Source: Trichococcus alkaliphilus
Lineage (GTDB): Bacteria > Bacillota > Bacilli > Lactobacillales > Aerococcaceae
Assembly: GCF_003008695.1 (NCBI RefSeq)
Contig: NZ_PXZT01000005.1
Span: 62,001 to 126,000 of the forward strand
Direction of reading: 5' to 3'
Length of the DNA stretch: 64,000 nucleotides
Part shown: positions 1-64,000 of the stretch, piece after piece
How the letters are laid out: every line of letters starts with the position of its first letter
Position numbering within the stretch: position 1 is the stretch's first letter
Position numbers and translations under genes: made by a program
The notes under the pieces: generated by a model
What the model saw: only the letters and a program-made list of their open reading frames with translations
The model's database searches: none
What the model was told of the DNA's origin: nothing

Positions 1-2
1 TC

Positions 3-1079
3 TCATCCTCAAAAATTATTGATGCTATAGAAAATGAGGTCTCTAATGGGATCTTTGGGTACAAAACGCCATCGGACTCTCTCATACAGGCAATTATAAA
101 TTGGCAGTCCACTCAACATAATTATCAACTGACTAAATCATCTATCGTATTCTCGCCAGCAGTAGTTTCCTCTATTTGCACCGCGATTCAAGCCTTTTCC
201 CGGGAAGAAGATACTATATTAATTCATGATCCAGTGTATTCTCCATTCGCAAGCGCTGTCTTGCTCAATAATAGAGAGTTAGTTACAAGTAAATTAATTA
301 GCAATGATAGAGAATACAGCATTGACTTCACCGACGTTGAGGAAAAAATGAAGACCCGACAAGTAAAAATGTATATTTTTTGTAACCCTCACAATCCTGG
401 AGGCCGTGTTTGGAAATACGCTGAACTTAAAAAAGTCGTAGATTTATGTAAAAAGTATGAGGTTATTCTCATTAGCGATGAAATACATCAAGATATCGTT
501 TTTAAACCTAACAAATTCACTAGTATGTTGGCACTGGATGGTTCAGACGCGTTTACCATTGCTTTAACTGCACCAACAAAAACATTTAATTTAGCAGGAT
601 TGAAATGCTCTTATGCGTTTATCCCTAATCAGTCATTACGGGAACGATTTGTTCACTCTCAAGCAAGAAATAGTGGCCCTAATTTACATTTGGAAATGAA
701 TTCAATTGGTTTGACTGCAACAGAAGTTGCATTAAATGAGGGGGAAGTATGGCTACAACAACTGATTCAACATTTTGACGAACAATTTAATTTTATAGAG
801 GAATTTATTAAAAATGAAATTCCTAACGTGAAGTTTAAAAAACCTGAAGGGACCTATTTAGCTTGGTTGGACTTTTCAGATTTTGGACTTGATGACGATC
901 AATTAATGCGTCTACTAGTAAATAAAGGAAAGGTAGCTCTAAATGCAGGGTGTGACTATGGTGAAGAGGGAAAAATGTATATGCGTCTGAATATTGCAAC
1001 TTCTCACGAAAGATTATTTGAAGGTCTTCATCGAATTAAAGAATCGGTTAATTATATTGAAAATAAAATTATTGTTTAA
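3..1079 (+). CDS. MalY/PatB-type aminotransferase / cystathionine beta-lyase (5' end outside window)
   Basis: PLP-dependent fold-type I enzyme of the MalY/PatB group, which usually cleaves C-S bonds in cystathionine or related thiols in the cytoplasm; some members act as regulators. The frame is open from base 3, so the N-terminus lies outside the window. The first visible residues (GIFGYKTPSDS) match the active-site region of this family. Also visible are the NPHNPGGRVW segment, the ISDEIHQDI stretch with the Asp that contacts the pyridine nitrogen, and APTKTFNLAGL, whose Lys should bind PLP. The C-terminal GTYLAWLDF and a conserved Arg (YMRLNIA) that should bind the substrate carboxylate are present. 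Exact substrate unknown. Confidence 0.88.
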   Translation, partial: SSSKIIDAIENEVSNGIFGYKTPSDSLIQAIINWQSTQHNYQLTKSSIVFSPAVVSSICTAIQAFSREEDTILIHDPVYSPFASAVLLNNRELVTSKLISNDREYSIDFTDVEEKMKTRQVKMYIFCNPHNPGGRVWKYAELKKVVDLCKKYEVILISDEIHQDIVFKPNKFTSMLALDGSDAFTIALTAPTKTFNLAGLKCSYAFIPNQSLRERFVHSQARNSGPNLHLEMNSIGLTATEVALNEGEVWLQQLIQHFDEQFNFIEEFIKNEIPNVKFKKPEGTYLAWLDFSDFGLDDDQLMRLLVNKGKVALNAGCDYGEEGKMYMRLNIATSHERLFEGLHRIKESVNYIENKIIV

Positions 1080-1195
1080 GAAGTGTATTTAGCTCAAGAA
1101 GCAGTTTCCAGCACCTAGGACGATCGCTTCTTGTTCCTGTAATTCTCTTGAAGTAGATTACACGCACCCCTATCCCTCGCATCATACAGCAACAC

Positions 1196-1221
1196 AAAAA
1201 GGCCAGGATTTCTCCTGGCCT
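1196..1221. terminator. Terminator between malY-like gene and DAHP synthase
   Basis: A perfect 8-bp stem (GGCCAGGA / TCCTGGCC) with a 4-base loop. On the minus strand it is followed by a T-run, so it should end the DAHP synthase transcript. The plus strand also has a T-rich tail and may end the malY-like transcript. Confidence 0.8.
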
Positions 1222-1234
1222 CATTTTTATGCTC

Positions 1235-2263
1235 TTATGCGTTTTCTGCGATGTATTTAACCAATTCTTCTGTATCTTCCCAGCCTAGGCATGGGTCGGT
1301 GATGGATTGGCCGAAGACTGTTCCGTCATCTTCTTGACGGCCGCCTACTAGGTAGCTCTCGATCATGAAGCCGCGCGCCAATTTCTTGATGTCGTCGTTC
1401 CAAGAACGGTTGAACATCGTTTCTTTGACGATGCGGATTTGTTCCATGTGTTTTTTGCCTGAGTTGTCGTGGTTCGTGTCGATCATGATGAATGGGTTTT
1501 TGTAGTCCCCACCTTCGTATCCTTTCACGACTTTGACAAGATCTTCGTAGTGGTAGTTCGGGATGTTATCGCCGTACTCGTTCGTTCCGCCGCGCAATAC
1601 AACGTGGGCCAACGGGTTGGAGCTGGACTGCACTTCGACGCCGTTATGGATGAATTTTTGTTTTTGCTGTGCAGCGTAAACAGAATTGAACAACACTTTC
1701 AGGTTGCCGCTTGTCGGATTTTTCATACCGGCTGGGTGATCGATTCCGCTGGCAACGAAACGGTGCTGTTGGTCTTCAACAGAACGCGCACCGATTGCAT
1801 GGTAGCTGACAAGATCATCAACAAAATCCAGGTTTTCTGGGTATAGCATTTCATCGGCTGTCGTCAGGCCTGTTTCCGTGATGACGCGGTTGTGCAGGCT
1901 GCGCACTGCAGCGATACCTTGGATCAGGTTGCTCTTGCCGGTAGGATCTTGTTTATGCAACAAGCCTTTGTAGCCGTCGCCGGTCGTACGCGGTTTGTTT
2001 GTGTAGATACGGGGAACCATGAACACTTTGTCTTTGACTTTTTCCTGCAATTTCGCCAAGCGACGCACGTATTCCATTACTGCTTCTTCATCATGTGCGG
2101 AACAAGGTCCGATGACTAACAAGATGCGATCGTCTTTGCCTTCGATGATGTCGTGCAACTCTTGGTCGCGGGCTGCCTTCATCGCTGCTTGCTCAGGTGT
2201 CAGTTTGGATAATTCTTTGACCAATTCGAAATCAATTTTTTCACTCAATGCTTTGAAACTCAT
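1235..2263 (-). CDS. aroF: 3-deoxy-7-phosphoheptulonate (DAHP) synthase, class I
   Basis: Condenses phosphoenolpyruvate with erythrose 4-phosphate, the first step of the shikimate pathway to aromatic amino acids. The 342-aa length fits the AroF/G/H class. Family motifs are visible: GPCSAH near residue 52, the PEP-binding K-PRTT segment near 90, GARSVEDQQHR near 157, and the HVVLRGGTNEYG region. It is a single gene with its own promoter and a T-box leader, so supply of charged aromatic tRNA probably controls it. Whether it is also feedback-inhibited by Phe or Tyr cannot be read directly. The symbol is generic for the class. Confidence 0.93.
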   Translation of the reverse strand: MSFKALSEKIDFELVKELSKLTPEQAAMKAARDQELHDIIEGKDDRILLVIGPCSAHDEEAVMEYVRRLAKLQEKVKDKVFMVPRIYTNKPRTTGDGYKGLLHKQDPTGKSNLIQGIAAVRSLHNRVITETGLTTADEMLYPENLDFVDDLVSYHAIGARSVEDQQHRFVASGIDHPAGMKNPTSGNLKVLFNSVYAAQQKQKFIHNGVEVQSSSNPLAHVVLRGGTNEYGDNIPNYHYEDLVKVVKGYEGGDYKNPFIMIDTNHDNSGKKHMEQIRIVKETMFNRSWNDDIKKLARGFMIESYLVGGRQEDDGTVFGQSITDPCLGWEDTEELVKYIAENA

Positions 2264-2284
2264 ATTAATCCCTCCATTTTCTCT

Positions 2285-2565
2285 TCAACAAAAAAAGCTT
2301 CGTCCATTCCAATTTTCATTGGAAAGGACGAAGCCTGTATAGACTCGTGTTACCACCTTTGTTCATAGACTACTCGCGCAAGTCTACCTCGATAGGTACA
2401 TTATAATACCCTAGCGAAATAACGAACGCTATCACCCGTCGCAGCCTACTTGATTCAGTGCGAAGTTCAAAGATGAATTCGGATATCTCGCATGTGTGCC
2501 TCGCATCGACCGGCACCTTTCTGGTCAGCTCAATAACTTACTACTTCTTATCATCACTTTTTATG
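2285..2565 (-). promoter_or_regulatory. T-box riboswitch leader of DAHP synthase
   Basis: On the minus strand the leader carries the T-box core AAAGGTGGTAACACG (antiterminator). A strong terminator hairpin follows, with arms GCTTCGTCC/GGACGAAGC and a T7 tail just before the gene. Upstream is a long Stem I region with an AAGTAGTAA stretch near the 5' end. In the 3' strand of Stem I, GAATTCATC contains TTC followed by A (2475-2477), the expected position of a specifier codon, so I read it as a Phe-tRNA sensor. The specifier assignment needs a fold. Confidence 0.88.
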
Positions 2566-2576
2566 TTGTTTCTCAG

Positions 2577-2605
2577 AATATACTCATTTTCCAAGCAAAT
2601 GTCAA
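2577..2605 (-). promoter_or_regulatory. SigA-type promoter of the DAHP synthase T-box transcript
   Basis: Minus strand: -35 TTGACA (2600-2605), a 17-base spacer, -10 TATATT (2577-2582). It sits directly upstream of the T-box leader. Confidence 0.75.
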
Positions 2606-2649
2606 ATGGTTTTTTGAAAAAAAGCGAATGATAGGGTTTTCTTATTGAA

Positions 2650-4026
2650 TTAGTCTAAGTCTTTTGCGATTTCGTCTTGAACAGTCACGCCTTCAGCTTC
2701 CAAGCGTGCGATTGTTTCAGCGAATTGCGGCAAGTGTTTTTTGTGTGCGATGAACAATTCGTTCATGATTTTGATTGCAGTGTCGCCTGAACGGATCAAT
2801 GGGTTGATTGTGAAGGCTTGCAAAGCTGTACCGTAGTCCCCTGTTACAGCCGCTTCGATAGTCAACAGTTCCATGGCTTTCATCACTTGCAACCAGCCTT
2901 TTTCGGCAGTCGGTAATTCACCGAAAGCCACGTTGCGAGCGCCTTGTGCGCCAACGTAAGCTGTAACTTCGACTACGCAGTCAGCTGGCAGGTCAGGAAC
3001 AGCGCCATTGTTTTTAGTCGATACAACGATTTGCGTATCTTTGTTGCCGTAGATGGCAGCGATCGTTTCGCAAGCAGCGTCTGAGTAGTATGCTCCCCCA
3101 CGTTTTTGCAATTGCTCCGGTTTGTGATCCAAGTTAGGATCTTTGTATAATTCGAACAATTCAGCTTCTGTCTCTTTCACTTGTTGTGCACGCGTACCTA
3201 TGCCATTGTACTCTTCCAGACCGTGTGTCAGCATTTCTTCTTCACGGTAGTAGTAACGGTGGTAGCCGCATGGGATCATGCCCATTTGTTCCAATTGTTC
3301 TCTGTAGAACGGAATGTCATGGATATTTTTCGGTAAGCCAGCATCTTTGTCGAACATAGCATCGATCACTTTGTAAGTGACATCGTTGCCTTTGTCGTCA
3401 GCGACTTTATGCCAGTGGAAGTGGTTCAAGCCGGCAAATTTGTAGATCAGATCCTCTTTTTCAACGCCTAATGCTTTCGGTTCTGTCATCGTAGCCATAA
3501 CTGGTACGTTACATAAGCCCATTACTCTGTCCCATTTGCCGTAGCGGACAACTGCTTCTGTAACCATTCCGCTCGGATTTGTGAAGTTGACCAACCAAGC
3601 ATTCGGGCATAATTCTTTCATGTCTTCAACGATTTGCAAAATGATAGGAATTGTACGGAATGCTTTGAACATACCGCCAGCACCATTGGTTTCTTGTCCC
3701 AACATGCCATAGTAGAACGGGATACGCTCATCTTTGACGCGGGCATTCAGTAAACCTACACGGAATTGAGTTGTTACGAAGTCAGCATCTTTCAAAGCTT
3801 CTCTGCGGTCCAAAGTCATGTGAATTTTCACGTCGTAAGGGGAGGCATCCCACATACGTTGCGCCATTGTGCCAACGATTTCTAATTTTTCTTTTCCCGC
3901 TTCGATATCCACTAACCAGATTTCGCGGATAGGCAATTCATCATAACGTTTGATGAATCCTTCCATTAATTCAGGTGTGTAGCTGCTTCCTCCGCCGATT
4001 GTTACAATTTTAACGCCTTTAGTCAT
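2650..4026 (-). CDS. GH4 family 6-phospho-beta-glucosidase-like hydrolase
   Basis: NAD- and metal-dependent GH4 glycosidase, which hydrolyses a phosphorylated disaccharide or glycoside by a redox-assisted mechanism after PTS uptake. The N-terminal Rossmann motif IGGGSSYTPEL (residues 9-20) is clear. NFTNPSG (147-153), Cys172-Asn173 and the His of GLNHFHWHK (202) are the usual metal and active-site elements. The start is placed at MTKGVKIV because GAGGAGG lies a few bases upstream; a longer frame adds 15 implausible residues. It is divergent from an RpiR regulator and has a cre-like site at its start. The substrate (beta-glucoside versus other 6-phospho-sugars) cannot be decided. Confidence 0.88.
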   Translation of the reverse strand: MTKGVKIVTIGGGSSYTPELMEGFIKRYDELPIREIWLVDIEAGKEKLEIVGTMAQRMWDASPYDVKIHMTLDRREALKDADFVTTQFRVGLLNARVKDERIPFYYGMLGQETNGAGGMFKAFRTIPIILQIVEDMKELCPNAWLVNFTNPSGMVTEAVVRYGKWDRVMGLCNVPVMATMTEPKALGVEKEDLIYKFAGLNHFHWHKVADDKGNDVTYKVIDAMFDKDAGLPKNIHDIPFYREQLEQMGMIPCGYHRYYYREEEMLTHGLEEYNGIGTRAQQVKETEAELFELYKDPNLDHKPEQLQKRGGAYYSDAACETIAAIYGNKDTQIVVSTKNNGAVPDLPADCVVEVTAYVGAQGARNVAFGELPTAEKGWLQVMKAMELLTIEAAVTGDYGTALQAFTINPLIRSGDTAIKIMNELFIAHKKHLPQFAETIARLEAEGVTVQDEIAKDLD

Positions 4027-4040
4027 TTGTATATTCCTCC

Positions 4041-4054
4041 TCGTTTCGTTTACA
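4041..4054 (-). promoter_or_regulatory. cre-like site at the GH4 gene
   Basis: On the minus strand the sequence TGTAAACGAAACGA matches the CcpA consensus TGNAANCGNWWNCA with one mismatch. It lies immediately upstream of the ribosome binding site, so CcpA could block transcription here. Confidence 0.45.
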
Positions 4055-4065
4055 AGGTTATTATC

Positions 4066-4235
4066 TATCATGTAAATAACGATAACAAGGGTTCTCGGTT
4101 CACTTCAAAACCTTTTTACAAAATTCGTGCAAAATTCGCCTAATAATTCAAATTTTTTTCGCTTTTTGGCCTTTTTTGAGCGAAATATCGTTTACATATC
4201 ATTTACATTAATTTATAATTTTTGTAAATAGCAGA
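4066..4235. promoter_or_regulatory. Divergent control region with repeated TGTAAA hexamers
   Basis: The space between the GH4 gene and the RpiR regulator is AT-rich and carries TGTAAA or its complement at least four times (near 4069, 4191, 4200 and 4224). One of these sits in a second partial cre match (TGTAAACGATA). These are candidate operators for the RpiR protein and/or CcpA. Confidence 0.35.
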
Positions 4236-4292
4236 AACGCGATTCCAATCTGATATGGATCGCTGGACTTGATAAAAGGAGACGCGCCACCT

Positions 4293-5186
4293 ATGTTGAT
4301 ACGCGAAAAAATGGAAACCATCAAATTTTCTCCGGCTGAAAAAGAAGTCGTGGACTATCTGTTGCGTTATCCGGAAGTGCTGGACGAAAAGACGATGCAG
4401 GAAATCGCAGCCGAAACCTATACACAACCTTCCACACTGATCCGCATCGCCAAAAAATTAGGCTTCGACGGATGGGTGGAATGCAAAAAAGCTTACCAGG
4501 AAGAGCACGACTATCTGACCCGCAACTTCGTCAACATCGATGCCAACCTGCCTTTTGAGGCGAACGACTCGATCATGACAATCAGCAATAAGATGGCCTC
4601 GCTCGGACAATCGACAATCGAGGATACGCTCTCGCTCATCCACCACGACACGCTGCAGCAGGCTAAGCAGATGCTGCTGAGGGCTAAGCATATCCAAATC
4701 TTCGCCAACAACGCCAACATGCTCATCCCACAGGACTTTGCTCTGAAGATGAACCGAATCAAGCATCACACTGCCGTCTCCACCATCAAAGGGGAAGACG
4801 TCTACACAGCCTACACCTGTCCCGAGGGAACCTGTGCCATATTGATTTCCTATACAGGCGAAAGCTATGCGATGAAACAGATCGCAAATATATTGAAAGC
4901 TGAAGGCGTTCCGACGATCGGAATTACGAGCATCGGCGACAACTACCTTTCGCGGGTGGTGGACTGCTATCTGCCGATCACGACGCGCGAGAAGCTTTAC
5001 TCCAAAATCGGAAACTTCACGATTAACCTTTCCATCATCTACCTGCTGGACGTCCTGTATTCGATCGTATTTGCCGAAACTTACGAGGAAAATCTGGCCC
5101 ATGTCATCCGCTTGGGCAGAATAGCCGACAAAAGGAAAACCAGTTCGGATATCATGCAGGAGGATACAGGCGGGGAAAAGGCGTAG
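4293..5186 (+). CDS. RpiR/MurR-family transcriptional regulator
   Basis: A 297-aa regulator with an N-terminal helix-turn-helix (residues about 1-75, including EIAAETYTQPSTLIRIAKKLGFDGW, quoted here in spaced sense only as the HTH core) and a C-terminal SIS sugar-phosphate-binding domain (about 115-260). Members sense phosphosugars. The start is set at the ATG preceded by AAAGGAGA; an upstream TTG in frame lacks a site. Divergent from the GH4 gene, which it very likely controls in response to its phosphorylated substrate. Confidence 0.87.
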   Translation: MLIREKMETIKFSPAEKEVVDYLLRYPEVLDEKTMQEIAAETYTQPSTLIRIAKKLGFDGWVECKKAYQEEHDYLTRNFVNIDANLPFEANDSIMTISNKMASLGQSTIEDTLSLIHHDTLQQAKQMLLRAKHIQIFANNANMLIPQDFALKMNRIKHHTAVSTIKGEDVYTAYTCPEGTCAILISYTGESYAMKQIANILKAEGVPTIGITSIGDNYLSRVVDCYLPITTREKLYSKIGNFTINLSIIYLLDVLYSIVFAETYEENLAHVIRLGRIADKRKTSSDIMQEDTGGEKA

Positions 5187-5271
5187 CAACAACTAGAATT
5201 TTCGGATAATTGATAACTAGTCCGTCCGTGGTATCATGGCTTTACGACATGAAATTAAATCGACACACACT

Positions 5272-5316
5272 AAAAACAGCTGGAGACGTCAAATTTGACG
5301 TCTGCGGCTGTTTTTC
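5272..5316. terminator. Terminator of nadA (twin of the one at 6414)
   Basis: Long hairpin with arms around AACAGC-GGAGACGTCA and TGACGTCT-CGGCTGTT, with T-runs on both strands. It lies between the RpiR gene (plus) and nadA (minus) and can end both. Nineteen bases (5273-5291) recur as an exact inverted copy at 6439-6457. Confidence 0.85.
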
Positions 5317-5331
5317 GCAGTATTCATTCAC

Positions 5332-6282
5332 TCATCTAACTAAGTTCAACGAAAGTTCCATCATCTTTTCCAACGGTCGGAGAGCCCGCTGCATCAATTC
5401 TTCATTCATCTTGACTTCCGGTGTCATGGTGTCCATCGCATCATACAATTTCTGCAATGTGTTCCGTTTCATGCTGCGGCATGTCTGGGTACGTGTCGGC
5501 ACCAGGAACTCCTTACCCGGAGCCGCCTTTTTCATCTGATGCAAAATGCCAACTTCTGTACAGACGATATATCCAGGTGCATCATTCTTCTTCACTTCAT
5601 CCAACAGAACCTTCGTACTGCCGACTACATTACCGAGTGCAACAACTTCCGACTGTGCCTCTGGATGGACCAGTACTTTGTAATCCGGATTGGCTTCGAT
5701 CATCTCCTGTACAGCCGCAACGCGGATTTTGTGGTGAACGCAGCAAAATCCGTCGTGCAAAATGACATTTTTCTCCGGAACCTGGCTCTTAATGTACGAT
5801 CCTAGATTGATGTCCGGAATAAAATAGATGTTTTTCTGCGGCAGGCTGCGCACAATCTCCAGGCAATTGGATGACGTCACACAAACATCGCTGTGTGCCT
5901 TGGTTTCCGCCGTCGTATTCACATACGCGACAACCGCCAAATCATCGTACTGGGCGTTGACACGCTCGATTTCATCGGTCGTTATCATATCAGCCATCGG
6001 ACAACCGGCTTTGATATCCGGCATAATGACCCGCTTGCCCGGACTCAAAATCTTCGCGCTCTCCCCCATGAAGTTTACGCCGCAAAAACAGATTGTCTGC
6101 TCCGGCGTAGTCTGCGCCAATTTCGCCAACTGATAGCTATCGCCAATGTAGTCTGCCACGTCCTGAATCTCGTCCTGGACATAGAAATGTGCTAGAACAA
6201 CGATATCCTTCTCCTGCTTCAACCTCTGTATCCCCGCGACTAATTCTGCATCATCCAACTGTTTGTTCAACTTATCCCTCAA
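5332..6282 (-). CDS. nadA: Quinolinate synthase
   Basis: Joins iminoaspartate and dihydroxyacetone phosphate to make quinolinate in de novo NAD synthesis; an oxygen-sensitive 4Fe-4S enzyme. The three cluster cysteines are recognisable at about 94 (AGCPMAD), 180 (DGFCCVHH) and 268 (TQTCRSMKR), and substrate-binding segments HFYVQDE, TSSNC and VHPEA are present. The start is set at TTG 6282, seven to eight bases after GGAGG; a GTG 15 bases earlier overlaps that site. No nadB or nadC is adjacent, so the iminoaspartate source and the next enzyme must be encoded elsewhere or be absent. Confidence 0.92.
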   Translation of the reverse strand: MRDKLNKQLDDAELVAGIQRLKQEKDIVVLAHFYVQDEIQDVADYIGDSYQLAKLAQTTPEQTICFCGVNFMGESAKILSPGKRVIMPDIKAGCPMADMITTDEIERVNAQYDDLAVVAYVNTTAETKAHSDVCVTSSNCLEIVRSLPQKNIYFIPDINLGSYIKSQVPEKNVILHDGFCCVHHKIRVAAVQEMIEANPDYKVLVHPEAQSEVVALGNVVGSTKVLLDEVKKNDAPGYIVCTEVGILHQMKKAAPGKEFLVPTRTQTCRSMKRNTLQKLYDAMDTMTPEVKMNEELMQRALRPLEKMMELSLNLVR

Positions 6283-6413
6283 TACCCTAACCTCCACGGC
6301 TTAATTTTTTCATTATCTTGACACCTGTAAACTCACTAAAGATTATCATGTTGAGCAAAACCTGTCAATGTTCCCTTTCCATCAATTAAAGCCAACCATT
6401 ATTCCCAGCCGCA

Positions 6414-6462
6414 CAAAAAAACAGCCGGAAAACGTCGATGACGTCTCCAGCTGTTTTCATTT
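6414..6462 (-). terminator. Terminator downstream of the 55-aa gene
   Basis: Minus-strand hairpin (CAGCTGGAGACGTCA arm, imperfect partner ACGTTTTCCGGCTG) followed by T7. It closely resembles the nadA terminator. Confidence 0.8.
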
Positions 6463-6603
6463 AAGTATTCTATTTCCCTAAGTGCTCCACCGCAGGAGCT
6501 CACTTAGTTCAATTCTGCGTCTCATCAGTGCCAATTGGTCGCTTGGGCTATTCGCGAAACAACAATTGTTTGATCAGCTGCAGAACGCTCCGCTGACTGG
6601 TAA

Positions 6604-6771
6604 CTATTGGTTCGAATCACAGCCGTACAGGCTTTCCATTTTTTCGGTCATTTCATCCGTCAGTACGTTGCTCACAAAAGCACCGTAGTAGTTTTTCTTC
6701 ATTTCCATTTCCACTCTAAGATGTTCACATTCTTGTAGGGTCATATCGTTCATATTTGTATATTTTTTCAT
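6604..6771 (-). CDS. Small protein of 55 residues, function unknown
   Basis: Too short for usual ORF calling, but well supported. It begins MKKYTNMNDMTLQECEHLR and continues with charged, helix-prone sequence (a run of E, M and K) to ESLYGCDSNQ. The ATG is preceded by AAGGAGG at good spacing. A near-consensus promoter lies about 95 bases upstream of the start, and a terminator follows at 6414. No membrane segment or signal peptide is seen. After the stop, about 140 bases before the terminator carry no clear gene, and frames there remain open for some length, so the 3' end could have suffered a frameshift. I do not recognise a family. Confidence 0.6.
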   Translation of the reverse strand: MKKYTNMNDMTLQECEHLRVEMEMKKNYYGAFVSNVLTDEMTEKMESLYGCDSNQ

Positions 6772-6865
6772 ATTGGGGTTCCTCCTTGTCAGAAACTTAT
6801 GTAATGTAACGGGTTGATTGGCCGAAGCAACGTCAACAGGCAGATTTCTGATGAGATGTACTTAC

Positions 6866-6894
6866 TTTATACAATGAAGTGGACGCTAAGTCAA
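6866..6894 (-). promoter_or_regulatory. SigA promoter of the 55-aa gene
   Basis: Minus strand: -35 TTGACT (6889-6894), 17-base spacer, -10 TATAAA (6866-6871). It leaves a 5' UTR of roughly 85-90 bases. No other promoter this strong was noticed nearby. Confidence 0.65.
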
Positions 6895-6948
6895 GAATAC
6901 TGCTCAGCCAATATTGTTCCAAAATACTCTTTTTAGTCTATATACTGC

Positions 6949-6992
6949 AAAAAAAAGGAAGACAGCCCTACACCTGATAGGATTGTCTTCCT
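6949..6992 (-). terminator. Terminator of the nitroreductase gene
   Basis: Minus-strand hairpin with arms GGAAGACA/TGTCTTCC followed by T8, downstream of the nitroreductase stop. Confidence 0.82.
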
Positions 6993-7068
6993 GCTGTATT
7001 CGTTGTTTTTCTTGTGCACTTTGAGGCAATTAACCGATCATTCAGGATTCGTTGCACCCTTGAAATGT

Positions 7069-7734
7069 TCAGTCGATTACTTCAAGAATCTCATCCAAGG
7101 ACTGTCTTTTCTTCTGTGTGATCGGTTCATTACGGTAACCCAGACCTAGCATATAGGACACGCCGAACGCGTTCAGGTCAACTAGACCTTTTTCCGACAG
7201 ATATTTCTCAACATTGGCTTTGTTGAAGCCTTCAATCGGACAACTGTCGATTCCCAGTAACGCTGCAGTGGTCATCATGTTGGCCATCGCGATGTAGGTC
7301 TGCTTGGAGGCCCAATCGTACAAAGTGCGTTCGTCCGTCAATTGCTGATTGTTCTTTTGGAAATTGTCGAAATACTGGCTGCGCGGTGAGTCAATCGCAA
7401 AGTCCGCTCCGAGCACGTCCTCGACGATGTGTCTGACATGATCGCTTTCGATTGTCACATTTTTTCGGGCCAGCGCGATGACGAAATGGCTGGCACCGTT
7501 GAGACTGTTGACTGCTCCCGCAGCGATCCCCTTCAGGTCATCCTTGATTTCCTGCTTGTTTATCAACAAGAATTTCCATGGTTCATATCCGAAGGAACTC
7601 GGCGATAAACGAGCAGATTCAATGATTGTTTTCCAATCTTCCTCGGCAATTTTTTTCGTTGGATCGAAAGATTTTGTGGCGTAGCGGCTTTGGTGCGCCT
7701 CGATGATTTGTGCTCTTAATTCAGGTGTCGACAT
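7069..7734 (-). CDS. Nitroreductase-family NAD(P)H oxidoreductase
   Basis: A 221-aa FMN flavoprotein of the NfsB/YdgI type, which reduces nitro groups, quinones or similar acceptors. The N-terminal SRYATKSFDP motif and SARLSPSSFGYEPWKF (FMN phosphate contacts) are typical, as is the late CPIEGFNKANVEKYL segment. AGGAGATC lies upstream of the ATG. It stands alone between two minus-strand genes with its own terminator. The physiological substrate is not predictable. Confidence 0.88.
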   Translation of the reverse strand: MSTPELRAQIIEAHQSRYATKSFDPTKKIAEEDWKTIIESARLSPSSFGYEPWKFLLINKQEIKDDLKGIAAGAVNSLNGASHFVIALARKNVTIESDHVRHIVEDVLGADFAIDSPRSQYFDNFQKNNQQLTDERTLYDWASKQTYIAMANMMTTAALLGIDSCPIEGFNKANVEKYLSEKGLVDLNAFGVSYMLGLGYRNEPITQKKRQSLDEILEVID

Positions 7735-7865
7735 AAAAGGATCTCCTCACTTCACATGATAATATTCACAATAAATTCTATCTACTCAATATACTACTTT
7801 TTTATGGCAGATCCGGCAAGGAAGGTGCAAAAGAGATCTAAATGATAATATCGAAGGGTTAGAAA

Positions 7866-8357
7866 TTAACCGCAATCTCCTGCAGCCATTCCCTGTAATT
7901 CTTTGCCGGTCAACCTAAACACAGTCCACTCATCCATCGGTTCGGCACCCATCATCTTGTAGAAGTCGATGGATGGTTTATTCCAGTCCAAGCACCACCA
8001 TTCCAGGCGACCGTAGTCCCTTTCGATGACTAGATTCGCAAGAAACGAAAGCAACTGTTTTCCGAAGCCGTACCCGCGATAACCTTCCCTAACATACAAA
8101 TCTTCAAGATAGAGCCCGGGTTTGCCCAGAAACGTGGAAAAATTGCTGAAGAACAACGCAAAGGCAACTGGTTCGCCAGCGGCTTCCCCGATGATGACCT
8201 CGGCTTTTTTGTCTTCGAACAGTGTCTTTTTTAACAGTTTTTCCGTTGCGGTTACTTCAGCAAGCAGGTTTTCGTAATCCGCCAACTCCTTGATGAATGC
8301 CAAAATCAATCCCACATCCTTCTCTTCTGCAAAACGGATGTCCATAGTTTTCTGCAT
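7866..8357 (-). CDS. GNAT-family N-acetyltransferase
   Basis: A 163-aa acetyl-CoA-dependent acyltransferase. The pyrophosphate-binding motif A is seen as LYVREGYRGYGFGKQLL (R-G-x-G-F-G near residues 93-100). The sequence DWNKPSIDFYKMMGA is the usual motif B. The order LYLEDLYV...WWCLDWN resembles the diamine (spermidine/thialysine) acetyltransferase subgroup, so a small amine substrate is possible but not proven. AAAGGAAG precedes the ATG. Confidence 0.85.
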   Translation of the reverse strand: MQKTMDIRFAEEKDVGLILAFIKELADYENLLAEVTATEKLLKKTLFEDKKAEVIIGEAAGEPVAFALFFSNFSTFLGKPGLYLEDLYVREGYRGYGFGKQLLSFLANLVIERDYGRLEWWCLDWNKPSIDFYKMMGAEPMDEWTVFRLTGKELQGMAAGDCG

Positions 8358-8528
8358 TTTCGCACTTCCTTTTGTTGGTCAAAAATTATTCATGGAATAA
8401 TTTTCCCACAGATCGATAGTGATTGCTATTTAATCGTGAGATTCGTTCTAACGGATAATTTGCTGTATATGATATTCCCGCTGAATGTCTCTTCAACGGA
8501 ATTCGGCTCTTCCTCCAAAAACGAGCTA

Positions 8529-9362
8529 CTAAAGATTACCCAACGGTGAACGTGCAATCCCCATATCGATATTCGTTTGCTTCGTGATTTCGTTTTTGAT
8601 GTAAATGATTGGATTTCCCGCAAAAACGTTGCGAATCTTTTCTTCGATTCCGGCGTTTTTTGTGCCGTCCGAATGACCGTGCAATAAATCCGTAAAATAC
8701 GCTTCGACCTCGGTAGGATAAAGATTGCCCGCCATGGAGGACAACCGGTTTGCGCCCAATGTGATTTTTTTGTCCAGATCAATTTCCCCGCCGGCGTAGA
8801 TGTTGATTTTTTTGTCCGCCACGGAAATCAATTCGGGGATGCGCGCACTGTCCCCTGCATCCTTAATGCCGATGATGTTCGGCAGCTTAATCAATTCAGA
8901 AAATGTATCCAACTCCAGATTAAAGCCGGTGCGCCGCGGATTGTTGTAGAGGATGATAGGCTTCTCGATGATTTTGGCGATGGCTTCCACATAGAGCTTC
9001 GCTTCTTTTTGGGAAGGCATAATATAAGGCGGAAAACCCAACAGCACTCCGCTGATTCTCGGGCTCGCATTGACTTTCTCAGCCAGCTGGAGTGCTTCCT
9101 TCTGCCTGATGCTGGCCACTCCGAAGAGGATTTCCAGGTCATCCGGCAAGGTACTGTCCGCATCTAGACTTTTCAAAAGCTGCATTTTCTCAGTCAGCGA
9201 CAAGCTGTGCTGCTCCCCTGTCGTGCCGCACACCATGACGGATTTCACACCTTGACCGTACAGATGCGTGATATGCTGCAGCATCGCTTCCGTATTCAAA
9301 TCCTCGTTATCGTAAAACGCGGTCGGGACCGCAATATGGTAATCATTCACTAAATCATACAT
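8529..9362 (-). CDS. DapA/NanA-family aldolase (dihydrodipicolinate synthase-like)
   Basis: A 277-aa TIM-barrel class I aldolase. Family marks are GTTGE (46-50), Tyr139 in YNNPRRTG, and Lys167 in IGIKDAG, which forms the Schiff base with pyruvate. It is shorter than typical DapA (about 290) and not next to lysine genes. An aldolase or lyase for a 2-keto-3-deoxy acid, or an N-acetylneuraminate lyase-like activity, is as likely as DHDPS. A 26-bp palindrome overlaps its promoter, suggesting dedicated repression. Confidence 0.82.
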   Translation of the reverse strand: MYDLVNDYHIAVPTAFYDNEDLNTEAMLQHITHLYGQGVKSVMVCGTTGEQHSLSLTEKMQLLKSLDADSTLPDDLEILFGVASIRQKEALQLAEKVNASPRISGVLLGFPPYIMPSQKEAKLYVEAIAKIIEKPIILYNNPRRTGFNLELDTFSELIKLPNIIGIKDAGDSARIPELISVADKKINIYAGGEIDLDKKITLGANRLSSMAGNLYPTEVEAYFTDLLHGHSDGTKNAGIEEKIRNVFAGNPIIYIKNEITKQTNIDMGIARSPLGNL

Positions 9363-9380
9363 GTGCCTCTCCCCTTCAAC

Positions 9381-9406
9381 AGTGCTATAAAAGCTATTAT
9401 AGCACT
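9381..9406. promoter_or_regulatory. 26-bp palindrome over the DapA-like promoter
   Basis: Perfect 10-bp arms AGTGCTATAA / TTATAGCACT separated by six bases, about 20-45 bases upstream of the start codon. On the minus strand the outer arm contains TATAAT, a good -10 element, so a bound repressor would cover it. Confidence 0.5.
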
Positions 9407-9411
9407 GAATT

Positions 9412-9602
9412 TCAAAAGTACCTTACCTGTACCTGACAAGACCATCGGTACATCTCTTGGGAACAAAACTTGACAAAGTTACCCCGAAAGCGAACCTCCT
9501 TCAGATTAATCGCATCCCAAATCATGTGCTCTGTGATACCGAATCCTTCGATATCGACATTCTCTGAATTGTCCTTGAAGATATTAACTGCTTGACCGAA
9601 AT
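9412..9602 (-). pseudogene. Possible gene remnant (about 60 codons, no start)
   Basis: Minus-strand frame open from within the upstream terminator to a TGA near 9412, reading ...NIFKDNSENVDIEGFG... and ...HMIWDAINLKEVRFR.... Composition looks protein-like, but there is no start codon with a ribosome site at the N-terminus. I do not recognise it. It could equally be chance. Confidence 0.25.
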
Positions 9603-9640
9603 TTAAAAAGAGCGAACCAGAAAAGCTCCTGGTTCGCTCC
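9602..9640 (-). terminator. Terminator of the SDR gene at 9761
   Basis: Eleven-bp stem GAGCGAACCAG / CTGGTTCGCTC followed on the minus strand by T5. Confidence 0.85.
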
Positions 9641-9760
9641 TATAATCAACCGGATAATATGCGGTTTTCCGCAAGTATTCAGCTGTTCCTTTATTTACTG
9701 CCAGTATTCACCTGAAAGTTTTGTAGCCAAAGCATATTCTCTTGTCGGCAAGGAATGATT

Positions 9761-10540
9761 CTATCCTGTAATCAAAGCTCCACCGTCAGCATGAATGTTT
9801 TGGCCTGTAATCCAATGACTGTCATCTGACGCCAGAAATACTACTACGGGAGACACATCCTTATACGGATCCCCGGCACGGTGGAACGGATTATTTACAA
9901 ACGCTTCTTCAATGTGTTTCGCCACCTCTTTGCCCAAGGAAGCGAATCCTCCAGAACAATTATCCGTTAACCCATTCGGACATAAGGTATTCACACGCAC
10001 ATTGTATTGTCCCCACTCCCTTGCAACAACTCGGGATAATCCTCGAACGGCTTCTTTTGACGCCGCATAAGGGGCATAAAATTCATCACCCATAACTGCC
10101 GCTTCCGAAGCAAAATTAATGATTGAGCTGCCAGCACCTGGTTTGTTTTTTAAGTATGGAAAACACAGCTGCATCAAATTCCAGTAGGCATAAACGGAGC
10201 TTTGCATTTCAATATCAAGATCTTCGATAGTCTTATCCATAAATGGCGCCGGTCTCGTGATGGTGTGGGCATTGTTGATCAATACGTCTACCGTTCCAAA
10301 CATATCAACTGTTTTGTCCACGAATGCTTTAAGACTGGCATACTCTCTGATATCCAAAGCCATCGCTAAAACTTTAACACCTTTTTCTTCACAGATTTCT
10401 TTCGTTTCCATCAGTTTTGACTCTGTTCTTGAACAGATGGCAAGATTGGCGCCTTCTTCGGCACAGCGAATGGCTTGTTGTTTGCCAAGTCCACTTGCAC
10501 ACCCCGTAATGATGATTACTTTCCCAGCTAATTTCCCCAT
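9761..10540 (-). CDS. Short-chain dehydrogenase/reductase (SDR), copy 1
   Basis: A 259-aa classical SDR. Cofactor motif TGCASGLG (13-20), NNAH (near 89), catalytic Ser in NFASEAA, and YAASK (Tyr/Lys of YxxxK) are all intact. The end GGALITG is typical. The start has a weak AGAGAGG upstream. It lies 62 bases downstream of a second SDR on the same strand and probably shares its transcript. The substrate is unknown; the neighbouring glycoside genes suggest an alcohol or ketone released from plant glycosides. Confidence 0.85.
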   Translation of the reverse strand: MGKLAGKVIIITGCASGLGKQQAIRCAEEGANLAICSRTESKLMETKEICEEKGVKVLAMALDIREYASLKAFVDKTVDMFGTVDVLINNAHTITRPAPFMDKTIEDLDIEMQSSVYAYWNLMQLCFPYLKNKPGAGSSIINFASEAAVMGDEFYAPYAASKEAVRGLSRVVAREWGQYNVRVNTLCPNGLTDNCSGGFASLGKEVAKHIEEAFVNNPFHRAGDPYKDVSPVVVFLASDDSHWITGQNIHADGGALITG

Positions 10541-10602
10541 ATTTTAACACTTACCTCTCTTTGTAGTTTTACCAATTAGTTTTCCTGTTGCGCTCAACAT
10601 CA

Positions 10603-11580
10603 TTAGTTTGCAAGTATTTTGTCTTCATGATTTGAGTGATCGTCCTTAAGCAGTTCAGTCGGAATTCTTCTTTTCAAATCTTCAATGCTCCAAATGCTAT
10701 CCGTGGTCTTGATTTCTTTCACCACTTGCGAATCAGACCAAAGCCCAACGACCCCATCAGCAGCCAATTTGAATAATTTACCTGTAATGCCGTTGGCGTC
10801 TTCCGAAGAAAGATAGGCCAGGAACGGCACCATTCCTTCCGCAGTGTTCTTCATGGCATCGGGTGCCTTTGCTTCTATCGCTTCTTTTGAAATACCATTC
10901 AATCTGTATTTCGTTCTTGCATTGAACCAAGAGCGCGTCCTGGCTAATGGAGTATAAACATTCACAGTGATTCCCGTGCCAGCTAAATCTTGAGCGGATG
11001 CCTTTGTTAAGGCCACAACACCGGCATTTGCCGCTCCGTATGCAGCATAGCTTGGTATCCCCACAAAAGCATCCGATGCAGAATTAAGAATTCTGCCAAA
11101 GCCCTGCTCCTTCATGTACGGCATTGCATAATGCATCATATTAAAAGTACCGGTCAGCTTGGAAGCTATGCTGATATTCCACAGTTCCGTGTCCATGTCC
11201 ATTATATTACCGACCCAATTTGATGAAGCATTATTGACAATGATGTCAATGCGTCCCCAATTATCGATTGCTGCTGTCACTAATTTTTCAGCAACTGAAG
11301 GATCGCTTACATCTCCGTAAACAGGGATTGCTTCTCCGCCGCTTTTGATGATTTCATCAGCTGTTGTTTGGGCATCTCCATTGAATTTCTCCAATTCTGC
11401 CTTTTCCTCGTCAGTAAAGGAAAGATCCGTTTTCTCAAAAGCATTTATTGAAGAACCTGGCGTACGATTGTTGGTGATGACTTTGGCTCCATTTTCTGCG
11501 AGACAAAGGGCAATACATCTGCCAATCCCTTGACCTGACCCGGTAACAATCGCTGTTTTTCCTTCTAATATTTTCCCCAT
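10603..11580 (-). CDS. SDR-family oxidoreductase with altered active site, copy 2
   Basis: A 325-aa SDR, longer than the classical 250, with an insertion after the second strand (about residues 40-75) and a C-terminal extension. The cofactor motif TGSGQGIG (14-21), NNASSN and the Ser of LNSASDAF are present. The catalytic motif reads YGAAN: the usual Lys of YxxxK is Asn, encoded by AAT. Either a different proton relay is used or the activity is reduced. It is divergent from a TetR regulator and upstream of SDR copy 1. Confidence 0.83.
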   Translation of the reverse strand: MGKILEGKTAIVTGSGQGIGRCIALCLAENGAKVITNNRTPGSSINAFEKTDLSFTDEEKAELEKFNGDAQTTADEIIKSGGEAIPVYGDVSDPSVAEKLVTAAIDNWGRIDIIVNNASSNWVGNIMDMDTELWNISIASKLTGTFNMMHYAMPYMKEQGFGRILNSASDAFVGIPSYAAYGAANAGVVALTKASAQDLAGTGITVNVYTPLARTRSWFNARTKYRLNGISKEAIEAKAPDAMKNTAEGMVPFLAYLSSEDANGITGKLFKLAADGVVGLWSDSQVVKEIKTTDSIWSIEDLKRRIPTELLKDDHSNHEDKILAN

Positions 11581-11785
11581 TGCATTCCCTACTTTCTATA
11601 CACTATGTATTTTATGAAACATCGTGGCATTTTCGCAACATCTGTTGACTAAATCCATGTACTAATATTATAATTTGACCAAGCCTATTGCAATCATCAC
11701 ATTATTTCAAAATGTACAATACACAACACTTATCCACGAAACGATGCGTATGTTTCATTATTTTCAAAATTGGAGGGATAAATAC

Positions 11786-12343
11786 ATGAAAACGGACGCA
11801 AGGACGCGTTACACAAAAAAAGTAATCAAAGAAAGCTTTTTTGAATTGCTGAAGGAAAATCCTTTGAATAAGATCACAGTAAAAAGTATTTGTGACAAGT
11901 CAGAAATAAATCGCACCACTTTCTACAGATACTATTCCGATCCATTTGATTTGATGGAAAAGATAGAGAGTGAGCTGATTGATTCATTTCGAATGTATAC
12001 CAGAGATGCTGAATACAAAAACCTTACCCAGATAGTCGAAGGTATGATGGATGCCGTTAAACTCAATCAGGATATCTATACCCTATTGATTTCGGACAAT
12101 GGGGATGTAACCTTCATAAATCGGATCCTGTCCAGCAGTTATGAATTGTTTAAGGATCACTTAACAGGCTTGGTTCCTCGATTGTCTCCAAAACAACAAG
12201 AATGGTTTTATTATTACATTGCGCAAGGTTGCATTTCTGTGGTGATTAACTGGATACAAGATGGAATGAAAGAAGATTCGTCGGAAGTATCGGAGTTTAT
12301 TGTCAGACTGGATACCCTTGTTATAGAGGGTTTAAAAGACTAG
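11786..12343 (+). CDS. TetR-family regulator (DhaS-like)
   Basis: A 185-aa regulator. The N-terminal HTH is clear (KITVKSICDKSEINRTTFYRYY, shown here as ITVKSICDKSEINRTTFYRY), with a C-terminal all-helical ligand domain of the kind found in DhaS-type TetR proteins. The start is the ATG after TGGAGGG; an ORF extending 111 bases upstream lacks a site. Divergent from the SDR pair, which it probably controls. Confidence 0.84.
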   Translation: MKTDARTRYTKKVIKESFFELLKENPLNKITVKSICDKSEINRTTFYRYYSDPFDLMEKIESELIDSFRMYTRDAEYKNLTQIVEGMMDAVKLNQDIYTLLISDNGDVTFINRILSSSYELFKDHLTGLVPRLSPKQQEWFYYYIAQGCISVVINWIQDGMKEDSSEVSEFIVRLDTLVIEGLKD

Positions 12344-12346
12344 ATA

Positions 12347-12386
12347 AAAAAACTGCTTCTTCAAAGGTGAAGGAGCAGTTTTTTCA
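12347..12386 (+). terminator. Terminator of the TetR gene
   Basis: Hairpin AAAACTGCT..TTCA / TGAA..AGCAGTTTT followed by a T-run. Confidence 0.85.
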
Positions 12387-12459
12387 TCTAAAAATCAGGC
12401 CGGACATCCAGTATTGTTGAAGGAATAAATGAACAAAACAGCTGCACTCATGTTTAGAT

Positions 12460-13308
12460 TCAATGCTTACCAATCATCTCAAATCCATACATGTCGCTGA
12501 TGAAACCAGCTTGAATTTGGCTTTCCAGGCCATCATCCACAACGAGCATAACCCCATTCATATAACTTGCCATTTCGCTATTCAAAAAGACGATGGGTAG
12601 ACCCATTTCTTCGCTTTCCGCTAATCTTCCATTGAATCCCGTAAAACTCTTTAGGTTATCAATGCCGCCTGCAGACTCAGCAAATTCGTCTTTCATACCA
12701 GTGTCCGTTGTTCCCGGAAGAACAGCGTTGACTCTGATGCCTTTTGGTCCGAATTGTTTCAGGATATGAGGCACATAATAGTTCATCGCCTTTTTGGAAA
12801 CAACATACCCTACGTTCCCAGGGTAGCCTTTATCCAATTTTTCAATTTCGGCAAGTGTATCCATCCAATTTTCTGCTTCGATCATCGGCAGATAAACTTG
12901 TACATTTTCTTTCTTTTCCCATCTCAATCCAGCTTCAGAAGTGACGAACGCAACAGCCCCGCCTTGCTGCATCCTTTTCGATAGATAGACTTCTGTCATG
13001 TACTTATTCGACAAAAAGTTGATGATAATTGTCGACTGAAAGTCAGTCTTAATGCCTGAAACACCCGCAATACCAAAAAAACAGTCAATTTTTTGCGGCA
13101 ACTCTTCAAATGCAGCATCAACAGAATTTTTATCCCCCAAATTTACACGAATATTCTTCATGGTGCCAGGAACAGTTGTTTCTGCCCAATCCAATGCGTA
13201 TACTTTCGCACCCATGTCCACTAAAGCCTCTGCAGCGGCTTTTCCCATGCCACTGGCAGCACCAGTAACGACACAAATTTTCCCGCTATAATTAAAATAA
13301 TCCTTCAA
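12460..13308 (-). CDS. SDR-family oxidoreductase, copy 3
   Basis: A 282-aa SDR with TGAASGMG (15-22), a FGIAG in place of the usual NNAG, and an intact YVVSK catalytic motif. The length and the insertion between the catalytic Ser region and Tyr resemble 3-alpha-hydroxysteroid dehydrogenase/carbonyl reductases. The start is TTG, nine bases after AAAGGAGG. It lies 97 bases downstream of the GH1 gene with no terminator between them, so it may be the last gene of the glycoside operon and act on a released aglycone (inference). Confidence 0.82.
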   Translation of the reverse strand: MKDYFNYSGKICVVTGAASGMGKAAAEALVDMGAKVYALDWAETTVPGTMKNIRVNLGDKNSVDAAFEELPQKIDCFFGIAGVSGIKTDFQSTIIINFLSNKYMTEVYLSKRMQQGGAVAFVTSEAGLRWEKKENVQVYLPMIEAENWMDTLAEIEKLDKGYPGNVGYVVSKKAMNYYVPHILKQFGPKGIRVNAVLPGTTDTGMKDEFAESAGGIDNLKSFTGFNGRLAESEEMGLPIVFLNSEMASYMNGVMLVVDDGLESQIQAGFISDMYGFEMIGKH

Positions 13309-13404
13309 TAATGTTTCCTCCTTTATCCTGACTTTCTCTTAGCTGATTTACACACCTGTATTGTGAACGTTGAGGATGAATGATTCATTGCGTACTAAAA
13401 TCCT

Positions 13405-14670
13405 TTAGTTTTTCCATTGTTTATTGAATGTGCCTAAGGATTCCAGGCTTTTTTTAGGAATTCTTCTCTGGTCGCTTCTATCTACCGCAATGAGGCCAAA
13501 CTGTTTAGAAAACCCTTCTTGCCACTCAAAGTTATCCAATAAAGACCAATACAAGTATCCGTATACTGGGATCCCTTCATGTATGCATGCCTTCAGTCCC
13601 TTTAACGCTTTTTCAATAAATACCACACGTCTGCTGTCATCCTCAGTAGCTACGCCGTTTTCTGTAACGATGATAGGAAGTTGGATTGATTTCCAAACTT
13701 CCCGGATGACATTTGAGATCGCCTCAGGATAGAATTCATAGCCCATTTGGGTGGTTTCTGCACCAGTGGGCACTGGCATACTGCCATTTTTTCCGATTAT
13801 TTTCCGGGTGTAGTTCTGTACGCCGATAAAATCATCTTTTTGCATATACGGAAGATAATGGGTAAATTGCTCTGCCCATTCTTGCTCGGCAGCTTTCTCT
13901 CCACCGGGCTCTACCTGCAAATCATACAGGGATAATGTCACCCCTATTTTTAAATGGGGGCAAATCTTTTTCATAGCATCACGAGCAGATTCGTGGGCTT
14001 GCATAATTAACAAGTCCCCTTGTTCTGTTCGGAGTGACAAAAAAGTATTAACCGCATCGCCCTGATTAAGCCCAAAAACTGCTGCTTCTTGATTTCTGAT
14101 TTTCTGAAATTCTTCCGGAAGCTCAAAATTTATGCCAACTTGTGGCTTAATTCCCATTTGCAGCATCATGTCGCGCGCAATTGCAGCAATCTGCAATCCC
14201 ATATTTGCTTCATTTATCGTGCAGACATATTCCATTAAATCGCCCAATTTTTGGACGACAAATTGGCAATATTCTGTGAAATATTTGATTGTATCTTGAT
14301 TCTCCCAACCCCCTTTTTGAATCAGCCATTTAGGGGAAGAGAAGTGGTGCATCGTAACGATCGGGGTTATGCCGTGCTCCAGGCAGTATTTTAAAACATT
14401 TTGATAGTGAGTGATTTCCTTTTCATCATAACTCCCCTGTTCCGGTTCAATCCTTGCCCATTCAATCGAAAAACGGTAAGCATTCAGCCCGGCATCAGCC
14501 ATCAGCTGAATATCTTCCTCATAGCGATTGTAGTGATCTACCGCATCCAATGACGGTTCTTTATACATGGAGCCTTCCATTTGCTCTAAAGCCCAACAAT
14601 CACTGTAAATATTATTTCCCTCAACTTGGTGCGCTGCAGTGGCAGCACCCAACAAAAATACTTCACTCAT
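13405..14670 (-). CDS. GH1 beta-glucosidase, non-phosphorylated-substrate type
   Basis: A 421-aa retaining TIM-barrel glycosidase. Acid/base Glu154 sits in TINEAN (the family usually has NEP) and the nucleophile Glu337 in VTENG. The segment NFEWQEGFSKQFGL has the Trp-x-x-Gly-Phe pattern of enzymes acting on free glycosides, not the Ser-Lys-Tyr phosphate site. The protein is shorter than most GH1 (about 450-480). The start follows GGAGGG. It is the fifth gene of an operon with EIIC, GH2, GH1 and GH43; beta-glucosidase or a related activity on plant glycosides is likely. Confidence 0.88.
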   Translation of the reverse strand: MSEVFLLGAATAAHQVEGNNIYSDCWALEQMEGSMYKEPSLDAVDHYNRYEEDIQLMADAGLNAYRFSIEWARIEPEQGSYDEKEITHYQNVLKYCLEHGITPIVTMHHFSSPKWLIQKGGWENQDTIKYFTEYCQFVVQKLGDLMEYVCTINEANMGLQIAAIARDMMLQMGIKPQVGINFELPEEFQKIRNQEAAVFGLNQGDAVNTFLSLRTEQGDLLIMQAHESARDAMKKICPHLKIGVTLSLYDLQVEPGGEKAAEQEWAEQFTHYLPYMQKDDFIGVQNYTRKIIGKNGSMPVPTGAETTQMGYEFYPEAISNVIREVWKSIQLPIIVTENGVATEDDSRRVVFIEKALKGLKACIHEGIPVYGYLYWSLLDNFEWQEGFSKQFGLIAVDRSDQRRIPKKSLESLGTFNKQWKN

Positions 14671-14700
14671 CTGATTTCATTCCCTCCAGTATCCCCTCGT

Positions 14701-16500
14701 TCAGGAGTCAAGCTTCGATACCGTGCCGACAGTGATCCCATTCTCGTTAAAACTGTCCAAACGAACATAAACTTCTTGTCCTTTCACTAATGCACCAATT
14801 CCTTGTTTGTTATCAAAAGTTTGATAACTATGGTACATTTTTTCCGGGCTATGCCCCCATAAAATGTTGTAGCCGACAGCATCATTTTTTTCAATTGTGA
14901 TTTCCATATCGATGTCACCGATCCGCAATGCCTGGAAATTCGGCACACTCGGCTTTTCGCCGTCCCCAATTCCGAAAACCCTAAATCCTGAAACACAAAA
15001 TTTTTGATTATATGGTACCTCTATTAATGTCAATTTCAAGAAACGCGCCTCAATCCCTGCATCTCTCACGATAAGATCATGCGGTAAACTCGTTTTTGCT
15101 GAGGATTTGTCCTCTATCACAAAAAATTCTTTGCCATCCATTGACCCTTCCAAAATCCAGCGCGTTACTAAAGGAGACTCCTCGATATATCTCGGCATCG
15201 ACTCGCCTATGATTGTTCCGGGAACAGGCGTATCTACTTGATCATCCGCAAAATTAATCTGGATTGCCCGTACATCGTATGCTTTGCCTAAATCCATCAG
15301 TAACCATTCACCTGATTTGGCACTTGAAGATTTCCACCACGTTTGAATATCTTCATCGACTGCTTTATCAGGCCCGTTTGCGGCTTCAAAAGAAGAAGCA
15401 GAAACCCGTTTTTTGTAACTGAGTAAATACCAATCAGGATCTGCCCAAGGATTCGTTTGCGTTTTTTCTGCACTTCTTGGCCAATCGCCATAGTTCTGAT
15501 TACAGAACAGTTCGCCATCTTTGTCAAAACCTGCTGGCCAAATGCCTACACGGCGCTCAAACTGATGATTCATGCTGATGCGCATCGTGGAAGTATGCCA
15601 GAAATTACCATTCAGATCTTGCATAGTGGAGCCATGCCCGGCACCCGTAATAAATCCACCGGGTTTATAAGAGTAAGGATTATTCTTTGCCAGAGTGAAA
15701 GGCCCCAGCGGACTATCTGAGATATAGGTTCCGTCTGCGTACACATTATATTGTGTTCCCGGACAAGCATATTGAAGATAATATTTCCCATTGTGCTTCG
15801 TCATCCATGCGCCCTCTATGTAAGGCCGATTGCTGAGCATGCTTTTGATTATCCCTTGCGTTTGGGTTGGCAAGGAATCTTCACTTACGTTTTGTTCTTT
15901 CAGAAACTCTTGAAAACGTTCCTCTAATTCTGTATCTCCGAGAGCCTGTATCGAATGGTTCTCACCTTTTCTTTCAAAGCCCTTTAGTTGGGTATCTTGG
16001 AAGATTACCTCCACTTTATCCCCGATCGGATGCATGGTTTCCTTGTCCAACTCGACGCCCCATACAGGCGCACTGTTGGAACATCCCCAATAAAGATAGA
16101 CTTTTTTATCTTCATCTTCGAATAAATTTGGATCCCAATAATCGAAACTCCCAACAATTTCTTCATATGGGCCGTTCAAAATATCTTTTGTGCGATAAAA
16201 ATTACAAATTTCATCTGATTTTGAAGCACTGAAATAAACATAACCATCAATCACCCGAACGTCTGGCGCATAATCGTAAAGTGGTAAATGAGCCGGCAAT
16301 CTGTGGTTTTCCCAATCAGCCAAATTATCAGACACCCAGACGCCTAAGGTCATTGATGCAAAAATATAATATTTCCCATCAAACTCAATCATGGAAGGAT
16401 CAGCTGCTTCTCTTGCTATCTCGATTCTGTTATCATGTTTTCGATTTTGATAAAACTGGTATAAATAATCCACATTGATGGGATTACAATAATAATTCAT
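14701..16500 (-). CDS. GH43-family glycosidase with C-terminal F5/8-type domain
   Basis: A 599-aa protein. Residues about 25-350 form a five-bladed GH43 propeller: catalytic base Asp34 in ADPSM, Asp in the YWDPNLFED segment near 123 and the acid Glu in IEGAWM near 231. Residues about 370-520 look like an F5/8 type C (discoidin, CBM32-like) sugar-binding domain, and the tail about 525-599 looks fibronectin-III-like. Activity is probably beta-xylosidase, arabinofuranosidase or beta-galactosidase. No signal peptide, so it is probably intracellular. In operon with flanking glycosidases (gaps of 30-36 bases). Confidence 0.85.
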   Translation of the reverse strand: MNYYCNPINVDYLYQFYQNRKHDNRIEIAREAADPSMIEFDGKYYIFASMTLGVWVSDNLADWENHRLPAHLPLYDYAPDVRVIDGYVYFSASKSDEICNFYRTKDILNGPYEEIVGSFDYWDPNLFEDEDKKVYLYWGCSNSAPVWGVELDKETMHPIGDKVEVIFQDTQLKGFERKGENHSIQALGDTELEERFQEFLKEQNVSEDSLPTQTQGIIKSMLSNRPYIEGAWMTKHNGKYYLQYACPGTQYNVYADGTYISDSPLGPFTLAKNNPYSYKPGGFITGAGHGSTMQDLNGNFWHTSTMRISMNHQFERRVGIWPAGFDKDGELFCNQNYGDWPRSAEKTQTNPWADPDWYLLSYKKRVSASSFEAANGPDKAVDEDIQTWWKSSSAKSGEWLLMDLGKAYDVRAIQINFADDQVDTPVPGTIIGESMPRYIEESPLVTRWILEGSMDGKEFFVIEDKSSAKTSLPHDLIVRDAGIEARFLKLTLIEVPYNQKFCVSGFRVFGIGDGEKPSVPNFQALRIGDIDMEITIEKNDAVGYNILWGHSPEKMYHSYQTFDNKQGIGALVKGQEVYVRLDSFNENGITVGTVSKLDS

Positions 16501-16536
16501 TATCAGTTCCCCTCCCGAAATTTATTGTTGATCTTA

Positions 16537-20449
<3,913 letters not shown>

Positions 20450-20471
20450 ACATTTCCCCCAAAATACTTCT

Positions 20472-21803
20472 CTATATGTCTGTCTGCAACATCTTCTCTG
20501 CTTCTAAAGCAGCTTCCAATTTTTGCTCTTCCTGAAGTTCTTTTTTATCCAAAACCATAAACAAAGGCAGATACAGGAGTACATTCAATAAAATGATCGC
20601 CAGGAATATCAACATTAGAGGCAAGCCACCAACTAAGAACCCGGTAATCGGAAACGGCATAGTCCATGGTGTCATCACTGCAACTACTGGGTTAAGGTTA
20701 AATAATCCTAGCTTGATTGCAAGATAACCAATCCCCATCGAAATGGAAGGTGTCAAGACCAAATGTAAGAAGAACATAGGATTCAAAATGATCGGAAAAC
20801 CGAACATAATTGGTTCTTGGATATTAAAGATACTTGGAACGATGCTTATTTTGCCCATGACTTTATATCGTTGAGATTTGCCAAAAACTACCATACAGAT
20901 TGCCAAACCCATTAAACTTCCTGCTCCCCCAAGGTTTGTGAAGAGATACACTACGCCTTCTTCCAAATACGGAAGTGGTTGTCCACTCATATACGCCGTG
21001 ATATTGTCAGTTAAAATAGTAGTGAACACTGGAATATAGAGAGAAGTAATGGCCAATGGATGAATTCCAAAATACCACAACACACTAGCTGCCGTTTGCA
21101 AAATGATCAAGGCAGGAACGTTAGCGCCAAGTTTCATGATAGGCCCCTGAATGAGGACGGTAATGACATTGAAGACATTTTCAAATGGGGATATGGAAAC
21201 AACCGCTTTAAGGATAATGACCAGCCCAATGATGATGAAGCCAGAAAATAGTGGTTCAAATGATTGAGCAACCATAGGCGGCACACTATCAGGAAGCTTC
21301 AAAATAATTTTTTTCTTTGTGATGAACACATAAATTTTAGCGACTAGGATACCAAAGATAATCGATACAAATATCCCATTGCCCCCTAAATATTGTGCTG
21401 AGTATGCAACTAAATTGCCTTCTCCCATAGGAATATTTTCCGGGATGAGCATGAAATAGGTCAAAAGTGAAAAAATTCCAGATGGTATCGGATTGATACC
21501 TTCTTTTTTTGCATACGTATAGCCGATGAGGAATGATATAAATACAGGTGTTAAGTTATTTTGCGTTGTCACAAATGAATCCAAAAATTCCTTGATACCT
21601 ATATTTGTAAGAAACGTTGTTACAGCCGGAAGTGGAAAGTTGGCCAACAAAGAAAAAACTGCTCCTCCGATCATAATCGGTAAGGTCGCCATCATCGATT
21701 CCATAATAGTGGATAATGTTTTATTTTGAGTCAGCTTATAAGACATCGGCTCCACTTTTTCAGTCAAAAAATTTTGTACTTTTTTAAATATTTTCATGTT
21801 CAT
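20472..21803 (-). CDS. PTS cellobiose-type transporter subunit EIIC
   Basis: Membrane channel of a lactose/cellobiose-family PTS, about 443 aa with around ten hydrophobic segments. It shows family features: an N-terminal amphipathic MKIFKKVQNFLTEKVEP, MIGGAVFSLLANFP and FNIQEPIMFGFPI, where the Glu-Pro motif binds sugar. The start is placed at ATG 21803 after AAAGGAAATA; ATG 21797 is equally possible. No EIIA or EIIB is nearby, so it must borrow these from another system. First gene of the glycosidase operon. Confidence 0.88.
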   Translation of the reverse strand: MNMKIFKKVQNFLTEKVEPMSYKLTQNKTLSTIMESMMATLPIMIGGAVFSLLANFPLPAVTTFLTNIGIKEFLDSFVTTQNNLTPVFISFLIGYTYAKKEGINPIPSGIFSLLTYFMLIPENIPMGEGNLVAYSAQYLGGNGIFVSIIFGILVAKIYVFITKKKIILKLPDSVPPMVAQSFEPLFSGFIIIGLVIILKAVVSISPFENVFNVITVLIQGPIMKLGANVPALIILQTAASVLWYFGIHPLAITSLYIPVFTTILTDNITAYMSGQPLPYLEEGVVYLFTNLGGAGSLMGLAICMVVFGKSQRYKVMGKISIVPSIFNIQEPIMFGFPIILNPMFFLHLVLTPSISMGIGYLAIKLGLFNLNPVVAVMTPWTMPFPITGFLVGGLPLMLIFLAIILLNVLLYLPLFMVLDKKELQEEQKLEAALEAEKMLQTDI

Positions 21804-21973
21804 TATTTCCTTTCTCTTGCCATAGTTTTTTCTCCCATATAGCTTCATTCATCCAAAAATCCAAAAAAGTCGAACACCTCCGAATACTCCGTAGACCAGT
21901 CACAAACTATAGTTATTGAGAAGGCCCACCCCCTTGCAACTGCTTACATTTTATATCAATTACCCTGACCGGG

Positions 21974-22005
21974 ATATCAAAATATATTCCTTTATATCAA
22001 AATAT
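21974..22005. promoter_or_regulatory. Direct repeat, probable AraC operator upstream of the EIIC operon
   Basis: ATATCAAAATAT occurs exactly twice, at 21974-21985 and 21994-22005, 20 bases apart (two helical turns), as AraC-type half-sites usually are. It lies about 170 bases upstream of the EIIC start and just downstream of the AraC gene. Confidence 0.5.
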
Positions 22006-22082
22006 CATTCTTGAGAACACGGAAACTGAAAAATTCAGTTCCCTGAAATAAAATCCATAACCCATGATCATCCGGAAAATTC

Positions 22083-22119
22083 AAAAACTCCGATCACTAA
22101 AATCTAGTAACCGGAGTTT
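22083..22119 (-). terminator. Terminator of the AraC-type gene
   Basis: Hairpin AAACTCCG...CGGAGTTT with additional pairing in the middle, followed on the minus strand by T5. Confidence 0.78.
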
Positions 22120-22135
22120 ATATCAGCAATAATTG

Positions 22136-23362
22136 TTAGATCTCTTCATTTCTCTCCCTATACTGCTTCGGAGTGAAGCCTGTGATACTTTTAAACACTG
22201 AAGTAAAGTAGCTCTGTGATGAAAAGGAAAGGTGGTCGCTTACTTCAGTAATATTCATGTGTCCGTATTTCAATAATATTTTTGCCTCAGCAACCTTTAC
22301 ATTCTTTATGTAATCAACGATAGACACATTGGTTTCTTCCTTAAACTTCAACAATAGGTGATTTTTACTGACTCCCATTTCATCCGCTATATCTTGGATG
22401 ACGATGGCATCACAAACATGATCATTGATGTATTGCATGCAAAAATTCGTGACATGCGAATAGCCTTTGATGTCAACGGTGTTTTTTACTCTTATTGCAA
22501 AATCCAACAGCATCTTATTGACAAACATTTCTACTTGATTAGCTTGATCCATGCTTTCGATTTTTCTTATGTAATAATCCCCTAAGGAAAAAGCTTTTTC
22601 TACATTCAGACCGCCCTGAATCGCAGCTCTGGTAGCAAGTGTGCATAAACAAATGAATTCATTCTTTCTTTGGCGGAGCACGGCTTCTTTTCTGCTTAAG
22701 CCCCCTGCTTGGACATTCGTTTCATATTTTAAAATGCTGATCAACTTTTCTTTGTCCCCGGTTCGTACACTGTCCATTATCCTTTTTTCATAAAGAAAGC
22801 CTTCGTACACATCAATTTCATCGTAAACATTTTCTTCATAAATACGTTCTCTGTTCATGCTGTTCAATTCACTAGGATCATAAAAAGAAGCTTCCGCAAT
22901 GATCATTTCTTTTTGGGAAATGTTGATTTTTTCCCCATTCAAATAATAGTTCAAAAATTCGAGAATCGAGAAAAAATTTGATTTACTGGTAGTCACTAAC
23001 GGCATAATGTATCCCATTTTTTCTTTTACGATAGCTTCATCATTAAAAGCTCTCATCAACTCCGTTTGAATGAACTGCTCGGACCGGCTGCCTAAAAAAA
23101 CATGCCCTAAAAGGACAACTTCTTTCGTTTTTTCCACATAGATACCAGCAATTGTCAGAAAATAATTGTTGATGATGACTTGAGGTTGTTTTTTCTTTCT
23201 GCATTGACTGACGATTGTGTTGATTGCAGAATCATTCAATAATTGTTCTTCTGCATTTTTGTGATCTGTATACGTTATCCTATCCTTATGATCAACGACA
23301 GTAGTCCGGATATGGTGTATTTTGTGGATTGAGGATAAAACATTTTCCCATTGACACTTCAA
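22136..23362 (-). CDS. AraC-family regulator of the glycoside PTS operon
   Basis: A 408-aa protein with a C-terminal AraC/XylS HTH domain (about residues 308-405, two helix-turn-helix units: DIADEMGVSKNHLLLKF and VSDHLSFSSQSYFTSVF). The long N-terminal part is not a cupin and has no recognisable domain; it may sense the substrate or a PTS signal. The start is TTG 23362, seven bases after GGAGG. It lies upstream of EIIC on the same strand, with its own terminator between. Confidence 0.84.
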   Translation of the reverse strand: MKCQWENVLSSIHKIHHIRTTVVDHKDRITYTDHKNAEEQLLNDSAINTIVSQCRKKKQPQVIINNYFLTIAGIYVEKTKEVVLLGHVFLGSRSEQFIQTELMRAFNDEAIVKEKMGYIMPLVTTSKSNFFSILEFLNYYLNGEKINISQKEMIIAEASFYDPSELNSMNRERIYEENVYDEIDVYEGFLYEKRIMDSVRTGDKEKLISILKYETNVQAGGLSRKEAVLRQRKNEFICLCTLATRAAIQGGLNVEKAFSLGDYYIRKIESMDQANQVEMFVNKMLLDFAIRVKNTVDIKGYSHVTNFCMQYINDHVCDAIVIQDIADEMGVSKNHLLLKFKEETNVSIVDYIKNVKVAEAKILLKYGHMNITEVSDHLSFSSQSYFTSVFKSITGFTPKQYRERNEEI

Positions 23363-23623
23363 ATAGATAACCTCCAATCTTTTTCATTTGTATTATTTTA
23401 GATATATTTATAAGGTTGAATACTTCATAAAATTTCATATCGCTATCAGTAAGCTTGCCTCTTAAGCTGCGCTTTCTCGACCCTGGTATGGCATAAGTGT
23501 AGGGTAAATTAATCCTGAATATCAGTATCGAAAGTAAACATCGCATAACAGGAACATTCTCATATTTTCCCGTTTATTATACCTTATCTTGAACATTTCA
23601 ACGAACGCAAAAAATCCACCCAA

Positions 23624-23661
23624 AAACTGGACACTCAAAAATAAGAGTGTCCAGTTTTCTA
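23624..23661 (-). terminator. Terminator of the aldo/keto reductase gene
   Basis: Perfect 14-bp stem AAAACTGGACACTC / GAGTGTCCAGTTTT with an 8-base loop; the minus strand continues with T. The 220 bases between it and the AraC start hold no gene that I can support. Confidence 0.82.
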
Positions 23662-23737
23662 GTGGGGTTTTGTATTATACATCTGCTTCTTTTATTGCAA
23701 TAGGATTGATTATGATTCGGAAATACACAGAACCGTT

Positions 23738-24775
<1,038 letters not shown>

Positions 24776-24796
24776 TCATAAGTTGCAACCCAAAGG

Positions 24797-25696
24797 TTAT
24801 AACTGATTCGTATCTATTTTGCTGATGATCTGCAAAAATTCTTTGACATCACTGGATGGATTGTTTGAATGCAGGATGCCCATCGGAATGCTATGGTTCC
24901 ATTTAATCGGAATGATTTTCAGCAAGGGATGGACATTTTTCCATTCATCCACAACGATCATGACCGAATTGTTGTTTTCACATTTATTGAATACATCTAC
25001 ATTGAAAAATGGGAAATCCTCAATTTTGACAGTTGGGTAGTTTTCCGATAAATCGGCCCTCACTTGATCAAAAGCACTCATGTAGCCTTGTCTAACGAGC
25101 ATGACTGTTTCATCAAATAAATCTTCGCTCATGATTTCATTTTTTGAAGCCAACCGATGATTGAACGAGACGGCTGCGCATAAGGGTGTATCATATAATT
25201 TCAAAGCCGCGCAATTCCTTTCGTCCAGGAGGTTACCGCTGTATATGCCGACAACCAAATCAATATTTCTTCCGAAATGATTCATGATTTCCCGCGCGTT
25301 CTCAGGATTGTTCTCAAACGAAACCAGTTCAAATTTCAAATTTGGATTCTGTTGGAGGATTTGCGGCCATAGACTTACCAAAAACTGGACCGGCGTCGTC
25401 AATGAAGTCCCGATCCTCAGTACTTGTTTGGGCTCAGCCAACATTTTTTCCGCTCTGGCAATCGAATCTTTCGCATACTGAATGATGTATTTTGCGTCCC
25501 GATAGAGGGATTCCCCTGCCGGAGTCAATTGGACGCCTCGAGGAGTTCTGATAAACAAGTCAAATCCCAGACTGTTTTCCAGAAGATTGATCTGCTTCAT
25601 GACGGCGTTAGGCGACACATACAGTCGGTCTGAAGCTTTGTTGAAACTGCCGGAATCGGCCACGGTTATAAATGTTTCCAATTGATGATTGTACAT
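24797..25696 (-). CDS. LysR-family transcriptional regulator
   Basis: A 299-aa regulator with N-terminal winged HTH (residues 1-60, SGSFNKASDRLYVSPNAVMK) and a type-2 periplasmic-binding-like effector domain (about 90-295). GGAGG precedes the ATG. It lies about 90 bases upstream of the aldo/keto reductase on the same strand, so it may control that gene or itself; its effector is unknown. Confidence 0.87.
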   Translation of the reverse strand: MYNHQLETFITVADSGSFNKASDRLYVSPNAVMKQINLLENSLGFDLFIRTPRGVQLTPAGESLYRDAKYIIQYAKDSIARAEKMLAEPKQVLRIGTSLTTPVQFLVSLWPQILQQNPNLKFELVSFENNPENAREIMNHFGRNIDLVVGIYSGNLLDERNCAALKLYDTPLCAAVSFNHRLASKNEIMSEDLFDETVMLVRQGYMSAFDQVRADLSENYPTVKIEDFPFFNVDVFNKCENNNSVMIVVDEWKNVHPLLKIIPIKWNHSIPMGILHSNNPSSDVKEFLQIISKIDTNQL

Positions 25697-25805
25697 GTAA
25701 TTTAGCCTCCAAAACGTTTCCGCTCAGCATTACCTGTGAGAGAAGTCTTCTGGTTACTATCTTACCAAAAAATCATACAAATCAGGGATTAAATTGTTCC
25801 AAACT

Positions 25806-25848
25806 AAATAGAGCCAAAACCTCTAACGAGAGGCTTTCAGCTCTATTT
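25806..25848 (-). terminator. Terminator of the FabK-like operon
   Basis: Nested hairpin: outer arms AAATAGAGC/GCTCTATTT and inner CCTCT/AGAGG around AACG. The loop-and-stem layout is unusual for a simple terminator and lacks a strong T-run, but it lies just past the last gene of the operon. Confidence 0.55.
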
Positions 25849-25867
25849 CTCGATATCCAGTTCCTAT

Positions 25868-26803
25868 TCAATTTGCAATTCTCAGATTTGCCAAAACAGC
25901 CTCAGCTTCGGCAAACAGCTCCTGGATGATTTGTTTGGCAGGACGGATGTTTGCGATCATACCGGCGATTTCGCCGGCCATGCAGGAACCCGTCACGGTA
26001 TCGCCGGCATAGACTGCCCGGGCCAATGATCCGACCGTCAGTTTCTCCAACTGTTCATGGGAAGCATTCGCTGCTTCCAAGGCAGCATATTGCTCCAGCA
26101 TCGGATTGCGGAGTGAACGCACCGGTTCTTTGGCTTTGCGGCCAGTCACGATTGTCGCTGTGTCATTTGCCTCGAGCAGGAATTGTTTGTAGCTATCCGA
26201 AATCGGGCATTCTTCCGCGGAAAGGAATAAGGTGCCGACTTGTATGCCTTGCGCACCTAAGGCAACCATCGCGACCACCGAGCGACCGTCCCCGACTCCG
26301 CCCGCTCCCAAAACGGGAATGGCGACGGCATCGACAACTTGGGGCAACAGGGATAAGGATGCTGTCTGGCCGATGTGTCCGCCGGCTTCCTGTCCTTCGG
26401 CAATGACTGCATCGGCCCCTGCCGCCTCCATTTTTATCGCATGTTTGACCGAGGCGATGACGGTGATCACCTTAATGCCCGCTTCTTTGAAAAGCGGCAT
26501 ATATTTCTTTGGGGAACCAGCTCCTGTCGTCACAACCGCAACCCCTTCTTCAATGATGACTTGCACAAGCTCATCACAGTTTGGCATCTGCAGCATCAGA
26601 TTTACTCCGAACGGTTTGTTTGTGAATGCGCGCGTCAGGCGAATCTCTTCGCGAAGCTGTTCAGCGGTCATACCGCACGAAGCGATGATGCCCAAGCCCC
26701 CTGCTTCCGAAACGGGACCCACAAGTTTATGTGTGGAGATTTTTGCCATTGCCCCTTGCAGAATGGGATATTTGATACCTAATAGTTGCGCCACTTTTGT
26801 CAT
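25868..26803 (-). CDS. FabK/nitronate-monooxygenase-family enoyl reductase
   Basis: A 311-aa FMN-dependent TIM-barrel protein. FabK-type signals are seen: ILQGAMAKIS at the start, GVNLMLQMPN, AEGQEAGGHIG and the phosphate-binding PVLGAGGVGDGRSV, GAQGIQVGTLFL. In FabK these reduce enoyl-ACP with NADH; nitronate monooxygenases share the fold. Its place at the end of an operon with ligase, thiolase, hydratases and ketoreductase favours an enoyl-thioester reductase. It lies 105 bases after the ketoreductase with a good site (GGAGGG). Confidence 0.85.
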   Translation of the reverse strand: MTKVAQLLGIKYPILQGAMAKISTHKLVGPVSEAGGLGIIASCGMTAEQLREEIRLTRAFTNKPFGVNLMLQMPNCDELVQVIIEEGVAVVTTGAGSPKKYMPLFKEAGIKVITVIASVKHAIKMEAAGADAVIAEGQEAGGHIGQTASLSLLPQVVDAVAIPVLGAGGVGDGRSVVAMVALGAQGIQVGTLFLSAEECPISDSYKQFLLEANDTATIVTGRKAKEPVRSLRNPMLEQYAALEAANASHEQLEKLTVGSLARAVYAGDTVTGSCMAGEIAGMIANIRPAKQIIQELFAEAEAVLANLRIAN

Positions 26804-26908
26804 TGTTCATTACCCTCCGTAGTTTGCATCATTTCAAGATTCGTTGCTGCCACTGCAAAGAGAACCAGAAAAGTGCTCCCTCCCCGGTCCCTCTCCTTCA
26901 CCATTGCT

Positions 26909-27691
26909 TCAAATAACATATTCGGACCGTTCCGGCCGGTGATAGGTCCAAACTTGATCGCCGTTGATCCCGAACACAGTTCCCGTGGGCGTCTTTGGCG
27001 AATCAATCAATTGGATTATCCGGGATGCAACTTGCTCGCTCGAACCAATCCGCCAATAATCAGGGAAAGATTCTCCCTTCCTGGCACAAGCTTCCTCAAC
27101 CCGCTTGATGGCCGGAATCGTCATGTCGGTTTTTGCGGCTGGCGAAATAGCATTGACCTGGATGTTGAAGCGTTTGACTTCCTCCGCCAAAGCATAGGTG
27201 AAGCCGATCACAGCCGCTTTGCTGGCGCTGTAATTCGTTTGCCCAAAGACGCCGTACATGCCGGCGGTCGAAGTCATGGAATAGATAAAACCGGGTTCCG
27301 GCTGCTTCATCATCTGCTGCACCACAGGTTGGGTGGCGTTGTATAGGCTATTGATGTTGGTGTCCGTGACTTGATCCCAATTGTCCTCGCTCATCTTGTA
27401 AAATTGCCCGTCGGCACAAATGCCTGCATTGTTGATCAGAATATCTAGCCTGTCAAATTTCTCAACAATGTCCTGGACCAACTGTTGGCAGTTCTTGCGG
27501 TTGCGGACATCACAGCACTTTGCCCAAAGCTGATCTTTGTATTGGATCAAATCCGCCTCCGCTTGTTCGATACTTACCATCGTCTTCGAGGTGATGACGA
27601 CATGGTCGCCCGCGCTCAGAAAAGCTTTTGCCAAGGCAAAGCCGATCCCTCTTGTCCCGCCGGTTATCAATACGATTCTATCTGCCAACAC
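26909..27691 (-). CDS. FabG-like 3-oxoacyl reductase (SDR)
   Basis: About 260 aa: cofactor motif TGGTRGIG, NNAG, catalytic Ser in MTSTAGM, YSASK. Most similar in layout to FabG/PhaB-type 3-ketoacyl-ACP/CoA reductases. The start is uncertain: GTG 27691 and TTG 27688 both follow GGGAAGG, and the gene overlaps the end of the upstream hydratase by about a dozen bases. It should provide the ketoreduction step of the elongation cycle encoded here. Confidence 0.83.
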   Translation of the reverse strand: MLADRIVLITGGTRGIGFALAKAFLSAGDHVVITSKTMVSIEQAEADLIQYKDQLWAKCCDVRNRKNCQQLVQDIVEKFDRLDILINNAGICADGQFYKMSEDNWDQVTDTNINSLYNATQPVVQQMMKQPEPGFIYSMTSTAGMYGVFGQTNYSASKAAVIGFTYALAEEVKRFNIQVNAISPAAKTDMTIPAIKRVEEACARKGESFPDYWRIGSSEQVASRIIQLIDSPKTPTGTVFGINGDQVWTYHRPERSEYVI

Positions 27692-27980
27692 AAACACCCT
27701 TCCCGATGCATTCGTTCTCCCGCCAAACCTCAAATTCACCTTCCTGAAGAAATTTTACCTGGGCACGTTCGCCCACAAATAAAGGCTTCAGGAACTTGTA
27801 GTCATATTTGGTGATGGCTTTATAATCCCAGTGGGCTGATAATATCGCCTCGACTTTGGCCATTATCAAAATGCCGAACACCAAGCCTGTGTCATGGATC
27901 GGATTGGCATCCCTTGAAATTGTTTTGTAAGCCTGCAGTTCCGTTCGAGAGAAAAGCAAGCTGTTCGCTCCTGATGTCAT
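27678..27980 (-). CDS. MaoC-like (R)-hydratase, catalytic half
   Basis: A 100-aa single hot-dog protein. ISRDANPIHD is the hydratase-2 motif with catalytic Asp and His. It starts at an ATG that overlaps the stop of the preceding gene (ATGA). The paired arrangement, with one catalytic and one non-catalytic hot-dog half, is like mycobacterial HadA/HadB or archaeal MaoC heterodimers. It probably hydrates or dehydrates 3-hydroxyacyl/enoyl thioesters. Confidence 0.78.
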   Translation of the reverse strand: MTSGANSLLFSRTELQAYKTISRDANPIHDTGLVFGILIMAKVEAILSAHWDYKAITKYDYKFLKPLFVGERAQVKFLQEGEFEVWRENECIGKGVCVGR

Positions 27981-28324
27981 ATGGGTTCCTCCACCAGCAA
28001 AGTGGTCGCGCACGTCGCAACCACTGCGTTTTCTTCCTTGATGACCAACGTGTACGTCCAGCAAGCTTTCCCGGGTTTAAAAGGCGCTTTATCGGTAAGG
28101 CTCAATGAAATGACATACGTCTGATGGAAGCCGAGTTCGCGGCAACTGCTGAAAGCTTGCCTCATCAGTATCGGCGTTTGGTCGGCCAATTCCGGCAAGT
28201 CGAATTCCTGCCATAAGGTCGCCAAATAGCTGAGGCTTATTTTGCTGCCCAAAGCTGGATCGACGAGCTGATTGTACGCGCGGATATCCGCCTCGGAAAA
28301 ACGAATGGTTTTACTGTTCTCCAT
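27977..28324 (-). CDS. MaoC-like hot-dog protein, non-catalytic half
   Basis: A 115-aa protein that begins MENSKTIRFSEADIRAYNQLVDPAL, like the N-terminal half of (R)-specific hydratases, but the catalytic Asp-x-x-x-x-His pair is not seen. I infer that it forms a heterodimer with the next gene, as in HadA/HadB. ATG 28324 is chosen over TTG 28327. Overlaps the thiolase stop by 14 bases. Confidence 0.68.
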   Translation of the reverse strand: MENSKTIRFSEADIRAYNQLVDPALGSKISLSYLATLWQEFDLPELADQTPILMRQAFSSCRELGFHQTYVISLSLTDKAPFKPGKACWTYTLVIKEENAVVATCATTLLVEEPI

Positions 28325-29495
28325 CAATAGGGTCTGCCTTTCTGATGAGCATGGCCGCGCCTTGGCCCCCGCCTACACACATCGTGACGATGCCGAATCG
28401 ATTACTTTCATTCCTGTTCAATTCCGTCAGCAGCCTTGTGACCAGGATAGCCCCTGTCGCACCGTAAGGATGACCGAACGCAGTCGCACCGCCGGAAGGG
28501 TTGATTTTTTCGATCGGAAAATTGCCCAACTTGATGCAAGCCAAAGCCTGCACCGCAAAAGCTTCGTTCAGCTCAATCACGTCAATGTCCTCGAGCGTTA
28601 ATGCTTGGCGTGCCAAAAGCTTTTCAACCGCAGGGACAGGACCTAACCCAAAATCATTGGGATCAACCCCTACCGCAACCGCATCAATCACTTGCGCAAT
28701 CGGCGTCAAATGATAAAGCCGGCAGGCGCGTTCCGATGCCAGAATCGTGAAGCTTGCCCCATCATTGACAGGACAACAATTCCCGGCTGTTATCGTGCCG
28801 TTTGCCTTAAAGACCGGCTTCAACCGATTCAGACTTTCCATACTGCTCCGGCTTCTCGGGCATTCATCCTCGCTCAGCTGGAGCTCGTCAGTGATCCGAA
28901 AAGGTGTGATTTCCGAATCAATGACGCCAGCGAGTTTGGAGGCTTGATACTTCAATTGGCTTTGAAGCGCGAATTCATCCTGCTGCTGGCGGGAGATACC
29001 ATACCTGTCAGCGAGTTCCTCAGCTGCAACTCCCATATCCGGATCGCCATATTCGCTGGTGGACAAGGGCTGGCGTGTCAATATTCGAGGCGCTTGCATG
29101 CCATACAGGGATTTAGGCCGCTCAATCTGCCATGGTGCGCGGCTACTGCTTTCCACACCGCCACAAATCATGACTTCGCCGTAGCCTGACATTATTTTCA
29201 TGTGTCCGATGGCGATTGCTTCAAGACCGGATGCGCATTGACGGTCAACCGTAACCGCAGGCGTCTCCACCGGCAAACCCGCTTTTAAGGCGACGCGTCT
29301 GGCGACATTACCACCCCCGCCGATCACATTCCCGACAATGACTTCATCAATATGCTCGTTTAGGCCCGGATGATTGGCCAGCATTGTTTTCATCAAGAAT
29401 CCGCCTAGCTCTTCCAGACTGACCTCGCTGTACATCCCGCCGTACTTTCCGATAGGCAAACGTGCAGCCTCCACAATATAAACCTTAGATGACAC
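28311..29495 (-). CDS. Thiolase (acetyl-CoA acyltransferase)
   Basis: A 394-aa thiolase. The nucleophilic Cys sits in DRQCASGLEAI (near residue 87), the catalytic His in GHPYGATGA and the second Cys in MCVGGGQG. NEAFAVQ is also present. It may condense acyl-CoA with acetyl-CoA or cleave 3-ketoacyl-CoA. The start is GTG, overlapping the ligase stop by 11 bases. It is comparable to yhfS next to bioY/yhfT in Bacillus. Confidence 0.92.
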   Translation of the reverse strand: MSSKVYIVEAARLPIGKYGGMYSEVSLEELGGFLMKTMLANHPGLNEHIDEVIVGNVIGGGGNVARRVALKAGLPVETPAVTVDRQCASGLEAIAIGHMKIMSGYGEVMICGGVESSSRAPWQIERPKSLYGMQAPRILTRQPLSTSEYGDPDMGVAAEELADRYGISRQQQDEFALQSQLKYQASKLAGVIDSEITPFRITDELQLSEDECPRSRSSMESLNRLKPVFKANGTITAGNCCPVNDGASFTILASERACRLYHLTPIAQVIDAVAVGVDPNDFGLGPVPAVEKLLARQALTLEDIDVIELNEAFAVQALACIKLGNFPIEKINPSGGATAFGHPYGATGAILVTRLLTELNRNESNRFGIVTMCVGGGQGAAMLIRKADPIDGEQ

Positions 29496-30882
29496 TGTGC
29501 TCGCGCTCCTTTGCTAAATCATGCAGTAATTGTTTCCTTGATACTTTGCCGTTGCTTTGTTTCGATATTTCTTCGACAGCGAAAAGGTGATCGATTTTTG
29601 CAGTCCGGGACATCCGGGACAACAGATAAGTATTGATTTCGGCCAAGCTCATTTCTTGATTTTGATTGGACCAAACAATGACGGCTCCGATTTTTTCATT
29701 GTAATGTGCATCCGGAATCCCAAGGACGACGATTTCAGCAACAGCCGTCAGCTTTAATAGATGCCGCTCAAATTCCAGGGGATAGAATTTCTCGCCGCCT
29801 CGATTGATACAATCATCTTTCCGGCCATAGTATTCAAGCGTATCCCCTGCCACTTTGCCCAGATCACCGGTAGAAACGCATGCGACAGTGGTTAAGTGAT
29901 CCTCGCCATTGCGGTGGTAACCGGCAAAATTCAAAGGGCTGCGGACATGTATTTCGCCAACGCCTTCAGCATTGGGCTGATCAATGACTATCTCAACGCC
30001 GGGGAACAGCTTGCCGACACTATTGTCGGCAGGAATGCCCTGCACGGTTTCCATCGAGATGTAGCTTGTTTCCGATGAGCCATAGAATTCATATAGCTGC
30101 ACATTCGGGCAATAGCGGTACAGCTTCCTGCGGATGTCCACATTCAGCTTTGCTCCTGATGAAATGATCGTATACTTTTCCGTCAACACCTCGTTTTGAG
30201 CCTCCAGCTTGGAGATGAGCGCGTGGATCATCGTCGGCACAAGGTAACAGGTCAGCGACTCCGTTTGCTTGACCAGGTCGATCAGACGTTTTGTGGAAAA
30301 ATGCTGATTCAGGATGAAGGTCTGCCCAAAATAGAGCGTCTGCATCAGCGTGTACAGACTCAACGAATAGTGCATCGAGCCAAAAACCGTGGCGCTTTGA
30401 TTGGTGGACTGGCAGATCAATTCATTGGTCCCCTCAAAACTCTTGACCCAGGATTGGTGGGTTCTGCGGTAACCCTTCGGCTGCCCGGTCGTTCCTGATG
30501 TAAAGCCGATAAACGCCAGATCACTCGGCGAAGCATATTCATCAGAATCAAACGGACCGGCAACTTTTTGGGAAATGGTACGGATATCCGTCAACACCAA
30601 CGGAGCCTCGAACTGAGCCAAGATGTCCTGCAGTCCCTTACCGGAAAGACCGGCATTCACAGGCACCGCAACTTTGTCCGCCCTGATCAATGCCAAAAAA
30701 TTGATCAGCTGATCAATGGCATTTGACATCGGTGCCAGGATTACTTTTTGAGGAAGCGTCGCTAAAACCTTTGCCCGTTCCTGAACGCGCTGCTCCAATT
30801 CCTGGTAGGTCACCGATTCTTTCCCATCACTTATCGCTGTCTGCATAGCATTTTTTGCATGCCAATCATCTATACGCTTCAT
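29485..30882 (-). CDS. Acyl-CoA ligase (adenylate-forming enzyme)
   Basis: A 465-aa ANL-superfamily ligase, short compared with FadD (about 550). The P-loop FTSGTTGQPKG (near residue 130), YGSSETSY, TGDLGK and the C-terminal SNGKVSRKQ with the catalytic Lys are present. It activates a carboxylic acid as AMP ester, then CoA (or ACP) thioester. It lies 22 bases after bioY, in the same place as yhfT in Bacillus subtilis, suggesting a pimelate-like or other short-chain acid as substrate. Confidence 0.87.
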   Translation of the reverse strand: MKRIDDWHAKNAMQTAISDGKESVTYQELEQRVQERAKVLATLPQKVILAPMSNAIDQLINFLALIRADKVAVPVNAGLSGKGLQDILAQFEAPLVLTDIRTISQKVAGPFDSDEYASPSDLAFIGFTSGTTGQPKGYRRTHQSWVKSFEGTNELICQSTNQSATVFGSMHYSLSLYTLMQTLYFGQTFILNQHFSTKRLIDLVKQTESLTCYLVPTMIHALISKLEAQNEVLTEKYTIISSGAKLNVDIRRKLYRYCPNVQLYEFYGSSETSYISMETVQGIPADNSVGKLFPGVEIVIDQPNAEGVGEIHVRSPLNFAGYHRNGEDHLTTVACVSTGDLGKVAGDTLEYYGRKDDCINRGGEKFYPLEFERHLLKLTAVAEIVVLGIPDAHYNEKIGAVIVWSNQNQEMSLAEINTYLLSRMSRTAKIDHLFAVEEISKQSNGKVSRKQLLHDLAKEREHSVI

Positions 30883-30904
30883 CGTCGCACCTGCCTAAAT
30901 CAAT

Positions 30905-31453
30905 TTATGCTAAATTTAAGGAAATCAGACTGTAGCGTTTTTTGAGGCGCAAGGTGATCCAAGCGGCTAAAATTGCTTTAACCGTATCCAGAGGAACAAA
31001 GGCCAACGTCATCTTCAATCCATTTAACCACGAGTTGCCCATGTAATACGCCATGGAAAAACTGCCGAAGAAATCAATCAGCAAAGCCCCTCCGACGATA
31101 AAAATAAGCACGGCTTTGGCAAAAGTAAGGTTTTCCCAATTCTTCTCAAGCAAGTAGCCGATCACAAGTGGTGCCAATACGTATCCAACCAAAAACCCGC
31201 CGCTTGCGCTGGCGAATATGGCAATACCGCCCCGTCCGCCTGATAAAACCGGAAAACCAACCGCTACCATCAGCAGAAAAACAATTACAGCCAGGGGGCC
31301 GTATTTCTTGCCAAGCAGCCCGCCCGCGAGCATCATCATCATATTTTGCAGAACAATTGGAACCGGCAAACCGGGCAGCGGAATCGTCAATACCCCCGAC
31401 ACAATCATCAAAGCCACCATCATTGTTACCCTAGTCAAAACTTTTGTCTTCAT
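30905..31453 (-). CDS. bioY: Biotin transporter BioY (ECF S-component)
   Basis: A 182-aa membrane protein with about six hydrophobic segments. It binds biotin and docks to the shared ECF energy-coupling module. The family motif is SGGRGGIAIFASASGGFLVGY. The start is ATG 31453, spaced well from GGAGGAG; a GTG immediately before it is too close. First gene of a BirA-type-operator operon with acyl-chain genes. Confidence 0.9.
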   Translation of the reverse strand: MKTKVLTRVTMMVALMIVSGVLTIPLPGLPVPIVLQNMMMMLAGGLLGKKYGPLAVIVFLLMVAVGFPVLSGGRGGIAIFASASGGFLVGYVLAPLVIGYLLEKNWENLTFAKAVLIFIVGGALLIDFFGSFSMAYYMGNSWLNGLKMTLAFVPLDTVKAILAAWITLRLKKRYSLISLNLA

Positions 31454-31484
31454 CACTAAACTCCTCCTGTATCTATCATTTCGA

Positions 31485-31515
31485 TTGTTACCCTATAAAT
31501 AATTACGGTTTACAA
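31485..31515. promoter_or_regulatory. BirA (biotin repressor) operator-like inverted repeat
   Basis: TTGTTACCC, 13 bases, GGTTTACAA. The BirA consensus is TTGTTAACC-N14-16-GGTTAACAA, so each half deviates at one position. It overlaps the promoter area immediately upstream of bioY, which is the expected location. This links the whole acyl-chain operon to biotin status. Confidence 0.68.
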
Positions 31516-31590
31516 ACAACATGATAACCCATTTCTTTTTATCCCGCAACGCCCTTTTTGACGATTCTTGCATGCATCCAAAAAAGAACA

Positions 31591-31648
31591 CACCAAAAAC
31601 AGCAGCAAGGAATCCATCGTCGTGGTTTCCTTGCTGCTGTTTTTGGTG
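31591..31648 (-). terminator. Strong bidirectional terminator
   Basis: Twenty-two-bp perfect arms (CACCAAAAACAGCAGCAAGG..., loop about 14 bases). It follows the MazG-like gene on the minus strand and would also insulate the bioY promoter. Confidence 0.83.
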
Positions 31649-31732
31649 GAGAGATGCGGGAAATATCGAACCAACTTCCGTTGGTCCTGACATCCCAATT
31701 CAAATATTTATGCATGCAACCATTAATTGCGC

Positions 31733-32059
31733 CTAGAGCTCAAATCGCTTTTCGGTTGAGCTCAAAAAATTCTCGAGCGCTTCCTCGCTGTCGATGCCCA
31801 TCCGGTCCGCCAGCACCATCAGCCACCAGATGCTTTCGCCGATTTTGTGCTCCAAACCGGCTTCGTTCGACTCGCCTGCCGGCCAACGTCCTTGCTGCGC
31901 CATGGTCAAGCGCCCAACCAAGCCAGCATCGGTCAAAAACGCCAACGCATCCTCTTCCACGGACCATTCACTACCGTGGTGCTTCTTTTCCAACGTGCGG
32001 TAGTGCTCGCGGATTTTTTTGGATCTTTCTGCTGCTTGTTTGATTGTCAGATTGTCCAT
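31733..32059 (-). CDS. MazG-like nucleotide pyrophosphohydrolase, copy A
   Basis: A 108-aa all-helical protein. HKIGESIWWLMVLADRMGID carries the acidic E-x-x-(x)-W...D residues that usually bind Mg in MazG-like proteins; they clean up or hydrolyse nucleoside triphosphates. GAAGGGG precedes ATG 32059; an upstream TTG is not used. A second copy, internally deleted and frameshifted, is found at 37270, so the AT-rich defence operon lies between the two. Confidence 0.7.
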   Translation of the reverse strand: MDNLTIKQAAERSKKIREHYRTLEKKHHGSEWSVEEDALAFLTDAGLVGRLTMAQQGRWPAGESNEAGLEHKIGESIWWLMVLADRMGIDSEEALENFLSSTEKRFEL

Positions 32060-32203
32060 TTTGTGCCCCTTCAATTCATATCATGGATTGTCAATTTATT
32101 TTTATTTGTATTTATACTAATAGTTTCCTCGTCATTATTTTATTCAATGATAATTTACAAGGTATTTGTTCATTCTAATTCAACATGACTGAATTATATT
32201 TTC

Positions 32204-34579
32204 TTATTTTGAGTATATTTGATTCTTCAAGTTATAACTTAATGTTTTTAGATTATATTTTGAAAATTTATATCGTATATATCTAGAAACTTCTTCTTCA
32301 TGAGTTGATATAACGATTTGCTTATTGTAGAACTCATTTCTTAACAATTCAGTCAATGACGCTATATTTATTTCATCCATAGTCTGAACCGGATCATCTA
32401 TCATCAGTAAATCTATGGATTTCTTTCCATACACTTTATTCAAAGCCAAAGTTAGTGCTATGACTAAGCCTGATAGCTGTCCAGAAGAAAGATAATTTAT
32501 CGCATCATGGTCTGTCTTAATATCTGAAATAAATTTAATGCTTTTTTGGTTGTAATTTTCGCTTTCTTTAATAAAAAGTCCGCATCCTCTCTGATAATTT
32601 TGGATAATCTTACCACTATAAATATAGAAGGGTATCTCTATGTCCCTAATTATTTTTTTCCAATGATTATATATTTTGTCTTCATAGACACTAATTATAT
32701 TTTTTACTCTTTCATCTATGATTTTTAAATTATCTAATTTTATTGTTAATTTTCTAATTTCTTTTTCTAAATTGACAAAATTTTGGGAGTTGCTGAAATA
32801 ATATTGATAATTAATATATTGGGCTTTCTTTGTTATATCCTCAAGTCTCACATTATTAGCTTTAGAAATATCATCGCCAAATATCGTTTTTAGAATATAT
32901 TTATTATTCTCATGATTCCCATACCCAGACTCAACGATTAAAGCTTTACTTAGCAAATATTCTTTCAAATCATAAACATTTACATCAAAATTCCTTAAAT
33001 TTGTTAAGTCAGTATAAAGGTATTCTTGAATGTCTAAATCATTAATATTACACCAATTAATAAATTCAGTTATTAAAGATTTCTTCTGAATAGCTTGTAA
33101 AAAAACATCATAAAACTCCTGATCAACAATATTGCCTTCAGTATTTAGATAGTTATCAATTATAATTAATATGTCTTCAACGTAATCCTCGAAAAGTTTT
33201 TCATATAGTTTATTAAACTCTTGAGATTCCTCATCTAACATTATTGAGAACGTTTTCTCTTTGTTTGAAATCGAATCTATTAAACCCTTGTAGGATTCAT
33301 ACTGTTGACCACATAGTGGACATTCTGTATTCTCAAATTCACTTTTAATTTTTTCATAATGACTCATCAGCACGGCTCTGGTAGTGTTAAGCTCTTGAGC
33401 AATACTTGATAATTCTCCCATTTTTAGATTCAGATTCTCTAAACGTGTTAAATAGTACTGTAAATTGTCCAAATTTATATCTAAACTCAATAATCTTTTC
33501 AAATCCTCGAAATGGTCAATCTTTAAATTTGTTGCTAAATTTTGTTTTGAAATTTTATTTTTTGATTTTAACAACTCATTCTCTATAGTTTTTAATGATA
33601 TAAACACTTCGTATTTTTCAATAAAATTAGTAGTTATTACGACAAATTTCAGAAAATCTGCATCTCCTATATATTTATAAAGTTTATTGTTAAACTCAGT
33701 TTTAGAAAAATTCTCAAAATCTCTTTTTAATGAATATATGGATCGCAATTCATCCAAAAATTTATCTCTCATATCTTTATTAATAGATATAATTTCTTTA
33801 TCCCACTCATTGATATTATTCTCATCTTCTTCCATAAGAATAAAGTAATCAATTTCCTTCATTGTTTCCTTTTTGATATCTTTCACTTCATTTTTCAATA
33901 AATCAAGTGCTTTACTTTTCACTGCGATCTGACCATCTACGCCTTCAAGCCGTCTTAGATCACTAGTAATTTGTGATTTAATTGAATTTAATTTATCAAG
34001 TTCTGATAATTCTTTTTTTGTATCAAAAAGTTGAGAAATTTCATCCATTCTATCCTTCGCATTTTGTTTTAAGAACATTGTATTTTCTTCCTGTTGAACG
34101 TAATAAAATAAATTAAAATATCTTTCTAAATTTTCAGTTGATAATTTATTTCCTACTTCCTCGACTGAAATAGGTTCTCCATCTTCAATGTTCAACTGGT
34201 AGTTTTCCAAATAGTATGTTTCAAAAATATTCCAATTGTCAGGTTTTCTATCCGACGGAGTGTATCTTTTCTTTGAATCTATTTTTTTAGCAATAGTAAA
34301 ACTATTTTTTTCATCACTAAATTCAATTTTAATTTCTGTATCCAAATCAGGATTTTTCACAAGAAGAATATCACTATACCCAATTCTTTTATCCGCAGTA
34401 TTTTTAATTCTATTGATTTTCCCGGTTAAAATGAGTTCTACTGCATCGAAAATAGTTGTCTTGCCAAAACCATTTGGTCCATCTAATACAATTAGATCTT
34501 TACTCGAAAAATCAAGAAAAAGTTCTTCAATATGTTTGAAATTTTTAATCCCTATTCTACTAATTTTCAATTTATCCAT
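32204..34579 (-). CDS. Rad50/SMC-like ATPase of an ABC-three-component-type system
   Basis: A 791-aa AAA/ABC ATPase. Walker A GPNGFGKTT (34-42), Q-loop region near 160, zinc hook Cys420-x-x-Cys423 (CPLCGQ) between coiled-coil stretches (about 190-300 and 380-560), signature LSSGQLSG near 693, Walker B LLMIDDPVQTMD near 728 and switch His in STHEE. Base composition is visibly more AT-rich than its surroundings. The start overlaps the stop of the middle component (ATGGATAA). It is the third gene of three, in the layout of ABC-3C systems, where it likely detects DNA structures or phage replication. Confidence 0.85.
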   Translation of the reverse strand: MDKLKISRIGIKNFKHIEELFLDFSSKDLIVLDGPNGFGKTTIFDAVELILTGKINRIKNTADKRIGYSDILLVKNPDLDTEIKIEFSDEKNSFTIAKKIDSKKRYTPSDRKPDNWNIFETYYLENYQLNIEDGEPISVEEVGNKLSTENLERYFNLFYYVQQEENTMFLKQNAKDRMDEISQLFDTKKELSELDKLNSIKSQITSDLRRLEGVDGQIAVKSKALDLLKNEVKDIKKETMKEIDYFILMEEDENNINEWDKEIISINKDMRDKFLDELRSIYSLKRDFENFSKTEFNNKLYKYIGDADFLKFVVITTNFIEKYEVFISLKTIENELLKSKNKISKQNLATNLKIDHFEDLKRLLSLDINLDNLQYYLTRLENLNLKMGELSSIAQELNTTRAVLMSHYEKIKSEFENTECPLCGQQYESYKGLIDSISNKEKTFSIMLDEESQEFNKLYEKLFEDYVEDILIIIDNYLNTEGNIVDQEFYDVFLQAIQKKSLITEFINWCNINDLDIQEYLYTDLTNLRNFDVNVYDLKEYLLSKALIVESGYGNHENNKYILKTIFGDDISKANNVRLEDITKKAQYINYQYYFSNSQNFVNLEKEIRKLTIKLDNLKIIDERVKNIISVYEDKIYNHWKKIIRDIEIPFYIYSGKIIQNYQRGCGLFIKESENYNQKSIKFISDIKTDHDAINYLSSGQLSGLVIALTLALNKVYGKKSIDLLMIDDPVQTMDEINIASLTELLRNEFYNKQIVISTHEEEVSRYIRYKFSKYNLKTLSYNLKNQIYSK

Positions 34580-35282
34580 GTGCAAAATCATCCCCTACAA
34601 AATATCCTAAAGCTTCCACTAACTCTTCATTAACAATATCGTTGTCTAGTATAAAGTTTTTCAAAGTAAGCAACTCTTGTTTCGATAATTCTTCATCTAT
34701 CTCTAAATTTAAATCAGTTACATCTTGTACTTTATTTTCTAATTTTATAATAGGGATTTTGATCATCAATTTTGAACACATTTCGTACAAAGAAGTGCTT
34801 CCAATATCTTCTTTATAGTTTGAGAATAATTCAGAATTATTAACTACCTCGTTAATTACTTGGTTTGAATCTTTTGAAGGATCATTAAACAGTTTAGTTA
34901 GCTCCGAAGCATTTTGTTCATTGTACACAAGAACATATTTTTTAAAAAAATAAGGGTCCTCTTCTATCTCAAATACATCTTCGTATATTTTTGATACTGC
35001 AATATCATTTACTTTTAAACAAACAAGCATGGATAGATTTTTATCCATCCGTTCATCGTAGCCAGTTTCTAAACTTTTAATAGCATCAAAATAGGTGGAA
35101 ACATCATTAATCACAGAGTTTATTGCTAATTCCTCTTCCTCCATTAATAGTACTAAATAAAAATTAATCGCATTTTCTTTATAACAAGCCCAAAAATCTA
35201 AATCTCGCTTCTGTACAGGATTCGACAATTTCACACTAATAAAATGGTTATCCGTAAATATTTTACGCAATATTTCCTTCAT
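34572..35282 (-). CDS. Middle component of an ABC-three-component-type system
   Basis: A 236-aa protein with no obvious catalytic motif. The segment EIEEDPYFFKKYVLVYNE is similar in style to the MC1-type middle components described with ABC-3C systems, but I cannot verify this. It starts at an ATGA overlap with the nuclease gene and overlaps the ATPase start by 8 bases, so all three are translationally coupled. It is expected to join the ATPase to the effector. Confidence 0.62.
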   Translation of the reverse strand: MKEILRKIFTDNHFISVKLSNPVQKRDLDFWACYKENAINFYLVLLMEEEELAINSVINDVSTYFDAIKSLETGYDERMDKNLSMLVCLKVNDIAVSKIYEDVFEIEEDPYFFKKYVLVYNEQNASELTKLFNDPSKDSNQVINEVVNNSELFSNYKEDIGSTSLYEMCSKLMIKIPIIKLENKVQDVTDLNLEIDEELSKQELLTLKNFILDNDIVNEELVEALGYFVGDDFAHG

Positions 35283-36688
35283 TTTAGCAACTCCTCTCTT
35301 GCAGTTGTAATATCAATCAAACTGATATTTTTCATTTTTGTAATTCTGTCATAACTTTTCATTTCTAAAATATCATTTTCATCTTCTGGATCTGGAATAT
35401 TTTTATACACTTTTGAATCACCTAATGATGGTAAATTTATTGATTTTGTTATTATTTTATCAACCTCATTTAATAAATCAGAATATTGATTATGCAGTAT
35501 TGCATCAGCGAGCTTTCGATTTCTCCCCCCATGACTTTCATCAGCAATTGTTGTCGGTAAATATGAAATATTTCTTCCACCCTGAGTTTTTTTTGTATAT
35601 ACCCATTTATCATTATCGAACTCGCTTTTGACTCTCGTCAAAGTTTCAAAAAAGCAGTCATTTATTCCCGTCTTATTCAGGCATTGGTTTAACATTTTTA
35701 GAATATGATCGGGTTCCTCTTTATTAACCCCATTGTTTGGAGAAATTCTTAGACAAAAATCTAAAAATTGGTCAGTATTTAAATCATAGATTCGCTCAAT
35801 GATTTTACAAAATTTAGTGATTTCATTTATTGATATTTTCCCTTCATGGTATTCTTCAAATAAATCTTCTAAATATGATTGTGAGATACTAAAAAATTCA
35901 TTTTTCAAAAAATATGCAGCATAATCTTTACTTATAGTTTCAAAATTTTTATCCACAATTGTTTTTATTTCATTAAAGCTTATAGTTACCTTGTGGTCTT
36001 TTTCATTAGTTTGAATGTTAATATGCCTTTCCCTAATATTATTGTCTACTAAACCCAAAAGATAATAATAAGCTCTCTCAACTCTAAGAATGGTAGCAGA
36101 CCCTCCAATTATCTCCTTTAACTCACTTTGAATTGCCTGCTCAATATCATCTAATGAACAATATTTTATACCATCTAGGTAAGTGTATAAATCAAATTTA
36201 CTATATACATTCTCGTAATCCCCTGATGCTAGCACTTTATCTTTACACTCCTTAGGCGTTGAATACATACTTTTCCTGGGGCTATTGCTTTTATCTTCTG
36301 GAATAGTATAAGTTGGTAATTTTTCTATTAATTTATCGAATTTGGTCAAACTTTGAGTCACATGAAGAAATGCGTTCTCTAATTCATCTAATTCTAACAA
36401 TTTTGCTAATAACAACCAAATTGCTTCTTTGTATTTAGAAGTAGCCGTATCAGCATATGTTTTTACTTGATGTATAGATTTATATCTTCCATCTTTCTTT
36501 ATCGAAAAATCTTCTAGCCATTCTAATTCTAATTCATATTTGCTTATATCTTCTTCAGAAATTTCCCCTTCTCTAAACATTTTCAAAACTACATATATTG
36601 CAACCTTACCTTGATGATTAAACCCATTCCAACTAGGACTTGCATCTGTTGAATAGGATTCTATACCTTCGATTGTTTTAGTCTCCAT
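35279..36688 (-). CDS. Putative PD-(D/E)XK-type nuclease effector of ABC-three-component-type system
   Basis: A 469-aa protein. The N-terminus reads SWNGFNHQGKVAIYVVLKMF, then YELELEWLEDFSI (Glu54/Glu56, Asp60) and HQVKT (Gln74-x-Lys76). This is the pattern of DUF4297/Cap4-like restriction-endonuclease-fold domains (E...D...QxK). The rest (about 150-469) is helical and should contact the middle component. Start ATG 36688 follows AAAGGA at eight bases; the longer frame adds 10 residues. First gene of the operon; likely cleaves DNA when triggered. Confidence 0.65.
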   Translation of the reverse strand: METKTIEGIESYSTDASPSWNGFNHQGKVAIYVVLKMFREGEISEEDISKYELELEWLEDFSIKKDGRYKSIHQVKTYADTATSKYKEAIWLLLAKLLELDELENAFLHVTQSLTKFDKLIEKLPTYTIPEDKSNSPRKSMYSTPKECKDKVLASGDYENVYSKFDLYTYLDGIKYCSLDDIEQAIQSELKEIIGGSATILRVERAYYYLLGLVDNNIRERHINIQTNEKDHKVTISFNEIKTIVDKNFETISKDYAAYFLKNEFFSISQSYLEDLFEEYHEGKISINEITKFCKIIERIYDLNTDQFLDFCLRISPNNGVNKEEPDHILKMLNQCLNKTGINDCFFETLTRVKSEFDNDKWVYTKKTQGGRNISYLPTTIADESHGGRNRKLADAILHNQYSDLLNEVDKIITKSINLPSLGDSKVYKNIPDPEDENDILEMKSYDRITKMKNISLIDITTAREELLK

Positions 36689-36739
36689 GCTGTTTATCCT
36701 TTCCTTAAACATTTTCACTACAATCCAAATTTACGTTAA

Positions 36740-37110
36740 TTAATCCCCAATAATCATTTCAGTTATGAATTCATTAATAATTTCTTCTAATCTGTTCAAA
36801 GAATTTACAAACCATTCCCTCGGAACAATCATTCTTCCATTAGCTCCAACTATTTCCACATCTAATTTGTGATCCTTTAATATTCGATGAATTGCCGTGT
36901 CAAATTTTCCTGCATCTAAATTGTTAACGTCGAATGCAGTTACTGTTTCAACCGGAGCGTATAGATAGGTGGGTTCGTTTGCTGCATTAGCAATTCTTTT
37001 TTTACAGCTCCTTTGGTGACGCCAACCTTATAAAGATCTTTAATTGACGAAATTTGCGAATCTTGCGAATCTTGCGACAGTGATTTTAACACGTACCCCT
37101 CCAATATCAT
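36740..37110 (-). pseudogene. Truncated, frameshifted GIY-YIG (T5orf172/MUG113-like) nuclease
   Basis: Minus strand: begins MILEGYVLKSLSQDSQ (a GIY-like GYVLK), then DLYKVGVTKG, and after a one-base deletion in an A-run (36997-37003) continues RIANAANEPTYLYAPVE to IVPREWFVNSLNRLEEIINEF and a TAA. The match is to the catalytic end of GIY-YIG family proteins, without the usual longer N-terminus. It ends about 50 bases upstream of the nuclease-effector start, on the same strand. Confidence 0.62.
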
Positions 37111-37269
37111 CCTTTAAAACACCCTACATAACATACTCAATATTATCTGTTACTATTTTCCCACTGGTTCTATAAAGATTTGCCGTTAAATATCTCAAAA
37201 GAACATCGCTCTCTATTCCCGCATCGGTCTTGCATGCCTATTCTGATGAAGGATCATCCAACAAATAAT

Positions 37270-37427
37270 GCTGTTACAGATCAAACCGCTTCTCGGTCGT
37301 GCTCAAGAAAGTTTCCAACGCATCCTCTTCCACGGACCATTCAGTGCCGTGGTGCTTCATTTCCAATGAGCGGTAATGCTCCCGGATTTTTTCGATCGTT
37401 CTGTTGCTTGTTTGACTGTTAAGTTGT
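37270..37427 (-). pseudogene. Decayed second copy of the MazG-like gene (copy B)
   Basis: Reads (after repairing one missing A in the lysine codons) DNLTVKQATERSKK, IREHYRSLEMKHHGTEWS, VEEDAL, then jumps to ETFLSTTEKRFDL. The intact gene at 31733 has the same start and end, so about 170 bases of the middle are missing here. The start codon is GTG. It is on the same strand as copy A, making a direct repeat around the defence operon. Confidence 0.78.
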
Positions 37428-37466
37428 CCACTATGTCGCCTCTTATCTTCTCAATTCGGGCTGCAA

Positions 37467-37793
37467 TTACAACTCCGTATACTTCTCCTTGTTCCCTTTG
37501 CTTTTGTCCACCGGATACTTGATGTTGTTCTTCTCCAGCTTCGCCTCGATGATCTCATCGATGTCCAGACCGAGGTTGCTTGCCAGCATGTGGGAATAGA
37601 TCAGCACATCTGCAAGCTCTTCTTTAATCCGTTCAATGCTGGTATCTCTGACTTCTTCGGGAGATTTCCATTGGAAAAGCTCCAGCAGTTCAGCGGCCTC
37701 CAACGAAATCGAGATCGCAAGATCCTTCTCGTTGTGGAATTGGCGCCAGTCGCGGTCATCGCGGAATTTGTTGATTTTATCAATTGAGTTCAT
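37467..37793 (-). CDS. MazG-like nucleotide pyrophosphohydrolase (dCTPase/iMazG type)
   Basis: A 108-aa MazG-like protein: KDLAISISLEAAELLELFQW and ERIKEELADVLIYSHMLASNLGLD carry the E-x-x-E-x(12..)-E-x-x-D metal site. These enzymes hydrolyse (d)NTPs to monophosphates and pyrophosphate. The start is set at ATG 37793 because AAAGGG abuts the earlier ATG. It follows the DUF2075 gene by only a few bases, so the two are probably co-expressed as a pair. Confidence 0.83.
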   Translation of the reverse strand: MNSIDKINKFRDDRDWRQFHNEKDLAISISLEAAELLELFQWKSPEEVRDTSIERIKEELADVLIYSHMLASNLGLDIDEIIEAKLEKNNIKYPVDKSKGNKEKYTEL

Positions 37794-37798
37794 TTGTG

Positions 37799-39565
37799 TC
37801 ATCCCTTTCTGGCATCCATTAGTGCTTGCTGCAGTTCTTCATCCACCGCATAGAGGTACAAGCCATTGACTCCTCTGGTCAGCAAAACGTTCAGTTCGTT
37901 CTTCAGCAATGTGTCTGAAAAATATTCCTTGCTGCCATTCTTCAAGCTTCTCTTTTGGGTGGCCTTTTTGTTTTTGCTCTCCTGCCGGTCAAAGATAATT
38001 TTGCCGTTCCGGTATTTCACGGATGGCCCGATGATGACTCCGGCATAATTCAGGTCAAAACCTTGGACCGTGAAGGTGGATCCGACTTCGTCAACCGTCT
38101 GCTCCTGCTCGGCCCATGCAAGGTGCTTGTTTTTGATTGATTGTTTTTTCGAAGCAACAGGCAGCTGGAGATTCCACGGCAATTTCCAGTCACCTACCCG
38201 GACGTACCAATAGTCCTCTCCTTCAGGTTTGCGTTTGTCGACGTAATCCCAATCGAATGTTGCCGTCAGCCTTGAAATGCCCGAATCCTGGCTCTGTGCC
38301 TTTGCTTTGATGGCTGCATGCAGTTCCTCCGGGCTGTCGGAAATCTGGATGTCATAGTTTTTTGAATCAGTTGGGATTTTTCCGACTTCCTGCTCATCAA
38401 TCAAGGAACGGATCCAATTGACCGTCGCTTTATCGGAATTGATGCGCATCTGGTTCGACAGATACATCAGATTGCCGTTAAGCTGGGCTTCGTGCTGAAG
38501 GCTCATCAGTTCCTCGTATTCCCAATACTGCTGTGTCGAGAGCACCTGATTTTGGTCGAATACCGCCACGACCACCTTGGCCCGTTCCAAAAGATCCTGC
38601 AGTTGGTTCTTTCCCCGATAGGACTGCTTCCCCTGCGTCCAAAGCAAATGCGCTTCGTCTACGATCACGACATCCACTATATCCTCCGGCCCGTGATTAT
38701 TGATGAACGGGGTCGGTTTGGAAACGAGGTCCGGCTGCTTTTTGCTGTATATGCCCAATTTGGTCGCAATCTGCTGATAGACCTTCAACTGCTGCTCGTG
38801 GTTCACCAAGAGGAAATTCTTAGTATCCTTGAAGATCAGATTTTCCGGATCCTCCTTGGATAATTGGTTCAATTCATAAAACAGACTGCTCATCAGGACC
38901 GTCTTGCCGGAACCCGCTTCGCCCGTCACAAGAATCAGCTGGCCCGTTTTCCCGGTCGTCAGTGCTTCCAAAATGCGCAAAGTGATGAAGTCCTTCGTGC
39001 GGATCTGCTCATCCGTCAGTTTATGGAACGGGGAAGCCTTGAAAATAGCGGAATCCCTGATGATCTGTTCGACCGGAAAAAGCTCCTTATTTTTCTTTTG
39101 CAACCCTCTCCAGACCTTCGAGAAGATCTTGTCCAACTCATGGGATGTGAAATAATCGTTCTGCTGGTTGGTCCGGCGATTGTAGACCGCATCAACATTT
39201 TCAATGCTGGACATGTACAGCATCAGCTTGTTTTCGATATCCAATGTCAAAGATTTATTGAAATGCTCATGCCCAATCACATACATCTTCGATGATTCCG
39301 AAATGGCCAGATTCTCCCAATCGGTTCTTGATTTCGGATCGACCGTCAGATGCTGTATGGTCCTCTTCTTGATATCGGAAGTTTCCCCGATGTAAACCGA
39401 GAACTGTTTCTCTTTATTCTCGTCATTGACAATATAGACAGTTGGATAATGCAAAAGGTACTTCGCATCCTTACCTACATGTTCTTGGACATTCGCATCA
39501 AAATTTTTGATTCCTTTATCACTGTAGTCCAGCTCGTAGATTATCGGATCAGAAATATTTCCCAC
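37799..39565 (-). CDS. GIY-YIG + DUF2075 (Schlafen-like AAA) ATPase
   Basis: A 588-aa fusion. GIY-YIG nuclease domain about 42-130 (VYIV, SVYIGET, Arg68, Glu111, Asn129). A P-loop ATPase of the DUF2075/superfamily-1-like type follows: Walker A LVTGEAGSGKT (212-222), VVIVDEAHLLW near 303, SNQMR near 385, and the C-terminal STFTVQGFDLNYAGVIIG and LLTRG, which are typical helicase motif V/VI regions. It probably cuts and remodels nucleic acid in defence. Co-transcribed with the next MazG-like gene. Confidence 0.8.
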   Translation of the reverse strand: MGNISDPIIYELDYSDKGIKNFDANVQEHVGKDAKYLLHYPTVYIVNDENKEKQFSVYIGETSDIKKRTIQHLTVDPKSRTDWENLAISESSKMYVIGHEHFNKSLTLDIENKLMLYMSSIENVDAVYNRRTNQQNDYFTSHELDKIFSKVWRGLQKKNKELFPVEQIIRDSAIFKASPFHKLTDEQIRTKDFITLRILEALTTGKTGQLILVTGEAGSGKTVLMSSLFYELNQLSKEDPENLIFKDTKNFLLVNHEQQLKVYQQIATKLGIYSKKQPDLVSKPTPFINNHGPEDIVDVVIVDEAHLLWTQGKQSYRGKNQLQDLLERAKVVVAVFDQNQVLSTQQYWEYEELMSLQHEAQLNGNLMYLSNQMRINSDKATVNWIRSLIDEQEVGKIPTDSKNYDIQISDSPEELHAAIKAKAQSQDSGISRLTATFDWDYVDKRKPEGEDYWYVRVGDWKLPWNLQLPVASKKQSIKNKHLAWAEQEQTVDEVGSTFTVQGFDLNYAGVIIGPSVKYRNGKIIFDRQESKNKKATQKRSLKNGSKEYFSDTLLKNELNVLLTRGVNGLYLYAVDEELQQALMDARKG

Positions 39566-39670
39566 GCCAGCACCTCCTTAGAAATTGTATGATTCTACTG
39601 TTTCTATTTGTATTCGGAATTCTCAGGTCTCATAAATAAGTAGATGAACGTTTATCAATAACTTAAATTC

Positions 39671-42600
39671 TTACCCCACCACCAACTTATTCGTCTTCTT
39701 CAAAAACTTCGCCGGGATTGGACGTTCTAATCTCCAGGTAATGTTCATCGGTTTGCTTCCTACATGTTGGACATAGTTAACAAGTCCCAAGAATGTGTAT
39801 GGAGCTGCACCGATGCGATCGTTTTTGAATTCGCGGATGAACAGCAGAACTTTACTCCCACGCTCCCGATGGTGGATGTAGCGCTGACCGGTGGATGCAT
39901 GGTCTCCGGTAGTGCTTTGGCTTTGCCAATGAAAGAGCGTTTCGTTGACGGAGTAGTCGTTATACATTGTCGTTGGTGAGTAGTCCTTGTCCGCTTTATT
40001 TAGGGTAACGAAGAGGACGTCTATTCCTTTTTCAGGCAACCATTTTACGCCTTCACGAACATTGCTCGGATTCATATGATCCATCGCTACCAGCAACTGA
40101 TCGCGGGTATAGGTGCAATGTAAATCGAGCGGGTTCTCAAATCCCAAATCGACAGGTTCATCAATAAAGTCGATCCGATCGAAGTTGTATCTCAATAATT
40201 CCATAAGTTCTTCCATCATCACAGGATTGCTTGAAAGCAAAGTCAGATTCTCTTTGACTTCCGCACTTTCCCAATTTTCGATGGTTTTTTGCCAGATGGT
40301 GATATAGAACATCTGGAACATGCGTTGCTGAATCGGTGACAGCTTCTTCAAGTCGACCTTGTTTAGACGCGGTAAAATATCCAGCAAAAAAGCAATCCAA
40401 CGGCGAGAATCGATGGCACAAATGCGTTTCAACGCTTTGGTGATTGTTTCTTCCAGTTCCTCTTCGAATTCTTCCCGGACCCCTGCCGAGACACATAATC
40501 TCGCAAAGTTGGCTCTCGAGAAAATCGTGCGAACGTCCAAATGATAATAGTCAATGAAATTGGCCAGATCTAAAGGCAGGCCACTGTCTTCTTCAAATGT
40601 CGCGATCCGGCTGATTAAACCATTTTTGGCGCTGAAGGAAGATTTGATGTTGTCCAGCACGTATTTGGCGGCTTTCTTTTCCAACTGGATGTAGCAACCT
40701 TTTGGAGCCGAAACAAAACCATTTTTCAGTTCACTTTGGACACTGTGCGTCGTATTGGAAAGAAGCGCCGAAAATTTTTCTTCAAAATTGTACTTTCTGT
40801 TGGCTTGTCCAATAAAGTCCAGTACGGTCAGACACTCCTTACCTTCAGCCAACCGTAGGCCGCGGCCGAGTTGTTGTAGAAAAATCGTTAAGGATTCGGT
40901 CGGACGCAGAAAGAGAACTGTATTTACTTCCGGGATGTCCACCCCTTCGTTGTAAATGTCGACTACGAAAATAAAGCGGATCTCTCCTGAAACCAAGCGT
41001 TTCTGAGCGCTACGTCTATCTTGGTCGTTGGACTGCCCCGTCAAATGAATCGATGGGATGCCATTATTGTTGAACTGTTCCGCCATAAATTGGGCATGTT
41101 CGATTGAAACACAGAAGCCTAATCCCTTAACTTCGTCGATATCCGTAACGTATTTGTCCAAAGATTGGATCACGTTATTGGAACGGCGCAAAGCGACTCC
41201 GCGATTCAGCGAGTAAAGTTTGTTCAACTCTGATTTATCATACCCTCCCCGAGTCCAGCGCAACTCGCTCAAATCAACGGCATCAGTGACACCGAAATAT
41301 TGGAAAGGAGTCAATAATTTGCGATCGATAGCCTCTGGAAGTCTGATTTCAGCAGCAATACGATTATCAAAATAATCCAAAATACTTTGGCCGTCCATCC
41401 GTTCAGGCGTAGCAGTCAAGCCCAACAAGATACTTGGTTTAAAATGATTCAGCAAGGTTTGGTAAGTAGGAGCGGCTGCGTGGTGGAATTCATCCACGAT
41501 GATGAAATCGTAATAATCTTCGGACAATTTTTCATGTAAGGCTTGGGAGTTCATCGTTTGAATGGAAACGAACAAATTATCCAAACTTTCCGGGTTATGG
41601 TTGCCCACAAACAACTCTCCAAAATTTGGATCTTTCAAGACACCTTGAAAAGTTTCTTGGCTCTGTCTCAAGATTTCTTCGCGATGCGCCACAAACAAAA
41701 GCCTGCATGGTCTTGCTGCATTCATTCGGCAAAAACGTCGGTAATCGAACGCCGAGATCACGGTCTTCCCCGTTCCCGTAGCCGCTACGACAAGGTTGCG
41801 GTAATGACCACGCACTTCCCGCTCAGCAAGAAGTTTGTCGAGGATTTCTTGTTGATAGGGATAAGGGTGGATATCGAAAACAAAGCGTCGAGTCTCTCCT
41901 TCGCCCATGAAACGGTCAGCTTTTAAAGCGCGCACAAGACGCTCACGCTCTGTTGCCTGATAGAACTCAAACTCTGAAGAATTCCAATAACTTTCCAGTG
42001 TTGCGGCGATTTTGCGGATGGTATCCGGTTGGTCCTTTGCGGTAATCTTCAGATTCCACTCCAAGCCACTGGAAATGGCGGCATTTGATAGATTCGATGA
42101 GCCGATATAGGCCGTCGAGAAGCCTGTTTCGCGATAAAACGTGTATGTTTTCGCATGCAGGCGCGTCCTTTTCGTGTCGTAGGAAATTTTGATTTCTGTG
42201 TTCGGCAATTTGCCTAACTCTTCGATCGCCTTGACATCCGTCGCACCCATATAGGAAGTCGTGATGATGCGCAGCTTTCCACCTTTTCCGGTGAAATCTC
42301 GCAGTTCATCGATAATCAGGCGCAATCCGCTCCATTTGATGAAAGAAACTAACATGTCGATGCGGTCTGCTGATTGGATCTCCTTTTTGAGCTCCGAAAA
42401 CATTTGTGGCTCATGGATGGCACCCGTAAAGAGACTGCTTTGAGCGATGGAAGTCTCGGGGCGACTCAGTTTGGCTGCAGTTTTTCCGGCATGGATGTCC
42501 GCATCGTCTTCACCCAAAAGTGCCATAAGCTGTTCTGCACGCTCATCCACGGACATTTCAGCAAAATCATTTTCCTGCGTCGTTTGAGTGATGGTCTCGA

Positions 42601-42820
42601 CGACTTTATTGATAAGCGCGACTTGAGTAGTGATATCTCCACCGTTGTCCGAAACATTATCCAAACCTTTTTGGATGATTTCCGAGAGGTATTGCGTTAA
42701 GACTTTCGAGGCTTCCGCCGCATCGATCTGCGCCACGGATTTGCGGGCTTCCGGAATGTCTTGTAACAGCGATTGGATTTGTTGGTTAATGACTTGTTCA
42801 TATAAGCCTGGATTGAGCAT
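39671..42820 (-). CDS. PLD nuclease + DEAD-like helicase + DUF3427 protein
   Basis: A 1049-aa protein. N-terminal PLD-like nuclease with His222-x-Lys224 (LHAKTYTFY) and the IGSSNLSNAAI follow-up (about 140-265); SF2 helicase with motif I AATGTGKTVIS (346-), motif II VDEFHH, motif III LTATPERMDG and motif VI QLGRGLR; C-terminal DUF3427 beta-rich domain (about 800-1049). The start is ATG 42820 after GAAAG; the longer frame adds 43 residues with unlikely composition. A restriction/defence function is inferred from the domain order and from the neighbours. Confidence 0.85.
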   Translation of the reverse strand: MLNPGLYEQVINQQIQSLLQDIPEARKSVAQIDAAEASKVLTQYLSEIIQKGLDNVSDNGGDITTQVALINKVVETITQTTQENDFAEMSVDERAEQLMALLGEDDADIHAGKTAAKLSRPETSIAQSSLFTGAIHEPQMFSELKKEIQSADRIDMLVSFIKWSGLRLIIDELRDFTGKGGKLRIITTSYMGATDVKAIEELGKLPNTEIKISYDTKRTRLHAKTYTFYRETGFSTAYIGSSNLSNAAISSGLEWNLKITAKDQPDTIRKIAATLESYWNSSEFEFYQATERERLVRALKADRFMGEGETRRFVFDIHPYPYQQEILDKLLAEREVRGHYRNLVVAATGTGKTVISAFDYRRFCRMNAARPCRLLFVAHREEILRQSQETFQGVLKDPNFGELFVGNHNPESLDNLFVSIQTMNSQALHEKLSEDYYDFIIVDEFHHAAAPTYQTLLNHFKPSILLGLTATPERMDGQSILDYFDNRIAAEIRLPEAIDRKLLTPFQYFGVTDAVDLSELRWTRGGYDKSELNKLYSLNRGVALRRSNNVIQSLDKYVTDIDEVKGLGFCVSIEHAQFMAEQFNNNGIPSIHLTGQSNDQDRRSAQKRLVSGEIRFIFVVDIYNEGVDIPEVNTVLFLRPTESLTIFLQQLGRGLRLAEGKECLTVLDFIGQANRKYNFEEKFSALLSNTTHSVQSELKNGFVSAPKGCYIQLEKKAAKYVLDNIKSSFSAKNGLISRIATFEEDSGLPLDLANFIDYYHLDVRTIFSRANFARLCVSAGVREEFEEELEETITKALKRICAIDSRRWIAFLLDILPRLNKVDLKKLSPIQQRMFQMFYITIWQKTIENWESAEVKENLTLLSSNPVMMEELMELLRYNFDRIDFIDEPVDLGFENPLDLHCTYTRDQLLVAMDHMNPSNVREGVKWLPEKGIDVLFVTLNKADKDYSPTTMYNDYSVNETLFHWQSQSTTGDHASTGQRYIHHRERGSKVLLFIREFKNDRIGAAPYTFLGLVNYVQHVGSKPMNITWRLERPIPAKFLKKTNKLVVG

Positions 42821-43065
42821 GGAATCACACTTTCTGCAGCGAATTTTTTGTGGCTTTAAATGATGATTCAGTGTACAATTTTCGTATTTACGCAAAATAA
42901 TTATTATAATTTTAATTATAGTTAAATTTGATGAACAATTCAATGACATTGTAATTCCCGGCCGTCAACATCATTATCCAGTCCTCCTTGGCGGCTGGAA
43001 GAATACAAGCAGTCGACGCTTTGAGGATTCTGAAGGGGCATGCTGTGCTCAGTTGAAGAACCGAA
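42821..43065. other. Intergenic, no feature found
   Basis: Upstream of the helicase gene and past the HAD gene end. I see an AT-rich promoter-like stretch near 42885-42925 but no gene that I can support on either strand. Confidence 0.4.
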
Positions 43066-43106
43066 AAACCAGCACAAACGGTTTTGGGCGTTTATGCTGG
43101 TTTTAA
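43066..43106 (-). terminator. Terminator of the HAD gene (twin of 44797)
   Basis: Hairpin with arms AAAACCAGCA-AAACG / CGTTT-TGCTGGTTTT, T-run on the minus strand. A near copy lies at 44797. Confidence 0.82.
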
Positions 43107-43144
43107 ATTTTTAAATATTTACAATACGGTTAAATCCTTTCCAT

Positions 43145-43957
43145 TTATCTTAAACTCTTTGCTAAAGCCTTATAAAAACCATTCTCATCATTCGTATCCG
43201 TTACATAATCAGCTGCTTGTTTGACTTCGTCAGGGGCATTGCCCATCGCGATTCCTTTGCCAGCGTGTATGATCATCGGCATATCGTTGAAATTGTCCCC
43301 AATTGCTAAAGTATTTTCTAATGCAACGCCATATTTTTCACACAAAAAGTGAAGTGCTCCTAATTTTGACACTTGATTATTGACTACTTCCATATAAGTG
43401 TCTTTTGATCGGTAGTAGGAAATACTTGATAGGTTTGCACCTTCCAACTCATCTTCCAGTTTTTGGATATCATCCGGATTTCCCATGCACAGTATTTTGT
43501 GTACTGGAAAATGCTCGTTCAAGAAATCTTCCATTGAGATGGATTCTGGATCCATTTTGGTGATTGCCGCTTCCTGCTTGACCCACTCATCTTCTTGTTC
43601 AACGTACCACCGCTCGCGGGAATAGATATTGAAGCTTATTTCCGGAAACTTTGTAGATACTGCTTGATAGAGTTGTAATGCGTCCAGTCGCTCTAAAGTC
43701 AGACTATACAGATCAACAAATGACCCTTCTGTATATTGTGTGATCAGCGCTCCGTTGAAGCAAACGAGTGGTGAAGACAACTGAACTTCATCGGCAATTG
43801 AAACCATTGCTCCTGGCGGTCTAGCGGATGCCAGAATAATTTTCGTGCCCTGCTTAACTAAGTCTTGAATGATTTGAATGGCTTCGGCTGTAACTTCATG
43901 CTTTGAATTCAACAACGTGCCATCTATATCGCTGAATACCAACTCAACCTTTGTCAT
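43145..43957 (-). CDS. Cof-type HAD phosphatase
   Basis: A 270-aa HAD-IIB hydrolase; motif I SDIDGTLLNS (8-17), motif II ASARPPG, Lys in the SKLGALHF region (199), motif IV AIGDNFNDMPM. Dephosphorylates sugar phosphates or nucleotides. It starts at an ATGA overlap with the DeoR-family gene and is co-regulated with it. Confidence 0.9.
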   Translation of the reverse strand: MTKVELVFSDIDGTLLNSKHEVTAEAIQIIQDLVKQGTKIILASARPPGAMVSIADEVQLSSPLVCFNGALITQYTEGSFVDLYSLTLERLDALQLYQAVSTKFPEISFNIYSRERWYVEQEDEWVKQEAAITKMDPESISMEDFLNEHFPVHKILCMGNPDDIQKLEDELEGANLSSISYYRSKDTYMEVVNNQVSKLGALHFLCEKYGVALENTLAIGDNFNDMPMIIHAGKGIAMGNAPDEVKQAADYVTDTNDENGFYKALAKSLR

Positions 43958-44715
43958 ATCGTTTCCTCCTCAAAGATGATCTCGGTTTGATCTTCGAAAT
44001 ATGCCTGCTGTTTTGATGTCAGAACTTTATCTGTAATGAAGCAATCGATGTCCTGGTAATTTGCGCCTTTATATTGCGCTTCTTTGCTGAATTTCTGGTT
44101 TTCAGCAACCAACACCACTTGCCGACTTTGTTTTACCACTTTCTGCTTGATCAGGGCATTGTTCTGTTCTTTGAAAAAGATGCCCTCTTTCTCCAAACTT
44201 GCCGCTCCGATAAAACAAATATCAAATTTTATCGAATCCATTTCTTCCAGACTGCGGACCGAAAAGAAAAACCTGTCTTCATGGTTGAACTCTCCACCCA
44301 AAAGATGAACCTTGATTTTTGGATTCATTCCCAATGCAAAGGCATTGTCCAGGGAATGCGTGTAAACCGTACACATTTTGGTTAATTTCTGCGCTGCCAA
44401 TAATAACGTAGTCGATACATCCAGAAATAACGTGCTGTTCTCTGCTATTTCTTCCAAAACGCGGGCAGCCATCCGTTCTTTTTCAGGTTTATGGATGCCT
44501 ATCCGCTCGCCAAAAGTGAGTACCCTCGAGCTGTCTTCGGATAACATAATACCTCCATGCGTACGGACAGCCATTCCGGTTTTTAAGAATTCCAGGATAT
44601 CACGGCGAGCAGTGTCAGCCGAAATCTGGAATGCTTCCATTATTTCTTTTTTGGAAAGTCTTTTTCTCTGCTCCAGCAGCTGTTGCATCTGCTGAATGCG
44701 CTCTTCTTGGTACAT
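43954..44715 (-). CDS. DeoR/GlpR-family transcriptional regulator
   Basis: A 253-aa regulator. N-terminal HTH (about 1-55, RRDILEFLKTGMAVRTHGG hallmark) and a C-terminal sugar-phosphate isomerase-like sensor (about 75-235) with DVSTTLLLAAQ and GAASLEKEGIFFKE. Its effector is likely a phosphosugar. Two ATGs are adjacent; ATG 44715 has the better spacing. In one operon with the HAD phosphatase. Confidence 0.87.
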   Translation of the reverse strand: MYQEERIQQMQQLLEQRKRLSKKEIMEAFQISADTARRDILEFLKTGMAVRTHGGIMLSEDSSRVLTFGERIGIHKPEKERMAARVLEEIAENSTLFLDVSTTLLLAAQKLTKMCTVYTHSLDNAFALGMNPKIKVHLLGGEFNHEDRFFFSVRSLEEMDSIKFDICFIGAASLEKEGIFFKEQNNALIKQKVVKQSRQVVLVAENQKFSKEAQYKGANYQDIDCFITDKVLTSKQQAYFEDQTEIIFEEETI

Positions 44716-44796
44716 CATCCCACCACCTTTGATTTAATTATATAAGCACTTATAAGCATTTGCAAGTTTATTCAAGCGTTTTCGAAAACGGGGCAA

Positions 44797-44837
44797 AAAA
44801 ATAAGCACAAACGTTTTTAGGCGTTTATGCTTATTGG
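44797..44837 (-). terminator. Terminator of the 166-aa gene (twin of 43066)
   Basis: Hairpin AATAAGCA-AAACG / CGTTT-TGCTTATT followed on the minus strand by T7. Loop and middle are nearly the same as at 43066-43106. Confidence 0.83.
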
Positions 44838-44843
44838 TTATCT

Positions 44844-45344
44844 TTAAATATTTAGATTAGGGATTTTGTTTTTGAATGAAGAGCTACTTTTCACAATGAC
44901 TTTTTCTTCAAGTCCGCGGATCAGGCGGCCTTCGCTGTCGTAGACATGGCTTCGGGCTTTTTGAATGTCCGCCATCGCAAGGATGAGCCTGTCGCGCAGC
45001 GGTTCGGCTAATTCGTCGAACAGGAACGATTCTTTGTTGAGATTGTATTTCCCACGCAGTGATTCCACTTCTCCAGCTTTTTTCAGTCGGTACGTTCGTT
45101 TGGGCAAGGCACCTTCGATTGTGCGTTTCTCTATCCGATAGACATAGTTTTTGTCGTCGTAGACGATTTCGAGAGCTCCGCTGTTGGTGCGGTTATACTG
45201 CACATGCTTATGATTTTCCTTATGCAGTTCCCACCAGGCTTTGATCCCCGCAATCGCCTCTTCCTCAGTTTTATAGCTGCCGTGTTCCTTCCGAATGTTG
45301 CCGATGCGATTCTGCCAATAGTTAGTATACACTGTTTGACTCAT
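44844..45344 (-). CDS. Conserved-looking protein of 166 residues, function unknown
   Basis: Starts MSQTVYTNYWQNRIGNIRKEHG after AAAGGGCGG and shows protein-like composition: an aromatic AWWELHKENHKH stretch, a beta-rich middle (ALEIVYDDKNYVYRIEKRTIEG) and a charged C-terminus. There is no signal peptide or membrane segment. It is a single gene with its own terminator. I do not recognise the family. Confidence 0.72.
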   Translation of the reverse strand: MSQTVYTNYWQNRIGNIRKEHGSYKTEEEAIAGIKAWWELHKENHKHVQYNRTNSGALEIVYDDKNYVYRIEKRTIEGALPKRTYRLKKAGEVESLRGKYNLNKESFLFDELAEPLRDRLILAMADIQKARSHVYDSEGRLIRGLEEKVIVKSSSSFKNKIPNLNI

Positions 45345-45460
45345 ACAATCCGCCCTTTCGTTAATGGTGTAATCGCTATCATTGTATGACTAATCCGGAA
45401 AATTTGCAAGGGATGGGGCTTGAACAGGATCGGATTTTCGGCTACAGGACTTTTCGGTTT

Positions 45461-46030
45461 TTAGATTTCGGGACGGAAAGTGATCCCAAATAGGATGTAC
45501 GGAATGGATGGCCTGAAGAATTCTTTCGGTGATGCATTCATCCCATTTTTTCGCCATTCTACCGAAGCCCCATAGATTCCCCAGCCGAATATGGCAGCTG
45601 TGATTTTAAGGGTTTCCGTTTCTTGGCTGTCTGCTTTTCTCAACAGCATCTTGTGTAAAATCACTTCTAATTGGTCCCTTATTATACGAGCTATGGTGTC
45701 TTCGTACCCTCTGTAACAACGAGTGGACAATGATCTTTGGAATTCGGTGATCGTCGAAAATATCTGAATCAAAGTCTCTTCATCCAACTCCCTGTCTTTG
45801 TAAACCTCGTAATTCAGATTGACCAGCAATACTTCCGATAAGACCTTCTCGAGTAAGTCGTAAATATCTTGGAAATGATAATAAAAAGTAGCGCGATTGA
45901 TCATTGCTTCTTCCGTAATATTTTTCACAGTGATGTCGCTGAATTCTTTTGTTTCTGAAAGTTTGATAAAAGCATCCATAATCAATTTACGCGTGCGCAG
46001 TACACGGGGATCTATCTTTGGCTGATCCAC
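45461..46030 (-). CDS. TetR-family regulator
   Basis: A 189-aa regulator: N-terminal HTH (ITVKNITEEAMINRATFYYHF), C-terminal TetR_C-type helical ligand domain with a late Trp-rich AAIFGWGIYGASVEW. The start is GTG, eight bases after GGAGG. It is divergent from the DsbA-like gene, with a 16-bp palindrome between them that is a candidate operator. Confidence 0.86.
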   Translation of the reverse strand: MDQPKIDPRVLRTRKLIMDAFIKLSETKEFSDITVKNITEEAMINRATFYYHFQDIYDLLEKVLSEVLLVNLNYEVYKDRELDEETLIQIFSTITEFQRSLSTRCYRGYEDTIARIIRDQLEVILHKMLLRKADSQETETLKITAAIFGWGIYGASVEWRKNGMNASPKEFFRPSIPYILFGITFRPEI

Positions 46031-46068
46031 TTCTTACACCTCCTACTTTTTAGACAGATTCATCAATA

Positions 46069-46084
46069 TGTCGTATAACCGACA
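46069..46084. promoter_or_regulatory. 16-bp inverted repeat, candidate TetR operator
   Basis: TGTCG-TATAAC-CGACA, with perfect 5-bp arms, in the divergent space between the TetR and DsbA-like genes. Confidence 0.45.
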
Positions 46085-46178
46085 AATCCTAAGAACTATC
46101 GGTGTCGGTGCCTTTCATTATGGCTTATAATTCCCTTGTAAAGCAAATCTTTTGAATCATGAATAAGGGGAAATTACA

Positions 46179-47102
46179 TTGGAAAACAACAATAATATGG
46201 CATGCGACTTAGCAACAGGCATCTGCGGGACTACTGATAATGATGAAATGGAGCTGATCACTTTTACGCAGCCCAAAAAAACAATCACACTTTACTACGT
46301 GACGGACCCTATCTGCTCCCATTGCTGGGCGCTCGAGCCTGTCCTACGCCGTTTTATTGAACAGTATGGGAAATACTTCAATTTCCAGACTGTGATGGGT
46401 GGTTTACTGGAAAAATGGCATGATGGACCCATCGACCCAGCAAACGGAATATACAAACCGGCCGATGTCGCGGGCCACTGGCGGGAAGTCGGTTTACATT
46501 CAAGAATGCCTATCGACGGTTCTTTGATGATTGATAATCCCGTACAATCCTCCTTTCCGCCCTCGCGCGTGTTCAAAATCATTCAGCAAAACTATAATGA
46601 AGCAAAGGCTTTTGAGTTTTTGCGTCGTGCAAGGGAAGCATTGTTCGTATTCAATCAAAACATTTCTGATGAATCCGAGTTGATAAAAATCGTAAATGAA
46701 CTTGGCCTGGATGGAGAGAGCATCGTAAATGCATCAGAACAACAAGCCGGCATACAGTTATTGAATGCGGATTTCGAGCTGACCAGAAATTTAGGCGCTC
46801 GCGCGTTCCCTACTATTATCATGATCAACGAAGAAAACAAAGGCATAAAAATCGTCGGTGGCCGAACATTCGAAGCATATGTCGAAGGCTTGCATCAAGT
46901 CCTGAATGCGAAAGAACTGCAACCAAAACAAGTGCCTCCCCTTTCCGACATACTCGACAAAGAGAAACTGCTGTTTTCAAAAGAAATTGAAGTGCTGTAC
47001 GGTGTTGAGCCTTCGACTGTTCAGGCTTTTATCGAAAAAGAGCTTTCCCCGGAAAGTTACCACCTGAAGGAAATCCTTGGCGAAGTCTACATTATTCGAT
47101 AA
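46179..47102 (+). CDS. DsbA-family / SpxH (YjbH)-like thioredoxin-fold protein
   Basis: A 307-aa cytoplasmic (no signal peptide) thioredoxin-fold protein of the FrnE/DsbA group. The redox motif CSHC sits in TDPICSHCWALEP (about 45-57). ARAFPTIIMIN holds the cis-Pro. The N-terminal Cys-containing MACDLATGICG is also seen in SpxH-type ClpXP adaptors that feed Spx to the protease, so an adaptor role is possible. Start TTG after AAGGGG. Confidence 0.78.
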   Translation: MENNNNMACDLATGICGTTDNDEMELITFTQPKKTITLYYVTDPICSHCWALEPVLRRFIEQYGKYFNFQTVMGGLLEKWHDGPIDPANGIYKPADVAGHWREVGLHSRMPIDGSLMIDNPVQSSFPPSRVFKIIQQNYNEAKAFEFLRRAREALFVFNQNISDESELIKIVNELGLDGESIVNASEQQAGIQLLNADFELTRNLGARAFPTIIMINEENKGIKIVGGRTFEAYVEGLHQVLNAKELQPKQVPPLSDILDKEKLLFSKEIEVLYGVEPSTVQAFIEKELSPESYHLKEILGEVYIIR

Positions 47103-47139
47103 TCGGAACCTGAATACTTTAGTTATATGAATAGCAACA

Positions 47140-47230
47140 TGGCGGAGCTAATGATCCGGTATTGGGCAAGCTGTAAAAGAAAGCGGCATTCCGCGAGAAG
47201 AAATCTGGATGAGAAAGTGCAGATACAGTA
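47140..47230 (+). pseudogene. Fragment of an aldo/keto reductase
   Basis: One frame reads IGQAVKESGIPREEIW, the standard NEA/VG-A-ESGIPREE segment of 2,5-diketogluconate-type reductases; the surrounding frames are broken. Only about 25 codons are left. Confidence 0.5.
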
Positions 47231-47279
47231 AGCCGTTGGATGGTTCGTATATAGCAACCCTAGTTGGAGGACCGACCCT

Positions 47280-47430
47280 GTTTGAGCTGCTGATCTCCGA
47301 TGAAACAGTTGTCGTCGGAGATCGAGTCGGTTTAAGTTCGCGTTACTCCTGTCAAACAGCTCTCCCCGGAGATTCATGCATTTTTGCTATGCTCTCCTCC
47401 GACCAAACGACTTTAACCGGAGAACTGAAC
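47280..47430. repeat. Intergenic unit with repeated CTCC...GGAG hairpins
   Basis: Three successive short palindrome-like units (CTCCGA...TCGGAG near 47298; CTCC...GGAG near 47350 and 47395) with similar AAACAG/AAACGAC middles. It encodes no gene I can support; it may be a dispersed intergenic element. Confidence 0.35.
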
Positions 47431-47437
47431 ACTGTAA

Positions 47438-47498
47438 AAAAAAACGCATACTTACCGGTATGGGCTCAGCCCCGACACTAGTAATTATGCGTTTTTTT
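47438..47498. terminator. Hairpin terminator with AAAAAACGCATA arms
   Basis: Thirteen-base arms AAAAAAACGCATA/TATGCGTTTTTTT around an inner CGGGGCTGAGCCC hairpin; T-runs on both strands. Confidence 0.7.
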
Positions 47499-47518
47499 CA
47501 TTTGACTACACTTCTATT

Positions 47519-47693
47519 TCAGCCGTACGTCATGTGAGTCCGTTTGAATTCTGTTTTCCCCTCATTTACTTTGGCAAAAACCCCAATTTGAATACCAGTA
47601 AAGGGAGAGTTTGCTGCTTCATTAGAAAAGTGGCTGGTAGCGATCTGACATGTTAACAGACTGAGCTTATCCTCTGAAATATCAAAAACACAT
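47519..47693 (-). pseudogene. C-terminal fragment of a GH43-like / concanavalin-type protein
   Basis: Minus strand reads VFDISEDKLSLLTCQIATSH (then FSNEAANSPFTGIQIGVFAK, and a final THMTYG stop). TGIQIGVFAK resembles the C-terminal beta-sandwich of GH43 and DUF1349-type enzymes. There is no start or upstream coding frame; the left part is cut off at the HAD fragment. Confidence 0.5.
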
Positions 47694-47707
47694 TTCGAAG
47701 TTCATCA

Positions 47708-47824
47708 TCAGCCGCGCTTCTTGTGGGCACGTATCATTTGTATGTTCGCTTCCGATATCCCATGGTCCGAATTCAGAAGCGTGCCATCCAGGTCCAATGC
47801 GATCAATTTTATTATCTTGCTCAC
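47708..47824 (-). pseudogene. N-terminal fragment of a Cof-type HAD phosphatase
   Basis: GTG start with AAGGATCAG upstream, reading MSKIIKLIALDLDGTLLNSD and ending at TGA after 38 codons (AHKKRG). Motif I DLDGTLLN is intact, the rest is missing. It lies 11 bases after the ROK kinase stop, so it was the last gene of that operon. Confidence 0.72.
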
Positions 47825-47834
47825 CTGATCCTTC

Positions 47835-48788
47835 TTAACGCTCGTTTGGATGCTGTTGTGCCGTCAAGTAGGCGTAGACGGCGCCATAAATACCAGCATC
47901 ATTTCCAAGTTTCGCTTTTTTCACACCGTAATTGCCTCTGATTTCCGGAAACACATGCCGATCGATGACCGCCTTCAATGGCTCCAGCAACAAGTCACCC
48001 GCTTCGGAAAGCCCGCCGCCTACCACAATCTCTTCCACATCGATGGTGTTCATGATCCCCGCCAAGGCAAAGCCCAGATACGTGACTGTTTTTTGGACAG
48101 CCTGTTCAGCCAGTGCATTGCCTTCTTTGAGCCAGTCGAAAATATCGATGGTCGTGAAGCCGTCCTTCGTCAGCTGCTTCCTTTCATCGAGCAGGCTCAT
48201 CGTCTTCAGCAGTCCGGTTGCGGATGAATAGGTCTCCAGGCAGTTGATGTTGCCGCATCCGCAAACCCGCTGTTCTTCCGATTGGACAGGGATATGCCCG
48301 ATTTCCCCGCCGGATGAGTGGGTTCCGTTCAGGACCTCCCCGTTCAGGATGATGCCGCCTCCGACACCGGTGCCCAAAGTCACAAACACCAGATTCGCTT
48401 TCCCTCTGGCCGCTCCCTTCCACATTTCACCCAAAGCCGCCGCATTGGCATCATTGAGCAGAATGACCGGCAGCTGCAATTCCTTCTCGATCACCAATTT
48501 CAATGGCATGTCCGACCATCCCAGATTGACGGCTTTCACGACCAATTCCCCGTTCTGGGAAATCGGACCCGGAACGCCAATGCCGATACCGATGATGTCT
48601 TCCGAACCGTCCGTTCCGTTCAAAATCTCTTCGTTGATGGCGCGGATGATGGCATTCGGGATATGGTTACCGTTATCCGCCGCATCTGTTTTGATTTTCC
48701 ATTTTTTTGAGATGTTTCCGTAAACATCGATCAGGGCAAACTTGATTTCCGTCCCGCCGATATCGATCCCGATCATTTTTTTAGCCAT
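47835..48788 (-). CDS. ROK-family sugar kinase (glucokinase-like)
   Basis: A 317-aa cytoplasmic kinase. DIGGTEIKF (ATP-binding) at the start, GVPGPI, NDANAAALGEMW with the catalytic Asp, TLGTGVGGGI and the zinc-binding CGCGNINCLETYSS are all clear. It phosphorylates glucose or a similar hexose. The start is ATG 48788 after AAAGGAGA; a longer frame adds 19 residues. In the C-glycoside-type operon it would capture the released sugar. Confidence 0.9.
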   Translation of the reverse strand: MAKKMIGIDIGGTEIKFALIDVYGNISKKWKIKTDAADNGNHIPNAIIRAINEEILNGTDGSEDIIGIGIGVPGPISQNGELVVKAVNLGWSDMPLKLVIEKELQLPVILLNDANAAALGEMWKGAARGKANLVFVTLGTGVGGGIILNGEVLNGTHSSGGEIGHIPVQSEEQRVCGCGNINCLETYSSATGLLKTMSLLDERKQLTKDGFTTIDIFDWLKEGNALAEQAVQKTVTYLGFALAGIMNTIDVEEIVVGGGLSEAGDLLLEPLKAVIDRHVFPEIRGNYGVKKAKLGNDAGIYGAVYAYLTAQQHPNER

Positions 48789-48903
48789 TTTATGTTCTCC
48801 TTTAAAAAAAAGGATGCGAAATACCCCTGAAGCCGAGTAATCCACATCTCATCTTTATGTTTAGTTGTTGTCTGTTTTTGGGATTCAAATCAAGCAAACT
48901 TGC

Positions 48904-49818
48904 TTACTGGACAAAATTCCTCAAATAAAGAGTACTTTGCCGTACGGATGTCTTCACTGCAGCATAATCTTTTTCATATGCCTTGTCCTCCACCTCGATG
49001 CAGGTATGCCCTTCATAGCCGATATCCGTTAAGGCAGAAACGTATTTCCCCCAATCGACGTCGCCCAAGCCAGGCAGTTTCGGACTCATGTACTGCAAAG
49101 GCGTTGCCATGATGCCGACATTTGCCAACTTTTCCGGATACACTTTGATGTCTTTGTAGTGGACATGGAATAATTTGTCCCTGAATTCATACAGCGGCTT
49201 GATGTAATCCATTTGCTGCCAGACAAAGTGGGAAGGATCGAAGTTCAAGCCGATATGATCGCTGTCCAACAGCTCGAATACTTTCCGGAACAATGCCGGA
49301 GTCGTCATGAGATTCTGTCCGCCCGGCCACTCGTCTTCCGTGAACAGCATCGGGCAATTCTCAATCGCGATTTTGACGTTCTTTTCCTCCGCATGCTTCA
49401 CGATTGGTGCCCAAACTTTCGCGACTTCCGCCAAGTTTTCGCTGACTGTTTTTGAAGGCATGCGCCCGATGAAGGTCGTGACCATGTTGACATTCAGCAA
49501 CGCAGCCGCATCGATGACCGAATAGAGATGATCGATGGCCAGTCGGCGTTTTTCGGCATCTTCGTCCAATGGATTCGGATAGTAGGCCAAAGCAGAAATT
49601 TCCACACCTTTGCTGGAAGCATAAGCGTTCAATTCAGTGGCCTTTTCTTGAGTGAGGCTTTCGGTATCGATATGGGATACCCCGGCATAGCGGCGCTCCG
49701 CTTTGCCTGCGGGCCAGCAAGCGACTTCCACGCAATCCAGCCCGTTTTCAGCAACAATATCGATCATTTCCTTAAAATCACTTTGATCAAGGATCGAGGT
49801 AACCAGTCCTAGTTTCAT
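48904..49818 (-). CDS. Sugar phosphate isomerase/epimerase-family TIM barrel
   Basis: A 304-aa xylose-isomerase-like TIM barrel. Likely metal ligands are Glu in IENCP, Asp in NFDPSHF, His in HVHYKD and Glu in IEVEDKAY. It could isomerise, epimerise or cleave 3-keto sugars; its place next to Gfo/Idh/MocA and deglycosidase genes suggests work on a 3-oxo glycoside or its product. Thirty-two bases separate it from the next gene upstream. Confidence 0.85.
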   Translation of the reverse strand: MKLGLVTSILDQSDFKEMIDIVAENGLDCVEVACWPAGKAERRYAGVSHIDTESLTQEKATELNAYASSKGVEISALAYYPNPLDEDAEKRRLAIDHLYSVIDAAALLNVNMVTTFIGRMPSKTVSENLAEVAKVWAPIVKHAEEKNVKIAIENCPMLFTEDEWPGGQNLMTTPALFRKVFELLDSDHIGLNFDPSHFVWQQMDYIKPLYEFRDKLFHVHYKDIKVYPEKLANVGIMATPLQYMSPKLPGLGDVDWGKYVSALTDIGYEGHTCIEVEDKAYEKDYAAVKTSVRQSTLYLRNFVQ

Positions 49819-49850
49819 ACTTTTTCCTTCTTTCGACGATTTATCAATGT

Positions 49851-50906
49851 TTATTCGAATGATACGGATCTGTGCTCTTTCGCGGATACACGGATGGCAT
49901 CAAGCAGGCTCATCAAGCGCAGGATTTGCGCCGGTTGCACAATCAATGCTTCTTCACCGTTCACGTGTTTGTTGTAGTGCTCGAAAAACATGTCATGATT
50001 GACAGTGACTTCCGGAAGCGGTTCCGAAACCAATCTGCCTTCCGGGGCTGGACCGAATGAGCGGGTTGGGCCGGCAGCGGTCATCGTGATTTTTCCGGGA
50101 ACGTTCTTCAGCAACTCTGATGTCCGGACGATTTTGCCTTCCGGATGGAATCCATCGACATAGGCGCTGCCTTTGTTTCCTCCGACAAACCAGTGGCGTT
50201 CGAACCAAGTTTCCTTATCGGTCAGGAAATAAGTTCCCAGCTCGACTTGTCCGCTGATGCCGCTGTCAAAATGCAGCTGGATATTGAAGTAATCATCGAC
50301 TTCTTTGTTGATCACATTGCGGACATCCGCATATACAGTCGTCAACTTCCCGGGAATCATCCAGAGCATCTGATCCAGCAGATGCACGCCCCAATCATAG
50401 AGCATGCCGCCACCGAACTCCGGATAAATATGCCAATCGTGCATATTGCCGTTGAAGCCGTACAAAGCATTTTTGATTGTGTAGACATCTCCGAGCGTAC
50501 CGCTGTCGACCACTTCCTTGATCAGGCGGTAGTCTTTGTCCCAGCGGCGCTGGTGATGGACCGTGAAGCGCACTTTGGCGGCTTCCGTTACGGCGATCAT
50601 TTCCTTGAATTCTTCCGCATTCATCGCGGCCGGTTTCTCCACGATGATGTCTTTTCCTGCTTGTGCAGCTTTTTTGACCATTTCCAGGTGCAGATGGTTC
50701 GGGACCGCGATGATGACTGTGTTGATTTCGTCATTCGCCAACAGCTCATCCGCCATCAGGTGCGTTTCCACCCCTTCCGCTGCATGTCCGAGTTGATCCT
50801 TGTTGATGTCGCAGACTGCGATCAATTCCGCGAAATCCAATTTATTGATGGTTTCGGCATGGGTTTGACCCATGAATCCGAAACCGATGATGCCAAATTT
50901 CAACAT
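49851..50906 (-). CDS. Gfo/Idh/MocA-family oxidoreductase, copy 2
   Basis: A 351-aa NAD(P)-dependent sugar oxidoreductase. Rossmann motif GIIGFGFMG (4-12), EKPAAM with the catalytic Lys, GGGMLYDWGVHLLDQ with catalytic His. It would oxidise or reduce a ring hydroxyl, e.g. to a 3-keto sugar. Directly downstream of deglycosidase pair 2. Confidence 0.87.
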   Translation of the reverse strand: MLKFGIIGFGFMGQTHAETINKLDFAELIAVCDINKDQLGHAAEGVETHLMADELLANDEINTVIIAVPNHLHLEMVKKAAQAGKDIIVEKPAAMNAEEFKEMIAVTEAAKVRFTVHHQRRWDKDYRLIKEVVDSGTLGDVYTIKNALYGFNGNMHDWHIYPEFGGGMLYDWGVHLLDQMLWMIPGKLTTVYADVRNVINKEVDDYFNIQLHFDSGISGQVELGTYFLTDKETWFERHWFVGGNKGSAYVDGFHPEGKIVRTSELLKNVPGKITMTAAGPTRSFGPAPEGRLVSEPLPEVTVNHDMFFEHYNKHVNGEEALIVQPAQILRLMSLLDAIRVSAKEHRSVSFE

Positions 50907-50953
50907 ATGTATTGCCCCTATCTTTCATGATCTTCAACGATCCTGTATTTTGC

Positions 50954-51343
50954 TTATATCGTGACTGTGCGCTCTTTCATTCCGACCAACGGCACCGGGA
51001 TATAGGCCGTTCTTGTGGCGATCGTCAGAGCCACATCATGGTTACCTTTCGCCAATCCGCCCTCTTTCATCACGCGAATATGCAGAGGTTCGCCGTATTC
51101 CCATTTGTAGGAAGAGACTGTCGCAGCTTCCTTCAGAGTGAACCAATCTTCCTCATCAATCGAAATCTGGATTGCGGTTGGCTCTTCCTCTACGCCATCG
51201 ACAGCGACTTTTACGAATTCCACCATCGACAAAGGAATCCCGCGGTAGTAAGTGATCAGTGTCTGCAGTCCGTAACCGATTGTCGTGCCGTTTTCTACGA
51301 TATTTTTGCAAGTATCTTTTTTGAATACATTATTATCAAACAT
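50954..51343 (-). CDS. C-glycoside deglycosidase beta-subunit-like (DUF6379), pair 2
   Basis: A 129-aa protein of the small DUF6379/CGD-beta type. Shared features with the second copy at 52451 are the YYRGIPLS (versus YYRGLWLS) segment, the VEFVKVAVDG strand and the GNHDVAL (versus GYHDIEI) motif. In known C-glycoside deglycosidases (DgpB/DgpC, DfgA/DfgB, CarB/CarC) the beta subunit folds against the TIM-barrel alpha subunit. It follows its alpha partner by 12 bases. Confidence 0.74.
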   Translation of the reverse strand: MFDNNVFKKDTCKNIVENGTTIGYGLQTLITYYRGIPLSMVEFVKVAVDGVEEEPTAIQISIDEEDWFTLKEAATVSSYKWEYGEPLHIRVMKEGGLAKGNHDVALTIATRTAYIPVPLVGMKERTVTI

Positions 51344-51355
51344 CTTTTCTTCCCC

Positions 51356-52366
51356 CTACCCTTGGATTTCTTTCAAACAAGCTTGCAGAAATTGCTGGTT
51401 GGCGATGACTTGCTGGATTTCCTGCATCGGCTCACCCGGTAAGATGAAGCGGTTGCCTTCGTATTCAGTCGCTACATAGCCATCGTACTGGTGCTCATGG
51501 AGATATTCCAATAAGCCTTTATAATCCATCGAGTATTCTGGTCCCTCAGGAGTCATTTCGAACATTTTGATATGGAAGTGCTTGATGTAAGGCATGTATT
51601 CATCCATCACTGAGAATGGATAGTTTTCATAGCCATCGCACAGCGGCGCAAACATGTGGTCCTCTTTGGTTTTGATGACTTGTTTGAATTCCTCAGGATA
51701 AGTGCCGCCATTCTCTTTACGGACTCGGTGCAAGTCCGTACCTTTTTCGAACAAGCTATCGAGGTAATCGAACATTTCTGGGCTGGCGCCATTGTTGACC
51801 TCGTAGGCACGTACAACCCGTGGGAATTTTTTGCAGAAGATCCCGGTGTCGATGACCAGTCCGATGTACGGAGAATCCAGACGTTTCATTTCTTCGATGA
51901 ACGCAAGCGTTTCTGGGCCGTCGAAAGCCATCCCTGCATGGATTTCCAGGGCAATGGTAACGTCGTACTCTTTGCAGTAAGGCAGCAACGGTTCGCACAC
52001 CCAGTAAGGGACCATCGAAACCAAGCGGATCATTTTCATGCCCAAGCGGTTTGCCTGCTTGATTTCTTGAATCAGCAAATCGATGCATTCTTTTTTCGTC
52101 AGCGTGCGGTTGTTGTAGAGGTTGGAGTTCAAGAAGACATCGGCAATGACCGGTTTCACGCCGGTTTGGTCAAGCAGCGCGTGCCAGTGATCAACCTCTT
52201 CCTGGGATGGATGCGGCGCATTTTTGATCATCTGATCCGGCAACATTTCCACGCCTTCAACGTTAAGATCTTTCAGTAAGTTCATCAGGTCTTCCAAGTT
52301 CATTCTTTTGTTCAGATATTCGTCTTGCAGGCTGTACAGACTGACAGCAGTTTTGATTCTTGCCAT
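51356..52366 (-). CDS. C-glycoside deglycosidase alpha-subunit-like TIM barrel, pair 2
   Basis: A 336-aa xylose-isomerase-like TIM barrel. The Mn-binding residues of the CGD family are apparent: Glu in ALEIHAGM, Asp in LVIDTGIF, His in HFHIKMF, Glu in ATEYEGN. In DgpC/DfgA/CarC-type enzymes this subunit cleaves the C-C bond of 3-oxo-C-glycosides. Followed immediately by its beta partner. Confidence 0.76.
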   Translation of the reverse strand: MARIKTAVSLYSLQDEYLNKRMNLEDLMNLLKDLNVEGVEMLPDQMIKNAPHPSQEEVDHWHALLDQTGVKPVIADVFLNSNLYNNRTLTKKECIDLLIQEIKQANRLGMKMIRLVSMVPYWVCEPLLPYCKEYDVTIALEIHAGMAFDGPETLAFIEEMKRLDSPYIGLVIDTGIFCKKFPRVVRAYEVNNGASPEMFDYLDSLFEKGTDLHRVRKENGGTYPEEFKQVIKTKEDHMFAPLCDGYENYPFSVMDEYMPYIKHFHIKMFEMTPEGPEYSMDYKGLLEYLHEHQYDGYVATEYEGNRFILPGEPMQEIQQVIANQQFLQACLKEIQG

Positions 52367-52450
52367 TATTTTTTTCCTCCTAGTTGTTAGTGGTTAGTGG
52401 TCAGTGGTTATAGGCTTGCTGTTTGCGGCAAGCTAAAATCAAACGGATCA

Positions 52451-52858
52451 TTACGAAACTAACAGCAATTTCCTTCTATGATTCCCATAACTCAATACTT
52501 CGTCCATATTAGGGGGCATATATGACGAACTGAATCTGTGATCGATTTCAATATCGTGATATCCTGTTGTTAAGCCGCCTAAGACATTTACATGGATGGA
52601 AGCTGGCTCCAAAACATTCCATTGGATATCCCCAATTCCCTTCAATTCATCTTGTTTGTATAGCTTTCCGTTTATTTCCCAGGAAATGTCCTCTAATCGG
52701 ACTGCTTCTCCGTCAACCTTTATATGGATGGGTCTAAGCTGAGATAGCCATAATCCTCTATAATACATCAGGCGAATATCAAACTGAAAACCAATCACTT
52801 CCTGATCCACTACTGTATTTTTAAACCCTCTGGATTGAATGCATTCTTTTTCCAGCAT
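52451..52858 (-). CDS. C-glycoside deglycosidase beta-subunit-like (DUF6379), pair 1
   Basis: A 135-aa DUF6379-type protein (YYRGLWLSQLRPIHIKVDG, SWEINGKLYKQDEL, GYHDIEIDH). It lies 10 bases after its alpha partner. It is divergent enough from the pair-2 subunit that the two pairs are not a recent duplication and may have different substrates. Confidence 0.74.
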   Translation of the reverse strand: MLEKECIQSRGFKNTVVDQEVIGFQFDIRLMYYRGLWLSQLRPIHIKVDGEAVRLEDISWEINGKLYKQDELKGIGDIQWNVLEPASIHVNVLGGLTTGYHDIEIDHRFSSSYMPPNMDEVLSYGNHRRKLLLVS

Positions 52859-52868
52859 ATGCTATCCC

Positions 52869-53744
52869 TCACTTCCCTAATAAGTTTTTCAACATGATTT
52901 GATGCCGTTTCACCTGATCAGACGCATGCCCTGTCACTTCTGCTTTTGCACCTTCATACTCACTGATCAAGTAGCCTTCCCAGTTATGCTTAATGAGTGT
53001 TTGTATGATCTCTTCATATGGAATAACAACCTCACGAAAATTTTCATCCATCCTTAAAAATTTTGCATGGCAGCAATAAACATACTTCAAAAGCGGTACC
53101 AGCTCTTCAACTTTGCTGTGTTCGCATGGAGGGCCCACAAAATCATTTTCACCGAATCCTACTAAAGCATTATCTCCAGTCTGAAAAATACTGAAATCAA
53201 TATTCAATCCGAAAAATTCAGTATTCTCTTTTTCGATAAATTCCACATAATCGTGAATCATTCTCGAATCTAAAATAGTTGGACTATGGATTTCAGGACA
53301 CATGCGGACATCATATTTTTCTGCCAATCCCAGTGCACCTTTGATGAATTCACGCCAGTTGGATACAGGGGTAAGGGTATCATCAATAACGCCTAATTTT
53401 GTTCTTAAAACCTTAAATCCCAGCTTATTTGCAATTTTGAAATCTCGCTCAAGCATATCGATACTTTCTTTAGTAGTGAGTTCCCTGCCTTTATATAACC
53501 TGGATTCAACCCAGTGACCATATTCCGCTGGTTCCAATTTAAAGTGATTCAATTTTTGGTGCCAGTCATCAATCCAAGCTTCAGTTACATCAGGATACTT
53601 AACGATATGAGAATTTGCCAAGATCTCAATTCCAGTAGCTCCCGTGTCGCAGATGTCTTGCATGATGTCGTCAAGATCCATTGAGACTCCGAATACTTTG
53701 TTGTAGCTATATGCAGAAACTCCACGCTTAATGTTATGCTCCAC
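52869..53744 (-). CDS. C-glycoside deglycosidase alpha-subunit-like TIM barrel, pair 1
   Basis: A 291-aa TIM barrel, shorter than pair 2. The putative metal ligands are Glu in CPEIHSP, Asp in NIDFSIF, His in CCHAKFLRM and Glu in ISEYEGA. The start is GTG 53744, seven bases after GGAGG (a TTG before it is only within the site). Only 17 bases after the oxidoreductase gene. Confidence 0.77.
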   Translation of the reverse strand: MEHNIKRGVSAYSYNKVFGVSMDLDDIMQDICDTGATGIEILANSHIVKYPDVTEAWIDDWHQKLNHFKLEPAEYGHWVESRLYKGRELTTKESIDMLERDFKIANKLGFKVLRTKLGVIDDTLTPVSNWREFIKGALGLAEKYDVRMCPEIHSPTILDSRMIHDYVEFIEKENTEFFGLNIDFSIFQTGDNALVGFGENDFVGPPCEHSKVEELVPLLKYVYCCHAKFLRMDENFREVVIPYEEIIQTLIKHNWEGYLISEYEGAKAEVTGHASDQVKRHQIMLKNLLGK

Positions 53745-53761
53745 TATTGTTCCTCCCAAGA

Positions 53762-54859
53762 TTAATCAAATTCAACGACTTGTCCTGTCTCAGCTGATTT
53801 GTAGATTGCTTCCAGGATTTGGGTCACGACGATCGCTTGTTCAGGCTTCACCATTGGGTCCGTGTCATTCAGGATTGCATCCACCCACTGTTTGGCTTCA
53901 GCATCACGTTGCTCCAAGGTAGCTCCTTCGAATCCGAACACACCGCCTGCATCGGATGGTTGCGTCTGCTCTAATTGGTTATGGGCCGCTTTATTGAAGA
54001 CGACATAGCCCTGATCGATGAAAGCTTTTCCGAACATTTCTGCTCCGCCTTCAGTTCCGCAAAGCGTAACCTGGGCTTCTTTCGGGTTGATCATGTTGAG
54101 CGCCCAAGCAGCCTCCAGGAAGATGGTCGCGCCGTTTTCCATTTTGATCAGTCCGAATGCCGAGTCTTCCGTTTCGAAAGTATCCGGATTCCAAGGACCG
54201 AACATGTTCGCCATCGGATTGTCCTTCAGTTTTTGATAAGTTGATCCTAGTACTGATTTTGGTTTGTAGTTGTTCATGTACCAAAGCGTCAAGTCCAAGG
54301 CATGCGTGCCAATGTCGATCAGTGGGCCCCCGCCTTGTTTTGATTTATCCGGGAAGACTCCCCAGGTAGGAACGCCTTTGCGGCGGATGGCATGCGCTTT
54401 TGCGAAATAGATATCGCCCAATTCGCCTTTGCTGCAAGCATCGTAAGTAGCTAAGGAATCGGCACGGAAGCGGTTCTGGTAGCCGATCGTCAATTTTTTG
54501 CCGGTGCGTTCAGCAGCATCCAGCATTTCTTTTGCCTCTGCATAGTTGATCGCCATCGGTTTTTCGCACATGACATGTTTCCCTGCTTCCAAGGCATCAA
54601 CCGTGATGTATGAGTGGGAAATATTCGGCGTCAACACATGGATGACATCAATGTCTTCTCTAGCCAAAAGCGCTTTGTAGTCTTCCGTCACTAAAGCATC
54701 CGCAATACCATATTCCTTGGCCGCTTTTTCAGCCCGTTCGATGACCGTGTCACAGAAAGCCACGATTTCCACTTTATCCGATAATTTAGCCAATGCCGGG
54801 AAATGCTTCCCGTTGGCGATTCCTCCGCAGCCGATGATGCCGAATTTTAATTTATTCAT
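53762..54859 (-). CDS. Gfo/Idh/MocA-family oxidoreductase, copy 1 (DgpA-like)
   Basis: A 365-aa NAD(P)-dependent oxidoreductase. GIIGCGGIA (8-16), CEKPMA with the catalytic Lys, GGGPLIDIGTHALDL with catalytic His. DgpA of a puerarin-degrading gut bacterium, a member of the same family, makes the 3-oxo-glycoside that the deglycosidase needs; by position this gene fits that role. First gene of the operon, AAAGGAGG before the ATG. Confidence 0.88.
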   Translation of the reverse strand: MNKLKFGIIGCGGIANGKHFPALAKLSDKVEIVAFCDTVIERAEKAAKEYGIADALVTEDYKALLAREDIDVIHVLTPNISHSYITVDALEAGKHVMCEKPMAINYAEAKEMLDAAERTGKKLTIGYQNRFRADSLATYDACSKGELGDIYFAKAHAIRRKGVPTWGVFPDKSKQGGGPLIDIGTHALDLTLWYMNNYKPKSVLGSTYQKLKDNPMANMFGPWNPDTFETEDSAFGLIKMENGATIFLEAAWALNMINPKEAQVTLCGTEGGAEMFGKAFIDQGYVVFNKAAHNQLEQTQPSDAGGVFGFEGATLEQRDAEAKQWVDAILNDTDPMVKPEQAIVVTQILEAIYKSAETGQVVEFD

Positions 54860-54875
54860 GTTATTTCCTCCTTTT

Positions 54876-54889
54876 GGTTATCGCTTACA
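54876..54889. promoter_or_regulatory. cre-like site in the deglycosidase operon leader
   Basis: On the minus strand TGTAAGCGATAACC; one mismatch to TGNAANCGNWWNCA. It sits just upstream of the ribosome site. Confidence 0.5.
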
Positions 54890-54944
54890 AGATTATTCTA
54901 TTATGAATTGCGCTTTTGCTCTCAACTTTATGAATAAAACTAAA

Positions 54945-55008
54945 TCACACATTTTTATCACAAAACAAACCAAGTTAGCCTCTGGTTAAATATGAATCAC
55001 ACAAATTT
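54945..55008. promoter_or_regulatory. Repeated TCACA motifs upstream of the deglycosidase operon
   Basis: TCACA occurs at 54945, 54958 and 54997. The last copy, TCACACAAATTT (54997-55008), matches in reverse the AAATTTGTGTG at 58365 upstream of the symporter, suggesting a common regulator. Confidence 0.4.
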
Positions 55009-55097
55009 AATCCAAAGTGCAAAAAAAAGATCCCACTGCGATTGCAATGAAATCTTATAGGTAAACATCCGCTTGCCTTCTTTTCTTTGACTAATTA

Positions 55098-56720
55098 CTA
55101 GTGGATAGGATTATAGGAAAACCAATCGAATAAGACTTGCTTATTCTTCGGCTCGCTCACCCCGCTGCCAAACATACCAATATACGCTCCAACGAATCCA
55201 CCGGCCGTCTCTGACCCCAGGAAACTACCATCGATATTTTCTGAAACTGTCGCCATGTTTTTTTCATCAGCTCCCGCATAGAAGCTGTATTTCGTTTCAT
55301 CAGACGCTATTTTCAAGAACAATACATTGTCCAGGGAATTGTTAATTTCGATCGTATTGTGGCTGCTCTCTCTGTAATAGAGCTTCTTATTCTCAACATA
55401 AGTATCAGCAGTGATGCATCTAACGCAAGTATTCCCGGCATTATTTTGAAAAACTTCCAGTCGCAGCTGATGGGCATTGTTTTGTAGCACAACCAATCCC
55501 GCTGTTTCTTCCTGCTCGGGTTTGAATATCATTTTAGTGATTGCTTCAAACTTCAAATGCTGTTGTCTTTTGCCGATGAAACTGACACATTCTTTTGTCT
55601 TACCGCTCTCTTGATATCGTTCCATCATATCAGCGCTGAGGCCCTGAAGCTCCCAAGGCGTGACTTGCTTTTGTAAAAGTTTCAATCTTAAGTGCCCATC
55701 TTCGATGTCAGCAAAATCTTCGTATGGCGTTCCCAGATAATTCCATTGCAATCCGATTTTTTCATCATTGAAGTCATCAAAGAATTCCTCAGTCTTTTTT
55801 GGTCCGACAGGGAGATCGGTGGGGTTCGGATAGGTAAATTCGACCTTACCGGTTCCGTAGCTCACAATCGGCCAGCCATCTTCCCATATGACCGGAGCAA
55901 TAAACGTTTCCCGGCCCAATATTTTATGGTAACCACCCATCAGTCTTGAGCCCAGCATTACCATATACCAAGATCCATTTGCTAATTCCACAAGATCACC
56001 GTGTCCAACATTGCATATCGGATAATTTTTGCCAAGGTGCCTGTGGGTTAAGATAGGATTGCCTTTGTACCCCTCATATTCCCCCATGACCTCCTTGCTC
56101 CTGCTGATTGTGATTGCATGAAAGTGTTCTGTTCCTCCTTCAGAGATCATAAGATAATACCAACCGTCTTTTTTATACAGGTGGGGGCCTTCGGGAGAAG
56201 CGGCATTCTTCAAAGCACCGCTCCACAACACTTTTCTTTCCCCAACAAGTTTCATGGTTTCTAAATCAATTTCGCTGCACCAAATTCTGGGTTCTTCTCC
56301 GAAACCGGTAGTACCCGTATAATATGCCTTGCCGTCATCATCAAAAAATAATGAGGGGTCTATTCCGTCAGCCCCATGGATCACATTAATTTCAGACCAA
56401 GGCCCTTTTGGGTCCTTAGCCGTAACAATGAAGTTATTTCCTTGCATCGTTACGTTGGTGGTAATGACGTAGAACATCCCATCGTGGTAACGGATAGTGG
56501 GTGCAAAAATCCCCCCGGAAATCATTTCATAGGTCAAAGGCAGTTGACTTTTACGGTCAAGAACATTGCCGACTTGTTCCCAGTTGACGAGATTTTTACT
56601 GTGAAAAATAGGAATCCCTGGAAAAAAACTGAAGCTGGATGAAATTAAATAAAAATCATCTTCCACACGCACTATTGATGGATCCGGATAACATCCCGGA
56701 AGTATAGGATTTTCAATCAT
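55098..56720 (-). CDS. GH43-family beta-xylosidase-like glycosidase
   Basis: A 540-aa intracellular glycosidase. Catalytic base Asp13 (YPDPSI), Asp in GIDPSLF near 120 and acid Glu in SPEGPHL near 188 form the GH43 triad. The C-terminal part (about 330-540) is a concanavalin-like beta-sandwich as in beta-xylosidases of subfamilies 11/12. The start is ATG 56720; a GTG upstream lacks a site. Probably acts on arabinoxylan-type oligosaccharides imported by the symporter. Confidence 0.88.
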   Translation of the reverse strand: MIENPILPGCYPDPSIVRVEDDFYLISSSFSFFPGIPIFHSKNLVNWEQVGNVLDRKSQLPLTYEMISGGIFAPTIRYHDGMFYVITTNVTMQGNNFIVTAKDPKGPWSEINVIHGADGIDPSLFFDDDGKAYYTGTTGFGEEPRIWCSEIDLETMKLVGERKVLWSGALKNAASPEGPHLYKKDGWYYLMISEGGTEHFHAITISRSKEVMGEYEGYKGNPILTHRHLGKNYPICNVGHGDLVELANGSWYMVMLGSRLMGGYHKILGRETFIAPVIWEDGWPIVSYGTGKVEFTYPNPTDLPVGPKKTEEFFDDFNDEKIGLQWNYLGTPYEDFADIEDGHLRLKLLQKQVTPWELQGLSADMMERYQESGKTKECVSFIGKRQQHLKFEAITKMIFKPEQEETAGLVVLQNNAHQLRLEVFQNNAGNTCVRCITADTYVENKKLYYRESSHNTIEINNSLDNVLFLKIASDETKYSFYAGADEKNMATVSENIDGSFLGSETAGGFVGAYIGMFGSGVSEPKNKQVLFDWFSYNPIH

Positions 56721-56804
56721 ATTTCCCACTCATTTCTTGGTGTTGATTCTTAAAGCTAATGTTTCTGAAACAGATTTCCTTACAAAATACCTTGCCTCAA
56801 TCCA

Positions 56805-58217
56805 TTAATCTTCTTCTAGTTCTCGGATTTCCAATTCGACTGCGATTTGATCCATTTGTTTTTTATCAAGTTTGTACCAATACAAGGGAAGAATGCTGAG
56901 TACCATTAAAATCGCAGGGACTAAGTTTACTACAACATTTATTCCTGTGATAGAGGCTTGTGACTGTACTGCTCCTGGTACATAACCGGTTGCTGAAAGC
57001 ATCAGCACTCCCCCGGCTCCGGCTATCGCTGATGCAAGTTTTACACCAAATCCTAAGAACGAGAATGTCAATCCTTCATCTCGCACTCTATATTTCCAAT
57101 CTCCATATTCCACACAATCAGATAACATTCCTGTGGAAACACTGCCAGCTGAGTTCGCAAGTCCAATAAATGCAGCAGTCGTCAGCAAGAAGGCGGTGTT
57201 ACCGGATGGGAAAAGAAAAAGAACGAATATAGATATAATACTGATCAGACTTAGTATCAGCAACCAATTTCTCTTACCAAATTTCTTTGTAGCCACTGGC
57301 AACAACATACTACCTATCAATTGAAAAACAGTCATACTTGTAAAAATTGGTGCAATCATTGTAAAAGATCCGACTACATAAATTACATAGTATGCAAGTA
57401 AGGTCATTCTTCCAATAACGGACATTGCCCCCAAGAAAACACTCCAAACTGTGATCAACAGCATTTTGTTTTTAAATAGCGCTTTCAAAGATGTCGTAAC
57501 AGAAATTTTTTGTTTCTCTCTCTTCCTTGAATCCGTTCTTGCTGTTTCCTTACAATGATATGCTGTTAGCCAAAAAGCTGGAATCATAATCAGGGAACAA
57601 ATAACAGTGACCCAAAAGTAGCCTCGAGAATTAGCAACATCACTGTTACTGAAAAATAAGATGGCTGGCATTACTGCTATGGATAAAATCATTTGAATGA
57701 TACTGCCACCAACTGCTCTTGCTGACGTATAATTCATTCGAACTTGTGAGTCTTTTGCAATTCGGTTTACTAAACTGGCATACCCAACCGAAAGTGCAGT
57801 ATAAGACATTCCTGCGCCAATATATAAAACTAAGCAAAGAATTACTTTCGTTAGACCTTCTACAGGGAAAACCGTAAACGTAAGAATATTAAATATAGCT
57901 AGGAATGGTGGAGCAAAAATGAGATATGGCCTGAATTTACCCCATCTAGTATGTGTTCTATCAGCTATGATGCCCATCATTGGATCGTTCACAGCATCCC
58001 AGATACGAGCAACAAGCATGATCATTGAAATCGCAGCAGCAGAAAGCCCAATAATATCAGTGTAAAAAATCATCAGATAGGTATTGATCATATACCAACT
58101 CAATTGACTTCCAACTTCACCGAAGCTGTAAAAAACAGCTATCTTTTTACTTGTTTTTTCTTGAATTTGCACTTTTTGACTAGCTACCTCAAAATTCATA
58201 TCCACCTGTTTTTCCAT
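56805..58217 (-). CDS. GPH-family sugar:cation symporter (MelB/XylP-like)
   Basis: About 470 aa with 12 predicted hydrophobic segments. The family segment is near the start (SYGFGEVGSQLSWYMINTYL-type; here FGEVGSQLSWYMIN), and the cytosolic loop RTHTRWGKFRPYL is diagnostic. Transports glycosides, pentosides or hexuronides with Na+ or H+. The start is ATG 58217 after GGAGGAAG. It lies upstream of the GH43 gene and probably forms an operon with it. Confidence 0.88.
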   Translation of the reverse strand: MEKQVDMNFEVASQKVQIQEKTSKKIAVFYSFGEVGSQLSWYMINTYLMIFYTDIIGLSAAAISMIMLVARIWDAVNDPMMGIIADRTHTRWGKFRPYLIFAPPFLAIFNILTFTVFPVEGLTKVILCLVLYIGAGMSYTALSVGYASLVNRIAKDSQVRMNYTSARAVGGSIIQMILSIAVMPAILFFSNSDVANSRGYFWVTVICSLIMIPAFWLTAYHCKETARTDSRKREKQKISVTTSLKALFKNKMLLITVWSVFLGAMSVIGRMTLLAYYVIYVVGSFTMIAPIFTSMTVFQLIGSMLLPVATKKFGKRNWLLILSLISIISIFVLFLFPSGNTAFLLTTAAFIGLANSAGSVSTGMLSDCVEYGDWKYRVRDEGLTFSFLGFGVKLASAIAGAGGVLMLSATGYVPGAVQSQASITGINVVVNLVPAILMVLSILPLYWYKLDKKQMDQIAVELEIRELEED

Positions 58218-58252
58218 TTGTCTTCCTCCTGATTGTAAATTATAAGACCGCT

Positions 58253-58266
58253 TGTAATCGATTACA
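58253..58266. promoter_or_regulatory. Perfect palindromic cre-like/LacI-type site
   Basis: TGTAATCGATTACA, a perfect 14-bp palindrome matching TGNAANCGNWWNCA, about 40 bases before the symporter start. CcpA or a LacI-family protein could bind. Confidence 0.6.
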
Positions 58267-58364
58267 TACATAGTTTATACCGGGACGGAAGTTTCCTCTA
58301 CTTTGATAGCGTTTAAATTCATGGTACTTCCATGACAAGAAAACGCTACCTTTTATTGTTGTGT

Positions 58365-58375
58365 AAATTTGTGTG
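58365..58375. promoter_or_regulatory. AAATTTGTGTG motif in the symporter promoter region
   Basis: AAATTTGTGTG, with another GTGT just before it (TTGTGT-AAATTTGTGTGG). The same 11 bases (reverse) are at 54998-55008 in front of the deglycosidase operon. Confidence 0.4.
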
Positions 58376-58387
58376 GCACATTCTTAA

Positions 58388-60823
58388 CTAATTTGATACT
58401 TTTTGGATGTCAAACAAGCAAATATCATACGGGGACAGATGGATTTCCAGTACTAATTTATCATCGCTGATGATTTGTGTCAGTATTTCGATCTTCGGAA
58501 CGCATTTTTGCTTCAGGTATTGGATCATTTCTTTATCAAAATGATCGATTTGGCTGATCGCATTGACTTCTTCCAAAAAATTGCCGTTGTTCTTCCCGAT
58601 GCTGTACTTGGTGATCCGGTATTTCCCGGCTGCTTCAAAGCCATTCAGTTCAATTGTCCAATCGATCGGCTGTTCATTGTCAAAAATGGCGTAGGCATTG
58701 TTTTTGTGGAATCCTCCGATGGTGTCGTAGTAATAGGTCGCATTCAAATGGCTGTAGTGGTAGCACAGCAACTGATATTGCTTTTCTTTTCTGGTCACAA
58801 TCAGATTTTCGGAAGCGAAGATTCTTTTCGGACCTAATTTCTTCAGAAATTTGAAAGCATAGTAACCGATTTTTGGGACTCCGTTTTTGGATAGGATACC
58901 GGCTCCGCCAAAGATTTCTTTTTTGGCTGTATCGAAACTGGTCACCGTCAAATCCGACATTTGCCAATACCCGATCAGATCGCAATAGGAAAGGATCGAA
59001 AGGATATTCTTCAGGATATAGGCGCCTTTGAAGGCCGTATCATTGACGATTTCCCTGTTCAGGATGGTCACGTTGAACTCCGTCACGTACAACTTCGTAC
59101 CCAAATCCAATTCATCCAGTAAGGTGCGGATGTCCTTGATTTTATTCAGCATATAATCTTCATCATGGGAAATCGGATTCGCACGCTTCTCTACAACATA
59201 GCCATGTTTGATTTCATCGATCGGATAGATGCCGATGCTGATGAAGTCCGGTTTGACTTTTTCATGTTTCCATTTGCGCAGAAAATTCCGCATGTCTCCC
59301 CGCTCGATGTCCAAACTCAATCCGCAGCCGCCTACTTGCATTCCCGGAACGATACGCTTGATAGATTCGCTGATTTTACTGAAGTAACGGATATAGTGCG
59401 GATACTGCGAAATATCCACCTGTCCGTCGCCCATCTCGATCAGGGATAGCTGTTCCTGATCCGTGTTCTTAAGGACCAATGCGTTAGGTTTCCATATTTC
59501 GATGATCCATTTTGAGACTTCCTCATCGCCGTACTTATCGATGCAATGGTTGAGAAAGGTTGTGAACCTGAGCAAAATCCCGTCCATTCTGTTGGTCTTC
59601 AGCTCAAACGGTTCTTTCTTAATGATTTTTGTATGGGTTTCATGTATCAGTTTGCCTTTGAATCCGAGTTCCAAAAACGGAATCATCCCGGCATCGAGAA
59701 CCGTCTGCAGGATTTCATCAACTTTTGTGAAGTCGAATTCATCGCCAACTTGTTCAAATAATACATTGTTGAACAAGCCCCAAATCCGGCCATAGCGAAA
59801 AGCGTTCTGCTCTTGCGTGTATCGGATCTGTTGGGCGAACGACGTGTGGAGCAGGTCACCGGCGTAACCGAGATTGATCAGATATTTGTCGTAATCGAAA
59901 TCTTCCGACTCTGAAACATCGATTTTCAGCTTGTCGGCACTATTGCCTTCCTCCTCTTCCACAAAGTACTTCTGCAGATCCGTCAATTCTTCATTCGGTA
60001 TCGCAAAAGGTGAAGATTGGATTTCGATGCCTTTTTTTGATTCTCTGCGGTACTCGCTGGGAGTCAGCCCTTGATATTTTTTGAACAACCGGTTGAAGGA
60101 ATTGATGTTGGAAAATCCAGCTGAGAATGCAATGTTGGTCACGGATTTTTCTGTTTCGAACAAATCTTTCCGCACTTTTTCCAAGCGCTTTCTGATCAGA
60201 TACTCGCTCAGTGACAAGCCGATTTCGTTCGAGAACAGTTTGGAAAGGTATTGTTCCGATACGAACAATTTCCCCGCCAAATCGGATAAGCGGATCTCTT
60301 TATCAAAGTTATTATCGATGTAAAATTTGACTTCCTCGACTTTTTGCTTGATGCTCCTGTCCGACTCAAGTTGCACTTTCACAAAATACTTCTTTTCCAA
60401 CGTATTGATGAGGTTGAAGTACACCTCAAAGATTTCCGATATCCGTTTCTGTTCCTTGAAAATATACAGTTCCACCAATTGGTTCAACAGATAGGTTACC
60501 TGCATATCCGAGCTGTGGGTATTTTTGACTGAATCGCCGGTAAAATAGTAGCTGTACGGGTCGGACTCATCCTCTTCGGAATAAAAATACTGCAGCGACA
60601 ACTGAAAAACTTTTGAGTCGCCGGTATGGCATGTATACGATTTGGATTTATGCAGAATGAAAAAATCGTCCTTTTGCAAAGTCAAATAACTGCCTTCGGA
60701 TTCTACCGACAGTTCCCCGACCAACACATACAGCAGATGGATATCATCATCAAAATTTTGGATGACTTCCTTGTTTCCGATTTTTTTAATCTTGATGTTT
60801 TCCCATGGATTGATGAGTTTCAT
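58388..60823 (-). CDS. AraC-family regulator fused to a GH39-like domain
   Basis: An 811-aa protein: cupin-like sensor (1-150), AraC HTH (165-262), linker, GH39-like TIM barrel (about 300-790). In active GH39 enzymes the acid/base Glu lies in W-N-E-P-N; here the corresponding stretch reads IEIWKPNAL (442-449), so that Glu is missing. The nucleophile-type TEFNVT (Glu582) remains. The second domain may therefore bind a xyloside-like ligand without cleaving it and act as sensor. AAGAGGTG precedes the ATG. Its probable targets are the symporter/GH43 genes next door. Confidence 0.84.
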   Translation of the reverse strand: MKLINPWENIKIKKIGNKEVIQNFDDDIHLLYVLVGELSVESEGSYLTLQKDDFFILHKSKSYTCHTGDSKVFQLSLQYFYSEEDESDPYSYYFTGDSVKNTHSSDMQVTYLLNQLVELYIFKEQKRISEIFEVYFNLINTLEKKYFVKVQLESDRSIKQKVEEVKFYIDNNFDKEIRLSDLAGKLFVSEQYLSKLFSNEIGLSLSEYLIRKRLEKVRKDLFETEKSVTNIAFSAGFSNINSFNRLFKKYQGLTPSEYRRESKKGIEIQSSPFAIPNEELTDLQKYFVEEEEGNSADKLKIDVSESEDFDYDKYLINLGYAGDLLHTSFAQQIRYTQEQNAFRYGRIWGLFNNVLFEQVGDEFDFTKVDEILQTVLDAGMIPFLELGFKGKLIHETHTKIIKKEPFELKTNRMDGILLRFTTFLNHCIDKYGDEEVSKWIIEIWKPNALVLKNTDQEQLSLIEMGDGQVDISQYPHYIRYFSKISESIKRIVPGMQVGGCGLSLDIERGDMRNFLRKWKHEKVKPDFISIGIYPIDEIKHGYVVEKRANPISHDEDYMLNKIKDIRTLLDELDLGTKLYVTEFNVTILNREIVNDTAFKGAYILKNILSILSYCDLIGYWQMSDLTVTSFDTAKKEIFGGAGILSKNGVPKIGYYAFKFLKKLGPKRIFASENLIVTRKEKQYQLLCYHYSHLNATYYYDTIGGFHKNNAYAIFDNEQPIDWTIELNGFEAAGKYRITKYSIGKNNGNFLEEVNAISQIDHFDKEMIQYLKQKCVPKIEILTQIISDDKLVLEIHLSPYDICLFDIQKVSN

Positions 60824-60941
60824 ACAATCACCTCTTTCAGGTATTACTATATGCTATTCAGGCAGCTCCTCACAAGAGCATACAGAATAAAAACAGTGCT
60901 GCACTTAAAATAACAAGCTGGATTTTAAGACAACATTAAAA

Positions 60942-61043
60942 AGTCCTTTATAATGGTTTGTCAGAATACTCATCCTAGACCACTAAAAAGGACTGACTGC
61001 TTTGGAGAAGCATAAAGGGAAAACTGAACCGACTGACGTATAA
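60942..61043 (+). mobile_element. Possible insertion sequence end with truncated transposase start
   Basis: Inverted repeat AGTCCTTT/AAAGGACT (60942, 60987), then a TTG frame at 61002 reading MEKHKGKTEPTDV and a stop. It resembles the beginning of some transposases (EKHKGK) but only 13 codons remain. Low confidence. Confidence 0.25.
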
Positions 61044-61071
61044 TCAATTCTAGTTCAATTCGAATGCCACC

Positions 61072-62613
61072 TTAATATTTAAACAATTCAATGCTGTAGC
61101 AACTTGGCATTGCATCAAAACCAACTAACATTTTTTCATCACCGTTCAGAACTCTACCGGATATAAATTCCCCATCTTTTAAATCGCCTTCTTCAAATTT
61201 GATCACTTCTACTTTATAATTTTCACCTGGCTTAGCCCGGAAGCTAAGCTTGCTCATCATTCCTACAAGTAAGAATTTGTTTTCTTCAAGTTCAAAAATC
61301 GCCCCTGAAGCAACAGGCTTCTTGTCCATTCTCGGTGCATAAGAAACAACTACATCATAATTAGTCAGGCTGATGAAAGCACCAAAATCGGTTTCGTGTT
61401 TTTTAACATAACTATGCACTCTACCCGTTCCTCGATACTCCATCAAGAGTGGTTTTATGTTTTCGATTATAGAGTATGTTTTGGCCAAATAGTTCTTACT
61501 GCCTTCGATATCAAAAGCGGATGGATCTATATTTAGAGCCAGCATCACATCCATTGGAGGCTTATTGATACTTTCTGGAGGGAGCACCAATTCTTCAATC
61601 CCAAATGGAGAATAACCAATCGCATTATGCTTCGTAAAAGCATACAAACAGTAGGAAGAAGTGACTGCATCTTTTCTGACTTCCGGAACCAACATCGGAT
61701 TTCCTTCATATGCATACTCATCCAATACTTGTGCCACATAGGGAACATAGATGTCTGGGGCCAAAGTAAATAAGGATGGCGCAACGGATTTCCAAATTTT
61801 ATGAACTTCTTTTACAGGGCCGCCGCTAGGATACGAACCAGGATACCATGGATACTGTTTTAGCCAAGCGTTTGTGAAATATGGAATTGGATATTCGTAT
61901 TTTCCGGCTGAGGCAATTTTTTCAACCGCACTTGCGTAGTGATAGGCCATAAAGCTTTCATTAGCATCTTTCCCGAAAGCCTCGTCCCATGTGCCAACTA
62001 AGTTAAGATTATCCGCTAAATCTTTGGGGATCTCTTTGCTGATGAGTTCATTTGCTAGGGGACTATAGTCTCTGTCCGTCCCTAATAAACCGATTTCATT
62101 TTCGACCTGAACCATGATAACAGTTGAATGTTCTTGGTCTGTCTCCTTAATATGCTTCATCACTTTGGAAAAAGCGTAGGCATCTTTCTCGACAGCCAGT
62201 TCGCATAAAGGCGAAATGGAATGCAGCTTTTCTCCTTTAGCAGTTTGCGCTCTGCTGTATTTGCTGGAGTCCTGCTTCATCCACTTGGGCGTATACATGC
62301 TCTCAGCATTTTTCCATAGTCCAAACCAGATCAAGATGAGGTGCATCTTTTGCTCTCTAGCTTGGTTGATGAGTCCATCCAACAAAGTAAAATCAAACTC
62401 CCCTTCTACAGGTTCTATCAACTCCCAATAGATTGGCGCAATTACAGAATTCATATTAAGCGGTTTCAAATTCGGCCACACGTTTTCCTCCATGTATTTT
62501 AGATCGCTGGTACTCGAATTATGAAGTTCACCGGCTAATGAAAAAAATGGTTCTCCCTTTACGTAAAGTGTTGGAAATCCCTTTTCGTTTCTGATTTCAG
62601 GTATTTTTGTCAT
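61072..62613 (-). CDS. GH35-family beta-galactosidase-like protein with DUF5597
   Basis: A 513-aa TIM-barrel glycosidase. Acid/base Glu173 in VQVENEIG and nucleophile Glu in LVPEVRKD near 322; the C-terminal beta-sandwich (from about 375) resembles DUF5597. The start is ATG 62613 after AAAGGAGG; the longer frame adds 16 residues. Divergent from an AraC regulator. Activity on beta-galactosides is typical of GH35 but other substrates are possible. Confidence 0.87.
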   Translation of the reverse strand: MTKIPEIRNEKGFPTLYVKGEPFFSLAGELHNSSTSDLKYMEENVWPNLKPLNMNSVIAPIYWELIEPVEGEFDFTLLDGLINQAREQKMHLILIWFGLWKNAESMYTPKWMKQDSSKYSRAQTAKGEKLHSISPLCELAVEKDAYAFSKVMKHIKETDQEHSTVIMVQVENEIGLLGTDRDYSPLANELISKEIPKDLADNLNLVGTWDEAFGKDANESFMAYHYASAVEKIASAGKYEYPIPYFTNAWLKQYPWYPGSYPSGGPVKEVHKIWKSVAPSLFTLAPDIYVPYVAQVLDEYAYEGNPMLVPEVRKDAVTSSYCLYAFTKHNAIGYSPFGIEELVLPPESINKPPMDVMLALNIDPSAFDIEGSKNYLAKTYSIIENIKPLLMEYRGTGRVHSYVKKHETDFGAFISLTNYDVVVSYAPRMDKKPVASGAIFELEENKFLLVGMMSKLSFRAKPGENYKVEVIKFEEGDLKDGEFISGRVLNGDEKMLVGFDAMPSCYSIELFKY

Positions 62614-62672
62614 TGATATTCCTCCTTTTCTATCTACGCTTAGTATAGTGCCTATTGACAATCATCGTCCAT

Positions 62673-62706
62673 CTTAATATATTTATAATCATAGTAAAAT
62701 ATTAAG
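62673..62706. promoter_or_regulatory. Inverted repeat in the GH35/AraC divergent region
   Basis: CTTAATAT at 62673-62680 and ATATTAAG at 62699-62706, 18 bases apart, between GH35 and the AraC gene. Candidate operator. Confidence 0.4.
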
Positions 62707-62723
62707 ACGAGGAGAAAAAACAC

Positions 62724-63542
62724 ATGATAATCACCATAAATAATCTGGATTATCGTTCCACGAACATTCCGATGATGGTATTGACCCTAGGATTTAAACA
62801 TAATCAAGAATCCATTAACCGGATAGAAGGCGTCTCCCATTTCCAATGGTTTTTTTGTGAAAAAGGCCAAGGAGAAGTTATCATTGATGAGAAAAAAATG
62901 ATCATCAATGAGGGTCAAGGATTCCTGATTTATCCAAACACTGCTCACGAGTACCATGCACTATCCGATGAATGGCTGCTTGATTTTGTAGGATTCAATG
63001 GAGATATTTGTCTTGAACTCTTAAAAAATCTGGACATGACACAATCAGGCGCTTACCACTTATCTGATACGCAGATTTTTTCAACATCTGTGGTTGAAAT
63101 GATAAACAATTATAAGACTAGTGCGAATTTTAAAATTGAACTTTCGACCTATTGTTATAAACTTCTATTAAATTTGGCCAATGCAGTAAGGTTGATTATT
63201 GGAGAAAATCAATTTGGAACAAACAGAACAGTTAACAGTATCATTTCGTTTATCGAAGAGAATTATCACCAGCCTATCAATCTTGATGATATCGCTTCAT
63301 CATGCGGAATGACAAAGGAACATATTTGTGGGGTTTTCAAAAAAAATATGAACCAAACAATCAATCACTTTCTGACGAATGTAAGAATTATCCACGCCAG
63401 AGTGGAATTGTTGCAATTCCCAGAAAAGAAAATCCATCAAATTGCAGACTCTTGCGGGTTCCGGGACTCGAGTTATTTCTGTAAAGTTTTCAAAAAGAAT
63501 GTCGGGTATTCTCCAGAGCAGTTCAGAAAGGTAAGATATTGA
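62724..63542 (+). CDS. AraC-family transcriptional regulator
   Basis: A 272-aa protein: cupin-type AraC_binding domain (about 15-150, with GQGFLIYPNTAHEYHA), C-terminal HTH (about 170-272; DDIASSCGMTKEHICGVF and IADSCGFRDSSYFCKVF). GAGGAGA precedes the ATG. Divergent from the GH35 gene, which it presumably activates upon binding a galactoside-type sugar. Confidence 0.88.
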   Translation: MIITINNLDYRSTNIPMMVLTLGFKHNQESINRIEGVSHFQWFFCEKGQGEVIIDEKKMIINEGQGFLIYPNTAHEYHALSDEWLLDFVGFNGDICLELLKNLDMTQSGAYHLSDTQIFSTSVVEMINNYKTSANFKIELSTYCYKLLLNLANAVRLIIGENQFGTNRTVNSIISFIEENYHQPINLDDIASSCGMTKEHICGVFKKNMNQTINHFLTNVRIIHARVELLQFPEKKIHQIADSCGFRDSSYFCKVFKKNVGYSPEQFRKVRY

Positions 63543-63576
63543 TGGGTATCCCCTCGGCAAATCCAGCATCATAGAC

Positions 63577-63623
63577 AATAGGGCAAGGACTTGGATGTTC
63601 AAAATCCATGTCCTTGCCCTATT
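63577..63623. terminator. Bidirectional terminator between AraC and GH3 genes
   Basis: Fourteen-base arms AATAGGGCAAGGAC / GTCCTTGCCCTATT; serves the converging genes on both strands. Confidence 0.83.
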
Positions 63624-63647
63624 ATTGTCCGAAGTATCGCCAGCGGA

Positions 63648-64000
63648 TCAATCAAATGTCAGGGTGATTTTCTCTTCTAAGTATTCCTGAGAGTTTTTGC
63701 CCAAACAAATCAAAAATTCCCCGTCTTCAAATTTGAAGTCACCTTTATTGTCATAGAATCCCAGTTTCTGCTTCGGAAGGTCAAAGCTGACCGTCCGCAC
63801 TTCTCCTGGGAGCAGCGTTACTTTTTGGTAATCTTTCATTTCAAGCACAGGACGAACAATTGATCCAACAATATCGCGGACATATAATTGAACAATCTCT
63901 GTTCCTGGTCTCTTTCCTGTATTTTGGATATCAGCGGACACACGGATGCTGTCAGTGAACCTTTCCAAAATAAGGTTGCTGTATGTGTATTCGGTGTAGG
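63648..64000 (-). CDS. GH3 beta-glucosidase, C-terminal part (5' end outside window)
   Basis: The frame is open to the window edge. What is visible is the fibronectin type III-like C-terminal domain of GH3 enzymes (YTEFxYSNL-type start read as YTEYTYSNL, then TGKRPGTEIVQLYVRD and LLPGEVRTVSFDL). The catalytic domains are outside. Probably an intracellular beta-glucosidase or xylosidase. Confidence 0.85.
   Translation of the reverse strand, partial: YTEYTYSNLILERFTDSIRVSADIQNTGKRPGTEIVQLYVRDIVGSIVRPVLEMKDYQKVTLLPGEVRTVSFDLPKQKLGFYDNKGDFKFEDGEFLICLGKNSQEYLEEKITLTFD

Follow-up and report, generated by a model that had tools for sequence, protein, structure and literature searches.

The operon of Trichococcus alkaliphilus described here carries two C-glycoside deglycosidase (CGD)-type alpha/beta pairs of different clades together with two DgpA-type oxidoreductases, and we put at about 0.85 the probability that it serves C-glycoside degradation and that its first pair was inserted into an older, single-pair operon. 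It lies in a window of 64,000 nt (GCF_003008695.1, contig NZ_PXZT01000005.1, 62,001-126,000, forward strand), and all coordinates are positions in this window. Eight co-directional genes run along the minus strand from 54859 to 47835 in the order GfoA-alpha1-beta1-alpha2-beta2-GfoB-TIM3-ROK, followed by a truncated HAD gene (Table 1); hence, the eight genes and the HAD fragment of the original prediction were all recovered, on that strand and inside the interval assigned to them. The intergenic gaps are of at most 115 bases (2, 10, 84, 12, 47, 32 and 115 bases in gene order), and a start of alpha1 at GTG 53744, downstream of a GGGAGG, would widen the first to 17 bases. In Pfam terms the set comprises two Gfo/Idh/MocA proteins, three AP_endonuc_2 TIM barrels, two CGDB (PF19906) proteins and one ROK protein. 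The HAD remnant is homologous to the first part of a HAD gene that is intact, with 263 residues, in loci L010, L011 and L024, and the similarity stops at 47709. A promoter and terminator scan gave no more matches than shuffled sequences; the terminator-like hairpin at 55056-55027, between the GH43 gene and the operon, is nonetheless long.

Table 1. Genes of the operon and of its upstream neighborhood (window positions).
Feature	Position	Strand	Assignment	Basis
GfoA	53762..54859	-	Gfo/Idh/MocA, DgpA1 type; predicted glycoside-sugar C3 oxidase	Pfam and PDB match
alpha1	52869..53759	-	Lidless CGD alpha of DfgA (EuCGD) type; GTG 53744 is the probable start	
beta1	52451..52858	-	CGD beta, DfgB type	PF19906 CGDB 5.5e-34
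alpha2	51356..52366	-	CGD alpha, P581a DgpC1 clade	PDB match 9m3b_A
beta2	50954..51343	-	CGD beta, P581a DgpB1 type	PF19906 CGDB 1.3e-34
GfoB	49851..50906	-	Gfo/Idh/MocA, DgpA2 type; predicted to reduce 3-keto-glucose, to be a second glycoside oxidase, or both	
TIM3	48904..49818	-	TIM barrel with no adjoining beta gene; 2-hydroxy-3-keto-glucal hydratase (predicted)	AP_endonuc_2 2.2e-39
ROK glucokinase	47835..48788	-	ORF from GTG 48845; ATG 48788 downstream of GGAG	TIGR00744, Pfam ROK
Truncated HAD phosphatase gene	47708..47824	-	38-codon remnant	
GH43 enzyme	55098..56729	-		PF04616 3.5e-88
MFS_2 sugar transporter	56805..58271	-		PF13347 2.2e-89
AraC-type regulator with C-terminal GH39-like domain	58388..60823	-		PF12833, PF01229

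Judged by their sequences, both pairs are CGD-type alpha/beta pairs, as had been proposed. The two small proteins scored 116.8 and 118.8 bits against CGDB, about four times the cut-off of 27.6 bits, in both cases the gene of an AP_endonuc_2 alpha protein adjoins the beta gene (the 10- and 12-base gaps), and the nearest solved proteins are CGD subunits, so that the homology of the small proteins to CGD beta subunits is clear from Pfam and PDB matches alike. Chance is excluded, because among 395 genomes sampled from the order 9 have CGDB, and among 14 control genomes none. The pairs also differ as much as had been claimed, with 29.7% identity between the alphas and 26.6% between the betas, and each alpha was placed in a well supported clade. 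The best PDB match of the first pair is EuCGD, i.e., DfgA-DfgB of Eubacterium cellulosolvens (7bvs, 7dre, 7exb; PMC8563793): alpha1 matched 7bvs_A (3.3e-96, 50.4% identity over 280 residues) and fell in the DfgA clade with support of 100/99, and beta1 matched 7bvs_B (1.7e-29). Like DfgA, alpha1 is short, lacks the lid, aligns without gaps in the active-site loop region and keeps the catalytic residues, and its alignment with the lid-bearing PuCGD alpha skips about 65 PuCGD residues; the differences from EuCGD are the identity of only about 50%, a beta1 of 135 instead of 160 residues, and an operon shared with another CGD pair. The second pair groups with neither EuCGD nor PuCGD. The best match of alpha2 is 9m3b_A (4.1e-130, 59.8% identity over 331 residues), beta2 matched 9m3b_B (2.6e-41), and alpha2 aligns over its full length with the lid-bearing PuCGD alpha. 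Neither alpha1 nor alpha2 falls inside the DgpC (PuCGD) clade, and alpha2 was rejected as an orthologue of PUE DgpC, to which it is 27% identical.

The CGD metal ligands and His base, described as E-x-H, D, H-x-K and E-x-E (PMC8563793), are kept in both alphas at the motif positions E156, H158, D188, H231, K233, E267 and E269 of alpha1 and E141, H143, D173, H265, K267, E301 and E303 of alpha2. Both betas carry YYRG at position 32; it aligns with PuCGD beta in beta2, and Y33 of beta1 is aligned with PuCGD Tyr39beta. A division of the pairs between flavones and isoflavones had been suggested, but the homologues suggest otherwise, as the published specificities follow the attachment position, with EuCGD acting at C6 and PuCGD at C8 and no overlap on the six compounds tested (PMC8563793). 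For this reason the better guess, by analogy, is that pair 1 is C6-directed. The original interpretation is thus supported in part: the presence of two dissimilar CGD-type pairs with DgpA-type oxidoreductases stood, and this flavone/isoflavone split and the phosphorylation of C-glycosides had to be revised.

Both Gfo proteins are closest to solved proteins named DgpA. GfoA is 88.2% identical over 364 residues to 9m3d ('DgpA1 from W974-1'), its next best PDB match being PUE DgpA (7xr9, 470 bits), and GfoB matched 9m37_A ('P581a DgpA2 and isoorientin complex') at 6.9e-176. The W974-1 protein is itself 86-88% identical to Enterococcus and same-genus sequences. Among solved structures, alpha2/beta2 are therefore closest to P581a DgpB1/DgpC1 (9m3b; 60% identity for alpha2), GfoB to P581a DgpA2 (9m37) and GfoA to W974-1 DgpA1 (9m3d; 88%); both strains are known here from PDB titles alone, and a literature search on them returned no relevant paper. 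GfoB homologues (E<=1e-90) occur in 8 of the 395 genomes of the order, all of them CGDB-positive. The title of 9m37 suggests that the GfoB relative binds glycosides, so GfoB may be an oxidase, and we infer a split of roles between GfoA and GfoB. A levoglucosan pathway was rejected, since GfoA and GfoB scored 94.1 and 70.3 bits against the levoglucosan dehydrogenase model NF052479, whose cut-off is 650.

The gene content fits the published route of oxidation, beta-elimination, hydration, reduction and phosphorylation; its four-step form has been published for the PUE, Agrobacterium and levoglucosan operons (PMC10628242, PMC7676230). GfoA would oxidize the sugar of an aryl C-glucoside at C3 in a NAD-dependent manner, and the NADH may be recycled by 3-oxo-glucose reduction, by analogy with DgpA. 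Beside a divalent metal, His158 (alpha1) or His143 (alpha2) of the CGD heteromer would then take the C2 proton, so that with either pair the C-C bond could be cut by beta-elimination and the aglycone expelled. The sugar would leave as 2-hydroxy-3-keto-glucal and be hydrated by TIM3 to 3-keto-glucose, which GfoB, or GfoA in a return stroke, would reduce to glucose, and the ROK kinase would convert this to glucose 6-phosphate. The PUE DgpABC system (PuCGD 7bvr; DgpA 7xr9) likewise joins a Gfo/Idh/MocA oxidase to an alpha/beta lyase, and the same mechanism is expected, by analogy, for the Trichococcus operon, whose GfoA is of the DgpA type. The same division into oxidation, elimination, hydration and reduction is found in the Agrobacterium AtOGE/AtHYD and Bacillus smithii Lgd operons (PMC10628242, PMC7676230), which likewise have two types of TIM barrel and a Gfo-type reductase; AtOGE, however, needs no beta subunit and reportedly shows no similarity in sequence to CGEs. 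As for the last step, the long ORF form of the kinase scored 268.4 bits against the ROK glucokinase model TIGR00744 (cut-off 260.35). The phosphorylation of C-glycosides had been predicted, but a kinase of the glucokinase type should act on the released glucose and not on the C-glycoside.

TIM3 is, we infer, more plausibly a hydratase acting on the sugar product than part of a third lyase pair. As a third CGD alpha it was rejected, there being no adjoining beta gene and no CGD among its four PDB sequence matches (1e-4); a CGD alpha appeared at rank 48 of the fold matches. Its sequence matched AtHYD (8ro4) weakly (3.2e-7), and the uncharacterized 2zds, the best PDB match by both sequence and fold, scored better (1.1e-14). 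In a Foldseek search with a model of modest pLDDT (66.6), AtHYD ranked 10 and ketose 3-epimerases scored as well as AtHYD, so that the fold did not tell a hydratase from an epimerase. These epimerase matches, together with the 3-keto-glucoside 4-epimerase YcjR (6wn6) at fold rank 44 and NCBIfam matches to IolO, IolE and psicose epimerase, all weak and far under their cut-offs, would suit a YcjR-like or IolE-like 3-keto-sugar epimerase or isomerase that is no hydratase. We regard this as rather doubtful, as AtHYD alone among the four PDB sequence matches is named for such a pathway, and the published pathways require a hydration for which there is no other candidate gene here. Residues E153, D194, H197, H218, H220 and E275 of TIM3 were invariant in 10 aligned sequences. 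In the order, homologues with 60-63% identity occur in three genomes without a CGDB gene, and conversely a single genome, G275, has CGDB but lacks TIM3; a search of 299 genomes of the class at 1e-40 returned three matches, including the window's own genome.

Those TIM3 homologues without CGDB, of which the copy in genome G231 adjoins a Gfo gene and an ABC sugar transporter, also bear on the reading that the operon works mainly on O-glycosides oxidized at C3, the CGD pairs being 3-keto-O-glycoside eliminases and C-glycosides incidental. A DgpA-type enzyme does oxidize O-glycosides as well (PMC11239390) and PuCGD also eliminates 3-keto-phlorizin (PMC13273386), but 3-keto-O-glycosides can break down without CGD (PMC12724307, PMC11239390), so that two heteromeric pairs would be unneeded, and both pairs retain the beta subunit and the tyrosine that is reported to be critical in breaking the C-C bond (PMC13273386). 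An operon directed mainly at O-glycosides is thus very improbable.

The presence of two pairs would be explained by the insertion of the DfgAB-type pair between gfoA and alpha2 of the older operon, which would have widened the glycoside range. The order GfoA-alpha2-beta2-GfoB-TIM3-ROK is identical in the single-pair operon of Enterococcus (E. raffinosus, E. avium, E. pallens, E. florum and sp. MJM16), being kept in all seven loci read (L012-L015, L017, L018, L021), and alpha1/beta1 was found in none of them; these operons also have another MFS transporter, and their stretches gave no GH43 or GH35 match. The pair-1 site is empty in the same-genus locus L010 and in L027 (a stretch of genome G008), and GC3 is 0.37/0.39 in alpha1/beta1 against 0.54-0.63 in GfoA, alpha2, beta2 and GfoB. 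A low GC3 alone is ordinary in the window (mean 0.474, sd 0.116), but pair 1 lies below its neighbors in all three carriers examined. The Enterococcus loci, the empty site and the lower GC3 thus make pair 1 look like a module that an existing operon acquired. If the ancestor had instead had both pairs, the single-pair state of L010/L027 would stem from a deletion of pair 1 in some lines, and the finding that the three same-genus genomes with pair 1 have it at one and the same site would be accounted for; we think such a loss unlikely, as neither the seven Enterococcus loci nor L016 and L020 of Lachnospiraceae have a DfgAB-type pair at the site, and the GC3 contrast holds in 3/3 carriers. In L020 another pair, of the DgpC clade, lies nearby.

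An added pair could also be a recent passenger that brings no new function, both pairs cleaving the same glycosides. In Catenibacillus, four species have three to six dgpBC clusters each and a fifth has none, with no distinct role given to each cluster in the part of that report consulted (PMC11170127). Redundancy nevertheless seems improbable: the alphas belong to separate clades at the low identity given above and differ in architecture, the C6 and C8 specificities of EuCGD and PuCGD do not overlap (PMC8563793), and none of the three same-genus carriers has a stop codon within pair 1.

Upstream of the operon, the MFS_2 transporter is 96.5% identical in L011 and 34-35% in L010, the Enterococcus loci and L024, where the transporter at the corresponding place is of another type; L031 has a homologue of 61% identity at a different place. 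Homologues of the AraC-GH39 regulator were found in other loci with a CGD operon as well. The acid/base motif of GH39 enzymes is WNEP, and the corresponding region of the regulator reads WKPN; a literature search for AraC with GH39 returned no paper clearly on such a fusion, and one for Trichococcus with C-glycosides returned none.

The C-C bond between a sugar and a plant flavonoid is very stable, C-glycosides withstand ordinary glycosidases, and to our knowledge few C-glycoside routes have had a gene assigned to every step. On its sequence, the operon is a further member of the known CGD systems, with pairs of two clades in one operon, and it offers a compact set of candidates for every step as far as glucose 6-phosphate. 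Genomes with several pairs are not rare: of the 9 CGD-positive genomes in the order, 6 have at least two CGDB genes. Tentatively, Trichococcus C-glycoside operons may have been assembled stepwise from exchangeable modules, so that a conserved frame for oxidation, hydration, reduction and phosphorylation with one pair gained, at a fixed site, a second lyase cassette of different specificity, and a subset of lines swapped the transporter and added GH43/GH35; C6-type, C8-type and further decorated C-glycosides might thereby have been opened, and the GH39 domain of the AraC regulator would be a dead glycosidase turned ligand sensor. Since natural relatives with a single pair exist, the contribution of the second pair is directly testable.

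The original prediction of an eight-gene, one-direction operon carrying two pairs of C-glycoside deglycosidase (CGD) type was borne out by the coordinates, the intergenic gaps and the Pfam families. The genes lie in the order gfoA, alpha1, beta1, alpha2, beta2, gfoB, TIM3 and ROK kinase, followed by a truncated HAD gene, and encode two Gfo/Idh/MocA oxidoreductases, three AP_endonuc_2 TIM barrels, two proteins of the CGDB beta-subunit family and one ROK protein. It is a well-formed example of the C-glycoside lyase operons already described. A terminator-like hairpin separates gfoA from the upstream GH43 gene, so that transcription of the operon probably starts from a promoter of its own; in the promoter and terminator scan overall, hits were no more numerous than in shuffled sequences. 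The nearest named copies for this 2.96-Mb genome are in Trichococcus patagoniensis and in a contig labelled Sedimentibacter sp. SX930 (alpha2, 97% in both). The operon proteins of the latter (locus L010) are 95-99.5% identical to those of the window, and its label looks wrong. A 3.9-kb contig binned as candidate division CSSED10-310 (L019) carries gfoA, alpha1, beta1 and a partial alpha2, each 95-99% identical to its counterpart in the window, and is probably a mis-binned Trichococcus contig.

Features of the operon, its surroundings and the defence genes (window positions)
Feature	Position	Strand	Remarks
Operon, eight genes	54859 down to 47835	minus	intergenic gaps of 2 to 115 bases
HAD phosphatase gene remnant, 38 codons	47708-47824	minus	intact 263-residue copies downstream of the ROK gene in L010, L011 (T. 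patagoniensis) and L024 (same genus)
Terminator-like hairpin	55056-55027
GH43 enzyme	55098-56729	minus	beside the operon; among the loci read, common only with T. patagoniensis (L011, L026)
AraC-type regulator with a fused GH39 domain	58388-60823	minus	PF01229, 1.6e-36
GH35-family protein	61072-62661		beside the operon; 493.2 bits, narrowly missing the 500-bit NCBIfam cut-off
Lamassu-type defence genes LmuB, LmuC, LmuA	32204-36718 and 37799-42949		low GC; GC3 0.23-0.25

The two pairs were expected to differ a lot, and indeed alpha1 and alpha2 share 29.7% identity and beta1 and beta2 26.6%. Alpha1 was nearest to DfgA (3.3e-96; 50.4% identity over 280 residues) and, in the PDB search, beta1 to DfgB (1.7e-29), whereas alpha2 was nearest to DgpC1 of strain P581a (4.1e-130; 59.8% over 331 residues) and beta2 to DgpB1 of the same strain (2.6e-41). 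In a tree built from 27 alpha sequences of the window and the compared loci plus 5 PDB chains (32 rows), alpha1 grouped with DfgA (support 100/99), alpha2 with P581a DgpC1, in a wider clade supported at 100/100, and PUE DgpC in a third clade (100/100); support for the deeper joins was weak (85/54) and the program gave a long-branch warning. The metal ligands and base residues reported for CGD alpha subunits (PMC8563793) correspond to E156/H158, D188, H231/K233 and E267/E269 in alpha1, and to E141/H143, D173, H265/K267 and E301/E303 in alpha2, whose H143 aligns with His143 of PuCGD (PUE DgpBC). Beta1 and beta2 both have the tyrosine that matches PuCGD beta Tyr39 in the alignment. EuCGD (DfgA/DfgB) is described as lacking the lid region (PMC8563793), and alpha1 is alike in this respect, since its match to PuCGD alpha jumps about 65 residues of the PuCGD chain.

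In the published route, DgpA oxidizes the sugar at C3 and regains NAD through reduction of 3-oxo-glucose (PMC11239390), and the CGD pair breaks the C-C bond by metal-assisted beta-elimination, yielding 1,5-anhydro-D-erythro-hex-1-en-3-ulose (PMC8563793), which is the same compound as 2-hydroxy-3-keto-glucal (PMC13273386). A hydratase then gives 3-keto-glucose, and a Gfo-type reduction follows (PMC10628242; PMC7676230). Judged by sequence, the operon holds a candidate gene for each step: GfoA and GfoB, the CGD pairs and TIM3 would account for C3 oxidation, C-C elimination, hydration and reduction. GfoA is 88.2% identical to W974-1 DgpA1. GfoB is nearest to P581a DgpA2, whose structure was deposited in complex with isoorientin, so that GfoB may act not just as a reductase but as a second oxidase. 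The interpretation as a C-glycoside operon stood in outline, but not in the target proposed for the kinase, as the ROK protein is of the glucokinase type (268.4 bits against the NCBIfam cut-off of 260.35), nor in its treatment of the third TIM barrel or its split into flavone and isoflavone classes.

TIM3 is likeliest a hydratase, a role predicted by pathway logic. Its sequence match to the Agrobacterium hydratase AtHYD is weak (3.2e-7), the uncharacterised 2zds scores better, and the AtHYD evidence itself is termed preliminary in PMC10628242. The predicted structure (pLDDT 66.6, pTM 0.76) resembled 2zds, ketose 3-epimerases and AtHYD about equally well (AtHYD at rank 10, E 5.1e-14), and hence the assignment leans on the pathway. 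All 10 aligned sequences keep E153, D194, H220 and E275.

CGDB was found in 9 of the 395 genomes of the order, and all 8 genomes with GfoB homologues at E<=1e-90 were CGDB-positive. For TIM3, E<=1e-20 gave 12/395 genomes (8 CGDB-positive) and 1e-120, a cut set after the scores were known, left 10, of which 7 were CGDB-positive and G231, G254 and G352 were not; matches were weaker in G034 (CGDB-positive) and G228 (CGDB-negative), and TIM3 was sought and absent in the CGDB-positive G275. In many genomes these searches scored no more than the best five first-look candidates. Fisher tests against CGDB gave 6.6e-16 (GfoB) and 1.5e-11 (TIM3, 1e-120 cut), although related genomes are not independent. 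The neighbours of TIM3 in G231 are an ABC sugar transporter, a LacI regulator and a Gfo gene, a setting that fits a sugar-handling enzyme serving more than one 3-keto pathway. A plasmid of Niallia sp. Man26 (L022) encodes a 75% identical TIM3 together with HAD, Gfo, ROK kinase and second TIM-barrel proteins, as well as a regulator that shares 27% identity with the AraC-GH39 protein of the window; this stretch had no annotated CGDB product and no beta1 or beta2 match, a hint of a sister pathway acting on different glycosides.

Several CGD pairs per genome are common: at least two CGDB genes occurred in 6 of the 9 CGDB-positive genomes (two each in G000, G007, G034 and G222, three in G275, four in G012), and two-pair clusters are also present in loci L025, L028 and L030. 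PMC11170127 gives three to six dgpBC clusters for each of four Catenibacillus species and none for a fifth. In the literature searched, which includes few subscription journals, on C-glycosides in Trichococcus, on C-glycoside deglycosylation operons in Enterococcus and on P581a and W974-1, no account of this operon was recognised. Deglycosylation of orientin, vitexin and isovitexin is reported for Enterococcus faecalis W12-1 (PMC6537369), and mangiferin conversion has been tied to DfgAB homologues of uncultured gut species (PMC12101588).

The comparison of loci suggests a stepwise assembly of the operon region, in which gain of pair 1 is likelier than its loss. All seven Enterococcus loci compared (L012-L015, L017, L018 and L021; four more E. 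raffinosus plasmid matches lie outside this set) read gfoA-alpha2-beta2-gfoB-TIM3-ROK, without alpha1 and beta1. Within the genus, CGDB occurs in 4/13 genomes; G000, G007 and G012 carry both pairs at the operon site and G008 pair 2 only. In L010, the record matching G008, the gap from the gfoA stop to alpha2 is 40 bases, and its end is identical to the sequence that precedes alpha2 in the window. GC3 is 0.37 in alpha1 and 0.39 in beta1 versus 0.54-0.63 in gfoA, alpha2, beta2 and gfoB, and G012 (L024) and L011 display the same contrast against gfoA, alpha2 and gfoB. As 0.37 lies less than 1 sd under the window mean (0.474, sd 0.116, 42 ORFs), the argument rests on the contrast within the operon. 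No transposase gene was found between gfoA and alpha2.

A second, separate change concerns the surroundings of the regulator. In the window and G007 it is flanked by genes for GH35, GH43 and a type b MFS transporter; in the stretches from G012, G008 and Enterococcus the MFS transporter is of a different type, and neither GH43 nor GH35 gave a match. Homologues of GH35 (59%) and of the MFS transporter (61%) lie close to the CGD cluster of L031 (G280). The GH35 and GH43 enzymes could trim further sugars off decorated C-glycosides. The acid/base glutamate of GH39 enzymes is expected in a WNEP motif. The window's regulator has WKPN at this site, as do 10 of 12 aligned relatives, L016 being gapped and L022 reading WKNED, and the nucleophile-side glutamate is kept in 12/12; from these residues, the domain is probably a dead glycosidase serving as a glycoside sensor. 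Elsewhere in the window, the Lamassu-type genes adjoin a Schlafen-group helicase and a type IV restriction-like enzyme, together forming a defence island. The operon itself draws moderate interest from its two-pair design and from the single-pair relatives that serve as natural controls.
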